A stretch of 64,000 bases of DNA from Leisingera sp. ANG-M1 (GTDB taxonomy: Bacteria; Pseudomonadota; Alphaproteobacteria; Rhodobacterales; Rhodobacteraceae), in assembly GCF_000813745.1 (NCBI RefSeq), contig NZ_JWLC01000021.1, forward strand, positions 62,001-126,000, given 5' to 3'. Shown here one piece after another: positions 1 to 64,000 of the stretch. Made by a program: the position numbers and the translations under genes. Each line of letters begins with the position of its first letter. Position 1 is the stretch's first letter. Below the pieces are notes generated by a model. The model was not told where the DNA came from and ran no database searches. It saw nothing but the letters and a program-made list of their open reading frames with translations.

Positions 1-690
1 CGAGACCCGCTGCCCGGTAAACTGCGCCTCCAGTCCCGGCAGCCGCTGCGCCACCGGCGAACAGCTGCCAACAGCCAGCGCCGCCCGGGTGATCACGCCT
101 TGCTCCACGGTCACAACGGCAGCCGCCATCACAATTGAAATCACCAGATGCGTGCGGCTGCCCAGTTTGAGAAACGCCGCCCTGGCCTCCCCTGCCTGGC
201 GCGGCACATGCACCGCCAGCACAAACTCGTCTGCCGCCAGATCCACCTGCCGCACCCCGGTGATGAAGTCCCGCAGCGCCACCAGCCGCACGCCGCGGTG
301 CGACACCACTTCTACCTGCGCATCCAAGGCCAGCAGCGGCGGCACGCCATCAGCCGCGGGCGAGGCATTGCAGAGATTGCCGGCCACCGTCGCCCGGTTC
401 TGGATCTGCCGCGAACCAACCTGCCGCGCCGCCTGTTTCAGCCCGTCAAAACAACCCGGCAGCGGCGTCTGAACAATGTCGGTCCAAGTGGCGGCCGCAC
501 CGATCCGCCAGCCCTCCGCCGTTTCCTCAACCCCGCGCGCCCCGGCCAACCGGGTGATATCCATCACATCGCCGCATGCCCCTGCCGGCAGGCCTGGAAA
601 GAAATCGGTGCACCCGGCGATCACCCTCGGCGAACCCCGGGCCAGGATCGAACAGGCCTCCTCAACATCTCTGGGCACCAGATACGGCAC
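1..690 (-). CDS. FAD-binding subunit of a molybdopterin dehydrogenase (xanthine dehydrogenase/CoxM family), partial
   Basis: Translating the reverse strand from a GTG at 690 gives an open frame of 230 codons that runs off the left edge, so the C-terminus is missing. The protein has the FAD-binding pattern of CoxM/XdhB-type subunits: a PRDVEEACSIL start, an IAGCTDFFPG segment (the usual AGGTD position), and RQIQNRATVAGNLCNASPAADG, the second flavin-contact motif. Such subunits pass electrons from a molybdenum hydroxylase through flavin and normally act with a large Mo subunit and a 2Fe-2S subunit, presumably lying to the left. A GGGGAGG ribosome site six bases before the GTG supports the start. 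The enamidase and MarR neighbours suggest a nicotinate/N-heterocycle hydroxylase; that substrate is inference. Confidence 0.85.
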   Translation of the reverse strand, partial: MPYLVPRDVEEACSILARGSPRVIAGCTDFFPGLPAGACGDVMDITRLAGARGVEETAEGWRIGAAATWTDIVQTPLPGCFDGLKQAARQVGSRQIQNRATVAGNLCNASPAADGVPPLLALDAQVEVVSHRGVRLVALRDFITGVRQVDLAADEFVLAVHVPRQAGEARAAFLKLGSRTHLVISIVMAAAVVTVEQGVITRAALAVGSCSPVAQRLPGLEAQFTGQRVS

Positions 691-712
691 GCGCAGCCTC
701 CCCGCAGCTTTT

Positions 713-728
713 CGTTAGTATACAAACG
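713..728. promoter_or_regulatory. Probable MarR operator 1, CGTTAGTATACAAACG
   Basis: This 16-base near-perfect palindrome (one mismatched pair) lies 23 bases upstream of the GTG of the FAD-subunit gene. Thirteen contiguous positions of the same motif, with one substitution, recur at 1344-1359 before the enamidase gene. The MarR gene lies between them, so both are likely its binding sites. Confidence 0.65.
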
Positions 729-810
729 ATATGGACGCAAAACACCTGAGTCAACACTCTTGGCCGCCAGCCAAGGCGCATCCCGCCAATTGCGGAAACT
801 CAGCCGGGCT

Positions 811-1257
811 TCAGCCCAGCTTCTTCAACAGCTCCAGAAAGGTGTCTTTCTCAGACTCGGTCAGCGGCGCCAGCGTTGCCTCCGAAATCCTGTGCCCGGA
901 CTCATACAGCTGCGGCACCAGACCGGCATGCTCTTCGGAAATTGACAGCATCAAACGCCGTTTGTCATTGGGGTCAGGCTGCAGCTGCACCAGCCCCTTC
1001 TTGCGCAGCCGGTCCACCACTCCCTTGATGGTGGCCACATCCATCGCGGTCCGCCGCCCCAGCTCGTTTTGCGAACAAGCCCCCCGCTCGGCCAGTTTCA
1101 CCAGCGCCGCAAACTGCGTCGGCGTCAGCTCCAGCGGCGCCAGCTTCTGAAAGATCGCCGCATGCCGCTGCCCGGCCAGCCGCATCAGATAGCCGACCTG
1201 CGCATCCAGCACATAGGCCGGGCGCTGCGTTTCATCTGTTCCGGACGGCTCACTCAC
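811..1257 (-). CDS. MarR-family transcriptional regulator
   Basis: A 148-residue protein of standard MarR length. The winged-helix core is visible: the segment LTPTQFAALVKLAERG, the recognition helix region QNELGRRTAMDVATIKGVVDRL at about residues 65-86, and the wing with DPNDKRRLMLSISEEH, whose D-x-R/K-D-x-R-R pattern is typical of MarR. MarR proteins are dimeric repressors often released by phenolic or other small aromatic ligands. The gene sits between the FAD-subunit gene (same strand, downstream) and the divergent enamidase gene, and two copies of a shared palindrome lie in the two promoter regions. It therefore probably represses both transcription units and perhaps itself. The ligand cannot be read from sequence. 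Confidence 0.9.
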   Translation of the reverse strand: MSEPSGTDETQRPAYVLDAQVGYLMRLAGQRHAAIFQKLAPLELTPTQFAALVKLAERGACSQNELGRRTAMDVATIKGVVDRLRKKGLVQLQPDPNDKRRLMLSISEEHAGLVPQLYESGHRISEATLAPLTESEKDTFLELLKKLG

Positions 1258-1343
1258 GTCTGCGCTCCTTCAGGCAAGGCTCCCGCTCCCATAAGGCCAA
1301 CCCGGGCGCGCTGCAAACGCAAGCTTGAAATCGCTCCCAAATT

Positions 1344-1359
1344 CGTTAGCATACAAACA
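1344..1359. promoter_or_regulatory. Probable MarR operator 2, CGTTAGCATACAAACA
   Basis: Second copy of the motif seen at 713-728 (14 of 16 bases identical), here 20 bases before the enamidase start codon and 87 bases before the divergent marR start. It lies where it could block transcription of both genes. Confidence 0.6.
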
Positions 1360-1379
1360 AACAGCAAAGGGAGGCGCCG

Positions 1380-2552
1380 ATGGACAGCCCGGCAACCAAA
1401 CTGGTGATCAAGAACATTGGCCTCATGCTGACCGGCAAGCTCGAAGCCCCGGTTGCCGACGGCGACTGTGTGATCGCCGTGGACGGCAGGATCACCGCAT
1501 TCGGCTATGAAAAGGACCTCGACACCGAAGGCGCCGCAACCACTGTGGACGCCAAAGGCGTGACACTGGCTCCGGGGCTGATCGACAGCCATATCCACCC
1601 GGTGGTCGGCGACTACACCCCGCGCCAGCAGCAGCTGCACTGGATCGATTCCACCCTGCACGGCGGCGTGACCACGATGATCTCGGCAGGCGAAGTCCAC
1701 ATGCCGGGCCGCCCCAAGGATATCGTCGGCCTCAAGGCAATGGCGATTGCGGCGCAGCGCTGGTATGAAAACTTCCGCCCTTCCGGCGTCAAGGTGCTGG
1801 CCGGCGCGCCGGTGATCGAACACGGCATGGAGGAGCAGGACTTCAAAGACCTGGCCGATGCCGGGGTAAAGTTCCTGGGCGAAGTGGGCCTTGGCACGGT
1901 GAAGGACGGCAAGACCGCCAATCAGATGGTCAACTGGGCCCGCAAATACGGCATCCAGTCCACCATCCACACCGGCGGCCCCTCGATCCCCGGCTCCGGC
2001 CTCATTGACGCCGATATGGTGCTGGAGACCGGCACCGATGTGGTCGGCCATATCAACGGCGGCCATTCGGCGCTGCCGGACGACCAGATCATCTGCCTCT
2101 GCGAGAATTGCACCAAGGGGCTGGAGATCGTGCACAACGGCAACGAGCGCGCCGCGCTCCTCACCCTCAACACCGCCCGCGAGCTGGACAAGCTGGACCA
2201 GATCATTCTCGGCACCGACGGCCCGGCCGGTTCCGGCGTGCAGCCCTTGGGCATCCTGCGCATGGTGGCGATGCTGTCGAGCCTGGGCAATGTCCCGGCC
2301 GAGCTGGCCTTCTGCTTTGCCAACGGCAACACCGCCCGCCAGCGCGAGCTGGACACCGGCCTGCTGGAACCCGGCTATGCTGCCGATTTTGTGCTGATGG
2401 ACCAGGCCCAGCACGCGCCGGGCAAGACCCTTCTGGAGTCGGTCCAGCTCGGCAACCTGCCTGGCGTCGGCATGACCATCATCGACGGCATCGTCCGCAG
2501 CCATCGCAGCCGCAACACCCCGCCTGCACAAAACCTGCCGGAAGTGGTTTGA
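1380..2552 (+). CDS. Enamidase-like amidohydrolase
   Basis: A 390-residue amidohydrolase-superfamily protein. The metal-binding HxH appears in GLIDSHIHPVVGDYT (about residues 66-80), later histidines in STIHTGG (about 195) and VVGHINGGHSA (about 220), and the final aspartate in ILGTDGPAGSG (about 280). The sequence fits the enamidase family (Ena of Eubacterium barkeri), which opens the ring of 6-oxo-tetrahydronicotinate to 2-formylglutarate and ammonia; this is from memory of the family, not a search. AAAGGGAGG lies seven bases before the ATG. The adjacent molybdopterin-dehydrogenase subunit and MarR regulator fit a pathway of ring hydroxylation, reduction and hydrolysis of nicotinate. A related cyclic-amide substrate is the main alternative. 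Confidence 0.75.
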   Translation: MDSPATKLVIKNIGLMLTGKLEAPVADGDCVIAVDGRITAFGYEKDLDTEGAATTVDAKGVTLAPGLIDSHIHPVVGDYTPRQQQLHWIDSTLHGGVTTMISAGEVHMPGRPKDIVGLKAMAIAAQRWYENFRPSGVKVLAGAPVIEHGMEEQDFKDLADAGVKFLGEVGLGTVKDGKTANQMVNWARKYGIQSTIHTGGPSIPGSGLIDADMVLETGTDVVGHINGGHSALPDDQIICLCENCTKGLEIVHNGNERAALLTLNTARELDKLDQIILGTDGPAGSGVQPLGILRMVAMLSSLGNVPAELAFCFANGNTARQRELDTGLLEPGYAADFVLMDQAQHAPGKTLLESVQLGNLPGVGMTIIDGIVRSHRSRNTPPAQNLPEVV

Positions 2553-2594
2553 CAGCCCCCGGCCTTCTTCTGGCCAAAAATATCCCGGGGTGAA

Positions 2595-2628
2595 TTGGGC
2601 CAAAGGCCCAAGAGGGGCAGCGCCCCTC
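2595..2628. terminator. Tandem hairpins between convergent genes
   Basis: Two adjacent perfect 7-bp stems: TTGGGCC-AAA-GGCCCAA (2595-2611) and GAGGGGC-AGC-GCCCCTC (2612-2628). On the minus strand they are followed by CCCGGGATATTTTT, so they probably terminate the ABC-transporter operon and perhaps the enamidase transcript. Similar CCCGGGATATTTTTGGCC blocks are, from memory, common between Rhodobacterales genes. Confidence 0.6.
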
Positions 2629-2644
2629 CCCCTCCTGCCAGCCC

Positions 2645-3673
2645 CTAACCGTTCAGCGCAATGGTCTTGCTGCTGTCCCACGACAGCCACACAGGCCCCT
2701 GCTCCGGCAGCCCCTGCAAGTCCTGGTCGCGCCCGATCACCTTCAGGCTTTCGCCCTGCCAGTCCAGGATGCAGGTGCCCATGGCGCCGCCGAAGACCTG
2801 CTGCACCAAATGCGCCTGCAGCTTGTTCGGCCTGTCCGGTTCCTGCAGCGAAACCTCGATGTTCTCAGGCCGGACTGCCGCGGTCGAGCCCGTGCAGCCC
2901 GCAATCAAGGCCCCATCCGCCAGCCGCAGCCCGCCTGCCTCCGGCGTGCCGTTGAACAGGTTCGCCTCACCCAGGAAACGTGCGGTAAAGGCATCCTGCG
3001 GATCGTCGTATACCGCGCGCGGCGGGCCGTGGCGCACCAGCCGCCCGTCTTTCAGAATGCCGATCTGATCCGACAGGGTCAGCGCCTCTTCCTGGTCGTG
3101 GGTGACAAAGATCGTGGTGATGCCGATCTCGCGCTGGATCCGCTTCAGCTCGATTTGCATGTCGACCCGCAGCGCCTTGTCCAGCGCAGACAGCGGCTCG
3201 TCCAGCAGCAGCACCCGCGGCTGGGTCACAATCGCCCGCGCCATTGCCACCCGCTGGCGCTGGCCGCCCGAGAGCTGATGCGGCTTGCGCTCCCCCAGAT
3301 GGCCCAGCTGCACCAGTTCCAGCGCCTCCGCCACCCGGCGGGCGCGGTCGGCTCCGGAAACCTTGCGCACCTCCAAACCAAAGCCGACATTCTCCGCCAC
3401 GGTCATGTTCGGAAACAGCGCATAGTTCTGAAACACCATGCCGATCTCGCGCTTCTCCACCGGCACGTTTTCCACCGGATCACCGCCGATGATCACCCGC
3501 CCCGTATCCGGCGCCACAAAGCCGGCAATCGCCCGCAGCAGCGTGGTCTTGCCGCTGCCCGACGGCCCCAGCAGGCCAAAGAACCCGCCGTCAGGAAAGG
3601 TCAGCGACACATCATCCAGCGCCCGCGCGGGGCCGTAGGTCTTGACCAGATGCTCTACCCGGACTTCGCCCAT
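2645..3673 (-). CDS. ABC transporter ATPase, PotA type
   Basis: A 342-residue ATPase that powers import by the two permeases encoded just upstream. Walker A is GPSGSGKTT (about residue 36), the Q-loop is FQNYALFPNMT, the signature is LSGGQRQRVAMARAI, Walker B is VLLLDEPLSALD and the switch histidine is in VTHDQEEA. The C-terminal 100 residues form the TOBE-type domain (AAVRPENIEVSL) typical of the spermidine/putrescine, iron and sugar subfamilies. Its start overlaps the stop of the preceding permease by one base (TAATG), so translation is coupled. It is the last gene of the operon and is followed by tandem hairpins. The family includes polyamine and many other importers, so homology alone does not fix the substrate. 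Confidence 0.93.
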   Translation of the reverse strand: MGEVRVEHLVKTYGPARALDDVSLTFPDGGFFGLLGPSGSGKTTLLRAIAGFVAPDTGRVIIGGDPVENVPVEKREIGMVFQNYALFPNMTVAENVGFGLEVRKVSGADRARRVAEALELVQLGHLGERKPHQLSGGQRQRVAMARAIVTQPRVLLLDEPLSALDKALRVDMQIELKRIQREIGITTIFVTHDQEEALTLSDQIGILKDGRLVRHGPPRAVYDDPQDAFTARFLGEANLFNGTPEAGGLRLADGALIAGCTGSTAAVRPENIEVSLQEPDRPNKLQAHLVQQVFGGAMGTCILDWQGESLKVIGRDQDLQGLPEQGPVWLSWDSSKTIALNG

Positions 3674-4458
3674 TACTGTTCGCCTCCGAAATTTGAATAG
3701 CGCGCGGCCAGCAGCATGATGCCCATGGAGACCGCGATGATGATGGTGGAGACCGCGTTGATCTCCGGTGTGAAACCCTTGCGGATCGAGGTGTAGATCA
3801 GCACCGGCAGGGTGCTGTCGCCCGGCTCCGACAGGAAGTAGGAGACCACGAACTGGTCAAAACTGACGGCAAAGGCAAAGAGGCCGCCCGCGATGATCCC
3901 CGGCAAAATCCAGGGAACAGTCACTGCCATGGTCACCTTCCAGGCGCTGGCCCCCAATGAGCGCGCCGCCTCTTCCAGCGTCCTGTCAAAGGTTGCCAGC
4001 CGCGCCGTCACCACCACGATCACGTAAGGCAGCGCCAGCGCCACATGGCCGATGATCACCGCCGGCGTGCCGCGGTCCAGACCAATGCCGAAGAAAAAGA
4101 TCAGCATTGCGGTGCCGGTGATCAGCCAGGGGATCGCAATCGGCGGGAACAGCAGCAGCTGCAGCACCGTCTTGCCGGGAAACTCATAGCGGAACAGCGC
4201 AATCGACGCCGCGGTGCCCAATGAGGTGGCAATCACCGTCACCACCACCGCAATCCAGACCGAGCGCCAGGCCGCCTCCAGGATTTCGTCATTCTTCCAC
4301 AGCCGCTCGTACCATTCGGTCGAGAAGCTGAACGGCAGCTGGTAGAATTCTGACGCGTTGAACGACATCGCCGCCATCACCAGGATCGGCGCATAAAGGA
4401 AGAACAGGATCAGCCCCAGATAGGCTTTGCCCAGATGGGCCAGCAGCCGGTTGCTCAT
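3673..4458 (-). CDS. ABC transporter permease, PotC type
   Basis: A 261-residue inner-membrane permease with about six hydrophobic segments (for example GLILFFLYAPILVMA near the N-terminus). The EAA loop EEAARSLGASAWKVT (about residues 170-184) is the docking site for the ATPase. Order and length match PotC-type permeases of the spermidine/putrescine family. The ATG overlaps the stop of the upstream permease gene as ATGA, and the stop overlaps the ATPase start. Confidence 0.92.
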   Translation of the reverse strand: MSNRLLAHLGKAYLGLILFFLYAPILVMAAMSFNASEFYQLPFSFSTEWYERLWKNDEILEAAWRSVWIAVVVTVIATSLGTAASIALFRYEFPGKTVLQLLLFPPIAIPWLITGTAMLIFFFGIGLDRGTPAVIIGHVALALPYVIVVVTARLATFDRTLEEAARSLGASAWKVTMAVTVPWILPGIIAGGLFAFAVSFDQFVVSYFLSEPGDSTLPVLIYTSIRKGFTPEINAVSTIIIAVSMGIMLLAARYSNFGGEQ

Positions 4459-5318
4459 GTCCGCGCCCTCCGCAAGACAGGGCTGAAGGCGCCCAGGATC
4501 ACCAGCACCACGGCCAGCAGGATGAAGGACAGCGCCGCGCCCAGGGGCCAGTTGAACACCGCCACGAACTGGTCCTCGATCACAGTGCCGTAATAGGTGC
4601 CGCGACGCCCGCCCAGCAATCGCGGCTCCATGAAAGAGCCCACCACGGGTACAAAGATCAGCACCGCACCGGCCAGGATGCCAGGTGCGGCCAGCGGCAG
4701 GATCAGCCGCGTCAGGATGGTGCGCCGCTTGGCCCCCAGCGACCGCGCCGCCTCGATCAGGCTGTCGTCAATCGCCTGCAGCGCCAGGTAGGAGGTCAGG
4801 ATCACGTAAGGCAGATAGGAATGCACCAAACCGATCACAATGGCGGTGGGGCTGAACATCAGGTTGATGCGCACGTCCCAGGGCAGCACCGCATTGGCGG
4901 CAAAATCCAGCACACCGTTGCCGCGCAGCACAATCGCCCAGGAGAAGATCCGCACCAGCGAGTTGGACCAGAACGGCAGGATGACCAGCAGGAACAGCGC
5001 CTCGCGCGAGCGGCCCTTGATCACCTTGGCCAGCACATAGGCGCATGGGAACCCGATCAGCACCGAGATCCCCGTCACCATCAGCCCCAGCTTCAGCGAC
5101 TTCCACAAAAGCGTCGCATAGGTGCTGGTCTGAAAGAACTCCTGATAGTTCTCCAGCGTCCCATGCCACTCGCGATCGCCAAACGGCACATCGGACAGAA
5201 AGCTGAAGAACACCATCGCCGACAGCGGCAGGAACACCGCCACCGTCAGCCACAGATACGCCGGGGAAAGGAGCGTGAACGCCCGTATCCGGTCCTGTCT
5301 GGCAGATAAGCTGCTCAT
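4455..5318 (-). CDS. ABC transporter permease, PotB type
   Basis: A 287-residue membrane protein with about six transmembrane stretches, starting with LLSPAYLWLTVAVFLPLSAMV, and the EAA motif IEAARSLGAKRRTIL at about residue 190. It pairs with the following permease to form the membrane channel of the importer. It is separated from the binding-protein gene by a 167-base gap holding strong hairpins, and overlaps the next permease gene by four bases. Confidence 0.92.
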   Translation of the reverse strand: MSSLSARQDRIRAFTLLSPAYLWLTVAVFLPLSAMVFFSFLSDVPFGDREWHGTLENYQEFFQTSTYATLLWKSLKLGLMVTGISVLIGFPCAYVLAKVIKGRSREALFLLVILPFWSNSLVRIFSWAIVLRGNGVLDFAANAVLPWDVRINLMFSPTAIVIGLVHSYLPYVILTSYLALQAIDDSLIEAARSLGAKRRTILTRLILPLAAPGILAGAVLIFVPVVGSFMEPRLLGGRRGTYYGTVIEDQFVAVFNWPLGAALSFILLAVVLVILGAFSPVLRRART

Positions 5319-5370
5319 CTCAATTCCCTTGGGGTCATGGCATTTCGAAACCTAACCTGATTGAATCCCC

Positions 5371-5426
5371 GGGCCGCTTGCGGCCCGGTTCGCGCCCGTC
5401 CCCGCCCCCCAGGGCGGGCGCGAACC
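5371..5426 (-). promoter_or_regulatory. Two strong hairpins between binding-protein and permease genes
   Basis: A 12-bp perfect inverted repeat (GGTTCGCGCCCG at 5387-5398 with CGGGCGCGAACC at 5415-5426) is followed on the minus strand by GGGCCG-CTTG-CGGCCC (5371-5386). There is no clear U-run. This position suggests partial termination or 3'-end protection of the binding-protein message, a usual way to make more binding protein than permease. Confidence 0.6.
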
Positions 5427-5485
5427 TGTTGTTGCGGCAATCATCAGCGGCATGCAGCTTTGCTTTCAGATAGCTTTGGCCCGCC

Positions 5486-6517
5486 CTACTGCGCCGCCTT
5501 CAGCTCTTGCCAGAGCTTCAGGTAGGTCTCACGGTTCTCTTCCGACACCGGCCGCATGAACTGCACCTTGGCCACGGTCGCCGGATCGCCCAGCACGGTG
5601 CGATTGAAGCTGGTCTCGGGCAAAGCCGCCGCCGCCTTGGCGTTGGAGGTGGCCGGCGCGCCTTCGGCGTCCCATTTCACATAGAACTCGGGATCGACCA
5701 TCCAGTCGATAAAGGCGTGTGCGGCCTCCTTGTGGGTCGAGCTTGCCGGGATCGACAGCCCGTCCAGCCAGCCGATGGCGCCTTCATCCGCCACCACAAA
5801 GGTGATCGGCAGCCCCTTGGAAATCGACCGCGAGGCAGAACCCGACCAGTAGGTCGCCACCGCAAAATCGCCCGCTGCCATGAACTGGTTCCAGTCGTTC
5901 TCCGAGCCCCAGAAAGTGGTGATCTGCGGCAGCAGTTCGGTCAGCTTCGCCTTCACCGCATCCATGTCCTGGATGTCGTTGATGTTCTGCCCGGTCGCCA
6001 TTGCGGCAAACTGCACCGCCTCCAGCCCGTCGTCGCGGATCGACACGCGGCCCTTCAGCTCCGGATCCCACAGCACCGACAGCGAGGTCGGCGCATCGGG
6101 GAATTCGCCTGCATTCACCGCGAGCGAGGTCAGCCCCCAGGTCCAGGGCACCCCATGCAGCGCACCGCCCGGATTCAGGTCCTCATTGCCCGTAAGGTTC
6201 GGGTCCAGATCGGCAAAGTTCGAGATCAGCGCCGCATCAACCGGCCCGATCAGCCCCTCTTCCTGCGCCTGCGCGGTATAGGCCGCGTTGACCAGCACCA
6301 CGTCATAGGCGCCCGGATTGGTGCGCAGCTTGGTCAGCATCTCCTGTTCCGAGGTGAAATACTCATGCACCACGGTATGGCCGGTGGCTTCGGTAAAGGC
6401 CTCCAGCGACCAGTCCAGATCGGTGCCGTAGCCTTGCCAGTTCAGCACCCGGATTTCATCGGCCAGCGCTCCCTGGGCAGCCAGGGCCAGCACCGATGCG
6501 GCGAGCAGTTTCTTCAT
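5486..6517 (-). CDS. Periplasmic solute-binding protein, PotD type
   Basis: A 343-residue extracytoplasmic binding protein. The start is placed at ATG 6517 because GGAGG lies six bases upstream and the product begins with a clean Sec signal, MKKLLAASVLALAAQGALA, cleaved near residue 19. The mature part opens with DEIRVLNWQGYGTDLDW, the typical start of PotD/spermidine-putrescine-like proteins, and ends with FMRPVSEENRETYLKLWQEL. It delivers the substrate to the two permeases encoded downstream. The kinase and ADP-ribosylglycohydrolase-like genes upstream suggest the ligand is not a simple polyamine but something carrying a sugar; this is inference. Confidence 0.92.
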   Translation of the reverse strand: MKKLLAASVLALAAQGALADEIRVLNWQGYGTDLDWSLEAFTEATGHTVVHEYFTSEQEMLTKLRTNPGAYDVVLVNAAYTAQAQEEGLIGPVDAALISNFADLDPNLTGNEDLNPGGALHGVPWTWGLTSLAVNAGEFPDAPTSLSVLWDPELKGRVSIRDDGLEAVQFAAMATGQNINDIQDMDAVKAKLTELLPQITTFWGSENDWNQFMAAGDFAVATYWSGSASRSISKGLPITFVVADEGAIGWLDGLSIPASSTHKEAAHAFIDWMVDPEFYVKWDAEGAPATSNAKAAAALPETSFNRTVLGDPATVAKVQFMRPVSEENRETYLKLWQELKAAQ

Positions 6518-6546
6518 GATATCCTCCCAGATATGTGTGTGGTGTG

Positions 6547-7482
6547 TCAGGCCGGGGCCTCTGCGCGCTCCAGCACGCTTTGAACCTCGTCCCATGCCGG
6601 AGCCGTTGATGGCCCTCGTCTGGTTGTTGAAAGCGCCGCGCTGATGTTGGCTGCCCGCGCGGCCTCCGCCGCCGCCCAGCCCTGCGCCATCAGCGCGATG
6701 AAGGTGCCGGTATGGGCATCGCCTGCCCCGTTGGTGTCTACTGCCGCAACCTTATGCCCCGGCAGATGCGAGACCGCCCCACCCGGCAGCGCCAGCCAGC
6801 AGCCCTCGGCCCCCGCCCGCACCAGCGCGCCGCCCTTGCGGCCCTCCGCCAGTTTGCAAGCGGCCTCCACCGGGGCCGAGAGGCCGGTCAGCACCCGCGC
6901 CTCCTCAGCATTGGCCGTGACCCAGGCCGCAGCACCCAAAGCCGCCGAAACGGCCTCCGCCGGAAGTTCCGCCACCAGCGGGCAAGGGTCGAACACCAGA
7001 TCAAGCCCGCGCCCGGCCTGCGCCTGCAGCCAGCGCGTCAGCGCGTCCCGGCTGCCCGGGTAGTGCAGCGCATAGCCCGACAGCAGCAGCCAGTCCCCTG
7101 CCCCGGGGACGATCCGCGCCAGGTCCGCATCCGTCACAACCCCGTCCGCCCCGGAAGAGGCGATGAAACTGCGCTCGCCATCGCGGTCGATCAATACCGT
7201 GCAGCAGCCCTGATCCTGGCCGTCCAGCCGCGGCCGCAGAATGCCGATGCTCTCGTCTTTCAACGCGGCTTCGGCAATCCCGGCAAACGCCCCGCTGCCC
7301 AGCGTGCCGCCGTAATCCACATCCAATCCGGCCCGGCGCGCTGCCACCATCGCGTTGAACCCGCCGCCCGCAGCAATGGCGCTGCCGTATACCACGGCCT
7401 CGGTTCCGGGCGCCGGCACCGCGTCCACCGAGTAGATCATGTCGATGATCACCCCGGACAGCTGGATCAGCCGCGCGCTCAT
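6547..7482 (-). CDS. PfkB-family carbohydrate kinase
   Basis: A 311-residue ribokinase-fold kinase. The N-terminal glycine-rich PfkB signature is GGGFNAMVAARRAGLDVDYGG (about residues 39-59). The C-terminal signature DTNGAGDAHTGTF (about residue 250) carries the catalytic aspartate of the GAGD anion hole. Such enzymes phosphorylate sugars or nucleosides. The gene is translationally coupled (ATGA) to the ADP-ribosylglycohydrolase-like gene before it and lies 29 bases before the binding-protein gene. The simplest reading is that it phosphorylates the sugar freed by that hydrolase. Ribose, a ribonucleoside or another sugar are all possible. Confidence 0.88.
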   Translation of the reverse strand: MSARLIQLSGVIIDMIYSVDAVPAPGTEAVVYGSAIAAGGGFNAMVAARRAGLDVDYGGTLGSGAFAGIAEAALKDESIGILRPRLDGQDQGCCTVLIDRDGERSFIASSGADGVVTDADLARIVPGAGDWLLLSGYALHYPGSRDALTRWLQAQAGRGLDLVFDPCPLVAELPAEAVSAALGAAAWVTANAEEARVLTGLSAPVEAACKLAEGRKGGALVRAGAEGCWLALPGGAVSHLPGHKVAAVDTNGAGDAHTGTFIALMAQGWAAAEAARAANISAALSTTRRGPSTAPAWDEVQSVLERAEAPA

Positions 7483-8477
7483 CCCGAAGCCCTCTGCGCA
7501 CGCAGCTCCAGCAGCCCCTGCGCCACCGGTCCCAACTGCAGCCCGTTGGCCTCCGTAACCTGCGCCAGCTTATCTGCCGGAAAGGCGTCGATCCCGGCAC
7601 AGGCCCCTGCCATGGCGCAGGCAATGGCGCCGATGGTGTCGGTGTCATCGCCGAAATTCGCCGCCAGCAGCGCCGCCTGCCAGGGATCGCCCTGTGCCAG
7701 CCGTACAATGCCAAAGGCCGCCGCCACCGACTCCCGGCTGGCAACCGAGTTGCCTGCAGCCCGCAGCAGCGCCTCTTCGCCGCCGCTGTCTGCAGCCTCA
7801 ACCGCGCGGGCAATCCGCCCGGCCATATCCTCTTCGCCAACCGGATAGCCCCGGGTGCCGCCGATCCGGGCCGCCTCCCGCGCCGCGGGCAAAGCCGCCT
7901 CGAAATCTGCGCCGTCAATGCCGCAGCTCACCGCCATCGCCACGGCCGACGCCGCCGCAATGGCCTCGCGCGTGGCATGGGTCACCCGGCAGGCCTCGGC
8001 CACCTTGGCCACCAGCGCCTCAATATCCTGCGAGTGGCATGCAATCCCCACCGGCGCAATCCGCATCGCCGCGCCATTGGTGGTGCCGCCCCTGCCGGTC
8101 TCGCTGGCCGGCGTGCCCGCCAGCAACGCATCCAGCGCCGCTTTCGACGAGGGCCCCAGCAGATCCCGCAGGCCCCGAGCCCGCACGTCGGCTTCCCAGT
8201 CCAGCAGCGCCCGCGCCCAGCGGTGATCGTCAAACCCGTCCGGGTTCTCCAGCAGCAGATCCGCCAGCAGCAGGGTCTGTTCTGTGTCATCCGTCACCTG
8301 CGCAGCCCGCAGCCCGTGCGACACCGGGTGATCCGGGAAAGGATCGATGAAATCCGTGATCCGCCCGTAGGCCGCCCGGATCTGCGCCCGCGGCAGGGTC
8401 TGCGCCGGCATGCCCATGGCATCCCCCAGGGCCACCCCGGCCAGCGCCCCAAGCGCCCTATCGAACCGTTCCGTCAA
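7479..8477 (-). CDS. ADP-ribosylglycohydrolase-family protein
   Basis: A 332-residue all-alpha protein of the ARH/DraG family, which hydrolyses N- or O-glycosidic bonds to ADP-ribose and related ribosides using a di-magnesium centre. Visible metal-site motifs are GVALGDAMGMPAQ near the N-terminus, VTDDTEQTLLLAD (about residue 62; the TDDT box), TNGAAMRIAPVG (about residue 130) and NFGDDTDTIGAIACAMAGA (about residue 278). The start is TTG, overlapping the stop of the GntR gene (TTGA), with GAGG eight bases upstream. Placement between a regulator and a sugar kinase, in an importer operon, argues for a catabolic role rather than reversal of protein ADP-ribosylation. The exact substrate is unknown. 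Confidence 0.88.
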   Translation of the reverse strand: MTERFDRALGALAGVALGDAMGMPAQTLPRAQIRAAYGRITDFIDPFPDHPVSHGLRAAQVTDDTEQTLLLADLLLENPDGFDDHRWARALLDWEADVRARGLRDLLGPSSKAALDALLAGTPASETGRGGTTNGAAMRIAPVGIACHSQDIEALVAKVAEACRVTHATREAIAAASAVAMAVSCGIDGADFEAALPAAREAARIGGTRGYPVGEEDMAGRIARAVEAADSGGEEALLRAAGNSVASRESVAAAFGIVRLAQGDPWQAALLAANFGDDTDTIGAIACAMAGACAGIDAFPADKLAQVTEANGLQLGPVAQGLLELRAQRASG

Positions 8478-9196
8478 AACGAAATCCTCAAGCCAAAGCG
8501 GTCCGGATCGAGGATGCTTTCCACGAACTCCAGCACGCTGCCGTCCTCGCAGCGGGTCACCCGCTGCAGCCGCAGCATCGGCGCGCCGGCCGGGCGCTCC
8601 ATGATCGCCGCATCCACCGCTTCCAGCGCCGGGATCACCCCGGCGGTTTCTTCGCCGCTGGCCGCCGCCAGGCCCTGCCCCGCCAGCGTTTCATTCAAAG
8701 AGCCGTCCTGCAGCCCCTGCTCCAGCACCGCCTCAAATCCATCGCGCCACGGCAGCCGGCTGCGCTCCAGCGAAATGCCCTGCCCCGCGGTGCCGCAATA
8801 CCGCAGACGGTCCAGGCACAGGTAGTCCTGTTGCCCGCCAAGTGCCGTATCTGCCCGGGCGCACCCGTCCTTGCGCAGCGACAACAGCCGGGTCGACACA
8901 TCGCCGCCGCCCTCGGACAAGGCCACGGTCCAGCCTTGATTGCTGTCAATCGTCGCCCCGTCATAGGTCACAAAGGACCCGATCCCGGTCCGTGTGGTGA
9001 TCAGCCCCTGGCGCGACAGCTTCTCCAGCCCGCGCCGCACCGTGTTGCGGCTGACCGAGAACCGGCGCATCAGCGCGCCTTCGCTCTCGAGCTGGTCGCC
9101 ATGGCCAACACGGCCCTCGCGGATCTCGCGCTCGATGGTCTGCGCCACCTGCTCAGATTTTGGGAGTCCGACGTGTTTCACTGGCTTGCGAGTCAT
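8474..9196 (-). CDS. GntR-family regulator with UTRA ligand domain
   Basis: A 240-residue regulator. The N-terminal GntR winged helix spans about residues 8-75 (SEQVAQTIEREIREGRVGHGDQLESE, then FSVSRNTVRRGLEKLSRQGLI). The C-terminal UTRA domain ends with MLRLQRVTRCEDGSVLEFVESILDPDRF. ATG 9196 is preferred: an earlier in-frame TTG at 9244 lies in a TTGACA sequence more likely to be promoter, and AGGA stands upstream of the ATG. It is the first gene of the seven-gene importer/hydrolase/kinase operon, so it is probably an autoregulated repressor released by a pathway sugar phosphate or the imported compound. Confidence 0.88.
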   Translation of the reverse strand: MTRKPVKHVGLPKSEQVAQTIEREIREGRVGHGDQLESEGALMRRFSVSRNTVRRGLEKLSRQGLITTRTGIGSFVTYDGATIDSNQGWTVALSEGGGDVSTRLLSLRKDGCARADTALGGQQDYLCLDRLRYCGTAGQGISLERSRLPWRDGFEAVLEQGLQDGSLNETLAGQGLAAASGEETAGVIPALEAVDAAIMERPAGAPMLRLQRVTRCEDGSVLEFVESILDPDRFGLRISF

Positions 9197-9198
9197 AG

Positions 9199-9226
9199 TA
9201 CCTGTTCCTACCTGTACCTTTTGGTA
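9199..9226. promoter_or_regulatory. Possible GntR operator region
   Basis: Immediately before the GntR start there is a palindrome TACC-TTTT-GGTA (9215-9226) and two direct copies of TACCTGT ten bases apart (9199-9205 and 9209-9215). A TTGACA hexamer (9239-9244, minus strand) may be the -35, but no good -10 was seen. This would be the natural autoregulatory site. Confidence 0.4.
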
Positions 9227-9280
9227 TTCGTGCTGTTCTGTCAAGAGCCCTGCGCGCAGGCGCTGGAACCGCTTTCGGAC

Positions 9281-9318
9281 GTCTATAACAAAATCAGCGC
9301 CGGAGACCTCCGGCGCTG
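9281..9318 (-). terminator. Rho-independent terminator of the aminotransferase operon
   Basis: A perfect 10-bp stem, CAGCGCCGGA / TCCGGCGCTG, with a GACC loop (9295-9318) is followed on the minus strand by ATTTTGTTAT. It lies 43 bases after the aminotransferase stop. Confidence 0.8.
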
Positions 9319-9361
9319 TTCAATTTATCATGTTTTGTTGCAGCTTAGCGGGCCGCAGGCC

Positions 9362-10486
9362 TCACTGCTCCTGTGCCGACAGAAATGCCGTAACACGCTC
9401 CAGACCCTGTTTCAGAACCTCCGGCCCGTTGGCATAGCCAATCCGCACATAGCCCTCCATGCCCAGGGCCGACCCCGGCGTGAACATCACCCCGGTCTCC
9501 TGCAGCAGCGCCACGCAGAACTCCCGCGAGCTCATCGGCAGATCATATTTCAGCAGCGCCGTGGTGCCGGACCGCGGCTTCACCCAAGAGATCCGCGGCT
9601 CCTGTTCCACCCACGCTTCCAGGATCGCCAGGTTGCCGCGGGTGATCCGCTGGCTGCGCGCCAGCACCGCCTCCCGGTTCTCCAATGCCAGGGCTGCAAA
9701 ATGGTCGTCGATCATCCCCACCGAGATGGTGTCGTAATCGCGGTGAATGGCCACTGCCTCGATCACCTCCCTGGGCGCGGCAATCCACCCCAGCCGCAGC
9801 CCGGCCAGCGAATAGGCCTTGGACATGCCGGCGGTGGAGATCCCTTTTTCATAGATATCCGCGATTGAGGCGGTCATCCCGTCCCCGTCCTGATCGGTGC
9901 CGCGGTAAACCTCGTCGCAGAGGATCCAGGCGCCAGCTTCCCGTGCAATCGCCGCAATCTCCTCCAGCATCGCTTGGTCCATCAGCGCCCCGGTCGGGTT
10001 GTTGGGGTTGTTGATGGCAATCAGCTTGGTCTCCGGCGTCACCAGCGCCCGCAGCTCCTCCAGGTCGGGCAGAAACCCGTTCTCCTCGCAAAGGCGCAGC
10101 TGATGCACATCCGCGCCGATGCTCGCGGGGATCGAGTAATGCTGCTGATAGGTCGGCACCACCGCCACCACCCGGTCGCCGCGCGCGACCAGCGTCTTAT
10201 GCACCAGCATATTGGCGCCGATGGTGCCATGGGTGACGATCACATTCTCCGGGCTTTGCCCCTTGTACAGAGCCGAAATCGCGTTGCGCAGCCGGTCCGA
10301 GCCCTCAATGGCGCCATAGGTCATTTTCATGCCCAGCAGCTCAGACACATCGGCGGAGTTTCTCCCCGCCAGCTGCAGCAACTCGTCAATAGTCAGGCTC
10401 TCGACACAGGTCTCGGCGAGGTTCCATTCGCATTTGGTCTCCCACTCGTTCATCCAGATTTCAACGCCAAAGGGTTCGATATGCAT
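9362..10486 (-). CDS. Pyridoxal-phosphate aminotransferase, class I/II fold
   Basis: A 374-residue fold-type I aminotransferase. NNPNNPTGALM (about residue 167) and DEVYRG (about 200) are the usual cofactor-binding landmarks, and the Schiff-base lysine is in SKAYSLAGLRLG (about residue 230). Its closest remembered family contains aminotransferases annotated as capreomycidine-synthase-like, but no precise substrate can be assigned. It lies 18 bases after an ornithine-cyclodeaminase-family gene on the same strand and is followed by a terminator, so the two genes form a small operon. Together they suggest metabolism of a basic or cyclic amino acid. The start at 10486 keeps a plausible N-terminal arm (MHIEPFGVEIWMNEWE). 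Confidence 0.85.
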   Translation of the reverse strand: MHIEPFGVEIWMNEWETKCEWNLAETCVESLTIDELLQLAGRNSADVSELLGMKMTYGAIEGSDRLRNAISALYKGQSPENVIVTHGTIGANMLVHKTLVARGDRVVAVVPTYQQHYSIPASIGADVHQLRLCEENGFLPDLEELRALVTPETKLIAINNPNNPTGALMDQAMLEEIAAIAREAGAWILCDEVYRGTDQDGDGMTASIADIYEKGISTAGMSKAYSLAGLRLGWIAAPREVIEAVAIHRDYDTISVGMIDDHFAALALENREAVLARSQRITRGNLAILEAWVEQEPRISWVKPRSGTTALLKYDLPMSSREFCVALLQETGVMFTPGSALGMEGYVRIGYANGPEVLKQGLERVTAFLSAQEQ

Positions 10487-10504
10487 GGATCACTCTCCTG
10501 TCTC

Positions 10505-11452
10505 TCAAGCGCTTGCGGCGCGGTAGATGGCATTGGCGATGGCGATGTCTTCCAGCCCCAGCCCGATCGAGCGGAAGAACACCGGCCGCCCAGGCTCCGG
10601 CCCCTCACACGTTCCGGCGGCCAGCCCCGCCAGATCGCCCCGGAGCTGATCCGCGCTCCAGCCATGATCCCGTGCAGCCAGCACCATCTCTCCGGCGCTT
10701 GCCGGCGTGGTCTCACGATAGTCGCAATAGACCTGCGCCGAAGCCAGAAACGCGGGCGCGATCTCATGCGCCTCAGCCGCATTGGTGCTGATCGAGGTGA
10801 CCAGCGCCCCCGGCGCCACCGCCGCGGCGTCCAGAACCGGCGTGCCCGACGAGGTGCACAGCATCACTACATCCGCCTCCCGTGCAGCCTCTTCGGCGCT
10901 GACGGCAAAGGCAGCCTCCGGACAGATCCCGCGCCAAGCGGCCTGCTTGCCCGCGTCCGCACCTAGGCCGGGCGAATAGACCCGCACCTGCTGCCAATCG
11001 CGCAGGCCCTGCACATGCCGCCAATGCGCCTGCGCCACGGCACCGGACCCGATTATGGCTACCGTCTTTGCCTCTTTCCCAGCAAGCAGATCCACCGCCA
11101 GCGCGGTAGTGGCTGCAGTGCGCTCAGTGGTCAGCCGCCCGGAATCGCACAGCATCAGCGGCTGGCCGGTCTCCATCGACATCAGAACCGTCCAGGCGGT
11201 GATCACCGGCCCGACCTCCCGCACCAGATAGGGCGAGAGCTTCGCACCAAACGAACCGCCCCCGGCGCCCAGATAGGTGATGAAATCCCCCTGCCCTTCC
11301 GGAAACAGTGTCAGCGTCTGCGCCGGCTGCACCGCTTGGCCGCGGCCCAGTTCGGCAAACAGCGCCCGCATTTCCTGCAACACATCGACCTGCGGCAGCA
11401 GCCGCGCCACGGCTTCGGCATCCAGAACAATCGGGGGAGTCGTCATCGGCAC
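10505..11452 (-). CDS. Ornithine cyclodeaminase / mu-crystallin family protein
   Basis: A 315-residue NAD(P)-binding protein. The Rossmann motif TVAIIGSGAVAQAHWRHV lies at about residue 128, followed by READVVMLCTSSGTPVLDA. The N-terminal half includes FGAKLSPYLV, where the family's substrate-contacting lysine sits. Members either cyclise ornithine to proline or reduce cyclic imines and oxidise amino acids such as alanine or opines, so the exact reaction is open. It is the first gene of a two-gene operon with an aminotransferase. Its promoter lies in the roughly 110-base region shared with the divergent LuxR-type gene. Confidence 0.85.
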   Translation of the reverse strand: MPMTTPPIVLDAEAVARLLPQVDVLQEMRALFAELGRGQAVQPAQTLTLFPEGQGDFITYLGAGGGSFGAKLSPYLVREVGPVITAWTVLMSMETGQPLMLCDSGRLTTERTAATTALAVDLLAGKEAKTVAIIGSGAVAQAHWRHVQGLRDWQQVRVYSPGLGADAGKQAAWRGICPEAAFAVSAEEAAREADVVMLCTSSGTPVLDAAAVAPGALVTSISTNAAEAHEIAPAFLASAQVYCDYRETTPASAGEMVLAARDHGWSADQLRGDLAGLAAGTCEGPEPGRPVFFRSIGLGLEDIAIANAIYRAASA

Positions 11453-11563
11453 ATTCCTTCTTTGCCCGCGTCTCTAAGGAGCCCCCGCACCCCGCGCCAT
11501 CCTCCCCAAGGATGATGCGCCCACCGCACCGCCATGTTATGCCGCCGGAACCAGGAGGATGAT

Positions 11564-12397
11564 GTGGACTATCAGGGCACTGACATCGAAACGGCCAACA
11601 GCGCGCTGGCCCGCGTCATCGACGGCAGCGGCGGCGCACCGGAGCTGATTGCCGCCGCCCGCCCCCTGCTGCCCTTCACCGCCGCCTTCTGCGTGGTGAA
11701 CCGCCCCGGCCAGCGCCCGCACTACCTGGATGACACTTATCCCGACGGTGCCGCCAAGGACGCGGTGCAGCTCTACGTCAGCAGCACCTACCTCTTGAAC
11801 CCAGTCTACAACGCGCTGCTCGACGGGCTGCAGCCCGGCCTCTACCGGATGGCAGACCTCGCCCCCGACAATTGGAACCCAGCGCCGGAAACCCCCGGCA
11901 TTCTGGTCGAAGATGCCGAGGAAATCGGCTACCGCACCCCCGGCTGGCCCGCAGGCCTGGTGGAGCTCACGCTGCTGACAGAACTGCCCGGCGGCGCCAT
12001 GGGCGAGATCAGCTTCGCCCGCCCCGCATCCGAAGGCGGCTTCCCGGATGATCTTCTGGCGCGCCTGCGCCCCTTCCTGCCGCTGTTCGCCGCCGCCTTC
12101 CGCCAGCTCTGGTCCCGGCAGGCCTCGACCTTGCCCGCCAGCCAAAGCCCCCAGGAACCGGACCGCAAGCTAAAGGATTTCGCCCGCACCATCCTCTCCC
12201 CGCGCGAGGCGGAGGTGGTGCAGATGATCCTCAAGGGCCACTCCAGCCTGTCGATCAGCCTGACCCTGGGCATCGCCCTGCCGACGGTCAAAACCCACCG
12301 CAAGAACGCCTATGCCAAACTGGGCATCAGCACCCAGCAGCAGCTGTTCAACGCTTTCCTCGAATGGCAGGGCGAGGAACGCAAGACCCGCACCTAA
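11564..12397 (+). CDS. LuxR-type helix-turn-helix regulator
   Basis: A 277-residue regulator. The C-terminal domain is a clear LuxR/GerE helix-turn-helix: LSPREAEVVQMILKGHSS, then ALPTVKTHRKNAYAKLGIS. The roughly 200-residue N-terminal part (TAAFCVVNRPGQRPHYLDD...) shows no motif I can assign to autoinducer, PAS or response-regulator domains. The GTG at 11564 is preferred over the upstream ATG at 11534 because AGGAGG lies seven bases before it. It is divergent from the cyclodeaminase/aminotransferase operon and may regulate it; the sequence gives no operator to confirm this. Confidence 0.8.
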   Translation: MDYQGTDIETANSALARVIDGSGGAPELIAAARPLLPFTAAFCVVNRPGQRPHYLDDTYPDGAAKDAVQLYVSSTYLLNPVYNALLDGLQPGLYRMADLAPDNWNPAPETPGILVEDAEEIGYRTPGWPAGLVELTLLTELPGGAMGEISFARPASEGGFPDDLLARLRPFLPLFAAAFRQLWSRQASTLPASQSPQEPDRKLKDFARTILSPREAEVVQMILKGHSSLSISLTLGIALPTVKTHRKNAYAKLGISTQQQLFNAFLEWQGEERKTRT

Positions 12398-12472
12398 AGG
12401 CTGCGCCACCCCGCGGATCTCTGAACCCTTTGCGCCTGAATTTGAACGCCGCAGATTTAGCGGCTGCCAGCC

Positions 12473-13651
12473 CTACCCGGCCACCTCAAACAGCGCCGCG
12501 GCACCCATGCCCCAGCCGACGCACATGCTCACCACCGCATAGCGCACGCCGCGGCGGCGGCCCTCCAGCAGCGCATGGCCCGCCATCCGCGCACCGCTCA
12601 TGCCATAGGGATGGCCGATGGATATCGCGCCGCCATTCACATTAAGCCGCTCCGGGTCGATCTCCAGCTTATCGCGGCAATAGACCAGCTGCGCCGCAAA
12701 GGCCTCGTTGATCTCCCACAGTCCGATGTCCTGCACCGTCAGCCTATGCCGCTGCAGCAGTTTCGGGATTGCCAGCACCGGTCCGATGCCCATCTCCTCC
12801 GGCGCGCAGCCCGCCACCGCCATGCCACGAAACACACCCAAGGGCGCCAGCCCGCGCCGGGCGGCCTCCGCCCCCGACATGATCACACAGGCCGCGGCGC
12901 CATCCGACATCTGGCTGGCATTGCCGGCCGTGACGCAATGCCCGTCGCCCATCACCGGCGCCAGACCCTGCAGCCCCTCCAAAGAGGTCGCGGGCCGGTT
13001 GCACTCATCCGCCGCCAGCGTCACCGCCTGTTCGGAAACCGCGCCAGTCTCCCGGTCCCTCACCAGCTTCACCGCACGCACCGGCACGATCTCGGCGTCA
13101 AAGTGCCCCGCCGCCTGCGCCGCCGCCGTGCGCTGCTGGCTCAGAAGCGCATATTCATCCTGCGCCGCCCGGCTGACGCCATAGCGTTTGGCAACCTCCT
13201 CCGCCGTCTCCAGCATCGGCATGTAATATCCATCCCGCACCGCCGGAATCCGGTGATGGGTGCCGTTCCAATCCTTGTTCTGTACCAGCGAGACCGAGTC
13301 CACCCCGCCGGCCAGCGCCACCTCCGCCTCGCCCAGCCGCACCTGATTGGCCGCCACGGCAATCGCCGACAGCCCCGAGGCGCACTGCCGGTCAAGAGTC
13401 GCCGCCGAAACACTGTCCGGCAGCCCGGCGGCAAAGACCGTATGGCGCGCCGCATTGATCCCCGTGGTGCCCTGGGTTAAGGCGCAGCCGAGGGTGAAAT
13501 CCTCAATCTCGCCCCCTTCCAGCCCAGCCCGCGACACCGCGGCCAGCACAGCCTCCGCCGCCAGCACCGGTCCCTGAGTGTTATTGAAAGCGCCGCGATA
13601 GGCCTTGCCGATGCCTGTGCGCGCGGTGGAGACGATGACGGCGTCCTGCAT
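12473..13651 (-). CDS. Thiolase (acetyl-CoA C-acyltransferase)
   Basis: A 392-residue thiolase. The nucleophilic cysteine is in DRQCASGLSAIA (about residue 89), the active-site histidine in NGGAISIGHPYGMSGAR (about 350), and the second cysteine in SMCVGWGMGAAALFE at the C-terminus. That last motif replaces the usual CIGGGQG with CVGWGMG, a modest deviation. The ATG at 13651 is chosen because GGAGGAGG stands just upstream. It is the last gene of a nine-gene operon whose other products would make a 3-oxoacyl-CoA, so it probably performs the final CoA-dependent cleavage that releases acetyl-CoA. Confidence 0.92.
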   Translation of the reverse strand: MQDAVIVSTARTGIGKAYRGAFNNTQGPVLAAEAVLAAVSRAGLEGGEIEDFTLGCALTQGTTGINAARHTVFAAGLPDSVSAATLDRQCASGLSAIAVAANQVRLGEAEVALAGGVDSVSLVQNKDWNGTHHRIPAVRDGYYMPMLETAEEVAKRYGVSRAAQDEYALLSQQRTAAAQAAGHFDAEIVPVRAVKLVRDRETGAVSEQAVTLAADECNRPATSLEGLQGLAPVMGDGHCVTAGNASQMSDGAAACVIMSGAEAARRGLAPLGVFRGMAVAGCAPEEMGIGPVLAIPKLLQRHRLTVQDIGLWEINEAFAAQLVYCRDKLEIDPERLNVNGGAISIGHPYGMSGARMAGHALLEGRRRGVRYAVVSMCVGWGMGAAALFEVAG

Positions 13652-13653
13652 GC

Positions 13654-14946
13654 TCAGACCTCCTCCAGCCCGCACCAATCGGCAATGAACAGCGCGGTGG
13701 CCTGGGTGATGCGGCGCACCGACTCCATATCAACCCGCTCGTTAAAGCCGTGAATGGCCTCCGCCACCGGCCCGTAAACCAGCGCCGGGGTATCCGCATA
13801 AAGGCCAAAGAACCGCGCGTCCGTTGTGGCGGTGATCGCCATCTTGTCCAGCTCCTTACCGGTGACAGCCTCATGCGCCTGCCCCAGCGCCGAAACCGCC
13901 CCATGCGCGTTCGGCACGTCATGATCCGCCAGCGCATAGCCCTCGGCGTGGAAGCCGTGATAGACAATCTCCGGCGCGTTGTTGCGCAGGAAGGAGTGGG
14001 TGTGCGCCGCTTCCATCAGCACCGCCTCGATCTCGCGCTTGGCCTCCTCCAGGTCCTGCTCCGGAAACAGCCCCATCCGCACATCGAACACACACCAGGC
14101 CGGCACCGAACTGGTCCAGTCGCCGCCCTGGATCTTGCCCACATTCAGATTGAGCGCATGATCATGTGTGCAATAGGCGTGATGGCGGCACTCCGGCCGG
14201 TTCCACCGCGCCTCCATCTCATGCAGGGCGCTGATCAGCGGGATTGCCGCCTCAATCGCGTTGGAGCCGCTGCCCGCATAGGCCACATGGGTGGGCATCC
14301 CCTTCAGATGCACCTGGAACCAGATCACCCCCAGCTGCGCCGTCACCAGGCTTTCGGCAAAGGGCTCGGGGATCAGCGCCGCATCCGCCCTATAGCCGCG
14401 CTGCAGGCAGGCCAGCGCGCCGTTGCCAGTGCATTCCTCCTCGACCACCGACTGATAAAACACATCCGCCGCCGGCGCCGCGCCGATGCTGCGCAGCGCA
14501 TCCAGCGCAAACAGATTCGAGGCCAGCCCCGCCTTCATGTCGCCAGTGCCGCGCCCGTACATCCAGCCGTCATCCACCCGCGGGTCATAAGGCGGCGTGT
14601 CCCACATCCCCAAAGGCCCCTCGGGCACCACATCGATATGGCCGTTCAGGATCAGGCTGCGGCCCTTGCCCGTGCGGCTGCGATGGCTGCCGACCACATT
14701 GACGGCATCTTCATAAGGCCCCAGCACCGGCGAGAACCCGGGCAGATGCGAGATCTCATCGACATCAATCTGCCAGCGGTCTACCGCATAGCCGCGCCCG
14801 GTCAGTTCAGAAGCCATGAAATCCTGCGCCGACTGTTCATTGCCGCGGGTCGAGGGGTGGCGGCTCAGCTCCAGAAGGAACTCGGTCTCGCCGTCGAACA
14901 CGGCATCCACCGCGTGCAGGATGCGGGTTTGGGTCTGTTGATCCAT
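13654..14946 (-). CDS. M20-family amidohydrolase/peptidase (ArgE/DapE-like)
   Basis: A 430-residue zinc hydrolase. Metal-site motifs are in order: NGHIDVVPEGP (His and Asp), YGRGTGDMKAGLAS (bridging Asp), VVEEECTGNGALA (Glu general base and ligand) and, near the end, AIHGFNERV (final His). A lid/dimerisation domain lies between (about residues 190-300). Family members remove N-acyl groups from amino acids or cleave small peptides. In this operon it lies between CoA-transferase and thiolase genes, so the likely role is freeing an amino acid from an N-acyl form before transamination; this is inference. ATG 14946 is preferred to an upstream in-frame start at 14961. Confidence 0.88.
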   Translation of the reverse strand: MDQQTQTRILHAVDAVFDGETEFLLELSRHPSTRGNEQSAQDFMASELTGRGYAVDRWQIDVDEISHLPGFSPVLGPYEDAVNVVGSHRSRTGKGRSLILNGHIDVVPEGPLGMWDTPPYDPRVDDGWMYGRGTGDMKAGLASNLFALDALRSIGAAPAADVFYQSVVEEECTGNGALACLQRGYRADAALIPEPFAESLVTAQLGVIWFQVHLKGMPTHVAYAGSGSNAIEAAIPLISALHEMEARWNRPECRHHAYCTHDHALNLNVGKIQGGDWTSSVPAWCVFDVRMGLFPEQDLEEAKREIEAVLMEAAHTHSFLRNNAPEIVYHGFHAEGYALADHDVPNAHGAVSALGQAHEAVTGKELDKMAITATTDARFFGLYADTPALVYGPVAEAIHGFNERVDMESVRRITQATALFIADWCGLEEV

Positions 14947-14957
14947 CGCTAATGTCC

Positions 14958-15608
14958 TCAAAAAACGGGCAAGGGAGCATCCGGCACGATCAGCCGCGCC
15001 CCAGTCGCCTCGCGGATTTCCGCCACGCTCACCCCTTCGGCGGCCTCGCGCAGCACCAGCCCCTCCGGCGTCACATCGCAGACCGCCATGTCGGTGAAAA
15101 TCCGGTGCACGCAGGCGCGCGCGGTCAGCGGCAGGGTGCAGGCCTCCAGGATCTTGGGGTTGCCCTTCTTGTCGGTATGGGTGGTTAGCACCGCCACCTT
15201 GCGGGTCTTCTGCGCCAGCTCAATCGCGCCGCCTGCCCCGGGGGTGAACTTGCCCGGGATCATCCAGTTGGCCAGATCGCCGTTGCCCGCAACCTCGAAC
15301 GCCCCCAGCATGGTCAGATCCAGCCGCCCGGAGCGCACAATCGCAAAGCTCACCGCGCTGTCGAAGTAAGAGGTGCCGGCAATCGGCGACACATAAGCCC
15401 CGCCCGCATCAATCAGATTGCGGTCCGGCTTGCCCACCGGCCCGACCCCGGCAATGCCGTTCTCGGAATGCAAGCAGACTGGCAGATCCGCAGGCACATA
15501 GCGCAGCACCTGGGTCGGCAGTCCGATGCCAAGGTTCACCGTCATCCCGGCCTCGATATCCGCCGCCGCCCGGCGCAGCATCCGTTCCTTAGCGTTCAAC
15601 GACACCAT
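14958..15608 (-). CDS. 3-oxoacid CoA-transferase, subunit B
   Basis: A 216-residue beta subunit. The catalytic glutamate is in LHSENGIAGVGP (about residue 48), and NLGIGLPTQV and GGAYVSPIAGTSYFDS are further family signatures. With subunit A it moves CoA from an acyl-CoA, typically succinyl- or acetyl-CoA, to a 3-oxoacid. The ATG at 15608, preceded by GGAGG, overlaps the end of the subunit A gene by 20 bases, a usual arrangement for these pairs. Confidence 0.92.
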   Translation of the reverse strand: MVSLNAKERMLRRAAADIEAGMTVNLGIGLPTQVLRYVPADLPVCLHSENGIAGVGPVGKPDRNLIDAGGAYVSPIAGTSYFDSAVSFAIVRSGRLDLTMLGAFEVAGNGDLANWMIPGKFTPGAGGAIELAQKTRKVAVLTTHTDKKGNPKILEACTLPLTARACVHRIFTDMAVCDVTPEGLVLREAAEGVSVAEIREATGARLIVPDAPLPVF

Positions 15609-16281
15609 AGACCTCCGGCAGTTCAGGCAAAGCAATCACGTCATCCACAAACGGCCCCGGCAGATGCACATCCTCTGGGTGGATCGCGCCGAGCGGCACC
15701 ACCTCCTCGGCCTCCACGATGGTATGGCGCGCCGCCATCCCCATCAGCGGGCTGAAATTGCGCGCGGCGGCGGCAAAGCCCAGGTTGCCAAAGCTATCCG
15801 CCCGCGCTGCATGCAGCAGCGCAAAATCGGCGCGCAAGGACGGCTCAAACACCCCTGTCTGCCCGTCCACGGTGACCACCTGCTTGCCCTCGGCCAGTTC
15901 CGTGCCAACGCCGATATCGGTGACGAACCCCATCACCCCGGCCCCGGCGCTGCGGATGCGCTCAGCCAGGATGCCCTGCGCCACAAATTCCACCTCCAGC
16001 GCGCCCGCGTTCATCATCCGCACGGCGTTGGCGTTCAGCCCGATATGGCTGGTGATCAGCTTAGCCACCTGGCCGCTCTGCAGCAGCCAGTCGACGCCCA
16101 TCCCCGCTTCATTACTGTCATTCTTGATGATCGTCAGATCGCGGGCTCCATGGCGCACCAGCTCCTGGATCAGGCAGAACGGCGTGCCCGGCACGCCAAA
16201 GCCGCCCAGCATCACGCTGGCGCCATCGGGGATGCGGGCAATCGCCTCCGCCATCCCGCAAGACTTGTCCAGCATCGGCAT
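15589..16281 (-). CDS. 3-oxoacid CoA-transferase, subunit A
   Basis: A 230-residue alpha subunit with the CoA-binding motif MLGGFGVPGTPFCLIQ (about residues 24-39) and the EFVAQGILAERIRSAGAG segment typical of AtoD/ScoA-type subunits. It forms the transferase with the subunit B encoded immediately downstream. The start ATG lies against the end of the aminotransferase gene, so all are co-transcribed. Activation of a 3-oxoacid made by the neighbouring aminotransferase is the natural role. Confidence 0.92.
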   Translation of the reverse strand: MPMLDKSCGMAEAIARIPDGASVMLGGFGVPGTPFCLIQELVRHGARDLTIIKNDSNEAGMGVDWLLQSGQVAKLITSHIGLNANAVRMMNAGALEVEFVAQGILAERIRSAGAGVMGFVTDIGVGTELAEGKQVVTVDGQTGVFEPSLRADFALLHAARADSFGNLGFAAAARNFSPLMGMAARHTIVEAEEVVPLGAIHPEDVHLPGPFVDDVIALPELPEVYGVVER

Positions 16282-17621
16282 CAGCGCACCACCGGCAGGG
16301 ACATCTCCGCCGCCATCGCATCAAGGCTCTCGGTCAGGATGCCGGTGATCTCATCCACCTGGGCCTCTGTCACAATCAGCGGCGGGCAGACCAGGAAGTG
16401 ATCGCCCTCAAGCCCGCCCCGCGTGCGGCGGGAATAGATGATCAGCCCGCGCTCATAGGCCAGATCAACCAGCCGGTTATAAGCGTTCAAACCTTTCGGC
16501 AGCGGCGCCATGGTTCCACGGTCTGCGACCAGCTCAAACGCCAAAAGCAGCCCCTTGCCGCGCACATCGCCGATGAAGGGATAACGCTCCATCAGCCCCG
16601 CCAGCCGCTCCTTCAGCAGTTCCCCCATCCGCGCGGCATTGCCAATCATGTCCTGACGCTGCAGCTCGCCCAGCACCGCCACCCCGGCGGCACAGGCCAG
16701 CGGGTTGCCGGCATAGGTGAACCCATGCATGAAACCGCCCGCATCCAGCACGGCCTCGACAATCGAACCCTTGGCCACCATCGCCCCCAAGGGCGCGTAA
16801 CCCGCGGCAAATCCCTTGGATAGAGCCACAATATCGGGCGTCACCCGCCAATGCTCAGAGGCGACAAACCGCCCGGTGCGCCCGGCGCCGGTCATCACCT
16901 CGTCATAAATCAGCAGGATGCCGAACTCGTCGCAAATCTCGCGGATGCGCGCGTAATAGCTGTCTGGCGCCACCAGCGCCCCGGTCGAGGCGCCGCCCAC
17001 CGGCTCCATGATGAAGGCCAGCACGCTCTCCGGCCCTTCCGCGATGATCTTGTCGCGCAGCAGCTCGGCATATTTGAGCCCGCGCGCCTCATCATCCAGA
17101 TTGTCCTGGTCCAGGTAGCACAGCGGCGCCGCGATCTTGGGCATGTCGCGCAGCATTGGCGCAAACGGCTTGGACAGCGGGTCATAGCCGGTCAGCGCAA
17201 CCGCCCCCAGCGTGCCGCCATGGTACGACGGAAACCGCGAGATAACCTTCCAGCGGCTCTCCTGCCCTTGGGTCAAAGCATACTGCCGCGCCAGTTTGAT
17301 CGAGCTTTCCACCGCTTCCGACCCGCCGGAGACAAAGAACACCCGGTCCAGGCCTTCGGGCATCAGCCCGGCCGTCATCCGCGCCAATTGCTCGGCCGGC
17401 TCGTTCTGGAAATGCAGCCGGTAGCCAAAGGTGGACTTGTCCATCTGCGCCTTCATCGCCGCGATCACATTCGGGTTGGAATGGCCGATATTGCTAACCA
17501 TCGCGCCGGATGAGCCGTCGATATAGCGCTTGCCCGAAGTGTCCCACAGATAGATCCCTTCGGCGCGGTCCAGCATCGGGCGCGCCAGTCGGGATTGATA
17601 GAACAGGTTCGACTCTGTCAT
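16281..17621 (-). CDS. Class III aminotransferase
   Basis: A 446-residue PLP enzyme of the omega/beta-amino acid aminotransferase class. GSSGAMVSNIGHSNPNV lies near the N-terminus, FFVSGGSEAVESSIKLAR at about residue 105, the cofactor-binding aspartate in LLIYDEVMTGAGRTG (about 240), and the Schiff-base lysine in ALSKGFAAGYAPLGAM (about 272). ATG 17621 is preferred; a GTG five codons upstream (17636) is possible. The enzymes encoded next in the operon, CoA-transferase and thiolase, process 3-oxoacids, so the amino donor is probably a beta-amino acid whose transamination gives a 3-oxoacid; this is inference. Confidence 0.9.
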   Translation of the reverse strand: MTESNLFYQSRLARPMLDRAEGIYLWDTSGKRYIDGSSGAMVSNIGHSNPNVIAAMKAQMDKSTFGYRLHFQNEPAEQLARMTAGLMPEGLDRVFFVSGGSEAVESSIKLARQYALTQGQESRWKVISRFPSYHGGTLGAVALTGYDPLSKPFAPMLRDMPKIAAPLCYLDQDNLDDEARGLKYAELLRDKIIAEGPESVLAFIMEPVGGASTGALVAPDSYYARIREICDEFGILLIYDEVMTGAGRTGRFVASEHWRVTPDIVALSKGFAAGYAPLGAMVAKGSIVEAVLDAGGFMHGFTYAGNPLACAAGVAVLGELQRQDMIGNAARMGELLKERLAGLMERYPFIGDVRGKGLLLAFELVADRGTMAPLPKGLNAYNRLVDLAYERGLIIYSRRTRGGLEGDHFLVCPPLIVTEAQVDEITGILTESLDAMAAEMSLPVVR

Positions 17622-17638
17622 GGTCTGGTCTTTCACGT

Positions 17639-18403
17639 TCAGCTCTGCCCTTGCAGATGTTTGCGCAGAAAATTCCTGGTCCGCTCGTGGGACGGGTTGC
17701 GGAACAGCACCTCAGGCGGGCCCTCCTCCACCACATAGCCGCCATCCATGAACACCACCCGGTCGCAGACGCTCTCGGCAAAGCCCATCTCATGGGTCAC
17801 GATGATCATGGTCATGTGCTCTTCGGCCAGCTGTTTCATCACCTGGTTGACCTCCTCGACCAGCTCCGGGTCCAGCGCCGAGGTCGCCTCGTCAAACAGC
17901 ATCACCTTGGGTTTCATCGCCAGCGCCCGGGCAATCGCCACCCGCTGCTTCTGGCCGCCCGACAGCTGGCTCGGGTAATAGTCGATCCGCTCCAACAGCC
18001 CGACCCGCTTCAGCTGCTCCTCGGCCAGCGCATTGGCCTCGGCGTCGGAAATCCCCTTCAGCATCTTCGGCGCCAGGGTGATATTGCCGCGCACCGTCAG
18101 ATGCGGAAACAGGTTGAAGTGCTGGAACACCATGCCGATGTCCTGGCGCACCTGATTGATGTGCTTCTCGTACTGGCGCGGCGGCAGGGCCTTGTTGACC
18201 TGCATGTCTTCCAGCCAGACCTCGCCCGAGCTCAGCGGGTCCAGATCGTTGATTGCCCTTAATAGGGTCGATTTTCCCGACCCGGAGGGGCCGATGATGG
18301 CCACAATCTCGCCCTTGCCGATCTGCATGCTGATGTCATGCAGCACCTCCAGCTCGCCGAATTTCTTGGCCGCGTGGCGGATGTCTACGAACGGTTTGCT
18401 CAT
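17639..18403 (-). CDS. Polar amino-acid ABC transporter ATPase (GlnQ/HisP type)
   Basis: A 254-residue ATPase. Walker A is [15 protein letters not shown], the Q-loop is [12 protein letters not shown], the signature is [15 protein letters not shown], Walker B is [16 protein letters not shown] and the switch is VTHEMGFAE. The order Q-H-F-N-L-F is diagnostic of the polar amino-acid uptake family. It sits between the permease genes and the aminotransferase gene in one operon and energises uptake of the amino acid the operon then degrades. Confidence 0.94.
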
Positions 18404-18426
18404 GTGAATGACCCTCCCTGCCCAGG

Positions 18427-19083
18427 CTACCGAGCGGTCTGGATGCGGCGCTCGATCCGGCGCAGACCCGCCTCCAGCCCCAGGTTGATGACGTAATAGC
18501 AGGCCGCCGCTGCCAGATAGAATTCAAACGGCCGGAAGGTTTTTGAGATCGCCAGCTGCGAGCTCAGCGTCAGCTCCGTCACCCCGATCACCGACACCAG
18601 CGCGCTGTCCTTCAAAAGCGCGATCATGTTGTTGCCAATGGGCGGCACCACGGCGCGCACCGCCTGCGGCACCACCACCTTGCGCAGGGTCTGCAGCTTG
18701 CTGAGGCCGAGCGTCCGCGCGCCCTCGTATTGACCAGTGTCCACCGCCTTGATGCCCGCCTGGATGATATCGGAGTTATAGACCGCAAAATGCAGCCCCA
18801 GCCCGATCACCCCGGCGACAAAGGCCGGCAGGTCCACGCCCAGCTCGATCAGCCCGAAATAGATCAGGAACAGCTGCAACAGCAGCGGCGTGCCCATGAA
18901 CAGCCAGGAAAACACCCGGAACGGCAGGCTCACCAGCTTTGGCGCATACAGCACCACAACCGCCAGAAAGATCCCGCCAAAGAAGCTCAGCACCGCCGCC
19001 GACACGGTGATCGCCACCGTCCACATCGACCCCAGCAGCAGCTGGTCGATGAATTTTGGCAGCACCGTGAAATCAAGCCCCAT
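18427..19083 (-). CDS. Polar amino-acid ABC transporter permease 2 (HisM type)
   Basis: A 218-residue inner-membrane permease with about five hydrophobic segments and the conserved loop [33 protein letters not shown] (about residues 135-167), the EAA docking motif of the HisM/HisQ family. It forms the channel with the permease encoded 30 bases upstream. Confidence 0.92.
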
Positions 19084-19113
19084 GACAGCCCCCTGCCCGT
19101 TGAATAGCCCCGG

Positions 19114-19761
19114 TCATCGCAGCGCCGCCTTCCGGTCCAGATAGGAGATCCCCAGCCCGGTGGCATAGATGATCACCAGGTAGATGACCCCCGCCAGAAA
19201 GAACATCTCAAACGGTTTGTAGGTTGATCCGATATAGCGCTGCGCGGTGTAGGTCAGCTCCACAACCGAGATCGCTGCCACCAGCGCGGTGCCCTTGATC
19301 TGCGCGTTGATGTTAACGCCCAGCGGCCGGATCATCAGCCGCGCCGCCTGCGGCAGGATCACCTTGCGCATCGCCTGCGCCCGGCTCATCCCCAGCGTCC
19401 GCGCCGCTTCGCCCTGGCCTTTATCGACCGCAATTATCGCCCCGCGCATGGTCTCGGTCATATAGGCGCCAATGTTCACGCCCAGTCCGATCACCCCCGC
19501 CTCAAACGCATCCAGCTGAATGCCGATCTGCGGCCCGCCGAAATAGAGGATAAACAGCTGGATCAGCGCCGGCGTGCCGCGGATCACCGAGACATACACC
19601 GCCCCCGCCGCCCGCGCCGGTTTGCTGCGCGACAGCCGCGCCGCGGCCCCTAAGGCGCCGCAGGCCAGCCCCAGCGCAATCGAGTAGACCGACAGCTGGA
19701 TGGTGACCCAGGCGGCCTCCAGGAAAAAGGGATAGACCCGCAGGATAAGGTCGAAATCCAT
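19114..19761 (-). CDS. Polar amino-acid ABC transporter permease 1 (HisQ type)
   Basis: A 215-residue permease with about five membrane segments. The EAA loop EAARTLGMSRAQAMRKVILPQAARLMIRPLG (about residues 135-165) and VSVIRGTPALIQLFILYFG are standard for the HisMQ family. It is the second gene of the operon, after the binding protein. Confidence 0.92.
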   Translation of the reverse strand: MDFDLILRVYPFFLEAAWVTIQLSVYSIALGLACGALGAAARLSRSKPARAAGAVYVSVIRGTPALIQLFILYFGGPQIGIQLDAFEAGVIGLGVNIGAYMTETMRGAIIAVDKGQGEAARTLGMSRAQAMRKVILPQAARLMIRPLGVNINAQIKGTALVAAISVVELTYTAQRYIGSTYKPFEMFFLAGVIYLVIIYATGLGISYLDRKAALR

Positions 19762-19831
19762 GGTCAGTTCCGGGCAGAAAGTTCAAGGGATGCCCGGCCG
19801 CAGAACGCCGCGGCCGGGCCTGCGGCTCAAA

Positions 19832-20623
19832 TTAGCGGATATCGCCGCCGACCCATTCCTCGGCAATCTTCACATAGGTGCCGTCGTCCTGCATCGCGTC
19901 CAGCGCCGCCTGCATTGCCGCCGCCAGCTCCGGGTTGCCCTTGCGGATGGCAATCCCTGCCTGATCGGCAACCCCCGCCAGGCCCGAGGTATCCAGCTGC
20001 GCAATCTTGTTGCCGTTGTTGCGCACCGCCAGCAGCACCGGGATGTCATCGGTCACAATCGCGTCGATGCGGCCGTTGTCCAACTCCAGAAGCAGCTCCG
20101 GCAGGCCCTTGTAGGTGCGGATGGTCCAGCCCGCCTGCTCGCGCGCCCACTGCTCATGGGTCTCGCCCAGAGTCACGCCGATCTTGCGCCCGGCCAGCGC
20201 CGCCATATCGCTGACGTCCGAGCCTTCCTTGACAAAAATGCCCCGGCTCATCCGGTAATACGGGCCTACAAAATCAACCACTTCCTTGCGCTCGTCGGTG
20301 ATCGACATCGACCCTACAATGGCGTCGTATTTATTCGCCAGCAGCCCGCCGATAATGCCGTCCCAGGCGGTGGTCACAATCTCGACCTCAACACCCATGC
20401 GCTTGGCGATCTCCTCGCCGATGGCCGGGTCGAAGCCCACCACCTCATTCTGCTCATTGACAAAGTTGAACGGCGGGTAGGCGCCGCTCATGGCGATACG
20501 CATCACGCCCTTTTCCTTGATGGTGTCCAGCTCCTCGGCTGCCGCAGGCGCCGCGCCAAACGAGGCCGCAGCCAGCGCGCCGGCCGCCAGCACGGTTTTG
20601 ATGGTTTTGGTGAGAGCGTTCAT
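19832..20623 (-). CDS. Periplasmic amino-acid-binding protein (SBP family 3)
   Basis: A 263-residue binding protein with a Sec signal ending near AAPAAAEE (about residue 29), then KGVMRIAMSGAYPPFNFVNEQNEVVGFDPAIGEEIAKRMG, the family-3 signature that cradles an amino-acid ligand. GGGAGG lies upstream of the ATG. It is the first gene of the nine-gene minus-strand operon and is divergent from a LysR gene. It captures the substrate later handled by the aminotransferase, CoA-transferase and thiolase. The ligand is unknown; a beta-amino acid or its N-acyl derivative fits the downstream enzymes. Confidence 0.92.
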   Translation of the reverse strand: MNALTKTIKTVLAAGALAAASFGAAPAAAEELDTIKEKGVMRIAMSGAYPPFNFVNEQNEVVGFDPAIGEEIAKRMGVEVEIVTTAWDGIIGGLLANKYDAIVGSMSITDERKEVVDFVGPYYRMSRGIFVKEGSDVSDMAALAGRKIGVTLGETHEQWAREQAGWTIRTYKGLPELLLELDNGRIDAIVTDDIPVLLAVRNNGNKIAQLDTSGLAGVADQAGIAIRKGNPELAAAMQAALDAMQDDGTYVKIAEEWVGGDIR

Positions 20624-20759
20624 GCGGTGTCCTCCCTAATGACATGCCACGCCCGCCTTTCAGGCAGCGCTATGGCCTCCTCGCTCGGTGCCGGACTGTT
20701 GCATGTGCCCTCAACATAGAGCAAAAAAATAATCTGAATTGGCATCATTGATAGGATCT

Positions 20760-21716
20760 ATGATGAAACCCTATGAACAGCGCTTCCCCTGGACCCTGGA
20801 CTGGAACCTGTTGCGCACCTTCATGGTGGTTGTCGACCAGCAAGGCATCACCCGCGCGGCCGAGCTTCTGGGCCTCACCCAGCCCACCATCAGCAGCGCC
20901 CTAAAACGGCTGGAGGAGACCGTCGGCAAGCGGCTGATCGACCGCAAGCCCAACCTCTTTGCCGTCACGCCCGAGGGCGAAATCCTCTACCGCGAATGCC
21001 AGGCGATGTTCGGCGCCGTGTCGCAGATCCCCGGCCTGGTCAATGCGGTCAAAGCCCAGGTCACCGGCCATATCGCCATCGTGGTCGCCAGCCATGTCAT
21101 CTCCAGCCAGTTCGAGGACCTGCTGCACAGCTTCAACAGCCGCCATCCGGATGTGACCTATTCCATTTCCGTGGCCGAAAGCTCCGAGGTGATGAACCGG
21201 CTGCGGCAGAACCAGGCCTCATTCGGCATGTGCCTGATGCGCGAACCCGACCCGGCCTTATGGAGCGCGCCGCTGTTCCGCGAATTCTTCGGTCTCTACT
21301 GCGGCCCGCACCACCGCTTGTTCAACCAGGACACCATTCAGCTGGCTGAGCTGCGCGGCGAAAACTCGGTTTCCTTCCAGACCGACATCGAAAGCGGCCC
21401 GCTTTATGCCGTCACCCAGCTGCGCGAACGGGCGCTGCTGAAGCCGGGGCTCAAAGGCGTCTCCGCCAACCTGCCCGAGGTGCGCCGGATGATCATGGCC
21501 GGCATCGGCATCGGCGCCCTGCCCGTTCACGTGGCCAACCGCGACGTGGCGCTCGGCAACCTGCGCCAGCTGCCGCCTTATGACGACCTGCCCCCGATCG
21601 ACGTGCATTTCGCCTATAACCCCAAGCGCAGCCTGAACCCCGCCGAAACCGCGCTGATCGGCGAGGTAAAATCCTTCCTAGAAGACACCCCGCTGGAAGA
21701 CAGAACCTACCGGTAG
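20760..21716 (+). CDS. LysR-family transcriptional regulator
   Basis: A 318-residue LysR protein. The N-terminal helix-turn-helix covers about residues 18-77 (LRTFMVVVDQQGITRAAELLGLTQPTISSALKRLEETVGKRL) and is followed by the effector-binding domain (HIAIVVASHVISSQFEDLL...). ATG 20760 or 20763 is favoured over an upstream TTG because AGGA lies just before. It is divergent from the amino-acid uptake/degradation operon, with a 136-base gap, the usual position for its activator. An A/T-rich stretch (20721-20757) in the gap may hold its binding site, but no clear T-N11-A box was fixed. Confidence 0.9.
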   Translation: MMKPYEQRFPWTLDWNLLRTFMVVVDQQGITRAAELLGLTQPTISSALKRLEETVGKRLIDRKPNLFAVTPEGEILYRECQAMFGAVSQIPGLVNAVKAQVTGHIAIVVASHVISSQFEDLLHSFNSRHPDVTYSISVAESSEVMNRLRQNQASFGMCLMREPDPALWSAPLFREFFGLYCGPHHRLFNQDTIQLAELRGENSVSFQTDIESGPLYAVTQLRERALLKPGLKGVSANLPEVRRMIMAGIGIGALPVHVANRDVALGNLRQLPPYDDLPPIDVHFAYNPKRSLNPAETALIGEVKSFLEDTPLEDRTYR

Positions 21717-21726
21717 CAGCAGACTC

Positions 21727-21772
21727 GCCCGGCGGCACCGCCGGGCAGCGCCTGACCTTCCCTCTGGGAAGG
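21727..21772. terminator. Tandem hairpins between convergent LysR genes
   Basis: GCCCGGCG-GCAC-CGCCGGGC (21727-21746) and CCTTCCC-TCT-GGGAAGG (21756-21772) lie between two convergent genes and could stop transcription from both sides. A clear U-run is lacking. Confidence 0.5.
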
Positions 21773-21811
21773 CGCTACACGCCTCCCCAAGGTCATGCGC
21801 CGCCCTCACGT

Positions 21812-22735
21812 TTATGCACGCGCATCCTCCTGGGGCTCTGCCCCAGTCCAGCTCATGATCTCTTTGATTTCATCAATCAGGCAGGCTTGAAACTCCCGGT
21901 CGATCATCGACGCCCGGCTGCCCAGCGGCTCAAACACCGCAAACCGGTAGGCCGGCAGGTCCGGCACGATCCGCGCCTGCCCACCCTGGCGCTGCTGCCA
22001 GTAATGCGCAGTAAAGGCATCAACCACCGGCAGCCCGCCGCAATGCTGCGACAGCGTCAGCGCCGCCAAAGAGGTCTCCGCGGTCATCGGAGCGCCCGCA
22101 TTAGATCCTATATTGCGCAAGGCCAACTCATCCGCCACCTGCCCCAGAAGGCCAATCAACGGCTCGCCGCGCAGTTCCCGCAGCGGTAAAGGCCCGGCGT
22201 CTGCGGCCAGCACATGCCCCTTCGGCACAAACACCATATGCGGCACCGCGCCTTCAAACAGCAGATGCATCCCCGTCGGCATATGCAGCACATTGGCAAA
22301 GCCGGTCTTCAGCGTCCCCGAGCGGGCAAAATCCAGCACCCATTTCGAGGATTTCACCTGCCAGGACACCTTGATCTGCTTCTCCTGCACCCCCAGCCGC
22401 TCCAGCGCCCGCGGCACGATCTCCAGCGACGCGGCGGTGATGGTGGCAATCGATAGCGTGCCGCGTTCCTTGCGGGCAATCTGCGCCGCCGCCTCCTCGA
22501 GGTTCGACAACACCAGATAGTTCCGCTCCACCTCCTCCAGAAACGCCTCCGCCTCTGGCGTCGGATGCACACCCTTGCTCTTGCGCTGAAACAGCGGCAC
22601 CCCGAACTGCCGTTCCAGATCGCCCAGGATCCGGCTGACGCTCGGCTGCGACAGGTTTAGCCGCCGCCCGGCGGCGGAGACAGAGCCGGTGGACATCACC
22701 GCGCGGAACACTTCGAGCTGCTTCTGACTGAACAT
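21812..22735 (-). CDS. LysR-family regulator, divergent from a sulfatase
   Basis: A 307-residue LysR protein. MFSQKQLEVFRAVMSTGSVSAAGRRLNLSQPSVSRILGDLERQFGVPLF is a clear helix-turn-helix, followed by a substrate-binding-like effector domain. The same frame stays open far upstream, across the sulfatase gene, but that extension is antisense and has no family resemblance, so ATG 22735 is used. The start codon lies inside a perfect inverted repeat (22733-22759) positioned to control this gene and the divergent sulfatase gene. Confidence 0.9.
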   Translation of the reverse strand: MFSQKQLEVFRAVMSTGSVSAAGRRLNLSQPSVSRILGDLERQFGVPLFQRKSKGVHPTPEAEAFLEEVERNYLVLSNLEEAAAQIARKERGTLSIATITAASLEIVPRALERLGVQEKQIKVSWQVKSSKWVLDFARSGTLKTGFANVLHMPTGMHLLFEGAVPHMVFVPKGHVLAADAGPLPLRELRGEPLIGLLGQVADELALRNIGSNAGAPMTAETSLAALTLSQHCGGLPVVDAFTAHYWQQRQGGQARIVPDLPAYRFAVFEPLGSRASMIDREFQACLIDEIKEIMSWTGAEPQEDARA

Positions 22736-22759
22736 GATATTCACTCTACGAATATCATG
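22733..22759. promoter_or_regulatory. Perfect inverted repeat CATGATATTC-N7-GAATATCATG, probable LysR operator
   Basis: Two perfect 10-base arms separated by ACTCTAC. The left arm includes the LysR start codon (CAT on the plus strand). The T-N-A-type dyad with an odd spacer fits LysR sites. It lies 73 bases before the sulfatase ATG. Confidence 0.75.
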
Positions 22760-22831
22760 GGAAAAACATAGTATTTTTCCAAATCTCTCTGGCCCGCTAC
22801 CGTCCCTGCGCCGCAACCGCAGAGGACCCCT

Positions 22832-24370
22832 ATGCCGCCCCCCACGCCTCCGAATGTCATCCTGATCATGACCGACCAGCAGCGCGCCGACAGCCTCGGC
22901 TGCACCGGCAACCCGGTGGTGCAGACCCCGCAGATCGACGCCCTCGCCGCCCGCGGTGCGGTCTTCCGCAACCATTTCACCCCGCATCAGATCTGCTCGC
23001 CCAGCCGCTCCACCCTGTTCTCGGGCCTGTTCGCCCGCCACCACGGATTGACCCGCAACGGCGTCGCCCTGCCCGAGGAGCTGCCGCTGATCACCCATGA
23101 CCTGAAGGCGGCCGGCTACCGCACCCACGGCGCGGGCAAGTTCCACTTCCAGCCCATCCTCGCTGGCGCTGAACACGAGATGCCCGACAGCAACGCCTTC
23201 TGGGACCTGCCGCAAAGCGACGGCTGGACCGGCCCATTCTACGGCTTTGACACCGTCGACATCCTGATCGGCGAATCCGTCAGCGCCACCGAGGGCGGCC
23301 ACTACGCCAACTGGCTGCGTGAAACCGCCCCCGAGGCCGCCGCCCTCTACCTCCCCGAAAACGCGCTGGAGCAGCCGCCCGAGGACATGGACGAGGTCTG
23401 GAAGTCCGCCATCCCGGCAGAGCTCCACTACAACAGCTGGATCACCGACCGCGCCTGCCATTTCCTGCAGGACCAAAACGGCGACGCGCCCTTCTTCCTC
23501 TTCGTCTCCTATCCCGACCCGCATCACCCGTTCTCACCGCCCGCCCCCTGGTGCGACATGTACGACCCTGCCGAGGTCCCTGCCCCGGCCCAAGTCCCCG
23601 ACGAATTGGCCGCAATGCCCTCCTACATCCTCGACAATGACCGCGAGGAAGCCGCCAGCAGCTACGTCGATTTCCTGCGCAACCCCGGCCCCCCGCGCGA
23701 GCAGGGGTTCATGCAGACCACTCAGCGGTTCTCCGACGCCTCCCTGCGCCAGGCCATCGCCCATACCTACGGCATGGTCTCGATGATCGACGACGGCATC
23801 GGACGCATCCTCGCCCAGCTCGACGCCCAAGGCCTGACCGGGGACACCCTGATCCTTTTCACCTCCGATCACGGCGAGCTGTTGGGCGACCACGGGCTGA
23901 TCCGCAAGGGCCCCTCCCCCTACCTCCCGCTCCTGCATGTGCCGCTGATCATGGCCGGACCAGGCGTCACCCCTGGCGAGCGGAACGGCATCACCAGCCA
24001 CCTGGACCTGCGCGCCACGCTGCAGGACCACCTCGCCCTGCCCACCCAGCATACAGACGGAACATCCTTCCAGCCCATGCTCGCCGAACCCGAAAGCCCG
24101 GGCCGCGATACCTTCTATGCCGAGTACCACCCGCGCACCCGCATGGACACCTACAACCAGACCCTGCTGAGCGCGGACTGGCGTTTCACCCTTTATCCGG
24201 AGAATCCGGACTGGGGTGAGATGTTCCACCTCGCCTCTGACCCGGGCGAACACGTAAATCTTTACTTTCATCCCGACTATACCAAACAAAAACAACAGTT
24301 TACCGAGCAGCTCACCCGCGAATTCCCGCCCGCCCCCGAGGCCGGCGGCCCATCGCTTGCGACCTATTGA
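22832..24370 (+). CDS. Sulfatase (alkaline-phosphatase superfamily, formylglycine type)
   Basis: A 512-residue arylsulfatase-family hydrolase without a signal peptide, so it is probably cytoplasmic. The metal-site aspartates are in [16 protein letters not shown] (about residues 8-23). Cys55 lies in CSPSR, the C-x-P-x-R motif that sulfatase-modifying enzymes convert to formylglycine. [18 protein letters not shown] (about residue 345) supplies the remaining metal ligands. Substrates could be choline sulfate-like esters, aryl sulfates or phosphonate monoesters; the sequence does not decide. The next gene is a family-5 solute-binding protein, which suggests the ester is imported before cleavage. 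No formylglycine-generating enzyme gene is in the window. Confidence 0.9.
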
Positions 24371-24405
24371 GGCGCGCAGGCCAAGATCACTCCAGGGAGA
24401 CCAGA

Positions 24406-26052
24406 ATGACCCATCCCCACATCCACCCCGCGGCCCGAATGCACGCCGCAGAACTGCAGGACGGCAAACTCAGCCGCCGCGAATTCCTGTCCCGCGCCAC
24501 CGCCCTTGGCGTCAGTGCCACAGCAGCCTACGGGCTGATCGGCGCAACGGCTCCGGCCCGCGCCGAAACCGTGCCCCAGCAGGGCGGCACCCTGCGCATC
24601 CAGATGGACGTGAAAGGCCTCAAGGAGCCCCGCGTCTACGACTGGTCGCAGATCGGCAACATCACCCGCGGCACCTTTGAATACCTGGTCGAGTACAACA
24701 ACGACGGCTCCTTCCGCGGCATGCTGCTGGAAAGCTGGGAGGTGAACGACAGCGCCACCGAGTACACCCTGCACGTCCGCCCCGGCGTCACCTGGCACAA
24801 CGGCGATCCCTTCACCGCCGCCGACGTCGCCCGCAATATCGAAGGCTGGTGCGACAAATCCGTCGAGGGCAACTCCATGGCCGGCCGCATGGCTACCCTG
24901 GTCGACAGGGACAGCGGCAAGGCCCTCCCCGGCGCCATCACTGTGGCCGATGACCTGACAGTAAAACTCACCCTACCCCGCCCTGACATCTCGCTGATCC
25001 CGGCGATGGCCGACTACCCGGCGCAAATCATCCACGCCAATTTCGACACCGCCGACCTGCTGAACAACATCGGCACCGGCCCTTATGTGATTGCCGAACA
25101 TCAGGTCGGCGTGAACTGCATCCTCGAACGCAAGGCGGATTTCACCTGGTGGGGCACCGAGGTCTATGGCGGACCCTACCTCGACCGCATCGAATACCTC
25201 GATTTCGGCACCGATCCCTCCTCCTGGCTGGCGGCGCTGGAGTCCGAGGAAGTCGACATGCTGCATGAATCCGTCGGCGAATATATCTCCATCCTCGACG
25301 ATCTCGGCCTGGAGAAGTCCGAGGTTGTGACCGCCTCAACCCTGGTGATCCGCCCCAACCAGCAGGCCGAGGTGAACGGCGTCAAACCCTATGCCGACGT
25401 CCGCGTCCGCAAAGCCTTGGCATTGGCCGTCGACAACAAGGTCTGCCTGGAACTGGGCTACAACAACCTCGGCGCGCCTGCCGAAAACCACCACGTCTCC
25501 CCGGTGCATCCGGCCTACGCCGAACTGCCGCCGCTGGAGGTGAACCCGGAAAAGGCCAAGGCGCTGATGGACGAGGCCGGTATGGGCGACTTCGAGCATG
25601 AGCTGATCTCGATCGACGACGACTGGCGCCGCAACACCTGCGATGCCGTGGCCGCCCAGCTGCGCGATGCAGGCATCAAGGTGAAGCGCACAGTGCTGCC
25701 CGGCTCGACCTTCTGGAACGACTGGACCAAATACCCGTTCTCGGCCACCAACTGGAACCACCGGGCGCTGGCGGTGCAGATCCTGAACGTGGCCTACCGC
25801 TCCGGCGAGGCCTGGAACGAATTCGGCTGGGACAACCCCGAGTTCGACGCCCTGTTGGACGAGGCCCTGTCGATTGCAGACGCAGACAAACGCCGTGACG
25901 TCATGGCCAAGATCCAAAAGCTGATCCAGGACGAGGGCGTCGCCATCCAGCCCTATTGGCGCGCGCTCTACCGCCACCACCGCCCGGGACTGGCCGGTTG
26001 CGGCCAGCATCTCTCCTTTGACCATCATCACTACAAGATGGGCTGGGTCTAA
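24406..26052 (+). CDS. ABC transporter solute-binding protein, family 5, with Tat signal
   Basis: A 548-residue binding protein of the dipeptide/oligopeptide/nickel class. A twin-arginine signal is visible ([27 protein letters not shown]) at about residues 18-45. The mature protein contains [29 protein letters not shown], the family-5 signature. ATG 24406 with AGGGAGA upstream is chosen. It follows the sulfatase gene by 35 bases. No permease or ATPase gene follows: the next 295 bases are non-coding and then repC begins on the other strand. The importer is therefore either completed from elsewhere or the cluster was cut when it joined the replication region. Confidence 0.9.
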
Positions 26053-26305
26053 GCCTCTTTCTTTGGGCCGGTCATCCCGGCTGGCCCAGAGACCCCGGAC
26101 CTTGCTCGTAGCCCTATGAAAACCGGGGCAGGGGCCTTAGGCCAGAAGCTGTTATCCGTTTCTGAACGGTCTGCAACCACTCCGTTATCCGAGCTTTCGA
26201 ACTCTGTGCCCTGGCCGTTGCGTTGCCTCCGCACGCACAACTTGCCGGGTGTTAACCGCGTTGCGCTACTATGCGCCGATGCAAAGTTTTCAGACCCCAG
26301 GCCCT

Positions 26306-26344
26306 GTTCACAGCCGTACCCAGCCAAAGTTCACAGCTGTGAAC
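26306..26344. other. parS-like partition site: perfect palindrome plus one degenerate copy
   Basis: GTTCACAGCTGTGAAC (26329-26344; part of an 18-base perfect palindrome at 26328-26345) matches the rhizobial repABC partition consensus GTTNNCNGCNGNNAAC, recalled from the literature. A degenerate copy, GTTCACAGCCGTACC, starts 23 bases to the left (26306). The site lies three bases after the repC stop, a known position for parS in repABC units. The rest of the 26053-26347 gap shows no gene. Confidence 0.8.
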
Positions 26345-26347
26345 TCC

Positions 26348-27595
26348 TCACACAGCCGCCCGGCGCGAGAGCGCAACCACCATCGGCCCGCTGGAGAATG
26401 TTCCGGCCAAAGCCTTGGCACTGAGGCTCCGCAAATAGGCGCTGGGAGAGCGAATGTCGCCAAACCGTTCCAGCATTGCTGCCACGACAACCGAGGCCTC
26501 CACCGCTCCCATAGTGCGCTTGGCTTCCTCCCAGACCTGGGAAGAGATCCCCATCATGGGCCGCACGGTATCCGCGGCGCGCTGGAGGCTGGACCAATTT
26601 GTGATTCCGCCTTCGGCATAGCTTCGGATTTCTCCGCAGGATGCCAGGATCAGGCGGAGAGAGATATTCGGTCCCGTTGTAGCGCTCCTTGGGGTTTGGT
26701 TTGAAACTGTGCGGTCCGGCAGGATCTGCGCTGAGGTTTTCTCAGCATATGCCATGTCCTCATGCGGTATGCTTTCAGATCTGTGCGTAGCCTTAGTCGC
26801 CTGTTCAGATTCATAAGAGTCTTTCTTTGAATTCTGATAGTGCTGCTCAATATGGCTGTCACTGGTGCTCAGATCCTCGGTCAAAACAGGCTCTAGAAGA
26901 GCTTTTACTTCGGTCAGCATTTGCTCCAGACCCGAGGCGATCAGCTGCAGTTCGTCCAAACCAAGCTTTCTGCGCAGGGCCCGGGCGGTCAGCAGGGCGC
27001 AGTCCTGGAAGCGGGTCCAGTGGGGCAGATCCGGGCGTTCCGCTTCACCCAGAAGCGTGAGATTGGCAAGGTCACGGCGCATCAGGCTGACGGTTTCCCG
27101 CAGTTGTTTGATGCGGGTTTGAAGAGAGCGCTCGGCTTCGGCGGCATCGGAGATTTCGGCAAAGCGGCGGGCGAGGGGGGAGAGGTCAAACCCATAGGCC
27201 ACCCGCTCACCGCCATAGCGGCGCACGTAGCGTTTGCCGTTGGGGCTGTCGCGGCGGATCAGCAGGCCGGCGGAAACCAGCTTGGCAAGATGGCGGCGCA
27301 TGGAGGAGCAGGGCATGCCGTTCAGCCGCTCGCAGATGGTCTGGTTTGCCGGATGCACCACAGGGGTGCCGGAGGCGGACTCAATCATCTTGCCGGGCAG
27401 GAAGCTGAGCAGCGCCTGCAGAACGGTGAGGTCGCGGTCATTCAGGCCGTAGTGCTTACGTGCGGCGGCGAGTTCGCGCAGCACATCCCATTTGTTCACT
27501 GCAGCGGGCGCAATGGCCCGTTCGGTGGCGGCCTGCTGGTGCAGCAGGACAGCGTCCACCGTTCGCCCGAAAGGCGTGATCGGCATGTATCCCAT
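26348..27595 (-). CDS. repC: RepC replication initiator
   Basis: A 415-residue initiator of repABC replicons. The N-terminal half has the winged-helix region characteristic of RepC: NKWDVLRELAAARKHYGLNDRDLTVLQALLSFLP, then NQTICERLNGMPCSSMRRHLAKLVSAGLLIRRDSPNGKRYVRR. The C-terminal third (SLRLILASCGEIRSYAEGGITNWSSLQRAADTVRPMMGIS) is also family-typical. In characterised repABC plasmids the origin lies inside repC; a locally A/T-richer stretch here (about 26660-26880) is the candidate, by inference. The gene is third in the repABC order, separated from repB by 173 bases that encode a counter-transcribed RNA on the other strand, and ends three bases before a parS-like palindrome. Confidence 0.95.
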   Translation of the reverse strand: MGYMPITPFGRTVDAVLLHQQAATERAIAPAAVNKWDVLRELAAARKHYGLNDRDLTVLQALLSFLPGKMIESASGTPVVHPANQTICERLNGMPCSSMRRHLAKLVSAGLLIRRDSPNGKRYVRRYGGERVAYGFDLSPLARRFAEISDAAEAERSLQTRIKQLRETVSLMRRDLANLTLLGEAERPDLPHWTRFQDCALLTARALRRKLGLDELQLIASGLEQMLTEVKALLEPVLTEDLSTSDSHIEQHYQNSKKDSYESEQATKATHRSESIPHEDMAYAEKTSAQILPDRTVSNQTPRSATTGPNISLRLILASCGEIRSYAEGGITNWSSLQRAADTVRPMMGISSQVWEEAKRTMGAVEASVVVAAMLERFGDIRSPSAYLRSLSAKALAGTFSSGPMVVALSRRAAV

Positions 27596-27679
27596 GTCAT
27601 CATCACGAAAGACAAAAAAAGAGCGGCCCGCGAATCGCTTTGGACTTGCGGTTACAGGCTCCGGCCACTAACTTGAGAG

Positions 27680-27732
27680 TGCTAGAAACAAGTAGGTCTC
27701 GTGGAGCTCCGGCTTTGCGGGGCCTTCTTTTT
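27680..27732 (+). ncRNA. Counter-transcribed antisense RNA (incompatibility RNA) of repABC
   Basis: In the repB-repC gap, on the strand opposite to repABC, a candidate promoter TTGCGG-N17-TAACTT (27646-27674) is followed by about 25 bases and a terminator: GCTCCG-GCTTTG-CGGGGC (27706-27723, one G-U pair) with CTTCTTTTT. Position, strand, small size and terminator match the antisense RNA that limits RepC translation in repABC plasmids. The 5' end is estimated. Confidence 0.65.
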
Positions 27733-27768
27733 AGTCTGCTCTGTGCCTCCTTAAGTTATTGTTTTCAT

Positions 27769-28788
27769 TTAACCTTCCACCCGTTCTTGCCAGCGGGCGT
27801 GAAGCTCTTCGATCAGGGTCTGGGCCTCGGCCTCGAACCAGTCGGCGAAATCGCCGCCGGGAAGCTCCAGGTTCAAACCCTTGGCAGAGCGGCGCAGAGT
27901 GGCACCGCGTTTGCCGCCGATGGTCAGTTTCTGCGCGCCTTGCAGCACCTTCTTTGCCGGTTTGGCAGCCTGCGGGGCAGGGGAGGGAACCGCGGCCTTG
28001 AAAACGGCTTCAAAGGCCAGCAGCGAGGGGTCTGCAGGTGAGGCTTCTGAGCCTTCGATTACGGCTTCCACGGCGAAATTGCTGTACTCAGCCTCGGCAA
28101 TCCGGATCAGCGCGTCGCGGTCGGCGCCGGTTTCCTCGATGGCTTTGGCCAGGGTGTCCCAGCGGGGGCGGCCAATGCCCTGGGCGGGGCCTATGGCGCG
28201 GGCGAGCTCGGGGCCGACAGCTTCGGCAATGGCGATGGCCATCGAGACGGAGGATTTGGTGACGGTCAGCACCTCGGCCACCTGCGACTGGTTGCCAAAG
28301 CCGTTCTCGACCAGCTCCTGCGCAAACAGGGCCTTTTCGATGAAGGTGAGGTCGCGCCGGGCCATGTTCTCGGAGATCTGGGCGCGTACTGCGGCGTCAT
28401 CGTCGAGATTGGCAACCAAAGCGCGGACCTTGGCGACCTTGTCCGACGAGCGGATCGCCTCCAGCCGGCGGCGGCCATAGACAAGCAGATAGCGGTCGGG
28501 CTCGGCCGGGTGGCGGCGCACCAGGATCGGCACGGTCTGGCCGTTGGTCTCAATCGCGTCGCGCAGGTCGATGATGTCCGACGGGTCGAGCCGGTCGTTG
28601 ATCCGGGTATCTTCGATCTGATGCGGCTCCAGCTCCCAGACCCGGTGCGAGTCCACCGCGTCGCGGGCCGAGCGCAGGGCGCGGTTGCTGGTCATCATCG
28701 AAGTGGCCGGGCCAGGGGAGGCCATCGGCGCGCCGGCGGCGGCCAGGCTGTCGAGCATCGACAGCCGGGACTTTTTGCTCTTGGTCAT
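27769..28788 (-). CDS. repB: RepB (ParB-family partition protein)
   Basis: A 339-residue ParB-like protein. The ParB N-terminal motif region is LDPSDIIDLRDAIETNGQTVPILVRRHP...RYLLVYGRRRLEA (about residues 66-115). The helix-turn-helix that reads parS follows in FIEKALFAQELVENGFGNQSQVAEVLTVTKSSVSMAIAIAE. The start overlaps the repA stop as ATGA. With RepA it segregates the replicon, probably by binding the palindrome after repC. Confidence 0.95.
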   Translation of the reverse strand: MTKSKKSRLSMLDSLAAAGAPMASPGPATSMMTSNRALRSARDAVDSHRVWELEPHQIEDTRINDRLDPSDIIDLRDAIETNGQTVPILVRRHPAEPDRYLLVYGRRRLEAIRSSDKVAKVRALVANLDDDAAVRAQISENMARRDLTFIEKALFAQELVENGFGNQSQVAEVLTVTKSSVSMAIAIAEAVGPELARAIGPAQGIGRPRWDTLAKAIEETGADRDALIRIAEAEYSNFAVEAVIEGSEASPADPSLLAFEAVFKAAVPSPAPQAAKPAKKVLQGAQKLTIGGKRGATLRRSAKGLNLELPGGDFADWFEAEAQTLIEELHARWQERVEG

Positions 28789-29972
28789 GTGCGCCCCCAG
28801 GTTTCCTGAATGAGCTGGCTGATCTCGTCGTTGACTGCGTTCAGGCTTTCGACCGCGCGGTCATAGGTCGAGCGGGTGAAGGCACTGCGTTCGACCTCGT
28901 AGAGTGTCTGTTTTGTGAGCCCCGCGTCGGAGATCGCGGTGGATTTCAGCATCGGCGCGTTCAGCACCTTGTCGCCGTACATGGTGCGCAGGAAGGCAAC
29001 GATGCGGTTCTGCGGCGCGTCCGAGGGTTCGTAGCGGGTCAGCAGGTAGCGCATCCAGTCGTGGCTCATATCGGCGCCGGATTCCGCAATCACGTCCATC
29101 AGGTCGGCGGTCATGCGCAGGAATTGCGACATCGACATCACATCGAGCATTTCCGGGTGGATGGTGACCAGCACGCCGGTGGCGGCGGAAAGCGCCGACA
29201 TGGTGAGGAAGCCGAGCTGCGGCGGGCAGTCGATGACCACCACGTCATAGTCCGAATCCACCTGTGTTAGAGCCTCTTTTACCCGGAAAAAGAACAGCCC
29301 GGCGCTGCCTTGGGCGAGCGCCCGCGGGGTGTCGTGCTCAAACTCCATCAGTTCGAGGTTGCCGGGGATCAGGTCCAGGTTCGGGATATAGGTCTTGCGG
29401 ATCACCGATTGGATCGGTGCGGGATCATCATAGCGGATCGCGTCATAGAGCGTGCCGCCATCCTGCAGGTCAAACTCCGGCTGCACTCCGTGCAGTGCCG
29501 TCAGCGAGGCCTGCGGGTCGAGGTCGATGGCCAGCACCCGGTAGCCTTTGAGGGCCAGCCGCTGTGCGAGGTGGGCGGAGGAGGTGGTCTTGCCCGAGCC
29601 GCCTTTGAAATTCATCACCCCGATGACCTGCATTTTATCGCCGTCACGGCGGCCGGGGAGGTAGTCGCCGGGCTTGCGGGCGGTTTTTTCCAGCAGTTCG
29701 CGCAGTTCCTGGATGTCGTCGGCGGTGTACTGGCGGCGGTTGCCGGGGGTCAGCTCAGGCGAGGGGCCCTTGCCGTCCAGATGCAGCTTGCGCAGGTAGG
29801 AATCATTCACACCAAGCAGGGCCGCGGCCTCGCCAGAGGTGAATTTCCGCATGGTTTTCGAGGCGTTGGGCGGAAACAGGCTCTCGCGCTGCGCGTGCAG
29901 CTGCGCCGCAATCCATTCGGAATGCTGGCGGATAACCGCGTTGAGGTCCTCGGGAGTGTGTGTAGTATCCAT
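28785..29972 (-). CDS. repA: RepA (ParA-family partition ATPase)
   Basis: A 395-residue ParA-type ATPase. A helix-turn-helix region precedes the ATPase (TSGEAAALLGVNDSYLRKLHLDGKGP, about residues 41-66). The deviant Walker A is MNFKGGSGKTTSSAHLAQRL (about residue 120), the A' motif is VLAIDLDPQASL and Walker B is VVVIDCPPQLGFLT. ATG 29972 is preferred to an upstream in-frame GTG at 30023. As first gene of repABC it is expected to repress the operon and to drive partition with RepB. Confidence 0.95.
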   Translation of the reverse strand: MDTTHTPEDLNAVIRQHSEWIAAQLHAQRESLFPPNASKTMRKFTSGEAAALLGVNDSYLRKLHLDGKGPSPELTPGNRRQYTADDIQELRELLEKTARKPGDYLPGRRDGDKMQVIGVMNFKGGSGKTTSSAHLAQRLALKGYRVLAIDLDPQASLTALHGVQPEFDLQDGGTLYDAIRYDDPAPIQSVIRKTYIPNLDLIPGNLELMEFEHDTPRALAQGSAGLFFFRVKEALTQVDSDYDVVVIDCPPQLGFLTMSALSAATGVLVTIHPEMLDVMSMSQFLRMTADLMDVIAESGADMSHDWMRYLLTRYEPSDAPQNRIVAFLRTMYGDKVLNAPMLKSTAISDAGLTKQTLYEVERSAFTRSTYDRAVESLNAVNDEISQLIQETWGRT

Positions 29973-30185
29973 CTGCTCGCTGCCCGTATGTAATTCCGTT
30001 TTTCTGCCTGGCGGCGTGTTCACGGAAATTGGCGTTTACCGCCTCTTTTTCGTGACTATTGGCGAAACAGGCGGATTCGTGCAAGTGTTTTCTATAGTTG
30101 GCCGCGTTTCGCGGCTGGCTTGCACGGCGCGCGGGGCCGGTCTTTGATTCAGAAGGAAACCCCAATTTAGAGCCTGTTTTCGAGC
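29973..30185 (-). promoter_or_regulatory. repABC upstream region
   Basis: This 213-base gap between repA and a LysR gene must hold the repABC promoter. A short dyad GCCGCG-TTT-CGCGGC (30101-30115) could be a RepA/RepB site. No convincing -35/-10 pair or second parS was seen. Confidence 0.4.
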
Positions 30186-31142
30186 TTAGTCCCGGGGCAG
30201 GGGGGCGGCAAGCCCGGGCCAGTGCGCTTGCGTCTGGCCGCGGAACTCAGTCGCGGTGTAGTTGGCGAACCACTCCAGAAATGCATTGATGCGCGGTGAG
30301 CTGCGGTCGCGGGCTACGGCATAGAGGCCTTCCTCCAGCACCACCGGTGTGTTGAGGACCGGCACCAGCTGGCCTTCCTGCAGGAAATCGGTGGCGGTGC
30401 CGATCCAGCCGAGCGCGATGCCGCGGCCGCTGAGGGCGGCTTGCATCATCAGCAGGTGATTGTCGAAGGCAGGGCCGGGCAGGGGGCCGCTCTGCCTGAC
30501 GCCGAAGTAAGAGAACCACTGCGTCCAGTCGTACCAGGATTTGTCGTTGGAGCGGGCGTGCAGCAGGGTATGGCGCAGCAGGTCCTGCGGGCTGGAAGCG
30601 GCGCCTGTCTGGGCGATGTAGCCGGGGGAGGCGACCGGCAGGATCTGCTCGCGGAACAAGAGCTGCGACTGGCAGCCGGGCCAGCTGCCGCGGCCAAAGC
30701 GGATCGCCACGTCGATGCCGGGGTCAAGCGTGGACAGCCCGTGGAAGGCGGTGACCATATTGACCTGGACACCGGGGTGCGCGGCGTGAAACCCCTTGAG
30801 CCGCGGCAGCAGCCAGTAGTTGCCGTAAGCCAGGTTGCAGGAGATCGTCAGGGTGTTGTCTTCCTTGCGCTGCCGCAGCGCCTGGGTGTCGGCCGAGAGC
30901 TGCGCCAGGCAGGTGCTGAGCGAGGCAATGTATTCGGTGCCCTCAGCCGTCAGCGCGACGGGGCGGGCGGAGCGGTCGAACAGTTTGGTTTCCAGGAAGC
31001 TTTCCGCCTGGGTCACGGCGTGGCTGACGGCGGATTGGCTGGTGTTCAGCTCTTCGCCCGCGCGGGTGAAGCTGCGCAGGCGGGCCACGGCCTCAACCGC
31101 CAAGAGGGCTTTTAGCGGCGGGATGGTCTTCCAGTAGTGCAT
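30186..31142 (-). CDS. LysR-family regulator (GcvA-like) of the carnitine gene cluster
   Basis: A 318-residue LysR protein of the GcvA subgroup. PPLKALLAVEAVARLRSFTRAGEELNTSQSAVSHAVTQAESFLETKLFDR is the helix-turn-helix, and the effector domain contains IDVAIRFGRGSWPG, typical of this subgroup. ATG 31142 is used; a second ATG sits directly before it (31145). An 8-base-arm inverted repeat (31141-31161) overlaps the start codon, which suggests autoregulation. It is divergent from the plus-strand operon beginning with an enoyl-CoA hydratase gene and probably controls it. Confidence 0.9.
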   Translation of the reverse strand: MHYWKTIPPLKALLAVEAVARLRSFTRAGEELNTSQSAVSHAVTQAESFLETKLFDRSARPVALTAEGTEYIASLSTCLAQLSADTQALRQRKEDNTLTISCNLAYGNYWLLPRLKGFHAAHPGVQVNMVTAFHGLSTLDPGIDVAIRFGRGSWPGCQSQLLFREQILPVASPGYIAQTGAASSPQDLLRHTLLHARSNDKSWYDWTQWFSYFGVRQSGPLPGPAFDNHLLMMQAALSGRGIALGWIGTATDFLQEGQLVPVLNTPVVLEEGLYAVARDRSSPRINAFLEWFANYTATEFRGQTQAHWPGLAAPLPRD

Positions 31143-31161
31143 CATGAAATTCCTTCATGAT
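31141..31161. promoter_or_regulatory. Inverted repeat ATCATGAA-N5-TTCATGAT, probable LysR operator
   Basis: Two perfect 8-base arms separated by ATTCC. They overlap the LysR start and lie 100 bases before the first gene of the divergent carnitine operon, the place expected for a LysR site. Confidence 0.65.
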
Positions 31162-31260
31162 AGAATGATCGCTTTCTCTCTACCCTTGCCGCCTGTTTGC
31201 CGTTGAAATCAAGCGGAATGCGCAGGGCTGGTGCCCGCGGGAGGCATGAGGGGAGACGAT

Positions 31261-32076
31261 ATGGCAGGGCTGATAGAGGTGCGCGCGCGCGGCCGTGTGC
31301 TGGAGGTGGCGATGAACCGGCCGCCGGTGAATGCGATCAATCTGGATCTGAGCCGCCAGATGTATGCCGCGTTTCAGCGGCTGAACGAGGACGAGGGGCT
31401 GAGTGTCGGGCTGCTGTCGAGCCTGGGCAATGACAAAAACATTTTCTCGGCGGGCTGGGATCTGAAGGCTTTTGCCGCCGGCGAAAGCGCCGATGCAGAG
31501 CAGGGGTTCGACCTTGGGCCTGGCGGCCTGGGCGGATTGCCGGAGTACTTCGACCTTTACAAACCCGTGGTGGTGGCGCTGGCGGGCGGCGCCATCGGCG
31601 GCGGCTTTGAGCTGGCGCTGGGGGGAGATGTGATCCTCTGTGCCGAGGATGCCTATTTCTGGCTGCCGGAAATGCAGCGCGGGTTCCTGCCGGATGCGGG
31701 CGCGATCCAGAAACTGCACCACCGGATTCCGTGGAACGTGGCGATGGATCTGATCCTGACCGGGCGCAAGATGTATGCGGATGAAGCCAAGCACTGGGGG
31801 CTGGTGCGCGATGTGGTGCCCGTTGATCAGCTGATGGAGCACGCCCGCGGGGTGGCGGATACGATTGCGCAAGGGGCGCCTTTGGTTGCCGGCGCCTTGA
31901 AGGAATACATGCGCAAATACGGCCACCGCTCGGTCGAGGAAAGCCATGCGGCGGTGCGCCGGGCCTGGGTCGGCAAGAGCGACATGCCGATGTACGAGCA
32001 GATGATCCGGTCGGACGATTTCACCGAAGGCTCGGTCGCCTTTGCCGAAAAACGCGATCCCAAGTTCAAGGGCTGA
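31261..32076 (+). CDS. Enoyl-CoA hydratase/isomerase, carnitinyl-CoA-dehydratase-like
   Basis: A 271-residue crotonase-fold protein. The oxyanion-hole regions are KNIFSAGWDLKAFAAG (about residues 60-75) and VALAGGAIGGGFELALGGDVILCAEDAYFWLPEMQRGFLPDAG (about residues 105-147). The W-x-L-K-A-F-A-x-G and G-F-E-L-A-L motifs resemble CaiD-type hydratases, which interconvert crotonobetainyl-CoA and carnitinyl-CoA. ATG 31261 has GGGAGA upstream. It is the first gene of a plus-strand operon with a CoA ligase and carnitine dehydrogenase, which supports a carnitine role. A general crotonase of other substrate is the alternative. Confidence 0.82.
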   Translation: MAGLIEVRARGRVLEVAMNRPPVNAINLDLSRQMYAAFQRLNEDEGLSVGLLSSLGNDKNIFSAGWDLKAFAAGESADAEQGFDLGPGGLGGLPEYFDLYKPVVVALAGGAIGGGFELALGGDVILCAEDAYFWLPEMQRGFLPDAGAIQKLHHRIPWNVAMDLILTGRKMYADEAKHWGLVRDVVPVDQLMEHARGVADTIAQGAPLVAGALKEYMRKYGHRSVEESHAAVRRAWVGKSDMPMYEQMIRSDDFTEGSVAFAEKRDPKFKG

Positions 32077-32077
32077 G

Positions 32078-34153
32078 ATGATGCACAGGCTTTCTCCGAT
32101 GTTTGAGGCCCGTTCGATGGCTGTGGCGGGCGCCTCGGCGCGGGCCAGCTCCTTTGGCGCGCGGCTGGCTGAGGCCACTTTGTCCGGCGGGTTCCAGGGG
32201 CAGATCAGTTTTATCAACCCGCGCGGCGGCGAGATCCTGGGGCGGCAGGCGCTGGCCTCGATCCGGGAACTGGACCATGCGCCGGATGTGGCGGTGCTGG
32301 GGATTGGCGGCGCCAATCTGGAAGGTGCTCTGGTGGATGCGATTGCGATGGGCGCGAAATCGGCGGTGATTTTTGATGTCTGCCATGGCGAGACGGCCAA
32401 TGGCACGCCGATCCTGGCGCGGCTCAAGGATATTGCGGCGGAGGCCGGGATACCCATTTGCGGCGGCTCGGGCATGGGGGTGATCAACACGCAGACCGGG
32501 CTGGTGGGCAGTTTTTATCCGGCGGATCACATGCGGGCCGGGGGCATCTCGCTGATTGCCCATTCGGGCAGTGTGTTCACCGTGCTGGGGATGAACGATC
32601 CGCGCTTCCGCTTCGATCTGGTCGCCTCGCCCGGGCAGGAGATCGGCGCGACCGTGGATGAATACATCGCCTATGCCGCCAGCCGCGAAACCACCAAGGC
32701 GATTGCGGTGTTCATGGAAAGCGCCCGCAACCCTGAAGGGCTGGTGGAGGCGCTGAAGCTGGCGCGGGATGCGGGCAAGCCGGTGGTCATCTGCAAGGTG
32801 GGCCGCACCGAGGAAAGCGCGCGGCTGGCGCGCTCGCATACCGGGGCGCTGGCGGGCAGCCATGCGGCTTATGAGGCGGTGTTTGAGGAATGCGGCGCGA
32901 TTTCGGTCGATACGGTCGATGCGCTGATGAACACGGCGCTGTTGTGCTCGGGCGGCCGCATTCCGGGGCCGGGTGGCGCCGGGCTGGTGACCGACAGTGG
33001 CGGCTTGCGCGAGATGCAGGTCGATCTGGCGGCAGAGACCGGCACGCCGCTGGCAGTGCTGAGTTCGGCGACGCGGGCTGCCTTGCGCGAGGCTTTGCCG
33101 CCGGAGCTGGAGCCGTCGAACCCGCTCGACTGCGCGGCGGATCTGACGGATGAGTTTCCCAAGGTGTTTGACCGCGGGCTGGACATCCTGGCGGCGGCGC
33201 CGGAGGTGTCGATGCTGGGGTTCGAGGCGGACCTGCGGGACGATTATGTCTATGAGCCTCAGCTGCTGGAACACGCCAGGCAACTGCGGGCACGCACGGA
33301 CAAACCAGTGTTTTTCTACGCCAGTTTCGGCCAGACCCATAACCGCGGCATTGGCGAGGCGCTGGCGGAAGCGGGTGTGCCCTGCCTGAACGGGGCTGAA
33401 ACCGCGATGCAAGCCGTGAAGGCGTTTCAGGCCTGGGCCGATGGCTTGCGGGCGGAGGTTGAGACCGCGCCTGAGGTGCCTGGCGGGCAGGCACTGCCTG
33501 CGGATCTGGATGAGGCGGCGAGCCTGGAAGTGCTCTCCGGCTTTGGCGTGCCGGGGGCGCTGAGCCGGGTGTGCAGTGATGCGGGCAGCGTGGCTGCCGC
33601 GGGGCAGGAACTGGGCTTTCCGGTGGTGCTGAAGACTGCCGAGGCCGGGATCGACCACAAAAGCGACCTGGGCGGGGTGATCCTGAACCTTGGCGATGAG
33701 ATTGCGCTGGCGGCGGCTTATGCGGACCTGTCGGCGCGGCTGGGGCCGCGGGCGGTGGTGCAGAAACAGGCCTCGAAAGGCGTTGAACTGGCTTTTGGCT
33801 GCGTGATGGATCCGGACTTTGGCCCGCTGGTCATGGTGGCGCCGGGCGGCACGCTGGTGGAGCTGTTTGACGAGCGTCAGTTCGCCCGCGCGCCCTTTGG
33901 GCCGGGGCAGGCGGAGAAAATGATCCGCCGCTTGCGGGTGGCCAAGCTGATCGACGGGGTGCGGGGTGATGAACCGCGCGATATGGCGGCGGCGGCACAG
34001 GCGTTGAGCGCGTTTTCCGTGGCCTGTGCTGCGATGCGGGATCAGGTGGCGGAGATCGACGTGAACCCGGTGATGGTGACAGATACCGGCGCGATGGCGG
34101 TGGATGCGCTGATCGTGCCTGCGCAAAGCGCTGTGCGGGAGGCGGCGGAATGA
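32078..34153 (+). CDS. ADP-forming acyl-CoA synthetase, fused alpha-beta type
   Basis: A 691-residue NDP-forming acyl-CoA synthetase. The N-terminal CoA-binding Rossmann domain (MFEARSMAVAGASARASSFGARLAEATLSGG) is followed by the ligase/swivel region with VGRTEESARLARSHTGALAGSHAAYEAVFEECG (about residue 240). The C-terminal ATP-grasp domain starts near GQELGFPVVLKTAEAGIDHKSDLGGVILNL (about residue 510). It would attach CoA to a short-chain or betaine-type acid, here perhaps crotonobetaine or carnitine for the hydratase encoded before it; that is inference from context. The ATG follows the hydratase stop by one base and its stop overlaps the next start as ATGA. Confidence 0.88.
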   Translation: MMHRLSPMFEARSMAVAGASARASSFGARLAEATLSGGFQGQISFINPRGGEILGRQALASIRELDHAPDVAVLGIGGANLEGALVDAIAMGAKSAVIFDVCHGETANGTPILARLKDIAAEAGIPICGGSGMGVINTQTGLVGSFYPADHMRAGGISLIAHSGSVFTVLGMNDPRFRFDLVASPGQEIGATVDEYIAYAASRETTKAIAVFMESARNPEGLVEALKLARDAGKPVVICKVGRTEESARLARSHTGALAGSHAAYEAVFEECGAISVDTVDALMNTALLCSGGRIPGPGGAGLVTDSGGLREMQVDLAAETGTPLAVLSSATRAALREALPPELEPSNPLDCAADLTDEFPKVFDRGLDILAAAPEVSMLGFEADLRDDYVYEPQLLEHARQLRARTDKPVFFYASFGQTHNRGIGEALAEAGVPCLNGAETAMQAVKAFQAWADGLRAEVETAPEVPGGQALPADLDEAASLEVLSGFGVPGALSRVCSDAGSVAAAGQELGFPVVLKTAEAGIDHKSDLGGVILNLGDEIALAAAYADLSARLGPRAVVQKQASKGVELAFGCVMDPDFGPLVMVAPGGTLVELFDERQFARAPFGPGQAEKMIRRLRVAKLIDGVRGDEPRDMAAAAQALSAFSVACAAMRDQVAEIDVNPVMVTDTGAMAVDALIVPAQSAVREAAE

Positions 34154-35592
34154 AGGTTGCGATCCTTGGCGGCGGGGTGATCGGCGGCGGCTGGGCGGCG
34201 CGATTCCTGCTCAATGGCCACGACGTGGCGGTCTATGATCCCGCGCCGGATGCGGAGCGCAAGCTGGGCGAGGTCTTGGACAACGCCCGCGCCAGCCTGC
34301 CTGCCCTGTATGACCGACCGCTGCCGCCGGAAGGGGCTTTGCGCTTCTCGGCCTCGCTGGCGGAGACGGTGGCCGGCGCGGACTGGGTGCAGGAGAGCGC
34401 GCCGGAGCGGCTGGACGTAAAACAGGCTCTGTATAGGGAGATTGAGCCGCATTTGGGGGAGGGCGCAGTGCTGGCGTCGTCGACCTCGGGCTACAGGCCG
34501 AGCCAGCTGCAGGAATTGCTGGAGCGCCCGGAACGGCTGATCGTGGCGCATCCGTTCAACCCGGTCTACCTGGTGCCTCTGGTTGAGGTGGTGGGTTCGG
34601 ACGCGACGCCTGAGGATTTGAAAACCCGCGCGGCGGAGGTGCTGCGCGGGATCGGGATGCATCCCCTGGTGATGGGGTGCGAGATTGACGGCTTCATCGG
34701 CAACCGGCTGCAGGAGGCGGTCTGGCGCGAGACATTGTGGATGGTGAAGGAGGGTGTTGCCACCACGCAGGAGATCGACGAGGCGATCCTCTATGGCTTT
34801 GGCCTGCGATGGGCGCAGATGGGGCAGTTCGACACCTACCGGCTGGCGGGCGGCGAGGCCGGGATGCGGCATTTCCTGGCGCAGTTCGGGCCATCCTTGC
34901 AGGAGCCGCTCACCCGGCTGATGGATGTGCCGGAACTGGACGGCGCGCTGGTGGAGCGGCTGGCGGCGCAGTCTGACGCACAGTCGGGGCATCTGAGCAT
35001 CCGCGAAATGGAGCGGGCGCGGGATGCCAATCTGGTGGCGCTGATCCGGGCCTTGAAGCAGCGGGATGCCGGGGCAGGGCGCCCGGTGAAGGCGCAGGAG
35101 GCAAAGCTGGCGATCCCACAGACCGCGGATTTGCCGGTCACGGCCAAACGGGTGATCCCGCCCAGTTGGACCGATGCCAACGGCCATATGAACGAGGCGC
35201 ATTACATTGAGGTGGCCTCAAACGCCGCCGATGCGCTGACCGAAAGCTGCGGGGTGACGGCGGAGTATATCGCAGGCGGCAACAGCCATTTCACTGCCGA
35301 AACCCATGTGCGCTATCTGGCAGAGCTGCATGAAGGCGATGAGATCACCGTGCAGACCCAGGTGCTGCATGGCTCGGGCAAGAAGACGCATCTGTTTCAC
35401 CGCATCCTGGGGCCGGAGGGCCTGAGCGCCACGGTGGAGATGATGATCCTGCATGTGGATCTGGCAACGCGGCGGGTGTCAGACCCTTTGCCGCATGTTG
35501 CTGATGCCCTGAAAACGCTGGAATGCGCCCATGCACAGCTGCCGCGGCCCGATGGCGCCGGGGCGGCGATCCGCGATTTGACAAAGACATAG
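34150..35592 (+). CDS. lcdH: L-carnitine dehydrogenase fused to a betainyl-CoA-type thioesterase
   Basis: A 480-residue two-domain protein. Residues 1 to about 315 are a 3-hydroxyacyl-CoA-dehydrogenase-like NAD enzyme: Rossmann ILGGGVIGGGWAARF at 5-19, VQESAPERLDVKQALYREIE, catalytic IVAHPFNPVYLVPLVEVV, and GCEIDGFIGNRLQEAVWRETL. Residues from about 335 form a hot-dog thioesterase (WTDANGHMNEAHYIEVAS). This fusion is known for bacterial carnitine dehydrogenases, where the first part makes 3-dehydrocarnitine and the second releases betaine from betainyl-CoA. The enzyme linking these steps, the DUF849/BKACE-type 3-dehydrocarnitine cleavage enzyme, is not encoded in this window. Confidence 0.88.
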   Translation: MKVAILGGGVIGGGWAARFLLNGHDVAVYDPAPDAERKLGEVLDNARASLPALYDRPLPPEGALRFSASLAETVAGADWVQESAPERLDVKQALYREIEPHLGEGAVLASSTSGYRPSQLQELLERPERLIVAHPFNPVYLVPLVEVVGSDATPEDLKTRAAEVLRGIGMHPLVMGCEIDGFIGNRLQEAVWRETLWMVKEGVATTQEIDEAILYGFGLRWAQMGQFDTYRLAGGEAGMRHFLAQFGPSLQEPLTRLMDVPELDGALVERLAAQSDAQSGHLSIREMERARDANLVALIRALKQRDAGAGRPVKAQEAKLAIPQTADLPVTAKRVIPPSWTDANGHMNEAHYIEVASNAADALTESCGVTAEYIAGGNSHFTAETHVRYLAELHEGDEITVQTQVLHGSGKKTHLFHRILGPEGLSATVEMMILHVDLATRRVSDPLPHVADALKTLECAHAQLPRPDGAGAAIRDLTKT

Positions 35593-35610
35593 ACCCGAGA
35601 GGCAGTAGCG

Positions 35611-37575
35611 ATGAGCCAGGCCAGTTTCCCCAATCTGTTCTCCCCGATCACCCTGGGCAGCCTTGCCTTGCGCAACCGGATTGTCTCAACCGGGCATGAG
35701 ACGCATCTGAACGAGAAGGGGCGGATTGGCGACCGGATGATCGCCTACCACGAGGCGCGGGCGCGGGGCGGCGCCGGGCTGATCGTGGTGGAGGTGGCGC
35801 TGGTGCATCCAAGCGCGGTGTTTGTGGCGGATCCGATTCGGGTCGATACGGACGACTGCATTCCCGGCTACCGGCGGCTGGCGGAGGTGGTGAAGGGCCA
35901 CGGTAGCGGGCTGATTGCCCAGCTGTTCCATCCGGGGCGCGAGATGCTGGCCTCGGAAGACGGCACCGCGCCGGTCTCATACAGCGCGTCGGCCACGCCG
36001 AATGAGCGGTTCCATGTGATGCCGCGGCCGATGACGCCGGAAATGATTGCGGAGGTGATTGCCTCTTACGGTGCGGCGGCGCGGCGGATGCAGGAAGCCG
36101 GGCTCGATGGGGTCGAGATTGTCGCCTCGCACGGGTATCTGCCGGCGCAGTTCCTCAATGGGCAGGTGAACCGGCGCGAGGATGCCTATGGCGGCTCGCT
36201 GGAGAACCGGACCCGGTTCATCCGCGAGATTGCGGCGGCGATCCGGGCTGAGACTGGGGCGGGCTTTGCGGTGGGCCTGCGTTTGTCTGGCGATGAGCGC
36301 AGCCATGAGGGGCTGGAGGCGGATGAGATCCTGGACGCCTGCGAATTGATCGCGGCGGAGGGGACGCTGGATTACCTGAGCGTGGTGGCGGGGTCCTCGG
36401 CAACCTTGGCGGGCTCGGTGCATATTGCGCCGCCGATGTATGAGGCGGCGGGCTATACCGCGCCATTGGGGCAGGCGATCCGGGAGCGGACCGGGCTGGC
36501 GACCATTGTGACGGGGCGGATCAACCAGCCGCAGGAGGCGGAGAAGATCATTGCCAACGGCCAGGCAGATATGTGCGGCATGACCCGGGCGATGATTTGC
36601 GACCCGGAAGCGGGCAATAAGGCGCAAGAGGGCCGTGCGGAGGACATCCGCGCCTGCATCGGCTGCAACCAGGCCTGCATCGGCCACTTCCATGACGGCT
36701 ATCCGATCTCCTGCATCCAGAACCCGGTGAGCGGGCGGGAGCTGCAGCTGGGCACGCCGTCTCTGGCTGCCGCCAAGCGCCGGGTGATGGTGATCGGTGG
36801 CGGCCCCGGCGGTATGAAGGCTGCGGCGGTGGCGGCGGAGCGGGGGCATGAGGTTGCCCTGTTCGAGCAGGAAGCGCAGCTGGGCGGCCAGGCGCGGCTG
36901 GCGCAGCTGCTGCCGCACCGGGCGGAGTTCGGCGGCATCATCACCAACCTGACACGCGAGATGGAGCTGGCCGGGGTGGATATCCGCACCGGCACGGCCG
37001 TGGATGACGGTGTGATCCGGGACTACGGCCCGGATGCGGTGATCATTGCCACGGGTGCTGCGCCGCGCTGGCCGGAGTTCGAGGGGCGCGGGGAAGCGCA
37101 TACCGTGGATGCCTGGCAGGTGCTGCAGGGACAGGCGGACATCGGCAAATCGGTGCTGGTTGCGGATTGGCGCGCCGATTGGGTTGGCATGGGTGTGGCG
37201 GAGCTGCTGGCGCAGAACGGGCATCATGTGCGGCTGGCGGTGAACGGCTATATGCCGGGGCAGACCATCCAGATGTATGTGCGCGATGCGGGCATCGGGC
37301 GGCTGCACTCCTTGGGCGTTGAGGTGCTGCCCTACATGCGGCTGTTCGGGGCCGATGAAGACAGCGTCTATCTGCAGCACATCATGAGCAATGAGGCGGT
37401 GATCTGCGAGGGCGTGGACACGCTGGTGCTGTGCCAGGGGCATGTGCCGCGCAACAGCGTTGAGGAAATGGTGCGCGGGCTTGGGCTGGAGCATCACCTG
37501 GCGGGCGATTGTGTTGCGCCGCGCACCGCCGAAGAGGCAGTGCTGGAAGGGCTGCGCGCGGGACGGCGCGTGTAG
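35611..37575 (+). CDS. Old-Yellow-Enzyme/trimethylamine-dehydrogenase-family flavoprotein (DgcA/Stc2-like demethylase)
   Basis: A 654-residue NADH:flavin oxidoreductase-type protein. The FMN TIM barrel spans about residues 1-345 (NLFSPITLGSLALRNRIVSTGHETHL; GVEIVASHGYLPAQFLNGQVNRREDAYGGSLENR). A 4Fe-4S cluster site follows: C349-x2-C352-x3-C356-x11-C368. The C-terminal half is a pyridine-nucleotide-disulfide-type domain (VMVIGGGPGGMKAAAVAAERGHEVALFEQ). Relatives demethylate dimethylglycine (DgcA) or proline betaine (Stc2), which fits the surrounding carnitine/betaine genes. It starts 19 bases after the carnitine dehydrogenase gene in the same operon. Redundancy with the dimethylglycine-dehydrogenase-like gene nearby leaves the exact substrate open. 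Confidence 0.85.
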   Translation: MSQASFPNLFSPITLGSLALRNRIVSTGHETHLNEKGRIGDRMIAYHEARARGGAGLIVVEVALVHPSAVFVADPIRVDTDDCIPGYRRLAEVVKGHGSGLIAQLFHPGREMLASEDGTAPVSYSASATPNERFHVMPRPMTPEMIAEVIASYGAAARRMQEAGLDGVEIVASHGYLPAQFLNGQVNRREDAYGGSLENRTRFIREIAAAIRAETGAGFAVGLRLSGDERSHEGLEADEILDACELIAAEGTLDYLSVVAGSSATLAGSVHIAPPMYEAAGYTAPLGQAIRERTGLATIVTGRINQPQEAEKIIANGQADMCGMTRAMICDPEAGNKAQEGRAEDIRACIGCNQACIGHFHDGYPISCIQNPVSGRELQLGTPSLAAAKRRVMVIGGGPGGMKAAAVAAERGHEVALFEQEAQLGGQARLAQLLPHRAEFGGIITNLTREMELAGVDIRTGTAVDDGVIRDYGPDAVIIATGAAPRWPEFEGRGEAHTVDAWQVLQGQADIGKSVLVADWRADWVGMGVAELLAQNGHHVRLAVNGYMPGQTIQMYVRDAGIGRLHSLGVEVLPYMRLFGADEDSVYLQHIMSNEAVICEGVDTLVLCQGHVPRNSVEEMVRGLGLEHHLAGDCVAPRTAEEAVLEGLRAGRRV

Positions 37576-37648
37576 TGCAGTGATGCCTTCCGGGCGTCCG
37601 GTGCGCCTTTAGCGTTTGGACGGATCCGGTGCAGGCCGCGGCCGGGTG

Positions 37649-38710
37649 TCAGGGGAAAAGACCTTCAGGTATGCGGCCCAGGCCGGGGCCGGGTGCGGCA
37701 CAGACCCTGCCGGGGGCAGGGCGCCGGATCATGGTCCGGCCGGTATCGATCGGGTCGGTCAGGTCAATGGTGGACAGGAGCATCCCAGGGGCGGTGCCTG
37801 CGGCGAGGTGCAAAGCGCCTGCGCCAGCCACCTGACCGGCCCACCAGCCGTCGATGCGTACCTTGATGCCGGACGCCGCACAGGCGTCGCGCACGGTGCG
37901 CCCGGCGCTCAGGCCGCCGATGGAATCGGGTTTGATCACCAGCGCCGACGCTGCCCGGTCCTGAATGGCGTGCATATAGGTGGGCAGATCCTTGAGGCAT
38001 TGATCCAGCATCACCGGAGCCTTGATCCCGCGTGCGACAGCAGCGCCATCGCCGTAGTCGTCGCAGGGCTCCTCCCATATCACGCGGGGGTCGCTGATTT
38101 CGGGCAGGGCGCGGACAGCGTCATCGAGCGCCAGCGCGCCGTTGAAATCCGCCAGCAGCAGCTGATCCGGGCGCATGGCCGCCAGCACCGCCCGGACCCG
38201 GTCGAGGTCGTTGCCGAGCGTATCCGAGCCGAGCTTGGCCTGCACCACGGCAAACGGCCCGCCGTCGCGGCGCACGGTCTCTGCCATGGCCTCGGGCGCT
38301 TCGCAGGAGAGCGACAGGTATTCCGGGCAGTCCGCGGCCCTGGCACCGCCCAAAAGGCTGGAGACCGGCATGCCAAGCGCGCGGCCCATCATGTCGAGCA
38401 TCGCCAGGTCGATCCCGGCCACCGCATACTGCAGGCGTTTCTCGCCGCCGCGCCATTTGGCCAGGAGCGCGGGCAGATCAGAGAGAGCGAGCCCCTGCAA
38501 GGCGGGCAGGCATTCGTCTTCGAAGGCTTCGATTTCGGCCACGGTATAGGTGGGCGGGCGGACGAACTCGCCGATCCCGACGGTGCCGTCATCCGCGGTC
38601 AGCCGCAGCAGCCGGTGGCAGAGGACGGTCTGGCGGCCCATCGACATGGCGTAGCCCCCGCCCTTGAAACGGGGTTCCAGCGGGAAAGTTTCAATGCGGG
38701 TGATTTTCAT
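37649..38710 (-). CDS. Enolase-superfamily protein (mandelate racemase/muconate lactonizing type)
   Basis: A 353-residue two-domain enolase-superfamily enzyme. The capping domain (about residues 1-120) ends in SLLGGARA. The barrel shows VVQAKLG (second-strand lysine, although the usual KxK has glutamine at the first position), LLADFNG and IWEEPC and VMLDQC (metal ligands), and LVIKPDSIGG (sixth-strand lysine). The gene ends a minus-strand operon after DMGDH-like and M24 genes. By context it could act on a betaine, as in 4-hydroxyproline-betaine epimerase clusters of related marine bacteria, but the substrate is not proved. Its last gene position faces the convergent plus-strand operon. Confidence 0.8.
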   Translation of the reverse strand: MKITRIETFPLEPRFKGGGYAMSMGRQTVLCHRLLRLTADDGTVGIGEFVRPPTYTVAEIEAFEDECLPALQGLALSDLPALLAKWRGGEKRLQYAVAGIDLAMLDMMGRALGMPVSSLLGGARAADCPEYLSLSCEAPEAMAETVRRDGGPFAVVQAKLGSDTLGNDLDRVRAVLAAMRPDQLLLADFNGALALDDAVRALPEISDPRVIWEEPCDDYGDGAAVARGIKAPVMLDQCLKDLPTYMHAIQDRAASALVIKPDSIGGLSAGRTVRDACAASGIKVRIDGWWAGQVAGAGALHLAAGTAPGMLLSTIDLTDPIDTGRTMIRRPAPGRVCAAPGPGLGRIPEGLFP

Positions 38711-38736
38711 GGGGCAACCGTGTGTCGGGGGCTTGC

Positions 38737-39939
38737 TCAGCGCAGCAGGTTTTCGTCGTAGGGATAGGAGTCGAGCTGTTCGAGACCATCCGCGGTCACC
38801 AGGAACTGGTGTTCGATCTTGACGCCGCTGCCGCCGCGATCCGATCCGACATAGCCTTCAACGCAGATCATCATGTTTTCCTCAATGATGCCGTCGTAGC
38901 CGATGTCGTCCCAATCCTGGGGATAGGGGACGTAGGGGTATTCGTCGCACATGCCGACGCCATGCATGATGCAGGGGTAACGGTGGGCGACGAACTCTTC
39001 AGGGTGGCGGAAGCTCTGGTCCACAAGCTCCTTGAAGGACACGCCCGGGCGGACATTGGCCTTGTTGTGTTCGATTTCATCCAGGGCGCGTTTGTAAAGG
39101 TCGCGGAACTCATCCGGTGCCTTGCCTTCGCCGCAATACCAGGTGCGCGAGATGTCGGACATATAGCCGAACGGGCCGACCATATCGGTGTCAAAGCCCA
39201 GCAGTTCGCCCTTCTGCACACGCCGTTCGCCGGCCTCTTGCAGCCAGGGGTTGGTGCGTTCGCCCGAGGCCAGCATGCGCGCCTCGGACCACAGGCCGCC
39301 ATGGGCGATGTTGACCTGGCTCAGAATGCTCCACAGTTCGTTTTCCGAGATGCCGGGCTGGAAGGCTTCATGCATTTTCGCGATGCCCAGCTGCGCCACG
39401 TCGATAGCATAGCGGCACAGGGTGATCTCTTCCGCGGACTTGATCGAACGGGCTTTTTCCAGAAAGCCGGGGGCGTCCACGACCTCGAACCCGGCCTGCA
39501 TCAAACCTTGCACGGCGGAGGCATCCAGCCGGTCAAGCGCCACGCGGCAACGCCCTTTGCCGGCCAATCGTCCCCGGACAAAATCCACGAACTTGCGGGT
39601 ATTCTCCACCTGATCAAAGCCCGCAAGGAAAGGCGCAAGCCCGAACATCGGGATGTATTCCGTGACGTGGTCCAGATCCTTGATGAAGGCGCCGCTGAAG
39701 ACCACTGGGCCATCGGCAAAGATCATCAGCGTCATCAGCGGGATGCGCGCCTGGAACTGCATGTATTCATGGTAGTTCACCGCATAGCGCATGGTCAGCG
39801 GGTTGGTGATGATGGCCAGCTCCACGTCCCTTTCCGCCATGGCTTCGCGGATCCGGCCCATGCGGTAGTCGTTCAGGCGGGTCCAGTCGATATCGGGCGG
39901 CGGCAGCTCTGCTTTGGTGAAACCGTTTGGCATGTTCAT
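38737..39939 (-). CDS. M24-family metalloprotein, DMSP-lyase DddP-like
   Basis: A 400-residue pita-bread-fold protein. Metal-type residues are D250 and D252 (GFDTDMVG), D262 (SDISRTW), H326 (MHGVG), E361 (CVEGYVG) and E376 (KIEHQF), with Y321 and D332 near the histidine. Creatinases and Xaa-Pro peptidases share this fold. The spacing 250/252/262/321/326/332/361/376 is the same as I recall for the catalytic residues of Ruegeria DddP (295/297/307/366/371/377/406/421), and RMLASGERTNPWLQEAG and MHGVGMCDEYPYV resemble DddP. The N-terminus is about 45 residues shorter. Its operon partners (DMGDH-like and enolase-like) suggest it may work on a quaternary amine instead. Both readings are kept open. 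Confidence 0.8.
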   Translation of the reverse strand: MNMPNGFTKAELPPPDIDWTRLNDYRMGRIREAMAERDVELAIITNPLTMRYAVNYHEYMQFQARIPLMTLMIFADGPVVFSGAFIKDLDHVTEYIPMFGLAPFLAGFDQVENTRKFVDFVRGRLAGKGRCRVALDRLDASAVQGLMQAGFEVVDAPGFLEKARSIKSAEEITLCRYAIDVAQLGIAKMHEAFQPGISENELWSILSQVNIAHGGLWSEARMLASGERTNPWLQEAGERRVQKGELLGFDTDMVGPFGYMSDISRTWYCGEGKAPDEFRDLYKRALDEIEHNKANVRPGVSFKELVDQSFRHPEEFVAHRYPCIMHGVGMCDEYPYVPYPQDWDDIGYDGIIEENMMICVEGYVGSDRGGSGVKIEHQFLVTADGLEQLDSYPYDENLLR

Positions 39940-39951
39940 GTCAGTTTTCCC

Positions 39952-42375
39952 TCAGCTTTGCGCGGCATCGCGCAGACGCAGATTTTGCGGATCGAGCACA
40001 GGTTCTGCCAGCACTGTTGCCCGGTGCAATTCGCCGAAGAGTGAGATTTCCAGCGTGGTGCCGGGCTGTGCGGCTTCGGGGCGGAGGAAGGCAAAAGCGA
40101 GGCTGCGCCCGGTATTGGGACCGAAGCCGCCCGAGGAGACAGAGCCGGCCCTGGTGCCATTGTAGAAAACGGCTTCGCCGCCCAGCACATCGCTGTCGGT
40201 GACCTCCACCTCCAGATAGGCGATGACCGAGGTTTCGCCGGATTCGGCCCGGCGTGCGAGCGCATCGCGGCCGACAAAGTCCTTGTCGAGTTTCACGAAC
40301 CGCATCTGATCGGTGTGGACGGGTGAGGCGTCATTGGCCAATTCATGGCCGCCGCGGTAGGCCTTTTCCATCCGCATCATCTCCAGCGCCTTGGAGCCGA
40401 AGGGGGTGATGCCATGGGGCTGGCCGGCCTCCCACAGTGCGTCCCAAAGGGTGCCCAGCTGGGTGTTGGGGGCGTGCAGCTCCCAGGCCAGCTCGCCAGA
40501 GAAGGACATGCGCATGGCGATCAGCGGGATGCCGGCCACGGTGATCTCGCGTGCCTTCAGCCAGCCAAAGGCGGCGTTGTCCAGCTGGTCGCTGGTTTGG
40601 GTTGCCAGAACCTCGCGCGCCTTTGGACCGGCGATGGTCAGGATGCCCCAATCGTCTGAGAGGTTGCGGACGGTGACGTCTTCGCTGCCGCGCTGGTGCA
40701 GAGTGATCCAATCCCAGATCCGCCGCTCGGAAGGGCCGCCGGTGACGAACCAGAAGCGGTTTTCACCGAGGCGTGCGATGGTGGCCTCGCCCTCGATGGT
40801 GCCCTGTTCGTTCAGGAGCAGGGTAAGGCAGGTGCCGCCTGTGTTGCGTGGCATCCGGTTTGCGCAGAGGCGTTTGAGATAGGCCTCGGCCTCCGGCCCG
40901 GTGATCTCGAATTTGGAAAAGGCGGTGAAGTCGCCCAGCCCGACGCCTTCATGCACTGCGCGGGCTTCGGCCACGGCCGCCTCCCAGGAGGGGCCGCGGC
41001 GCCAGGCTTTGGGCTCGGCGCCGTTCCAGTCCTTGCCGTAAACGCGGGGGCGTTCCCAGCCGCCGGCATCCTCGTAAACCGCTCCCAAGGCCTTGGTCCG
41101 CTCGTGGGCACCGGAGATCCGTATGTTGCGGCAGGTTTCATACTGCAGCTGCGGATAGGGCAGCGACAGCCGCGTCATGTAGTTCTCGCGGCAGCGCTGA
41201 TAGGCATGTTCTTCATCCACCCAGGGGCCAAAGCGGCGCGGGTCGAAACCGCGCATGGAGATGTCGGCCGTGCCATGCACCATCCATTGCGCCAGCGCCC
41301 GGCCCAGTCCCGGCCCCCAGGCGATGCCAACGGTGGCGCCGCAGGCGAGCCAGTAGTTTTTCAGCCCCGGCGCCGGGCCAACCAGCGGATGCCCGTCCGG
41401 TGTATAGGTGATGGCGCCGTTCACGATGCGTTTGATGCCCAGGTTCATTAGGCTGGGGTAGCGCTCGAAGCATCTCTCCAGCCAGGGGGTGATGCGGTCA
41501 TAATCCGGTTCGAACAGCTCATTCTCGCTGTCCCAGGGGCAGCCTTCGCGCCATTTGGCGAGCGCGTCGTGGGTGTCGTAAAGGCCGATCAGCGCGCCGC
41601 CCTGTTCCCGGCGCAGATAGCCGGTGAAGTAGTCGTCGCGGGTGACGGGGATTTCGTGGCCCATGGTTTCGAAATCAGGCACCGTGTCGGTCACCACGTA
41701 ATGGTGCTGCATCGGAACAATCGGCAGATCGAGGCCGGAGAAGGCGCCGATCTGGCGGGCGTGATAGCCGCCTGCGTTGACCACATGCTCACAGACGATA
41801 TCGCCCTGTTCGGTGGAGACTTTCCATTCGCCCGAAGGCAGCTGCTGCACATCGGTCACCCGGTTGCGCCGCATCACCCTGGCGCCCCGCATCCGCGCGC
41901 CTTTGGCCATCGCCTGGCAGGTGCCGGAGGGATCCACGTGGCCGTCGTCAGGAGTATAGATGCCGCCGATGATATGCGAGGTGTCATAGATCGGGTTCAG
42001 CTCGGTGATTTCCGCGGGCGACAGCCAATGGCACTCCTGCCCGCGCGCCAGCACTGCATCGCGGGTGTGCAGCAGCCAGTCGCGGTGATCCCCGGTCGCG
42101 CCCACGCGCAGCGAGCCGCAATTGTGCCAGCTGACGCCTTGTCCAGTCTCCGCCTCGATGGTCTTGTAAAGGTCCACCGCATAGTCGTGGCAGGTCCCCA
42201 GGGCGTGGCCCGGGGTCATCCGGCTGACCAGCCCGGCGGCGTGCCAGGTGGCGCCGGACGTCAGCTCGGCCTTTTCCACCAGGACGATGTCCGTCCAGCC
42301 CTCTTTGGCCAAGTGATACAGGACGGCGGCGCCCATATTGCCGCCGCCAATCACCACAACACGCGCTGATTCCAT
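39952..42375 (-). CDS. Dimethylglycine-dehydrogenase-like flavoprotein with GcvT domain
   Basis: An 807-residue protein of the DMGDH/sarcosine-dehydrogenase family. The N-terminal FAD domain has VVVIGGGNMGAAVLYHLAKEG, and SGATWHAAGL contains His45 at the position of the covalent FAD histidine. The middle includes YTPDGHPLVGPAPGLKNYWLACGATVGIAWGPG. The C-terminal half (from about residue 470) is a tetrahydrofolate-binding GcvT fold with GPEAEAYLKRL, FSGELAWELHAP and a C-terminal barrel. It oxidatively removes a methyl group from dimethylglycine or a related N-methyl amine and passes it to tetrahydrofolate. It begins a minus-strand operon (12 bases to the M24 gene) and is divergent from the Rieske gene, which would supply dimethylglycine. 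Confidence 0.88.
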   Translation of the reverse strand: MESARVVVIGGGNMGAAVLYHLAKEGWTDIVLVEKAELTSGATWHAAGLVSRMTPGHALGTCHDYAVDLYKTIEAETGQGVSWHNCGSLRVGATGDHRDWLLHTRDAVLARGQECHWLSPAEITELNPIYDTSHIIGGIYTPDDGHVDPSGTCQAMAKGARMRGARVMRRNRVTDVQQLPSGEWKVSTEQGDIVCEHVVNAGGYHARQIGAFSGLDLPIVPMQHHYVVTDTVPDFETMGHEIPVTRDDYFTGYLRREQGGALIGLYDTHDALAKWREGCPWDSENELFEPDYDRITPWLERCFERYPSLMNLGIKRIVNGAITYTPDGHPLVGPAPGLKNYWLACGATVGIAWGPGLGRALAQWMVHGTADISMRGFDPRRFGPWVDEEHAYQRCRENYMTRLSLPYPQLQYETCRNIRISGAHERTKALGAVYEDAGGWERPRVYGKDWNGAEPKAWRRGPSWEAAVAEARAVHEGVGLGDFTAFSKFEITGPEAEAYLKRLCANRMPRNTGGTCLTLLLNEQGTIEGEATIARLGENRFWFVTGGPSERRIWDWITLHQRGSEDVTVRNLSDDWGILTIAGPKAREVLATQTSDQLDNAAFGWLKAREITVAGIPLIAMRMSFSGELAWELHAPNTQLGTLWDALWEAGQPHGITPFGSKALEMMRMEKAYRGGHELANDASPVHTDQMRFVKLDKDFVGRDALARRAESGETSVIAYLEVEVTDSDVLGGEAVFYNGTRAGSVSSGGFGPNTGRSLAFAFLRPEAAQPGTTLEISLFGELHRATVLAEPVLDPQNLRLRDAAQS

Positions 42376-42437
42376 GATCTGTTCTCCGCTGTCCTGGGGT
42401 GACTATCGTGGCGAAGGAAAAATTTTCATAGCATTTT

Positions 42438-42452
42438 TTATCCAAGGGATAA
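42438..42452. promoter_or_regulatory. Palindrome TTATCC-AAG-GGATAA in the DMGDH/Rieske divergent promoter
   Basis: A perfect dyad of 6-base arms, 33 bases before the Rieske ATG and 63 bases before the divergent DMGDH start. GAAAAATTTTC is nearby (42416-42426). It is a likely operator, perhaps for the XRE-cupin regulator encoded at 43682-44314. Confidence 0.55.
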
Positions 42453-42484
42453 TAATCGACCGAGATCCAGATTCGGGAGGCACC

Positions 42485-43675
42485 ATGGACGGCACCATCG
42501 TAGCGGAAACCACGGAGCAGCGGATCAAGCGCATCCTGGGGCCGGAGGGCTTTGACCAGGTGTTCCGCCCGATTGAAGAGGCCGGCGGTCTGCCCAATGC
42601 CGCCTATTGGTCGCAAGAGTGGCATGAACTGGAGCAGGAGCTGATTTTCCGCCGCTCCTGGGTATTTGCGGGCGCGCGGGCCGAAATTGCAGCGCCGGGA
42701 GATATGAAGCCGCTGGAGATCGGCGGGCTTCCCATCGTGCTGGTGCATGGGCGCGACGGCGTGATCCGGGGGTTCCAGAATGTCTGCCGCCACCGAGGGA
42801 TGCAGCTGGTCACGGAGCCTTGCAAGAAGGCGACGCTCACCTGCCCCTATCACAAATGGGCCTACGGGCTGGACGGCAAGCTGCGCTCGCGGCCGCATTT
42901 CCAGGGGCCGAACCAGGCGGACAGCTTCAAGGACGGCGGCGGAGAGAAACTGGACCTGATCCCGGTGCGGGTTGAGGAGTTCTTTGGCTGTTTGTTCGTC
43001 AATATCTCGGGCGACGCCGACCCGCTGGATGTCTGGATGGCGCCGGTGCTGGAGCAGCTCAAAGGGTATGACCTGGCCGCCATCCGCTGGGCCGGAAAGC
43101 TGGACTTCGAGATCGAGGCCAACTGGAAGCTGGCCTATGAAAATTACATGGAGGGCTATCACGTCTTTGCCTTGCACCCGCGGCTCTTGGAGTTCGCCCC
43201 GATGGATCTGCGCTGGTCGGGGGAATGGCGCGGCAATACTTTTGTAAACGGCTACCGGTTCCCGGAGATCCAGGCCGGGCGCGGCGAGGGGCTGCCGCAT
43301 TATCCCGGTCTGTCAGACGAAGACAGGATGCAGGGGCAGTGGTTTCTGACCATGCCGCATTTTGCGGTCGAGATCTTTCCGGATCAATTCACCGTGCTGG
43401 TCGCCTATCCGGACGCGCCGGATCACTGCCGCGAGGAGCTGCATGTTTTCCTGATCGGCGATGAGGCAGCGAGCGGAGAGAAATACGCCAAGGAACGCGA
43501 GGAGGTCATCCGGATGTGGGACGATCTGAACCGCGAGGACATTTCGATCCTGAAGGGCATGCAGCAGGGGCGGCGCTGCCCTGGTTATGACGGCGGCCGC
43601 TACTCGCCGCATTGGGAGGGGCCGACGCTCAGCTATGCGCGCAAGATTGTCGAGATGATGCTGGAGGAAGGCTAG
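42485..43675 (+). CDS. Rieske non-haem iron monooxygenase, oxygenase component (betaine/carnitine demethylase-like)
   Basis: A 396-residue alpha subunit. The Rieske 2Fe-2S ligands are in CRHRGMQLV and CPYHKW (about residues 101-124). The catalytic iron region follows: NWKLAYENYMEGYHVFALHPRL at about residues 213-234, with the two facial histidines. GGGAGG precedes ATG 42485; the frame is open further upstream but without signal. In the GbcA family such enzymes demethylate glycine betaine to dimethylglycine and formaldehyde, and the divergent dimethylglycine-dehydrogenase-like gene supports that. Choline, carnitine or stachydrine are alternatives. No reductase partner (GbcB type) is encoded in the window. 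Confidence 0.87.
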   Translation: MDGTIVAETTEQRIKRILGPEGFDQVFRPIEEAGGLPNAAYWSQEWHELEQELIFRRSWVFAGARAEIAAPGDMKPLEIGGLPIVLVHGRDGVIRGFQNVCRHRGMQLVTEPCKKATLTCPYHKWAYGLDGKLRSRPHFQGPNQADSFKDGGGEKLDLIPVRVEEFFGCLFVNISGDADPLDVWMAPVLEQLKGYDLAAIRWAGKLDFEIEANWKLAYENYMEGYHVFALHPRLLEFAPMDLRWSGEWRGNTFVNGYRFPEIQAGRGEGLPHYPGLSDEDRMQGQWFLTMPHFAVEIFPDQFTVLVAYPDAPDHCREELHVFLIGDEAASGEKYAKEREEVIRMWDDLNREDISILKGMQQGRRCPGYDGGRYSPHWEGPTLSYARKIVEMMLEEG

Positions 43676-43681
43676 GCGCGA

Positions 43682-44314
43682 TTACCGCTGCCGCATGATT
43701 ACTGGGGTGTTGGTCAGGATGATCTGCAAGTCCTCGGTGCCATTGTTGAGGTAGCGGTGGGGTTTCTCGCCGGAGAAGCCGAAACTGTCCCCCGGCTCGA
43801 GCACGAACACCCGCCCGTCAACTTCCAGCGTCAGCTGGCCGGAGAGCACATAGCCCGCCTCTTCGCCTTCATGCGACAACGGGTTGTCGCCGGAATGGCC
43901 GCCGGGGGAGAACTGCATCATTGTCATCACCAGCTGACCGTCGACAGTAGGCGTCAGCAGATAGTCAGTCTCCCCCAGATATTCGGTGCCGGAAAGGCGC
44001 GAGTAATCAATCCGGCGGCGGAAGCCTTTGCGCACCACATAGGCGTCTTCGACAGGGTCGTCGCTGGGGGAGGCGGGAAACAGCCAGCCGATCTCGACCG
44101 ACAGCGCCTTGCTGATCCGCTGAAGCGCATCCAGCGAGGGCTGCTTTTGGCCGCGCTCCACCAGGCTGAGGAAACCGACGGACAAAGACGCCGCCTGGGC
44201 CAGGTCGTTCAGCGTCATGTTCTGGGCACGCCGCACGGCCCGGATTTCGGGGCCAACTGGGCGGGCTCCGGAGGTGTCTCCGGCGTCGCTGCTCGGGGGG
44301 ATGCCGCTTGCCAT
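43682..44314 (-). CDS. XRE-family regulator with C-terminal cupin domain
   Basis: A 210-residue regulator. The N-terminal XRE helix-turn-helix is RAVRRAQNMTLNDLAQAASLSVGFLSLVERGQKQPSLDALQRISKAL (about residues 27-73). The cupin sensor domain from about residue 130 contains PLSHEGEEAGYVLSGQLTLEVDGRVFVLEPGDSFGFSGEKPHRY. This architecture often controls amine and amino-acid catabolism. It is convergent with the Rieske gene, with their stops six bases apart, and may read the nearby TTATCC dyad. Confidence 0.9.
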   Translation of the reverse strand: MASGIPPSSDAGDTSGARPVGPEIRAVRRAQNMTLNDLAQAASLSVGFLSLVERGQKQPSLDALQRISKALSVEIGWLFPASPSDDPVEDAYVVRKGFRRRIDYSRLSGTEYLGETDYLLTPTVDGQLVMTMMQFSPGGHSGDNPLSHEGEEAGYVLSGQLTLEVDGRVFVLEPGDSFGFSGEKPHRYLNNGTEDLQIILTNTPVIMRQR

Positions 44315-44616
44315 GGGTGTGTTCCTGCGCCGCTGGGAGCGGCTTTCCTCCGGATCGCCGGTCGGGTAAAATTTCGTCCTGAATGTTTACTCTTAGCAAG
44401 GTTTCCGCCGAAGGGCCACAGCAGCCGGCTGCGCTGCAGAGCGGAAACCCGGCCGGCTGGGTCCGGCGGTTCCGGTGCTTTGGTAGCGGCCGGGTTTTGC
44501 GCAGGAACCGGGTCGACCGGGGCCAGGGCTGGTCTGTAGCGGTATCTTTGCGGCGCATCTGCAAGCGGGCAGGCGGCGCAAAGGAACGGGATGCGGGTGC
44601 AGGAGACGGAAACGGA
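44315..44616. other. Intergenic region between XRE-cupin and 2OG-oxygenase genes
   Basis: This 302-base gap must hold the promoters of the two divergent genes. The A/T-richest part (44367-44398, with TAAAATTT and TTTACTC) is next to the XRE gene. No recognisable gene, RNA or clear operator was seen in the rest. Confidence 0.5.
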
Positions 44617-45315
44617 ATGGCGAAACGGGTGTCAGACATCGACTGGGCGCAGGCGGCGGCGGATCTGGATGCGCGCGGATATGCGGATCTGGGGGCATTG
44701 CTGCCGGACGGGGCGGCGGCTGAATTGATTGCAAATTACGGCAGCAGTCCGCTGTACCGCAGTCATATCCGGATGGCCCGGCACGGGTTCGGGCAGGGCG
44801 AGTACAAGTATTTTACCCACCCGCTGCCTGGCGTCATTGCGGAATTGCGCCGGGACCTCTACCCGCCGCTGGCCCGGATCGCCAACACCTGGAATGCGCG
44901 GCTGAACGCGGACGGCAGGTTCCCGGAAACCCATGCGGCGTTTCTGGATGAGTGCCATGCCGCCGGGCAGATGCGGCCGACGCCGTTGATCCTCAGATAC
45001 GGGCCCGGCGATTTCAACTGCCTGCATCAGGATGTGTACGGTGCGCATCTGTTCCCGCTGCAGGTTGTCTTTTTGCTGTCGCAGGAAACGGATTTTGACG
45101 GCGGGGAATTTGTGATGACCGAACAGCGCCCCAGGATGCAGTCCCGGGCTGAGGTCGTGCCGCTGCGTTCCGGGCACGGGTATGCCTTTGCAGTGAACGA
45201 CCGCCCCAAGCAGGGGGTCAAAGGGTATTACAGGGTCAAGCACCGCCATGGCGTCAGCGAGATCCGGGCGGGAGAGCGGTATGCGATGGGCATCATTTTC
45301 CATGATGCGGCCTGA
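44617..45315 (+). CDS. 2-oxoglutarate/Fe(II) oxygenase, prolyl-hydroxylase-like
   Basis: A 232-residue double-stranded-beta-helix oxygenase. The iron site H-x-D is in NCLHQDVYG (about residue 131), the distal histidine in VKHRHGVSEIR (about residue 206), with a co-substrate arginine close after. ATG 44617 with AGGAGA upstream is used. The next gene, 29 bases on, is an AlkB-type dioxygenase. From memory, this oxygenase family often accompanies alkB/ada alkylation-response genes, so a role in nucleic-acid repair or the alkylation response is possible. The substrate is unknown. Confidence 0.8.
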   Translation: MAKRVSDIDWAQAAADLDARGYADLGALLPDGAAAELIANYGSSPLYRSHIRMARHGFGQGEYKYFTHPLPGVIAELRRDLYPPLARIANTWNARLNADGRFPETHAAFLDECHAAGQMRPTPLILRYGPGDFNCLHQDVYGAHLFPLQVVFLLSQETDFDGGEFVMTEQRPRMQSRAEVVPLRSGHGYAFAVNDRPKQGVKGYYRVKHRHGVSEIRAGERYAMGIIFHDAA

Positions 45316-45343
45316 GCACGCGGCATGAAGACAGGAGAGGCTT

Positions 45344-45952
45344 ATGGACCTGTTCGGAAATACGGCAGACCCGGCCGTCAATCTGCTGCCGGCGGATGGC
45401 ACGGTGCATTACTTCGGGCCGGTTCTGCCGGAAGACCAGGCGGATTGGTATTTTGCCCGGCTGATGGAGACTGTTGATTGGCGCCATGACGAAGCCGTCA
45501 TTTACGGCAAGCGCATTACCACAAAGCGCAAGGTGGCGTGGTATGGAGACCGGGCGTTCCGCTATACCTATTCCAGAGTCACTAGAACCGCGCTGCCCTG
45601 GACCCGGGAGCTGCGCCTCCTGAAAGACTGCGTGGAGAGGGCGGCCGGGGAGCGTTTCAACTCCTGTCTGCTGAACCTTTATCACTCGGGTGACGAGGGG
45701 ATGTCCTGGCACAGCGATGCCGAAAGCGACCTGGTCAGGAACGGTGCAATCGGATCGCTCAGCCTGGGGGCGGCGCGGCGGTTCTCCTTCAAGCACAACA
45801 GCCTGGATCTGAAGGCTGACGTGACCCTGGAGCACGGCAGCCTGCTGGTGATGAAAGATGCGACGCAATCCTTCTGGAAGCACCGGGTGCCGCCGGCAAA
45901 ATCGGTCACCCGGCCGCGCATCAGCCTGACATTCAGGACCATCCGCACCTAG
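45344..45952 (+). CDS. alkB: AlkB-family DNA dealkylation dioxygenase
   Basis: A 202-residue 2OG/Fe(II) dioxygenase of the AlkB type. NLYHSGDEGMSWHSDAESDL (about residues 108-127) gives the H-x-D iron ligands. FWKHRVPPAKSVTRPRISLTFR near the end supplies the distal histidine and the R-x5-R 2-oxoglutarate motif. The nucleotide-recognition lid includes RKVAWYGD. It oxidatively removes methyl or etheno lesions from DNA or RNA bases. It follows the 2OG-oxygenase gene, and its stop overlaps the convergent acetyltransferase stop (CTAG). Confidence 0.9.
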   Translation: MDLFGNTADPAVNLLPADGTVHYFGPVLPEDQADWYFARLMETVDWRHDEAVIYGKRITTKRKVAWYGDRAFRYTYSRVTRTALPWTRELRLLKDCVERAAGERFNSCLLNLYHSGDEGMSWHSDAESDLVRNGAIGSLSLGAARRFSFKHNSLDLKADVTLEHGSLLVMKDATQSFWKHRVPPAKSVTRPRISLTFRTIRT

Positions 45953-46674
45953 GGACTGCCAGGCTGTCCGGGGGCAAGGAAACTGGCCAGCGGCTGCTTC
46001 TGCCTGCCTTCGGCATCGAAATTCCCAGGGTGGAGCCAGGCCTGGTGGGCCTTGCAGACCGCAGGCCATTCGTCATCCGTAATCGAAAACCAGGCCGTGT
46101 CCCGCGACCGGCCCTTATAGTGGAGGGCCTTGCGGAAGATGCCTTCGAAGGTGAAGCCGAGCCTGCCCGCGGCCCGGCGCGACGGGGCGTTCAGCGCATC
46201 GCATTTCCATTCATAGCGGCGGTAGCCGAGACCGAAGGCATAGGCCATCTTGAGATGCATGGCTTCGGTGGACACCGGCGTGCGCTGCATTGCTGGCGAC
46301 ATTCTGATGTTGCCGGCCTCGATGCACCCCATTGCCGCCTCGATCCGCAGAAACGAGCCGTAGCCGGCGGCCCGCCCGGTGCTTTGGTCGATATAGGCAA
46401 AGAACATCGGATCGGTGCTTGCTTCGGCGGCGGTCAGCCACTGCATGAAGTCATCCAGCCGGTCATAGGGGCCGTTTGCCATATAGGTCCAGCCGGCGCC
46501 GTCCGTGTCCTTGCGGAAGGCTTCGAAAAGCTGCTCGCCGTGCAGGCCCGCTTGCAGCGGCACAATTTGCGCGAACCGCCCCTCGAGCGTCACAGGCACC
46601 GGCCTGGGTGGCGGTGTCCAGCCCGCCGGAAGCGCGTCGCCGATCGGCTGGCCAAGATGGTTGGTCCGTGTCAT
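45949..46674 (-). CDS. GNAT-family N-acetyltransferase
   Basis: A 241-residue GNAT protein of the RimJ/RimL group. PVTLEGRFAQIVPLQ opens the domain. The acetyl-CoA segment is about YRRYEWKCDALNAPSRRAAGRLGFTFEGIFRKALHYKGRSRDTAWFSI (about residues 150-200), with the N-x-x-S-R-R-A-A-x-R-L-G-F-x-x-E-G-x-x-R signature. It probably acetylates an amine, amino-acid or protein N-terminus; the substrate is unknown. It is convergent with alkB. Confidence 0.85.
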   Translation of the reverse strand: MTRTNHLGQPIGDALPAGWTPPPRPVPVTLEGRFAQIVPLQAGLHGEQLFEAFRKDTDGAGWTYMANGPYDRLDDFMQWLTAAEASTDPMFFAYIDQSTGRAAGYGSFLRIEAAMGCIEAGNIRMSPAMQRTPVSTEAMHLKMAYAFGLGYRRYEWKCDALNAPSRRAAGRLGFTFEGIFRKALHYKGRSRDTAWFSITDDEWPAVCKAHQAWLHPGNFDAEGRQKQPLASFLAPGQPGSP

Positions 46675-47061
46675 CTGGTTTGTTCCCGGTTTTAATTTGT
46701 TTTTCGAGCGGCGGTGCCTCAGTTCCGGCGCCGCACGGGTTTGGCAGCCACCACTCTAGATATGCGATTGGTGCGGAAAAATATCCAAAACCGGAAACTT
46801 CAAGAGGGCCAATCGCAGGGCAATCCTTCGGCATTGATGGCCGCCCGGGCAGAGCTGCTGTGGCGCCGGCTGGTTCGGGGAAGCGTTGGAAGGCAGGGCC
46901 TGTATCCCTGGCCGAAGGCAGCGGAAACCAACCGTCATGTACGGCAAGCGAAGGTGCAGACGCCGCAATCGTTCTCGGGGTATCTGTCATCTATTGGCGA
47001 GGAGTGCTGAGCCTGAACTCAGGATGTTTTCTAACATGGATGGAAGACGCCTGGCTTCTCT
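46675..47061. other. Non-coding region with a wide-spaced inverted repeat
   Basis: This 387-base gap between the GNAT and ECF-sigma genes has no protein I can recognise on either strand. It contains GCGATTGG (46764-46771) and its exact reverse complement CCAATCGC (46809-46816), 37 bases apart, just upstream of the GNAT gene. This arrangement suggests the operator of a regulator whose gene is no longer next to it. Confidence 0.5.
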
Positions 47062-47589
47062 TCAGCCAGCAGCCTTCAGCCCGTCGGCACAGCGCTGCTG
47101 GACATCGCGCACGATCACATTGACCAGTGCGCGGGAGACCTGCAGCTCTTCTGCGATGTCCTTTTGCGGGACACCGTCCAGCCGGTGGCGCAGGAACACG
47201 TCGCGGTTCCGCGGCGGGCTACCGGCCAGGCTCTGGACAACCGCGTGCAGCGCCTGTTTGCCTTCCAGGCTTGCCTGCCCGCACAGCGGCGTCACGCCGG
47301 CTGCTGCCAGCTGGCCTTCGTCCTCGAAATCCGTGGCGATCTCGCGCCGCGATTTGCGCAAATAGTCGATGGCCGCATTGCGCACCATCCGTGCCACATA
47401 AGGCCGGGCCCGGTCCGGCAGGCTGCCGGGCTTGAAAGACAGGCATTTCAGGGCCGTGTTCTGGATCACGTCTTCGGCAGCGTCAAGCGAGCCTACCAGT
47501 TTCAGGGCGGCGCACAGGTGCAGCCTGCGGTGGGTGACAAGTTCTTCAATCAAAGCTTCGCAGACGCGCGGGCGCGGGTGATCTGTCAT
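47062..47589 (-). CDS. ECF sigma factor (FecI/PvdS-like)
   Basis: A 175-residue ECF sigma factor. Region 2 is visible as LVTHRRLHLCAALKLVGSLDAAEDVIQNTALKCL and RPYVARMVRNAAIDYLRKSRRE (about residues 17-83). Region 4 appears as LAGSPPRNRDVFLRHRLDGVPQKDIAEELQVSRALVNVIVRDV (about residues 121-163), its recognition helix being KDIAEELQVSRALVNVIV. Its features, including the R-N-x-A-I-D-Y-L-R motif, fit the iron-siderophore ECF group. No FecR-type anti-sigma gene is adjacent, which resembles PvdS more than FecI. Two promoters in the neighbouring biosynthesis cluster have PvdS-type boxes, so it probably activates the locus under iron starvation. Confidence 0.88.
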   Translation of the reverse strand: MTDHPRPRVCEALIEELVTHRRLHLCAALKLVGSLDAAEDVIQNTALKCLSFKPGSLPDRARPYVARMVRNAAIDYLRKSRREIATDFEDEGQLAAAGVTPLCGQASLEGKQALHAVVQSLAGSPPRNRDVFLRHRLDGVPQKDIAEELQVSRALVNVIVRDVQQRCADGLKAAG

Positions 47590-47601
47590 GGCAATCCCAT
47601 C

Positions 47602-47623
47602 GGCATTTGTCCGGGCAAATGCC
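47602..47623. promoter_or_regulatory. Inverted repeat GGCATTTG-N6-CAAATGCC upstream of the sigma gene
   Basis: Perfect 8-base arms lie 13 bases before the ECF sigma start. It could be an operator or a leader hairpin that controls the sigma gene. No recognised Irr, RirA or Fur box was seen in the 47590-47789 gap. Confidence 0.45.
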
Positions 47624-47757
47624 CGGGAAGGTGATGTTTTTGGAGAAAACTGCCTTTGGGCCTGCAGGCCCTGGGTCGCGCAGCCGTTATCTCCCAGGTG
47701 GATTGCGAGGTCAATCTTTGCGTGTGAGATTGGCAGAGAAATGCCGTAAGCGGGTGT

Positions 47758-47779
47758 GCGGCCCGCTGCTGCGGGCCGC
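47758..47779 (-). terminator. Hairpin after the amine N-hydroxylase gene
   Basis: GCGGCCCGC-TGCT-GCGGGCCGC, a perfect 9-bp stem, lies 11 bases after the hydroxylase stop. It lacks a U-run, so termination may be partial and leave some read-through to the sigma gene. Confidence 0.5.
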
Positions 47780-47789
47780 TGCAGGCGGT

Positions 47790-49094
47790 TTATTCCGCGG
47801 CGGCGAGCTGTGCGGGCTGCGGTGTCAGGAGCGCTTCGGCAATCTCATCCACGCGCACCGCCAGGACCGACAGCAGGGTGTCGCTCAGCCCGTGGGTTTC
47901 TTCGCAGTAGCCCTGCAGGAAGATGCGGGGGCGGAAGCTTCCGCAGGTCCGCATCCGGTAATTCCGGTCCGGGCTTTCGAAATGCACATGCGGCTCCAGC
48001 CCGGCCAGAAGGGTTTCCCCCAGACGGCGGCGGTAGCCGGTTGCCAGAATGACCAGGTCATAGGCGCTGCTGCGGGTTTCGCCGCCCTGGGCGGGCTGCA
48101 GGGTCAGCAGTGTCTGCTGACCGCTGGCTTCTGCCGCGGTGACGCAGGTGCTGCGCAGCAGCCCGTAGGATGAGCTGCCGGCCACTTCCTGCTCGTAGAA
48201 CAGTCCGTAGACCTGATCGATCAGATCGCCGTCCACTACGGCGTAGTTGGTGTTGGAATACTCCGCCATCAGGGCCCGGCGCTGGTCTGCGGGCTGCTGG
48301 TAGACATGGGAGGTGAAGCTGGCGTCGAAAATCTCGTTCACGAAAGGGCTGTCGTCCGACGGTTTCAGCGCGTGGCTGCGGAAGATGAAATCCACCTGGG
48401 GCCGGGCCGGGTCATTGGCCAGGTCCATGAAAATCTCGGCGCCGCTCTGGCCTGAGCCGATGACTGCCACCTTCAGCGGTCTGTCCGCTGCTGCCAGCCT
48501 GGGTTTGACGCTGCTGAGGTAGCTGGAGCTGTGGACCACGCCGGGGTGGCCCTGCAGCGCAGCAAAGATGTCCGGAATCGCGGGTTTGCCGCCGATGGCC
48601 AGCACCAGATCCCGGGTCAGGTAGCGGGATTGCTGGCCGCTGCCGTCCTCAGCAGTGACCGCCAGCACCTCGCCGCTGCCGCCGGGGTCCTGAACGGGTT
48701 CGGCGCCAATCACCCGCTGGCCATAGCGGCAGGCATCCTCGAGCTGCGCGGCAGCCCAGACGAAGTAGCTGTTGAACTCCTGCCGGCTGGGAAAGAAGCT
48801 CTTGCGGTTGACGAAACGCTCCAGACGGCCCTGGGCGTGCAGGTAGCTGAGGAAGGAGTAGGGGCTGGCGGGATTGCGCAGGGTCACAAGGTCCTTGATG
48901 AAGGAAACCTGCATGTCCGACCCCTCAAGCAGCATGTCCGGGTGCCAGGCGAAGCGGGGTTTGGCCTCTAGAAAAAGGGCGTCCAGTTTTGGCGCGCCGG
49001 CCTGCGCGCGCTCTTGCAGGGCGATGGCCAGGGCCAGGTTCGAGGGGCCGAAGCCCACGCCGATCATGTCGTGGATGTGGTGCGGTTCGCTCAT
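47790..49094 (-). CDS. L-ornithine/L-lysine N-hydroxylase for siderophore synthesis
   Basis: A 434-residue flavin N-monooxygenase of the IucD/PvdA/SidA family. The FAD motif is MIGVGFGPSNLALAIALQE (about residues 10-28). LEAKPRFAWHPDMLLEGSDMQVSFIKDLVTLRNPASPYSFLSYL is the family hallmark, and the NADPH motif VAVIGSGQSGAEIFMDL lies at about residue 200. NTNYAVVDGDLIDQVY and VILATGYRRRLG complete the pattern. It hydroxylates the side-chain amine of ornithine or lysine, the first step to a hydroxamate. ATG 49094 overlaps the acyltransferase stop as ATGA; the frame is open further upstream but antisense-like. Choice between ornithine and lysine is not possible by eye. Confidence 0.93.
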   Translation of the reverse strand: MSEPHHIHDMIGVGFGPSNLALAIALQERAQAGAPKLDALFLEAKPRFAWHPDMLLEGSDMQVSFIKDLVTLRNPASPYSFLSYLHAQGRLERFVNRKSFFPSRQEFNSYFVWAAAQLEDACRYGQRVIGAEPVQDPGGSGEVLAVTAEDGSGQQSRYLTRDLVLAIGGKPAIPDIFAALQGHPGVVHSSSYLSSVKPRLAAADRPLKVAVIGSGQSGAEIFMDLANDPARPQVDFIFRSHALKPSDDSPFVNEIFDASFTSHVYQQPADQRRALMAEYSNTNYAVVDGDLIDQVYGLFYEQEVAGSSSYGLLRSTCVTAAEASGQQTLLTLQPAQGGETRSSAYDLVILATGYRRRLGETLLAGLEPHVHFESPDRNYRMRTCGSFRPRIFLQGYCEETHGLSDTLLSVLAVRVDEIAEALLTPQPAQLAAAE

Positions 49095-50164
49095 CGGGTT
49101 TCTCCGGGTTTCAATTGGGCAAAGGGGGACAGCTGCAGCGGGCGGCCGGGATCTGCAGGGCTGGGGCGGGACCAGAGGCGGGCCTGGAAGAAATGCGCCC
49201 GCTCCAGCCGCACCAGCGTTGCGCGCTTGTGGGCAAAGTCGAACTCCTTGACCGCGGCAAAGCCGGAACGGGTCAGGTTGCGCAGCTGCTGGGTATGGCT
49301 GGCGGCCGGTTCTCCGACCAGCGCCTGGGTGCGGGGCTCGGCCAGGAACATGTAATGCATCAGCGAGGGCAGCCAGGCGGTGATGAAATCGGCGCCGCGG
49401 GCCTCGGGGTCCCCCACCAGCACATGCCAGCCGCGGTCCCAGTCTCCGGCCGGGTAATGGGCGCCGATGCGGTTTTCCCGAGCCCAATAGAGTTCGAAGT
49501 AGCAGAAGGGGCGGCCGTCAAGGCAGCCAAGGACCGGCATCATATGCGGATCGGCCTGCATCCGGGCGAGGTAGTCCCGGTGGTATTCCAGGGTGCCGGA
49601 TTCCTCGAAGAAGGCGGCGACGCGCTCGTCGTTCATCCAGGCGTGGAACAGCTCCAGGTCGGCGGCAGGGTCCAGCGTGCGCAGCGAGAAGCACTGCTGC
49701 AGCCAGGGGATGCGGCGGCGGTAGAGGAGGCCTGACGGTTTGGCTGGACGCAGCGGGTGGCTGCCATGCGGGCCCGCCACCGGCACTTGCGGGTAGCTGC
49801 GGGGCGGCTGCACCAGCCAGAGGTCCGGAATTTGCCAGAGCATCTCCGGGAAAACGCCAAGCCAGCCGCCGTTCAGCAGGCAGGCAGCGCCAATGGACAG
49901 GAGCTCCTGCTCCAGAGAGGCGAAGTCCTCGCGCTTCAGCAGGACCAGAACTTCTTCTGCCGCGTGGCTGGTCAGGGCCTCGCAGGCGGCCAGCAGGGCG
50001 GCCAGGCTGAGCGGCCCGGCAGGTGCAGCGAGCTGCTGTTTGCCGCCGCCGTGGTTCGTAACGGCGATCTCTTGCGCGGTGCCATGGCTGTAAACCGTGA
50101 CACCGCCGGGGCAGGGCCGGGCCCAATGGGGCGGGCTGTGATCTGAGGTGTAATCCAATGACAC
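49091..50164 (-). CDS. Siderophore hydroxylamine acyltransferase (IucB/MbtK/RhbD-like)
   Basis: A 357-residue GNAT-fold protein. The C-terminal AlcB-type domain is diagnostic: LFHAWMNDERVAAFFEESGT (about residues 172-191), CYFELYWARENRIGAHY, DWDRGWHVLVGDPEARGADF and HKRATLVRLERAHFFQARLW near residue 315. The N-terminal 160 residues resemble the non-catalytic part of larger members. It transfers an acyl group from acyl-CoA to the hydroxylated side-chain amine, giving the hydroxamate iron ligand. It is translationally coupled to the hydroxylase gene. The start codon is preceded, 55-78 bases upstream, by an iron-starvation-type promoter box. Confidence 0.9.
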   Translation of the reverse strand: MSLDYTSDHSPPHWARPCPGGVTVYSHGTAQEIAVTNHGGGKQQLAAPAGPLSLAALLAACEALTSHAAEEVLVLLKREDFASLEQELLSIGAACLLNGGWLGVFPEMLWQIPDLWLVQPPRSYPQVPVAGPHGSHPLRPAKPSGLLYRRRIPWLQQCFSLRTLDPAADLELFHAWMNDERVAAFFEESGTLEYHRDYLARMQADPHMMPVLGCLDGRPFCYFELYWARENRIGAHYPAGDWDRGWHVLVGDPEARGADFITAWLPSLMHYMFLAEPRTQALVGEPAASHTQQLRNLTRSGFAAVKEFDFAHKRATLVRLERAHFFQARLWSRPSPADPGRPLQLSPFAQLKPGETR

Positions 50165-50218
50165 GCAGGGTCCTCCGTTTGCTGGGCGGCGCGGATGTGC
50201 GCCGGGACTGCTTGGAGA

Positions 50219-50242
50219 ACGCTGGAGGGCGGTGGAAATTTA
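50219..50242 (-). promoter_or_regulatory. PvdS-type iron-starvation box TAAAT-N16-CGT
   Basis: On the minus strand TAAAT (50242-50238), 16 bases and CGT (50221-50219) lie upstream of the acyltransferase/hydroxylase operon. Twelve bases in the -35 part (TTGTAAATTTCC) recur with one change at 53800-53823, with the same distance to CGT. The consensus is recalled from pseudomonad PvdS promoters. Confidence 0.7.
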
Positions 50243-50359
50243 CAAAAAAGATCAGGTGCTCTGCATTTTGCGGATTTGTTCGCAAGCGACTGAATGCAAA
50301 CCAGAAAACCCGGCGCCTGGAGACAGGGCCGGGAGCGGTTTTTACTGGGAAATCAGGTG

Positions 50360-51232
50360 TTAGCTGAGGGCAAATACCTTCTGGATGGCGCGGTTGACTG
50401 CCACGGGCAGCACCGACATGTGGTTTTCTCCGGCATAGGTTTCGTAGTCTGCTGCAACCCCGGGCAGCTGGTTCAATGCGTCAGCCATGTCCTGTGCTGC
50501 GGCGATGGTCCGGGTCTTTTCCTTCTCAGTCAGCCGTTCGGCGGCATCGGCGGCCCCCTCCTGGAACGGAGCCAGGCGCGCGCCTTCCCATTCGCCAGCA
50601 GAGAGATGCACATAGGGGCGGTGCGGGCCGGGATCAAAGCGCGCCTGATGCTGCAGCAGGAAGCTGTCTTCCCAGGTGATCGCGGGGCTGGCAGCGATCC
50701 AGTGGCTGAAGGCACCTGGCCGGGTGAACAGCAGCCACAGCGCAAACAAGCCGCCAAAGGAATGGCCGAACAATCCGCGGTGCGCGGGATTGAGCGGCGC
50801 AAGGGTCTCTGCCTGCGGCAGGACCTGTTCCAGCAGGAACCGCGCCATCTCTGCCGCGCCGCCGGTGCGGACCGGTTCGCCGCCATCGTAAAACGGCGGA
50901 TAGGTCTGACCCGGAGGCGGGCCGAGGTCCCAGCTGCGCCGGAAGGGATCGTAGGCGCCGTCTGTGGGGTAGCCGACGGCTATCAGCACGCCCCAGCCCA
51001 CATTGGCGCCCGAGGGGTAGCAGGCCTGCGCCCGCATCGCGTCGATGGCGGTGCCGATCACTGCATTGCCGTCGGTCATGAACAGGGCGGGCCAGCCTTC
51101 GGCAGGAGGCTCGCCCGGGGGCGTCCAGATGAAGACACGGCGGACAGCACCGGTTTCGCTGTCGGTGACATCGTGCCAGCGGGCTCCGGTCCAGGTCTCG
51201 CCGGTGGCGGCGGGGGGCGGCAGCTGCGTCAT
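50360..51232 (-). CDS. Siderophore esterase-like alpha/beta hydrolase (Fes/IroE family)
   Basis: A 290-residue hydrolase of the enterochelin-esterase/putative-esterase family. The nucleophile elbow is GLFGHSFGGLFALWLLF (serine at about residue 158) and the histidine is in YAGENHMSVLP near the end. PALFMTDGNAVIGTAIDAM and LIAVGYPTDG are also typical. No signal peptide is seen, so it is probably cytoplasmic. In siderophore loci these enzymes open ester or amide bonds of the imported ferric complex to release iron. It overlaps the preceding PLP-enzyme gene by four bases, and the operon MATE-PLP enzyme-esterase ends here. Confidence 0.85.
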   Translation of the reverse strand: MTQLPPPAATGETWTGARWHDVTDSETGAVRRVFIWTPPGEPPAEGWPALFMTDGNAVIGTAIDAMRAQACYPSGANVGWGVLIAVGYPTDGAYDPFRRSWDLGPPPGQTYPPFYDGGEPVRTGGAAEMARFLLEQVLPQAETLAPLNPAHRGLFGHSFGGLFALWLLFTRPGAFSHWIAASPAITWEDSFLLQHQARFDPGPHRPYVHLSAGEWEGARLAPFQEGAADAAERLTEKEKTRTIAAAQDMADALNQLPGVAADYETYAGENHMSVLPVAVNRAIQKVFALS

Positions 51233-52419
51233 TGGCGGGCCTCCCCGATGGCTTGCAGCACATCCGCCACCAGGTCATCGGCGTTTTCCAGGCCTGCGGC
51301 GAGGCGCACCGATCCGGCCGGTGTGCCGAAGCGCTGGAACACATTGGCCGGGCCGGAAAGGCCAAGGGCGGCCTGGGCCGGGATCACCAGGCTTTCCGGG
51401 CCGCCCCAGCTGACGCCGATTTTCACCGCTTTCAGCGCGTTGGTGAAACGGGGAATATCGACGCTGCTGTCCAGATCGAAGGCAAACAGCCCGCCATAGC
51501 CGGACAGGCAGGCGTTGCCCGGGTTGGCTTCGAATGCGGGGTGGCGGACACGGGTCACGGCGGGGTGGGCCGAAAGCGCCCGCCCCAGTGCCAGCCCGTT
51601 CTGCATGTGGCGGGCCATTCGAAGATGCAGGGTGCGCATGCCGCGCAGCACCAGCCAGGCGTCGAATGGAGAGAGCTTGCCGCCGAGGAAGTGATAAGCC
51701 TCGTGGTCGATACGGGCAAGCAGCGCCTTGGGGCCCGCAACCAGGCCTGCCAGCGTGTCGGAATGTCCTGCGAGGTATTTGGACGCGGCATGAACCACCA
51801 GGTCGATGCCGAATTCTGCCGGACGCTGATACAGCGGCGTGGCCCAGCTGTTGTCGATCACCGAGATCACTCCCAGCCGGCGCGCCTCGGCCCCGATGGC
51901 GCGCAAGTCCTGGGTGGTAAAGCTCCAGGATGTTGGACTTTCCAAATAGACCAGGGTGGCGCCGGGCAGGGCGTCCAGAACGGCCTGGGTATCAGTGCCG
52001 TCCACATACTGAGTGGTGACGCCGAACTTTTTCAGCAGGCATTCGAACAGGCGGAAGGCGTCGGAATAGAGGTTCTCGACCGCGACAACGCGGTCGCCGG
52101 ATTGCACAAAAGGGATCACGGCGGCAGCAATGGCCGCCATGCCGGAGGCAAAGCCGCGGGCTGCCTCCACGCCCTCCATCCGGGCGATGAGGCTTTCCAG
52201 CTCCGCCACCGTGGGGTTGTTGCCGCGGCTGTAGATATAGCGGCTGGACTTGCCTGCAAAGACGGCGGCCAGGTCCTCGTAGCGGTCAAACAGGAAAGAC
52301 GAGGTCTGGAACACCGGCACTGAACTGGCGCCATGCGGCATAGGATCATGCGGGGCGATGAGGTCGGGGGTGAGCCGGTCGGAGGCGGCCAGTGTGCCGC
52401 GGGGCGTGTGATCGTTCAT
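51229..52419 (-). CDS. Cys/Met-metabolism PLP-dependent enzyme (cystathionine gamma-synthase family)
   Basis: A 396-residue gamma-family PLP enzyme. YIYSRGNNPTVAELESLIARMEGVEAARGFASGMAAI (about residues 62-98) holds the cofactor-phosphate region, SVIDNSWATPLYQRP the cofactor-binding aspartate, and HAASKYLAGHSDTLAGLV the Schiff-base lysine (about residue 209). GSVRLAAGLENADDLVADVL near the end is the usual carboxylate-binding arginine segment. Normal roles are cystathionine synthesis/lysis or methionine gamma-lyase. Here it lies between exporter and esterase genes of a siderophore locus with four-base overlaps on both sides. It may make an unusual amino-acid building block for the NRPS, a proposal from context only. 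Confidence 0.88.
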   Translation of the reverse strand: MNDHTPRGTLAASDRLTPDLIAPHDPMPHGASSVPVFQTSSFLFDRYEDLAAVFAGKSSRYIYSRGNNPTVAELESLIARMEGVEAARGFASGMAAIAAAVIPFVQSGDRVVAVENLYSDAFRLFECLLKKFGVTTQYVDGTDTQAVLDALPGATLVYLESPTSWSFTTQDLRAIGAEARRLGVISVIDNSWATPLYQRPAEFGIDLVVHAASKYLAGHSDTLAGLVAGPKALLARIDHEAYHFLGGKLSPFDAWLVLRGMRTLHLRMARHMQNGLALGRALSAHPAVTRVRHPAFEANPGNACLSGYGGLFAFDLDSSVDIPRFTNALKAVKIGVSWGGPESLVIPAQAALGLSGPANVFQRFGTPAGSVRLAAGLENADDLVADVLQAIGEARQ

Positions 52420-53756
52420 ACGGGAAGACCTTTCAGGGCGGTGTGCGGCAGGCGCCGCAGGATCAGGGCGGCGGCAAAGCCGGTGAGCAGGGCAGCGAGC
52501 GACAGGGCGGGGGCGAGCCCGGCAAAGCCCCAGAAGCTGGCAGCGGTGAACAGGAGGGGCAGAAACAGCCAGCCGAGCGGTGCCAGGCCGAGAAGGGCGG
52601 CATCCCGGGCGCGGGCGGTGGCTTGCAGGCTGACTTGGGCCGCGTGGCGCAAAGCCGTGGCGGGCAGCGACAAGGCCAGCGCTGCCAGTGCCGGGACGGC
52701 GAGGGACTGAACCGCGGGATCAGCGGTGAAAAGGGCGCTGATCTGTGGGGCCGCTTGCAGGCCTGCCAGCAGGAACAGGCTGGCAGCGGCGGCGGCAAGG
52801 GTGGCTGTGGCGAATGCAGCGCGGGCCAGGCGGGCAGTATTGCCTGCGCCCGCGGCATGGGCCAGCACCGCCTGGGCGCCGAGGCAGAATCCCTCGACCG
52901 GCAGCGTGGCGAGCACCCAGAGCCGGAGCGCGATGCCCATGGCGGCCTGGCCGACGGTGCCCTCGTGCTCTCCGGCCAGGCGGTAGAGCAGCAGGAAGGC
53001 GAGGCTGGCCAGCAGCACCGAGGCTGCCTCGGGCAGGCCGATGCGCAGAACCGGCCAGAGGCGGGCAAGGGCGCTGCGCGATAAACGCGGCCGCAACTGC
53101 AGCGGGCTGCGGGCGGCGGTGAAATACCAGCCATAGAGGGCCAGGGTGGCGAGCTGAGCCAGAACGGTGGCCAGCGCGGCGCCGCGCACGCCAAGGCCTG
53201 CGGTGAAAATCAGCAGCGGGTCCAGCGCCATGTTGAGCGAGAAGCAGAGGATCAGGCTGAACAGGCTGAAACGGGCGTGGCCGCTGCCGATGGCGGTGAA
53301 ATCGCACAGGATTTGCACCATCCCCAACCCGGCCGAGAGGGTAAGGATGCTGAGGTACTGCAAGGCAGGTTCGCGCACCGCTCCGGTGGCGCCAAGCATA
53401 TCCAGCAGCGGCAGCCGGGCCAGCCAAAGCGCGGCTGCGGACAGGGCGGCCAGCAGCAGGCACAGTGCCATGGCAGCGGAGGCGAGGCGGGCGGCTTCCT
53501 GCCTGCGTCCCGCACCCAGGGCGCGCCCGGCTGCTGCTGCGGTGCCGATTCCCAGCCCCACGCCGATTGCGGCGGTGACGCCGGTAAGGGGCAGGGCCAG
53601 GCTGACGGCGGCCAGCGCCTCCGGCCCCAGCTGGCCGACGAAGTAGCTGTCCACGCCCTGGTGGGCGGCATTGAGCGAAAGGCCGCCTGCGGTGGGAAGG
53701 CCTGCGCGCAGCAGCGTCCGCAGGAGGTCCGGGCTGGCAAGGTTCAAGGCGGTCAT
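52416..53756 (-). CDS. MATE-family efflux transporter, probable siderophore exporter
   Basis: A 446-residue membrane protein with about twelve hydrophobic segments. The MATE halves are recognisable: GLPTAGGLSLNAAHQGVDSYFVGQLGPEALAAVSLALPLTG (about residues 19-59) and the second-half LPEAASVLLASLAFLLLYRLAG (about residue 240). ATG 53756 is chosen because it starts the conserved TM region. It is the first gene of a minus-strand operon (MATE, PLP enzyme, esterase) divergent from mbtH-NRPS, with an iron-starvation-type box 44-67 bases upstream. Export of the newly made siderophore is the natural role, though not proved. Confidence 0.88.
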   Translation of the reverse strand: MTALNLASPDLLRTLLRAGLPTAGGLSLNAAHQGVDSYFVGQLGPEALAAVSLALPLTGVTAAIGVGLGIGTAAAAGRALGAGRRQEAARLASAAMALCLLLAALSAAALWLARLPLLDMLGATGAVREPALQYLSILTLSAGLGMVQILCDFTAIGSGHARFSLFSLILCFSLNMALDPLLIFTAGLGVRGAALATVLAQLATLALYGWYFTAARSPLQLRPRLSRSALARLWPVLRIGLPEAASVLLASLAFLLLYRLAGEHEGTVGQAAMGIALRLWVLATLPVEGFCLGAQAVLAHAAGAGNTARLARAAFATATLAAAAASLFLLAGLQAAPQISALFTADPAVQSLAVPALAALALSLPATALRHAAQVSLQATARARDAALLGLAPLGWLFLPLLFTAASFWGFAGLAPALSLAALLTGFAAALILRRLPHTALKGLPV

Positions 53757-53799
53757 GGTCTTGAGGCTTCCGTCTGATGAAGGTTCGTCCTGACCTTTG

Positions 53800-53823
53800 A
53801 CGCAGGCGGGGCCGGGAAATTCA
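53800..53823 (-). promoter_or_regulatory. PvdS-type iron-starvation box TGAAT-N16-CGT
   Basis: On the minus strand TGAAT (53823-53819), 16 bases and CGT (53802-53800) precede the MATE operon. Aligned without gaps with the box at 50219-50242, the -35 part TTGTRAATTTCC and the GCGT at -10 coincide. Confidence 0.65.
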
Positions 53824-53855
53824 CAAGCCGGGGGCAAGTTTTCTGCCCGGAGGGG

Positions 53856-53880
53856 GGAACTGCGGGCCGGGTGCTGCGTC
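53856..53880 (+). promoter_or_regulatory. Candidate ECF promoter GGAAC-N16-CGTC for mbtH-NRPS
   Basis: GGAAC (53856-53860) and CGTC (53877-53880) are 16 bases apart on the plus strand, just before the MbtH gene. The -10 agrees with the two minus-strand boxes but the -35 does not match TAAAT, so assignment to the same sigma factor is uncertain. Confidence 0.4.
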
Positions 53881-53896
53881 TTTCCGGGGACAAGAG

Positions 53897-54112
53897 ATGA
53901 ATGGAGACCTGAAGATGACCCAACCCGGACCCGATCAATGGATCTGCGTCAGAAACAGTGAAGGCCGCTGGTCTGTCTGGCCTGCAGACCTGCCGGTTCC
54001 TGCGGGATGGCAGGCCGAAAGCGCGCCTGCGGACCGCGGCGCCTGCCTGGCGGAGATTGAGGCGCGCTGGAGCGACCCGCGTCCCGAGGCGCTGCAGGAG
54101 GCGATGGCATGA
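53897..54112 (+). CDS. MbtH-like NRPS accessory protein
   Basis: A 71-residue protein (or 65 from the second ATG at 53915, which has GGAGA upstream). The family fingerprint is complete: N-S-E-G-R-W-S-V-W-P (residues about 20-29), PAGW, and GACLAEIEARWSDPRP. MbtH proteins bind the adenylation domain and are needed for its folding or activity. The stop overlaps the NRPS start as ATGA, so the two are made together. Confidence 0.93.
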   Translation: MNGDLKMTQPGPDQWICVRNSEGRWSVWPADLPVPAGWQAESAPADRGACLAEIEARWSDPRPEALQEAMA

Positions 54113-57100
54113 GCGGTACGCAGGTGCTTGAAGACGCAGGGGTGGAGCTGACACCGGGTGAAAAACAGGTTTGCGCCCATGACCAGGTAGGGCAGCTGGC
54201 GCCCTATGGGGTGCAGGTGCTGCTGCTTAGGGCGGACGCACGCTGGAAGACCGCAGAGGTCCGGCAGGCAGCGGACGCCGTCCTGAATTTGCATCCGGTG
54301 TTTCGTGCGCGTCTGCACCGGCTGGCGGGCGGGGAAATGTGCCGCTCGGAACAGGCGGAGAACCGGATAGGGTTGGCAGAACGTCCAGCAAAGGGGTTGG
54401 AGGCTGCTCTGGCAGGGATGCGGTTTGATCTGGACGGCGGTGCGGGTGCCTTTGCCTGCGTCGCAGCTGATGCCGAGGGCCATCTGTTCGGTGTGGCTTT
54501 GCATCCGGCCTTTGGCGATGCCGGGGTGCTGAACGCTGTGGCCCTGGGCTTTGCCCATGCGCTGACCGGAGAGGCTGGGGCGGCTGCGCCAACTTCAGCG
54601 GCGCCGGCGGCCGAAGCGGTCCGGGATCAGCTGCCTGGCTGGCGGGAAATGCTGGAGGACGCGGCCTGTGCGGTTGCCCGTTTGCCGCACCGCCATGGCG
54701 GCAGTGAAGACGTTGCGCGGGGCTGCGCGGAACAAGGGCTGAAGCCGGCGCTGGCAGACACCCTGTGCCGTGAAGGCGCCGGGGTGGAAGCCCGTTTCGC
54801 TGCTGCGCTTGGCATTGTGCTGTCGCGCTGCAGCGGGCAGCGGGATCTGCGTTTTGCAACCGGTTCTGTCCGGGCGCAGGCAGTGCGGCGCAGTGAAGAC
54901 ATCCTGCCGCTGCGGCTGCAGATCGACCCAGGAAGCAGTGCAGCGGCTGTGCTGGAGCAAGTGCAAGCGGAATTGGCGAAGGGCAGGGCGCGGACAGTGC
55001 CTTCGGAGTTCCTGGTGCAGGACATGCTGCGCCGCGAGGGGGCGGACCGGCATCCCTTGGGGGCCGTCACTCTGCATGTGCGCAGGGATGCGCCGCTGCC
55101 GGACGGGCTGGGTTTCTGCGCCGTGCCTGAGCCTGCGGCGCAGGGGGAGCTGCTGCTGCTGGTGCGTCTGTGCAGCGATGGCAGGGTGATCCTGCGGGCC
55201 AGCTATGCGCGGGACCTGTTCGAGCCAGCCTTGATCGGGCGCTTTCTGGTGCATTTGGAGAGGGTGCTGGAGGCCGGGCTGGCAGATCCGGAGCAGGCGG
55301 CAGGGCGGATTGCGCTGCTGAGCCGCGAGGAACTGGGCACCCTGTCGGCGCCATATGAGGACGGCGCGGTCAACGATCCGCGCGCGGTGCATGAAATCAT
55401 ATCGGACCATGCCCGCCAAACGCCGGATAAGACGGCGCTGATCAGCGGCGGGCAGGAATGGAGCCACGGCACCCTGAACCGCCGGGCCAACAGGCTGGCG
55501 CACCGGCTGCGGACGTTGGGTGTCGGCGCTGAAGTGCCGGTGGCCGTTATGGTCGAGCGCGGCAACGAGGCGGTGATGGCAATACTGGCGGCGCTGAAGG
55601 CAGGCGGTGCCTTTGTCCCGATAGACCCGGACCATCCCGAAAGCCGCAACCACCACATTCTGAGCGACGCAGGCGTGCAGGCGGTGATCACCCGCCGCCG
55701 CCATCTGGGCAAACTGCCCGAAGGGCTCAAGGCCCGGATCCTGTGCCTGGACGATGATCCCGGGGCGGGCCAGCCGGAGACGGACCCGGATGTCCCCATC
55801 CGCCGGGACCAGATGGCCTATATCATGTATACCTCTGGCTCTACCGGCAAGCCGAAGGGGGTTGCGGTGGAGCACGGGCCGCTCAGCGATCATCTGCAGG
55901 ACACCGCGCGTGTTTATGAGATGAGCAGCGAAAGCCGGGAACTGCCGTTCCTGCCGTTCTCCTCGGATGGCGGGCACGAGCGCTGGATGAACCCTCTGAT
56001 GATGGGCGGTTCGGCGGTGATCCCAGACGGGCCGCTGTGGACGCCGGAGCAGAGCTTTGCGGCGATGCGCAAATACGGCTGCAACAATGCCTCGATCCCG
56101 ACGTCCTATTTGCAGCAGCTGGCGGAATGGGCGTCAGAGACCGGCGAGGGGCCGGAGATGCGGCTCTATTCCTTCGGCGGCGAAGGTCTGGCGCAGGCGA
56201 CTTTTGACCTGCTGTCGCGGGAGCTGCGGGCGCCTCTGCTGATCAACGGCTACGGGCCGACCGAGACCATCATGACGCCGATGGTCTGGAAGGTTCGGGC
56301 AGGTACCAGGTTCGAGGGCGCCTATGCGCCTTTGGGCCGCGCCGTGGGCAACCGCCGCGCCTATGTGCTGGATGCGCAGCTGATGCCGTGCCCCGTCGGG
56401 GTGGTGGGCGAGATCCATCTGGGCGGCGAGGGCGTTGCGCGCGGCTATGTGAACCGGCCCGGCACCACCGCGGACCGGTTTATTCCCGATCCTTTTGCGC
56501 CGGAACTGGACGGGCGCGAGGGCGCGCGGATGTACCGGTCCGGTGATCTTGGGCGCTGGCGCGAGGACGGCACGATTGAATTCCTGGGCCGGGTGGATCA
56601 TCAGGTAAAGCTCAATGGCTACCGGATCGAGCCGGGGGAGATCGAGGCGGCGCTCCTGCAGCAGCCGGGCGTGTCCGAAGCGCTGGTTCTGCTGCGCGAG
56701 GATGGCGGCGAGAAGCGGCTGGTCGGCTATGCGGTGGCACCGCAGAAGGTGCAGGAAGAGCAGCTGATGCGGGCGCTGGAGGCGCAGCTGCCCCGGCATA
56801 TGGTGCCCTCGGCCATCGTTGTGCTGGAGCGGATGCCGACCAATGCCAATGCCAAGGTAGACCGGGCGGCACTGCCGCTGCCGGGGGTGCGGCGGCGGGC
56901 CGGACAAGGCGAGGCCCCGGCGGGAGAGGCTGAGGCCGCGGTGCTGGCAGTTTGGCGGGAAGAGACCGGAAACCCGGATATGGGAGTGACCGATGACTTC
57001 TTTGACATGGGCGGCCGGTCGCTGACCGCGCTGAAGGTGCTGGCCCGCATGCGCAAAGCCTGGCCGGGCACGGCGCTGACCATTGCGGATCTGTTTGACG

Positions 57101-57978
57101 CGCCGACGGTCCGGGCCTTGACGCGGCGGCTTGAGGCCGGGGATGCCACCGGGCGGCAGGCGATTGCGCTGCGCGGTACCGGCTCAAGGCCGATGCTCTA
57201 TTGCTTCCCGGGGCTGCTGGTCTCGACCCGCGAGTACCTGCGGCTGACCGCCTATCTGGGAGAGGATCAGCCGGTGACCGGCTTCCTGTGCCATTCGCTC
57301 AATGAGGAGAAGCACCTGAACGTGGCCGTGCAGGATGTGGTGGCGCCTTACGTCGATCATATCCGCCGGCAAAGCGCGGGGCGGCCCTGCGCCTTCCTGG
57401 GCTGGAGCTGGGGCGGTCTTCTGGCCTGGGAGGCGGCGCGGCAGCTGCACGGTGAAGTGGATCTGCGGATGATCGGCATGGTGGATGTCTGCGATCTGGG
57501 CCGCGACTTTGCCCCTGGCGCAGTGCCGCGGTTTGATCCTGGCGAGCGGGAGACGCTGGAAGCGGAGCTGCGGGCCTGGCTGGGCAAAACCCGGATGCGG
57601 GCACAGTGGGATGCGCTGATCGGGGCGATGGATGCGCTGTGTTATGAACAGTTCCTGCGCTTCATCGGAAATGAGGCGGAGCCGCTGCCCTTTGACGGGC
57701 CCGAGGTTTCCAGCCGCGAGCACACGTTCTGGGTGCTGATCGACAACGCGCTGGTGTTCCGGCAGTACCAGCTGGCGCAGCTGGATGTGCCGGTGGCATC
57801 TTTCAGCGCGGGTGACACGCTGAGCCGGGGGCTGAGCCTGGTGGACTGGCGGCAGGTGTCGCCGCGGGCTGCACCGGCAGAAGTGGTGCCGGGCACCAAC
57901 CATCTGCATATCATTGGCGACCAGCTGTTCCATGGCCGTTTCAAGGCGGCGCTGGAGCGGGCTTTCGAAGGCGTGTAA
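54109..57978 (+). CDS. Single-module nonribosomal peptide synthetase, C*-A-T-TE
   Basis: A 1289-residue synthetase. Residues 1 to about 415 are condensation-like, but the HHxxxDG position reads LHPAFGDAG (H132), so the catalytic motif is altered. The adenylation domain shows YTSGSTGKPKG at 574-584, SSDGGHERW, NGYGPTE, YRSGDLGRW and GYRIEPGEIE, with NANAKVDR at A10. The carrier domain has GGRSL with the phosphopantetheine serine S971. The C-terminal thioesterase has GWSWGG (S1100) and H1265. One module with a thioesterase suggests iterative use on an N-hydroxy-N-acyl amino acid, giving an oligomer or macrocycle; alternatively it releases a single product. It is coupled to MbtH and followed by a strong terminator. 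Confidence 0.92.
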   Translation: MSGTQVLEDAGVELTPGEKQVCAHDQVGQLAPYGVQVLLLRADARWKTAEVRQAADAVLNLHPVFRARLHRLAGGEMCRSEQAENRIGLAERPAKGLEAALAGMRFDLDGGAGAFACVAADAEGHLFGVALHPAFGDAGVLNAVALGFAHALTGEAGAAAPTSAAPAAEAVRDQLPGWREMLEDAACAVARLPHRHGGSEDVARGCAEQGLKPALADTLCREGAGVEARFAAALGIVLSRCSGQRDLRFATGSVRAQAVRRSEDILPLRLQIDPGSSAAAVLEQVQAELAKGRARTVPSEFLVQDMLRREGADRHPLGAVTLHVRRDAPLPDGLGFCAVPEPAAQGELLLLVRLCSDGRVILRASYARDLFEPALIGRFLVHLERVLEAGLADPEQAAGRIALLSREELGTLSAPYEDGAVNDPRAVHEIISDHARQTPDKTALISGGQEWSHGTLNRRANRLAHRLRTLGVGAEVPVAVMVERGNEAVMAILAALKAGGAFVPIDPDHPESRNHHILSDAGVQAVITRRRHLGKLPEGLKARILCLDDDPGAGQPETDPDVPIRRDQMAYIMYTSGSTGKPKGVAVEHGPLSDHLQDTARVYEMSSESRELPFLPFSSDGGHERWMNPLMMGGSAVIPDGPLWTPEQSFAAMRKYGCNNASIPTSYLQQLAEWASETGEGPEMRLYSFGGEGLAQATFDLLSRELRAPLLINGYGPTETIMTPMVWKVRAGTRFEGAYAPLGRAVGNRRAYVLDAQLMPCPVGVVGEIHLGGEGVARGYVNRPGTTADRFIPDPFAPELDGREGARMYRSGDLGRWREDGTIEFLGRVDHQVKLNGYRIEPGEIEAALLQQPGVSEALVLLREDGGEKRLVGYAVAPQKVQEEQLMRALEAQLPRHMVPSAIVVLERMPTNANAKVDRAALPLPGVRRRAGQGEAPAGEAEAAVLAVWREETGNPDMGVTDDFFDMGGRSLTALKVLARMRKAWPGTALTIADLFDAPTVRALTRRLEAGDATGRQAIALRGTGSRPMLYCFPGLLVSTREYLRLTAYLGEDQPVTGFLCHSLNEEKHLNVAVQDVVAPYVDHIRRQSAGRPCAFLGWSWGGLLAWEAARQLHGEVDLRMIGMVDVCDLGRDFAPGAVPRFDPGERETLEAELRAWLGKTRMRAQWDALIGAMDALCYEQFLRFIGNEAEPLPFDGPEVSSREHTFWVLIDNALVFRQYQLAQLDVPVASFSAGDTLSRGLSLVDWRQVSPRAAPAEVVPGTNHLHIIGDQLFHGRFKAALERAFEGV

Positions 57979-58025
57979 CGGCAGCAGCCGGGGTTATTCA
58001 GGCCCCGGCTGCCAAGTGGACGCAG

Positions 58026-58058
58026 GCGGCACGGGTGAACCCCGTGCCGCTGTTTTTT
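58026..58058 (+). terminator. Rho-independent terminator of the NRPS operon
   Basis: GCGGCACGGG-TGAAC-CCCGTGCCGC (58026-58050) is a perfect 10-bp stem followed by TGTTTTTT. A second dyad, AGCCGGGG/CCCCGGCT (57986-58010), precedes it. It lies between the convergent NRPS and receptor genes. Confidence 0.85.
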
Positions 58059-58064
58059 GTTTGA

Positions 58065-60215
58065 TCAGAAGGATCTGCCGATGGTGAAGGACACGGTGCG
58101 GCCTTCGCCGCGGGAACAGCCGTAGCCGTCGTAGCAAACGCTGTCGTATTCCTTGTCGAACAGGTTGGAGACCCGCAGGTTCACCTCCATTTCCTGCCAT
58201 TCATAGCGCAGAGCCAGATCGGCGAGGGTATAGGAGGGAGTCACCCGTGCATTGCTTTGAGTGGCAAAGGCATCGTCATTGTAGCGCAGCCCGCCGCCGA
58301 TGCTGAGACCCGGCAGCAAGGCCGCGGCATCATAGTCCAGCCACAGCGACAGCTGGTGCGGCGGTGCCATGGCATTGTCGTTGCCAGTCAGGCCCTCAAC
58401 CAGCGACTTGGTGATTTCGCTGTCCAGGTAGGTGTAGCCGAACACGCCTTGCAGATTGTCCGTGATCCGGCCGCGGGCCTCCAGCTCAAGCCCGCGCGAG
58501 CGGATTTCGCCGGCTTGGGTAAAGCTGCTCCAGGTCGGGTCGTTGCGGTCGTAGTCCTTTACGTTGGTCTTGCGCAGATCGAAGATGGCGGCGCTGAGCA
58601 TGTAGCTGCCATGTTCCGGCAGGTAGCGCAGGCCGGCCTCCCACTGCTTGCTTTCGGAAGGATCCAGCGGCGCGCCGGCGATGGTTTTGCCGAAATTCTG
58701 GACGAAGCCTTCGGTATAGCTGACGTAAGGTGTCAGGCCGTTGGCCATTTCGTAGGTCAGGCCCAGCATGCCGGTGGTTGCGGCGTTCTTCTGAGACTGG
58801 GTCGTGGAAGTCAGCAGATTATCGATTTCATTTTCAAACCAGCTGCGGCGCAGGCCAGCAGTGACCGCCAGGCCGTTGCCGAATTTGTGGTGGTTCTGCA
58901 GGTAGATCCCTTTTTCGGTGTATTCTTCCCGGTTATGCGCCGACTGCGGCGGGTAGGCGACGTCGAAATCGAACACCGGATCGGCGAAGCTGACGGAATA
59001 GGCGCCGTAGGCCAGGTGCTGGCGGTATTCGGTCTTGCGGCGCTGATAGTCGGCGCCGACGATCAGGCTGTTGCCGCCGCGTTTCCATTCCAGGTAATTG
59101 TCGAGGCCCAGGTTATAGGCTTCTTCGGTGTTGGCCTGCGCGGTATAGCCCATGTCGCCGGTCGCAAAATCGGTCGAGGCCAGGTACAGGTGCCGGTAGT
59201 CGATCTTGTCGCGGGCATAGCGGGTCTTCTGGTTGAAGGTGAAACCGTCGCCGAAGCGGTGCGAGAGTTCCCACCCGATGGACCCGCTGTCGCTTTCATA
59301 GGAATTGAAGTCAGACTGCCGGGTGTAGAAGTCCGCAGGCAGGCTGCCAAGTGCCGCGTCATATTCCACGCCCGCTTGCGGGACCCACTGCAGCGGTGTG
59401 CGCTCGTCCTGCTGCAGATGCATCAGCACCGTCAGGCTGGTGTCATCGCTGGGCGCCCAGGTCAGGCTGCCCGCCACCAGGCTGCGGTCGTTATGGGAAT
59501 TGTCCAGCTCGGTTTCGCCGTCGCGCAGCAGCACCGTCAGCCGCCCGGCCAGCGTACCCTCGTCATTCAGTACCCTGGAGACGTCCACGCCGGCTTCGGC
59601 GGTGCCAAAGCTGCCATAGCCGGCATAGGCAGAGCCTTCGTTTTCAAACGTGGGGCGTTTGGTGACCAGGTTGACCAGGCCGCCGGCGTCGTTGGAGCCA
59701 TAGAGAACACCTGCCGGGCCGCGCAGCACCTCTACCCGGTCCAGCATGTAGGGGTCGATCTTGAAGCTGGCGAAATTATGCGCTTTGTTCGGCAACCCGT
59801 CGCGGTAGAGCGCGCTGGTGCCCATGTCGAAGCCGCGGATCGAGAACTGGTCGAACCGGTCGTCGGTGCCCCAGGTGGAAGGGTTGATGCCAGGGGTGAA
59901 CTTGATCGCGTCCTCGACCTGGGCGGGCTGGCGGCGTTCCAGCTCGGTGGAGGTCACGACCGAGATCGACTGCGGCACCTCGGCCAGTGGCACGCCGGAT
60001 TTGACGCCGGTCTCGGAAGCGGGCGCGAGATAGCCGTCGACGGCGCCTGCATATTGCAGCTTGTCGCGCACGATGATCGGCGCAAGCTCCAGCACGTCCT
60101 CTTCCTGAGCAGAAACGGGGTGGGCGGCGAGCGCAGAGGCGCCAAGCGCGGTGCCGCAGAGCAGCGCCCGCAAGGCGGGACGGCCGGTAGCGGCCGGGGC
60201 GGATTGGATTGTCAT
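58065..60215 (-). CDS. TonB-dependent siderophore receptor
   Basis: A 716-residue outer-membrane receptor. The Sec signal runs to about residue 37 (AAHPVSAQEED), a TonB-box-like DVLELAPIIV follows, and the plug domain includes VPQSISVVTSTELERRQPAQVEDAIKFTPGINPS and VEVLRGPAGVLYGSNDAGGLVNLVTKRP. The barrel ends in YDSVCYDGYGCSRGEGRTVSFTIGRSF with the terminal phenylalanine used for outer-membrane assembly. There is no N-terminal signalling extension, so it is not a FecA-type signal transducer, which agrees with the missing FecR. It takes up the ferric siderophore. ATG 60215 is used. The 258-base gap to the next gene upstream presumably has its promoter; no PvdS-type box was found there. Confidence 0.93.
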   Translation of the reverse strand: MTIQSAPAATGRPALRALLCGTALGASALAAHPVSAQEEDVLELAPIIVRDKLQYAGAVDGYLAPASETGVKSGVPLAEVPQSISVVTSTELERRQPAQVEDAIKFTPGINPSTWGTDDRFDQFSIRGFDMGTSALYRDGLPNKAHNFASFKIDPYMLDRVEVLRGPAGVLYGSNDAGGLVNLVTKRPTFENEGSAYAGYGSFGTAEAGVDVSRVLNDEGTLAGRLTVLLRDGETELDNSHNDRSLVAGSLTWAPSDDTSLTVLMHLQQDERTPLQWVPQAGVEYDAALGSLPADFYTRQSDFNSYESDSGSIGWELSHRFGDGFTFNQKTRYARDKIDYRHLYLASTDFATGDMGYTAQANTEEAYNLGLDNYLEWKRGGNSLIVGADYQRRKTEYRQHLAYGAYSVSFADPVFDFDVAYPPQSAHNREEYTEKGIYLQNHHKFGNGLAVTAGLRRSWFENEIDNLLTSTTQSQKNAATTGMLGLTYEMANGLTPYVSYTEGFVQNFGKTIAGAPLDPSESKQWEAGLRYLPEHGSYMLSAAIFDLRKTNVKDYDRNDPTWSSFTQAGEIRSRGLELEARGRITDNLQGVFGYTYLDSEITKSLVEGLTGNDNAMAPPHQLSLWLDYDAAALLPGLSIGGGLRYNDDAFATQSNARVTPSYTLADLALRYEWQEMEVNLRVSNLFDKEYDSVCYDGYGCSRGEGRTVSFTIGRSF

Positions 60216-60473
60216 CACTGTAGTCCCAGGTTTATCGGCCAGGCTGCACGGGTGGCAGGGAACTGGCCCTATTGGTTGGCAAATTGCGTGTTTCGCCTGG
60301 GACGTTCCTGGGTGGCGGCACCATACAATTAACAGGTGAAGAGTCAATGGCGGCGGAACCATAACCCTTGATTTGGAGAGCTTTTTCCCTGCTTCTCATG
60401 TGCTGTCAGGTCTGCAGGCAGAGAGAAGGAGCGCCCTGCAGAGCGGAGCCTCGCCGGGTGGCAGGACGATGGG

Positions 60474-61541
60474 CTACGGCAGGCTCCAATAGGCTGCGAT
60501 ATAGCGCTGGCCGGACGCCACCCCGGCGGCCCGGGCAGCATCGCGCAAGGGCTGGACCTCAGACTTTTCGCCGGCGAACCAGAGGAAGGCGCCGGGATGC
60601 TCTGGGAACTCCGCCCGGGCGCAGCCGCCAAGGCTGTCTCCGGCCTGCCGGTCCAGCCAGCGCAGGGAAATGCCGGGTGGTGCGGTGAGCGGATACCCGC
60701 AGGCGGCGGCGCCATCCGTGAGCAGCGTGGCGCGGCCGCGAGTACCGGGCTGCAGGGATTCGAGGATGCGGGCCGCGGCCGGAATGGCGGTCTCATCAGC
60801 GTAAAGCAGGATTTCTTCCGCGTCCGGAATGCCGCCGCCGCCGGGGCCTGCGATGGCCAGCTGATGGCCTGCTGCAGCGTTCTGCGCCCAGGCAGAGGCA
60901 CGGCCGCCGGCATGCAGGAACAGGTCGAATTCCAGCAACCCGCTGTGGGCGCAGACGCGACGGGCGGTATAGACCGGCCGGTGCAATGCCTTGGCGCCTT
61001 TGGGCCAAAGGGTCCGGCCGCTGGTATCGATCTTCGGGTACTCCGGATCGGTGCAGCCTGCGGGCGGCAGCAGCAGGCGGAAGTGGATGGCATCATCGCC
61101 AAAGCCGGACAGGTCCTGTGCTTGCAAGCGGATGCGCAGAAAATTGCGGCCCAGCGGAGCGACAGAGAGCACGGTGGTGAATTGCACGTCCGGAGGCAAA
61201 GTGCCTGCAGCACCGTCATCCGGCCAGCGGAGTGAAGCCGCCGTGCCAGGCTGCAGGTGTTCGAGGTGCTCGGCAAAACCCTCTTTCAGCATGTGGAGCC
61301 GGTCCGGTAGTGCAGCCGATACAAGGATCGCGCTGCCTTCCCCCTCCGCGGTGAAGCAGTAGTGGCCGAAGCCGGGGATCTCGATTGTGAGACTGGTGTC
61401 AGCATCGTGGAGGATTGGCAATTCATGCTCTTGCGCCATGGCGCGCAGAGCCGGCCGGGCGGCGGCAAAGGGCAAGGCGGGCAGTGCGGCCCCGGCCCGC
61501 AGGGGGAAGCTGGGATGGCTGTTCATCGGTGCGGGTCTCAT
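60474..61541 (-). CDS. Siderophore-interacting protein (ViuB-like ferric reductase) with extra N-terminal domain
   Basis: A 355-residue protein. The FAD domain is seen in VAPLGRNFLRIRLQAQDLSGFGDDAIHFRLLLPP and RPVYTARRV (the R-x-Y-T-x-R flavin motif, about residue 195). SIP-family segments are LFLHAGGRASAWAQNAAAG, ILLYADETAIPAAARILESL and ASGQRYIAAYWSLP at the end. The first 110 residues form an additional domain of the DUF2218 kind, as I recall it for some members. It reduces and releases iron from the imported siderophore in the cytoplasm. ATG 61541 overlaps the fecE-like stop (ATGA), so it is coupled to the importer genes; ATG 61526 is an alternative. Confidence 0.85.
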   Translation of the reverse strand: MRPAPMNSHPSFPLRAGAALPALPFAAARPALRAMAQEHELPILHDADTSLTIEIPGFGHYCFTAEGEGSAILVSAALPDRLHMLKEGFAEHLEHLQPGTAASLRWPDDGAAGTLPPDVQFTTVLSVAPLGRNFLRIRLQAQDLSGFGDDAIHFRLLLPPAGCTDPEYPKIDTSGRTLWPKGAKALHRPVYTARRVCAHSGLLEFDLFLHAGGRASAWAQNAAAGHQLAIAGPGGGGIPDAEEILLYADETAIPAAARILESLQPGTRGRATLLTDGAAACGYPLTAPPGISLRWLDRQAGDSLGGCARAEFPEHPGAFLWFAGEKSEVQPLRDAARAAGVASGQRYIAAYWSLP

Positions 61542-62335
61542 TCCGGGATCACGTGGGGGGTGCCATGCAGCGGGTCGGGGATTATCCGGCAGGGCAGGCC
61601 GAACACCTCCTGCATGACGGTTTCGGTGACCACGTCGGCCGGAGTGCCCTGGCAATGAACGCGGCCGGATTTGAGGGTGATCATATGGGTGGCAAAGCGG
61701 GCCGCGAGGTTGATATCGTGCAGCACCATGGTAATGGTGCGCCCTGTTTCGCGGTTGAGCTCCTGCACCAGTTTCAAAAGCTCGATCTGATGCGGCAGAT
61801 CAAGGTAGGTGGTGGGTTCATCCAGCAGCAGAATGCCGGTGTCCTGGGCCAGCGCCATGGCAATCCAGGCGCGCTGGCGCTGGCCGCCGGAAAGCGCCTC
61901 CAGCGGCCGGGAGGCGAGGGATGCCATGCCGGTGCGCTGCAGCGCCTGGTCCACGGCGGCGGCGTCCCGGCGGGACCATTGCCGCAGCGGCGATTGATGC
62001 GGCGTGCGGCCGCGGGCGGCGAGGTCGCGGACGGTCAGCCCTTCGGGGGCGGCGGGCGATTGCGGCAGGATCGCCAGTCTTTGCGCGACAGAGCGGCTGG
62101 GCTGGCGGTGGATTGCCTTGCCGTCCAGCACCACCTGGCCCGCGGCGGCGGGCTGCAGCCGCGCAAGGGCGCGCAGCAGGGTGGATTTGCCGCAGGCGTT
62201 GGGGCCTGCGATGACGGTGATGCTGCCGTCAGGGATCTCTGCGTTCAGGTCTGCGAGCACTTGGGTCCCGGCATAGGCGGCCGAAAGGGCCTCAGCGCGC
62301 AGGCGGGCGTTTGGGGCAGTGGAGGCCGGGGGCAT
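61538..62335 (-). CDS. Ferric-siderophore ABC transporter ATPase (FecE/FepC type)
   Basis: A 265-residue ATPase. Walker A is [19 protein letters not shown] (about residue 45), the Q-loop is LPQSPAAPEGLTV, the signature is LSGGQRQRAWIAMALAQ, Walker B is LLLDEPTTYLDLPHQIELL and the switch histidine is in VLHDINLAARF. The TTYLD after Walker B is typical of the siderophore/B12 group. It overlaps the permease gene by one base and is coupled to the reductase gene. Confidence 0.94.
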   Translation of the reverse strand: MPPASTAPNARLRAEALSAAYAGTQVLADLNAEIPDGSITVIAGPNACGKSTLLRALARLQPAAAGQVVLDGKAIHRQPSRSVAQRLAILPQSPAAPEGLTVRDLAARGRTPHQSPLRQWSRRDAAAVDQALQRTGMASLASRPLEALSGGQRQRAWIAMALAQDTGILLLDEPTTYLDLPHQIELLKLVQELNRETGRTITMVLHDINLAARFATHMITLKSGRVHCQGTPADVVTETVMQEVFGLPCRIIPDPLHGTPHVIPE

Positions 62336-63351
62336 CAGAGCGGTCCTTTACGGAAGTGGCGCAGCAGCATCCAGATCAGCAGCGGCGCGCCGGCGAGGGC
62401 GGTGAAGACGCCGGCGGGCAGCTGGATACCGGGCAGGGTGCGGGAAACGGTATCGGCAAGCAGGGTGATCAGCGCGCCCGCAAGGGCCGCACCCGGCAGG
62501 GCAGGGCGTCCGCCGGGTCCAAGGGCGCGGGCAATAGGGCCTGTGGCAAAGGCCACAAAAGGCAGCGGTCCGGCGGTGCTGACGGCCAGCGCTGCCAGCA
62601 GGGTGCCGGTCACAGTGAGCGCCAGCCGCAGCGCGGGCAGGTTCAGGCCTAGGCCGGCGGCAGTCTCCTCGCCCAGGGGCAGGCGGGCGAGCGGGAACTG
62701 CAGCCAAAGCGCCAGCGGCGCCAGCACGGCAAGCCCGGTCCAGACCAGGGCTGCATCGTCCCAGCTGCGTGCGTTCAGCGAGCCGGTGAGCCAATGCGCC
62801 ATTCCACCCGCGGTTTGGATGTCGAGACGGCTGAGCAGCAGGTCGGCGGCGGCACTGAGCGCGAGGCCTGCGCCGATGCCGGTCAGGATCAGCCGGGCCG
62901 GGGACAGCCCGTCCTTCCAGGCCAGCAGGGTGACGGCGGCAGCGGTCAGCAGCGCGCCGGCAATTGCGCCGGGCAGCACCAGGCCGCCGGTGAGGATCAG
63001 CGCGGCCAGGGCGCCGCAGCTGGCGCCTGCGTTGAAACCGATCACATCGGGCGAGGCCAGCGGGTTGCGCAGCATCGCTTGGAAGATGGCACCGGAGAGG
63101 CCAAAGGCGGCTCCGGCGCCGAGCGCTGACAAGATACGCGGCAGACGGAGATCGAGCAGAACCAGCTGCTCCATCGCGCTGCCCTGGCCTGCCAGCACCT
63201 GCAGGCTGCGGGTGACGCCAAGAGGGTAGCTGCCTAGCTGTGCCGCAAGTGCGGCCAATGCCAGCAGCACTGCCAGCAGCAGGGCGCCTGCTAAAACGGC
63301 CCGGCGCGGGATCTGCAGCGAAAGGGCGGCGATACGGAAGGTCCAGGTCAC
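62335..63351 (-). CDS. Ferric-siderophore ABC permease (FecD/FepG type)
   Basis: A 338-residue polytopic membrane protein with about ten hydrophobic segments. DLRLPRILSALGAGAAFGLSGAIFQAMLRNPLASPDVIGFNAGASCGALAAL (about residues 47-98) is the FecCD signature, and the C-terminal LPAGVFTALAGAPLLIWMLLRHF is also standard. It forms half of the inner-membrane channel for the ferric siderophore. It overlaps both neighbours by a few bases. Confidence 0.93.
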   Translation of the reverse strand: MTWTFRIAALSLQIPRRAVLAGALLLAVLLALAALAAQLGSYPLGVTRSLQVLAGQGSAMEQLVLLDLRLPRILSALGAGAAFGLSGAIFQAMLRNPLASPDVIGFNAGASCGALAALILTGGLVLPGAIAGALLTAAAVTLLAWKDGLSPARLILTGIGAGLALSAAADLLLSRLDIQTAGGMAHWLTGSLNARSWDDAALVWTGLAVLAPLALWLQFPLARLPLGEETAAGLGLNLPALRLALTVTGTLLAALAVSTAGPLPFVAFATGPIARALGPGGRPALPGAALAGALITLLADTVSRTLPGIQLPAGVFTALAGAPLLIWMLLRHFRKGPL

Positions 63352-64000
63352 AGGCTTCGGGCTCCGTTCCGGCGCACCATCCAGATCAATGCGGGCCCGC
63401 CCAGCAGGGCGGTCATCACCCCGGCCTGGAGATTGCCGCCCAGCAGCGGCAGGCGGCCGGCCAGATCGGCGGCAAGCAGAAGAATGGAACCAAAGGGGGC
63501 TGACAGGGCAAGGCTCCAGCGCAGCCCCGGCCCGGCGGCCCAGCGGGCCAGATGCGGCACGATCAGGCCTGCAAAGGCAATCGGGCCCGCCAAGGCGACG
63601 GCGCTGCCGCTCAGCAGCACGATGGCAGCGCCGGCCAGCAGCCGGGCCGTGCCGGTGCGCACGCCCAGGCCGCGGGCACTGTCTTCGCCCAGCAGCAGGG
63701 CATCGAGGCCCGGTGCCGCTGCCACCGCTGCCAACGTACCCAAAGCGAAAAAGGGAGCGAGCGCCGCGACGGTTTGCACCTCGATCCCGTTAAAGCCGCC
63801 GAGCACCCAGAACCGGTACACGTCCAGCGCCTGCTGGCTGGCCAGCAGCAGCGCACGGGTGAGAGTCAGAAACAGGGCGCTGACGGCTGCCCCGGCCAGC
63901 AGCAGCCGCAACGGGCCGGCCAGCGGGCCGCCGCTGAGCACGGCCACCAGCAGGGCTGCCGCCAGCGCGCCGCCAAGGGCGGCCCAAACAAAGCCCGCGG
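63348..64000 (-). CDS. Ferric-siderophore ABC permease (FecC/FepD type), N-terminus outside the window
   Basis: The frame is open from the right edge to a stop at 63348, giving the last 216 residues of a FecCD-family permease. RFWVLGGFNGIEVQTV, GLDALLLGEDSARGLGV, AGPIAFAGLIVPHLARWAAGPGL and LAGRLPLLGGNLQAGVMTALLGGPALIWMVRR match the second half of the family. A GTG at 63947 is internal (the upstream codons read as a further membrane helix), so it is not the start. It partners with the following permease. The rest, and perhaps a binding-protein gene, lies to the right. Confidence 0.9.
   Translation of the reverse strand, partial: AGFVWAALGGALAAALLVAVLSGGPLAGPLRLLLAGAAVSALFLTLTRALLLASQQALDVYRFWVLGGFNGIEVQTVAALAPFFALGTLAAVAAAPGLDALLLGEDSARGLGVRTGTARLLAGAAIVLLSGSAVALAGPIAFAGLIVPHLARWAAGPGLRWSLALSAPFGSILLLAADLAGRLPLLGGNLQAGVMTALLGGPALIWMVRRNGARSL

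Follow-up and report, generated by a model that had tools for sequence, protein, structure and literature searches.

The iron-starvation sigma factor PvdS of Pseudomonas is described as being held by the anti-sigma factor FpvR and a signalling receptor (PMC8908255; PMC9023288), and the published iron-starvation (IS) box has the form TAAAT-N16-CGT (PMC2235872). In contrast, OrbS/MbaS of Burkholderia (former ECF09) is presented as an iron-starvation sigma factor without an anti-sigma factor, belonging to an NRPS cluster with mbtH (PMC8908255), and its receptor OrbA is given as lacking a signalling domain (PMC9023288). For Herbaspirillum seropedicae, the PvdS-like sigma factor PfrI has been reported with a canonical IS box before mbtH and no adjacent anti-sigma gene (PMC6037834). 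Closest to the present case is rpoI of Rhizobium leguminosarum (pRL120319), which lies on plasmid pRL12 beside the vbs genes and encodes the sigma factor for those adjacent genes, according to PMC1557990. No report of such a sigma factor in roseobacters was found in the open-access literature, among the matches listed; nearest were Paracoccus NRPS clusters partly like that of vicibactin (PMC8273931) and a Rhodobacter sphaeroides table that includes a fecI-type sigma gene (PMC4618611). Here we describe, from sequence comparison, a vicibactin-like siderophore module of Leisingera sp. ANG-M1 that is probably (about 0.85) run in a feed-forward manner by its own iron-starvation ECF sigma factor, without an anti-sigma factor. 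All coordinates refer to the window, i.e. the whole 64,000-nucleotide stretch of DNA that was analysed.

Gene content of the siderophore locus

In order of coordinates, the minus strand carries an ECF sigma factor gene of iron-starvation type (47062..47589, 175 aa; Pfam Sigma70_r2 and r4_2), an L-ornithine/L-lysine-type N-hydroxylase with a VbsO-like role (47790..49091; Pfam Lys_Orn_oxgnase, E 9.8e-114), a VbsA-like GNAT hydroxamate acyltransferase (49091..50164; Pfam Acetyltransf_8), an esterase that probably acts on the siderophore (50360..51232; Pfam Esterase), a VbsL-like PLP enzyme of the Cys/Met family (51229..52419; Pfam Cys_Met_Meta_PP), which we take to be an epimerase, and a MATE exporter (52416..53756; TIGR00797, 190 bits with a cut-off of 147). 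The plus strand encodes an MbtH-like protein of 65 aa (53915..54112), identified by tblastn, which gave matches in all 23 clusters compared below and, in L226 and L228, at genes annotated as MbtH family, and a one-module C-A-T-TE NRPS (54109..57978; Pfam condensation, AMP-binding, PP-binding and thioesterase). On the minus strand again are a TonB-dependent siderophore receptor (58065..60215), a siderophore-interacting protein whose start is unsure (60474..61523; Pfam SIP and FAD_binding_9), and Fec-type ABC uptake genes for an ATPase and two permeases (61538..64000), which run past the window end; NCBIfam and Pfam identified the ATPase, and the permeases were assigned from their open frames and from how similar Leisingera plasmid DNA is annotated. 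The esterase and the receptor were carried by the same 15 of 390 genomes. Since the window also carries repABC, the siderophore locus is likely plasmid-borne. The Leisingera siderophore of squid symbionts apparently belongs to another cluster (PMC4337385).

Family of the sigma factor and search for an anti-sigma factor

The preliminary description of this DNA had placed an ECF sigma gene without a FecR partner in the locus, together with a receptor lacking a signalling domain, and both statements were borne out. The FecR search, which covered the FecR family only and matched its positive controls including E. coli, gave 0 matches in the genome; no anti-sigma factor was recognised among the locus proteins scanned with NCBIfam and Pfam; and the Pfam scan of the receptor returned plug and barrel only. 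The same description had called the circuit PvdS-type, a label that is not supported as it stands. The PvdS/OrbS-type model PRK07037 was by far the best NCBIfam model for the sigma factor, yet its score of 109 bits fell below the cut-off of 190, compared with 319.9 for OrbS, 245.6 for a PvdS-like sigma (L086), 218.1 for an Azospirillum sigma and 125.6 for a Rhizobium RpoI-type sigma. In a tree rooted at midpoint (L083 left out), 22 Rhodobacterales cluster sigmas formed a clade with support 98/93, while the PvdS-like and OrbS sigmas fell into a different supported group; the placement of this clade as sister to the Rhizobium RpoI-type sigma had a fork support of only 30/4, at 34% identity.

A transferred pseudomonad system, in which PvdS proper would receive cell-surface signals through an unrecognised anti-sigma factor and the ferri-siderophore, would account for the published box geometry at the locus and for the 37% identity of the window sigma to a PvdS-like sigma. 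We regard it as very improbable given the absence of FecR matches in the genome, the receptor without a signalling domain, the sub-threshold PRK07037 score and the separate tree group. Region 4.2 of the window sigma, GVPQKDIAEELQVSRALVN, closely resembles the same region of both PvdS-like and RpoI sigmas.

The sigma protein might itself sense iron, as OrbS does, on top of transcriptional control; C167 aligns with OrbS C196, and a cysteine in a TPLCG motif (C103) is common to the close relatives. However, the distal OrbS cysteines C199, C203 and C209 are all missing, a C196 equivalent was not seen in the tail of the 15 cluster sigmas that do not belong to the Leisingera-type group (L176 doubtful), and PvdS is reported to have C196 too (PMC9023288), so that we consider direct sensing improbable.

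Promoter boxes in the window and in the genome

Two boxes were located on the minus strand. Box 1, TTGTAAATTTCC-N11-GCGT (50219..50245; minus-strand letters TTGTAAATTTCCACCGCCCTCCAGCGT), precedes the acyltransferase and hydroxylase genes, and box 2, TTGTGAATTTCC-N11-GCGTC (53800..53826; minus-strand letters TTGTGAATTTCCCGGCCCCGCCTGCGT), precedes the MATE-PLP-esterase operon. The cores that the preliminary description had reported, TAAAT-N16-CGT (50219-50242) and TGAAT-N16-CGT (53800-53823), were found exactly there; both boxes are genuine and suitably positioned before the hydroxylase/acyltransferase and MATE operons. Its ungapped alignment over the -35 block and GCGT also held, but the spacing of N12 was off by one: the true gap from TTGTRAATTTCC to GCGT is N11, and the N12 scan pattern retrieved a single site with 3 mismatches. 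As to the claimed pseudomonad PvdS consensus, TAAAT-N16-CGT is exact at 50219-50242, whereas the site at 53800-53823 has TGAAT and the -35 of the clade is mostly GTGAAT. A third, decayed box absent from that description, GGAAC-N16-CGTC (53856..53880, plus strand), lies before mbtH-NRPS. The NRPS is indispensable, and yet the window and L171 both have this mbtH-side box in decayed form, which counts against the explanation that we favour.

With up to 3 mismatches allowed, the N11 pattern gave 2 matches in the window, both exact (shuffle mean 0.36; at least 2 matches in 4 of 100 shuffles); since those two sites supplied the pattern, this test is in part circular. The bare TRAAT-N16-CGT with up to 1 mismatch was not enriched in the window (19 matches against a shuffle mean of 38). 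Across the whole 5.37 Mb genome, exact TGTRAATTTC-N12-GCGT occurred only at boxes 1 and 2, and the gene downstream of the sole 1-mismatch site of that core (L044) does not, by eye, look siderophore-related. The relaxed box had 17 further genome matches. Each of them overlaps an open frame 155 or more codons long whose start precedes the site; in GC-rich DNA this criterion is weak.

These genome-wide results bear on whether the boxes serve a different ECF sigma of the genome, for instance a general stress ECF, while the neighbouring sigma has other targets. The genome has 10 other Sigma70_r2 matches, and the decayed mbtH site is close to the general ECF promoter consensus. A general ECF should, however, give exact cores elsewhere, and only two exist, both at the locus; in addition, the sigma gene is present in 23/23 clusters, and the sigma-matching genomes of the family sample carry the cluster. 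Use by another sigma is therefore unlikely.

Conservation of the boxes across related clusters

In 23 homologous Rhodobacterales clusters, the window included, the DNA between mbtH and the MATE (or next) gene contains two TGAAT-N16-CGTC boxes that face away from each other, and 44 of 46 positions are kept: the MATE-side box in 23/23 clusters and the mbtH-side box in 21/23, so that the pair is intact in 21 clusters and has one decayed member in the window. Boxes stand at the same promoters in 22 clusters besides the window. The relaxed pattern TRAATTY-N14-CGTY matched 43 times in the 4,381 bp of mbtH/MATE (or PLP) intergenic DNA of the 23 clusters and 14 times in the remaining 512,145 bp; 11 of these 14 were just upstream of the acyltransferase, and by this pattern 11/23 clusters, with the window counted, have an acyltransferase box. 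That only two sites exist in the window, that the pattern was read off them and that the bare motif is unenriched could suggest chance likenesses in AT-rich upstream DNA, but conservation of 44/46 positions in 23 clusters from several genera already refutes this reading, to which we give almost no weight.

The cluster sigmas diverge to about 35% identity. The clusters share descent (with close pairs L170/L171 and L077/L083), and the counts are therefore not independent events. Most clusters were retrieved via the sigma itself and 11 stretches via the esterase; among the latter, every one of the 6 that include an NRPS carries a sigma gene next to the hydroxylase, and no sigma gene lies within the 5 stretches that lack an NRPS. 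The absence of boxes from such uptake-only stretches is partly trivial, because the genes that the boxes would drive are absent too. Related clusters were found on plasmids of Paracoccus, Thioclava and Tritonibacter, and sigma and esterase matches also on Pseudosulfitobacter plasmids; the viral contigs searched contained no relatives.

Promoters and leaders upstream of the sigma and receptor genes

No box was present upstream of the sigma gene in any of the 23 clusters, nor at the receptor promoter in the window. Instead, the sigma gene has a predicted sigma70-like promoter (47686..47714, minus strand), with a -35 TTGACC (47709-47714), a 17 bp spacer and a -10 GATAAC (47686-47691), which is the same in L170 and L171. 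The circuit had been called self-contained; a sigma70-like promoter and no box (0/23 clusters) before the sigma gene do not support this, and iron must enter by another route.

Both the sigma and the receptor gene have a conserved leader element after a sigma70-like promoter. In the sigma leader it reads ACCCAGG...AAAGGCAGT (47649..47676, minus strand), and a relative was found in 22/23 clusters with a loose expression (L174 register by eye) or 14/23 with a stricter one; at the receptor, the promoter TTGACT...TATGGT is followed by ACCCAGG-N5-CCCAGGC (60286..60347, minus strand). ACCNAGG-N3-6-CCMAGGC had 9 genome matches, and the receptor's is the only one before an iron gene. In general form, the element stands right after the promoter as ACYCA, a hairpin-like insert of variable length and ARGYAG or CAGGC, with a spacing in sigma leaders of 15 to 22 bases by hand count. 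The variable spacing, together with the pairing of the insert ends, would fit a small RNA in the 5' leader better than a fixed-spacing operator. At least 2 pairs joined the insert ends (anchors by eye) in 29/36 leaders, compared with 20% in shuffled inserts. When right ends were exchanged among sigma leaders, the observed value was reached in 2/5000 shuffles; among receptor leaders, whose ends are invariant, all 5000/5000 reached it. With relatedness uncontrolled, the putative pairing is suggestive only.

The common leader element is perhaps the iron input of the circuit. In a tentative and rather doubtful proposal, this input would be an undescribed cis element, present at both the sigma gene and the receptor gene, that acts as a small RNA in the 5' leader and gates the two. 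At the gathering threshold, Rfam gave no known RNA at the leaders of 7 loci, only a cobalamin riboswitch in L176. Fur is reportedly not the master regulator of iron in the roseobacter lineage. A role as iron switch, if proven for the leader element, would close a gap in the picture of roseobacter iron sensing for siderophore production. The IscR Iron-Rhodo-box was rejected as an identity for the element, which is not palindromic, whereas the Iron-Rhodo-box is given as a 19-bp palindrome (PMC4618611).

Duplex energies were used to ask whether the leader element pairs with sequence ahead of the start codon. For four receptor leaders (the close relatives window, L170 and L171, and L203), the own partner ranked 0-2 of 10 when compared with foreign partners, with P against shuffles of at most 0.043. 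Mean own and cross energies were -25.6 and -23.5 for 11 receptor leaders and -20.6 and -17.6 for 16 sigma leaders, several of which did not outperform shuffles. In short leaders the head and the tail overlap, and the shuffles kept base composition only. With results over all leaders mixed, this pairing was dropped.

Proposed circuit and its meaning

We infer that the locus sigma recognises the boxes because the two co-occur and because its region 4.2 resembles that of known iron-starvation sigmas. Iron shortage would raise transcription of the sigma gene from its sigma70-like promoter, and the sigma factor would then direct RNA polymerase to three TRAAT-N16-CGT(C) promoters, those of MATE-PLP-esterase, acyltransferase-hydroxylase and mbtH-NRPS. 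The order would thus run from iron input through sigma to biosynthesis and export. The predicted product is a cyclic trihydroxamate like vicibactin. The receptor gene and apparently also the sigma gene would lie outside the sigma regulon, under a common type of separate promoter and leader element, and for this reason the cascade would be feed-forward rather than a closed loop. A hairpin after the hydroxylase stop had a z of -3.0 or lower in 10/23 clusters and above -0.8 in 7/23; read-through from the upstream operon into the sigma gene, and some feedback, are therefore possible.

Overall, the results support part of the earlier proposal of a PvdS-type, self-contained circuit on a roseobacter plasmid, namely an iron-starvation-type sigma circuit that lacks FecR and is restricted to a single siderophore locus, on a contig that carries repABC. 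They add several Rhodobacterales genera to Rhizobium and Burkholderia as bearers of an iron-starvation sigma circuit without an anti-sigma factor; in these genera the module occurs on plasmids and chromosomes alike and uptake-only versions look like siderophore cheaters. The predicted promoter consensus GTGAATTTY-N13-CGTC is testable in marine strains and usable to find such clusters by sequence.

Comparison with known systems

The iron genes of the locus appear to be turned on jointly by a dedicated sigma, an arrangement known from Rhizobium, Burkholderia and Pseudomonas and here traced with its boxes through marine relatives. Because PvdS is under anti-sigma control, a circuit free of one resembles OrbS/MbaS or RpoI instead. 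The locus shares with Pseudomonas PvdS the IS-box geometry, sigma region 4.2 and siderophore NRPS targets, but no parts equivalent to FpvR and receptor signalling were found at it. With PfrI it shares a PvdS-like sigma, an IS box before mbtH and no anti-sigma gene alongside, whereas the partner of PfrI is a transducer receptor with an STN domain. As for OrbS/MbaS, no cognate anti-sigma was found (FecR-only genome search and scan of locus proteins); unlike OrbS, the window sigma lacks the C-terminal cysteine Fe(II) sensor, only the C196 equivalent being present, and it scores 109 rather than 319.9 with PRK07037.

The preliminary description had thought the circuit notable as alphaproteobacterial and plasmid-borne, for which rpoI beside the vbs genes of R. 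leguminosarum is a precedent (PMC1557990). In two fetched Rhizobium loci (L226, L227), taken as vbs loci from gene content, the sigma gene lies amid mbtH, NRPS, hydroxylase, acyltransferase, MATE and PLP genes, as in the window. The MbtH, NRPS, acyltransferase, MATE and PLP genes are homologous at 39-56% identity (acyltransferase 54-56% over 224 residues, PLP enzyme 52-54%, NRPS 50%), whereas the hydroxylase is just 30-31% identical, the sigma 34%, the gene order differs and the esterase has no match there. Both loci have a facing-away N16-CGTC pair between mbtH and the acyltransferase, with TAAAT and TAAAC boxes (TAAAC by eye) where the Rhodobacterales clusters have TGAAT. Since the locus agrees with the Rhizobium RpoI-type plasmid locus both in its gene set and in its paired boxes, the circuit is of a kind already known.

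Iron-starvation boxes in the window, the genome and related clusters

The preliminary description had placed two iron-starvation boxes, one before the hydroxylase/acyltransferase operon (50219-50242) and one before the MATE operon (53800-53823). Both were found there, on the minus strand (50219-50245 and 53800-53826 with the full shared pattern), sharing TTGTRAATTTCC and GCGT without gaps as claimed, with a true gap of 11 in the shared pattern rather than the 12 suggested for scanning. Searching the window with up to three mismatches yielded two matches to the shared pattern, both exact, compared to a shuffle mean of 0.36; two matches were equalled by 4 of 100 shuffles, and bare TRAAT-N16-CGT with one mismatch showed no enrichment in the window. 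Because the pattern was derived from the sites themselves, independent evidence has to come from the genome and from related clusters. A genome-wide scan (5.37 Mb) for exact TGTRAATTTC-N12-GCGT matched only the two locus sites. The relaxed pattern TRAATTY-N14-CGTY gave 19 genome matches compared to 2 for the reversed control; of these, only the two locus sites precede siderophore genes. Each of the remaining 17 overlaps an open frame of 155 codons or longer, this being a weak criterion in this genome.

We examined 23 biosynthetic clusters, the window included (stretches L170-L174, L176, L177, L077, L082, L083, L085, L087, L088, L199, L201, L202, L204, L205 and L206 of other genomes, and plasmid loci L228, L229 and L231; duplicates L072, L076 and L084 were left out). 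In the intergenic DNA between mbtH and MATE (or PLP) genes, TGAAT-N16-CGTC faced the MATE side in 23/23 clusters and the mbtH side in 21/23, the exceptions being the window (GGAAC-N16-CGTC, 53856-53880, plus strand) and L171 (TGAAC). These intergenic regions, 4,381 bp in total, gave 43 matches to the relaxed pattern, against 14 in the remaining 512,145 bp; 11 of the 14 sit directly upstream of the acyltransferase gene. Overall, the box observation was strengthened as well as confirmed. As GGAAC is close to the general ECF -35, the mbtH-NRPS promoter of the window may have degenerated or come under a different sigma factor.

Both Rhizobium loci carry a TAAAT- and TAAAC-N16-CGTC pair at the equivalent place, and Methylobacterium-group loci (L073, L078 and L079) carry TAAAT-N16-CGT pairs facing away from each other, so the box pair looks ancient in origin. 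The Rhodobacterales mostly have GTGAAT where other groups have TAAAT.

Gene content, distribution and replicon

On the minus strand, the window locus encodes the sigma factor, an N-hydroxylase, an acyltransferase, an esterase, a PLP enzyme and a MATE exporter; the plus strand carries mbtH and a one-module NRPS with a thioesterase, and the locus further includes a receptor, a siderophore-interacting protein and a Fec-type transporter. A plasmid locus in two Rhizobium records has a comparable gene set adjoining a related sigma gene (mbtH, NRPS, acyltransferase, MATE and PLP proteins 39-56% identical; hydroxylase 30-31%). This likeness leads us to regard the window locus as vicibactin-like and to call the Rhizobium sigma RpoI-type; the functions given for single Vbs proteins are general background. 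Among curated models, the hydroxylase (47790-49091, minus strand) scored best with TIGR04439, histamine N-monooxygenase, reaching 198.6 bits where the cut-off is 700; its substrate amine is therefore not necessarily ornithine.

By tblastn, sigma, hydroxylase, acyltransferase, PLP enzyme, mbtH and NRPS were present in all 23 clusters; L199, L201, L202, L204, L205 and L206 were located via the esterase and most others via the sigma, so that sigma presence is partly a selection effect. The same search did not find MATE in L177 and L228, or the esterase in L082. A cobalamin riboswitch lies near the cluster in L176 (14723-14936, minus strand). Prevalence was low, the sigma being detected at E 1e-12 in 5 of 394 genomes of the family-wide sample and in 5/21 genomes of the genus; esterase and receptor were carried by the same 15 of 390 genomes. 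Four stretches (L196, L198, L200 and L203) hold esterase, receptor and transporter with neither sigma nor NRPS within them, and are probably siderophore cheaters. They had no relaxed-pattern match, to some extent a trivial result because they also lack the driven genes; L197, an esterase match only, had one, distant from the esterase.

The claimed plasmid location was upheld as probable for the 234-kb contig, since window positions 26328-30115 are 82-85% identical to repABC replication modules of Leisingera plasmids. In L170, L171 and L173 the contigs that carry the locus measure 4.2 to 4.4 Mb and are presumably chromosomal. DNA homology to L170/L171 begins within the end of the sigma gene, at 47073, and extends beyond the window end; except for a 742-base match of 71% elsewhere, the left flank had no homology in these stretches. 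The siderophore module has evidently moved between replicons. An alphaproteobacterial plasmid circuit had been considered notable in itself, and a precedent for it exists in R. leguminosarum, where rpoI (pRL120319) lies next to the vbs genes on plasmid pRL12 (PMC1557990). As far as the open-access literature matches listed show, four things are new: the clade in Rhodobacterales, the promoter consensus of that clade, a third promoter, and the leader element shared by sigma and receptor genes.

Promoters and leaders of the sigma and receptor genes

The relaxed pattern was absent upstream of the sigma gene in all 23 clusters; in the window this gene has no box and a sigma70-like promoter, TTGACC-N17-GATAAC. 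A hairpin directly follows the hydroxylase stop in 10/23 clusters (z <= -3.0) and is negligible in 7/23 (z > -0.8), so insulation of the sigma gene from the upstream operon is likely in some clusters, read-through being possible in others. A second hairpin lies about 30 bases 5' of the sigma start codon in L170, L172, L173, L174, L202 and the window (47590-47640, minus strand); its arms in Leisingera-type leaders (CCGGGC/GCCCGG, GTCGGGCA/TGCCCGAC and others) appear, by eye, to covary.

Right 3' of the sigma promoter is a conserved leader element. A stricter ACYCA...GGCAGA-type expression matched 14 of the 23 leaders; eight Leisingera-Phaeobacter-Tritonibacter leaders show ACCNA...GGYAGT with spacing constant by eye, and the element is doubtful in L199. 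Among 18 distinct leaders of the receptor gene (20 entries, two of which repeat others), the strict pattern detected this arrangement, TTGAC...TATNNT followed by ACCCAGG-N4-5-CCCAGGC, in 10, and L172 came close to matching. A sigma-leader profile ranked three receptor leaders highest among its further hits, those of L170, L171 and the window, all weak (E 0.56, 0.6 and 4.1). ACCNAGG-N3-6-CCMAGGC occurred nine times in the genome compared to three for the reversed control, and only the receptor copy precedes an iron gene. As to operator or RNA, folding tests were mixed and a pairing test with hand-placed anchors was suggestive. The shared layout, with variable spacing, is seen in the window (receptor 60286-60347, sigma 47649-47722, both minus strand), L170-L174, L196-L206 and L228-L231. 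The IscR Iron-Rhodo-box was considered and rejected: it is described as a 19-bp palindrome (PMC4618611), and the element, not being palindromic, appears unlike it.

Sigma factor class and comparison with known systems

The top curated model of the window sigma was PRK07037, with a score of 109 bits for a cut-off of 190. The same model scored 319.9 for Burkholderia OrbS, 245.6 for L086 (a Pseudomonas sigma near NRPS genes, labelled PvdS-like here and standing in a comparison without P. aeruginosa PvdS itself), 218.1 for an Azospirillum sigma near a FecR gene and 125.6 for the Rhizobium RpoI-type sigma. The 22 sigmas of Rhodobacterales clusters that were placed in a 44-sequence tree (L083 left out) grouped together with support 98/93, separate from the OrbS and PvdS-like group; RpoI adjoins it without support (30/4).

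The absence of FecR and of a receptor signalling domain had both been claimed and both held: the genome, whose completeness is 99.82%, gave no match to PF04773 (FecR), while all four controls, E. coli among them, did, and a Pfam scan of the receptor found no STN. The proposed mechanism, an iron-starvation sigma without an anti-sigma, is well supported by comparison of sequences, and the name PvdS is too narrow. The Burkholderia sequence was assigned to OrbS by cysteines 196, 199, 203 and 209, positions listed in PMC9023288; the window sigma keeps the C196-equivalent cysteine but lacks the remainder of the iron sensor of OrbS. OrbS/MbaS sigmas (former ECF09) are described in PMC8908255 (section 6) as having no anti-sigma and mbtH nearby. 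Their arrangement is like that of the window, with no FecR found in its genome and a receptor without STN, unlike that of PvdS, which is restrained by FpvR.
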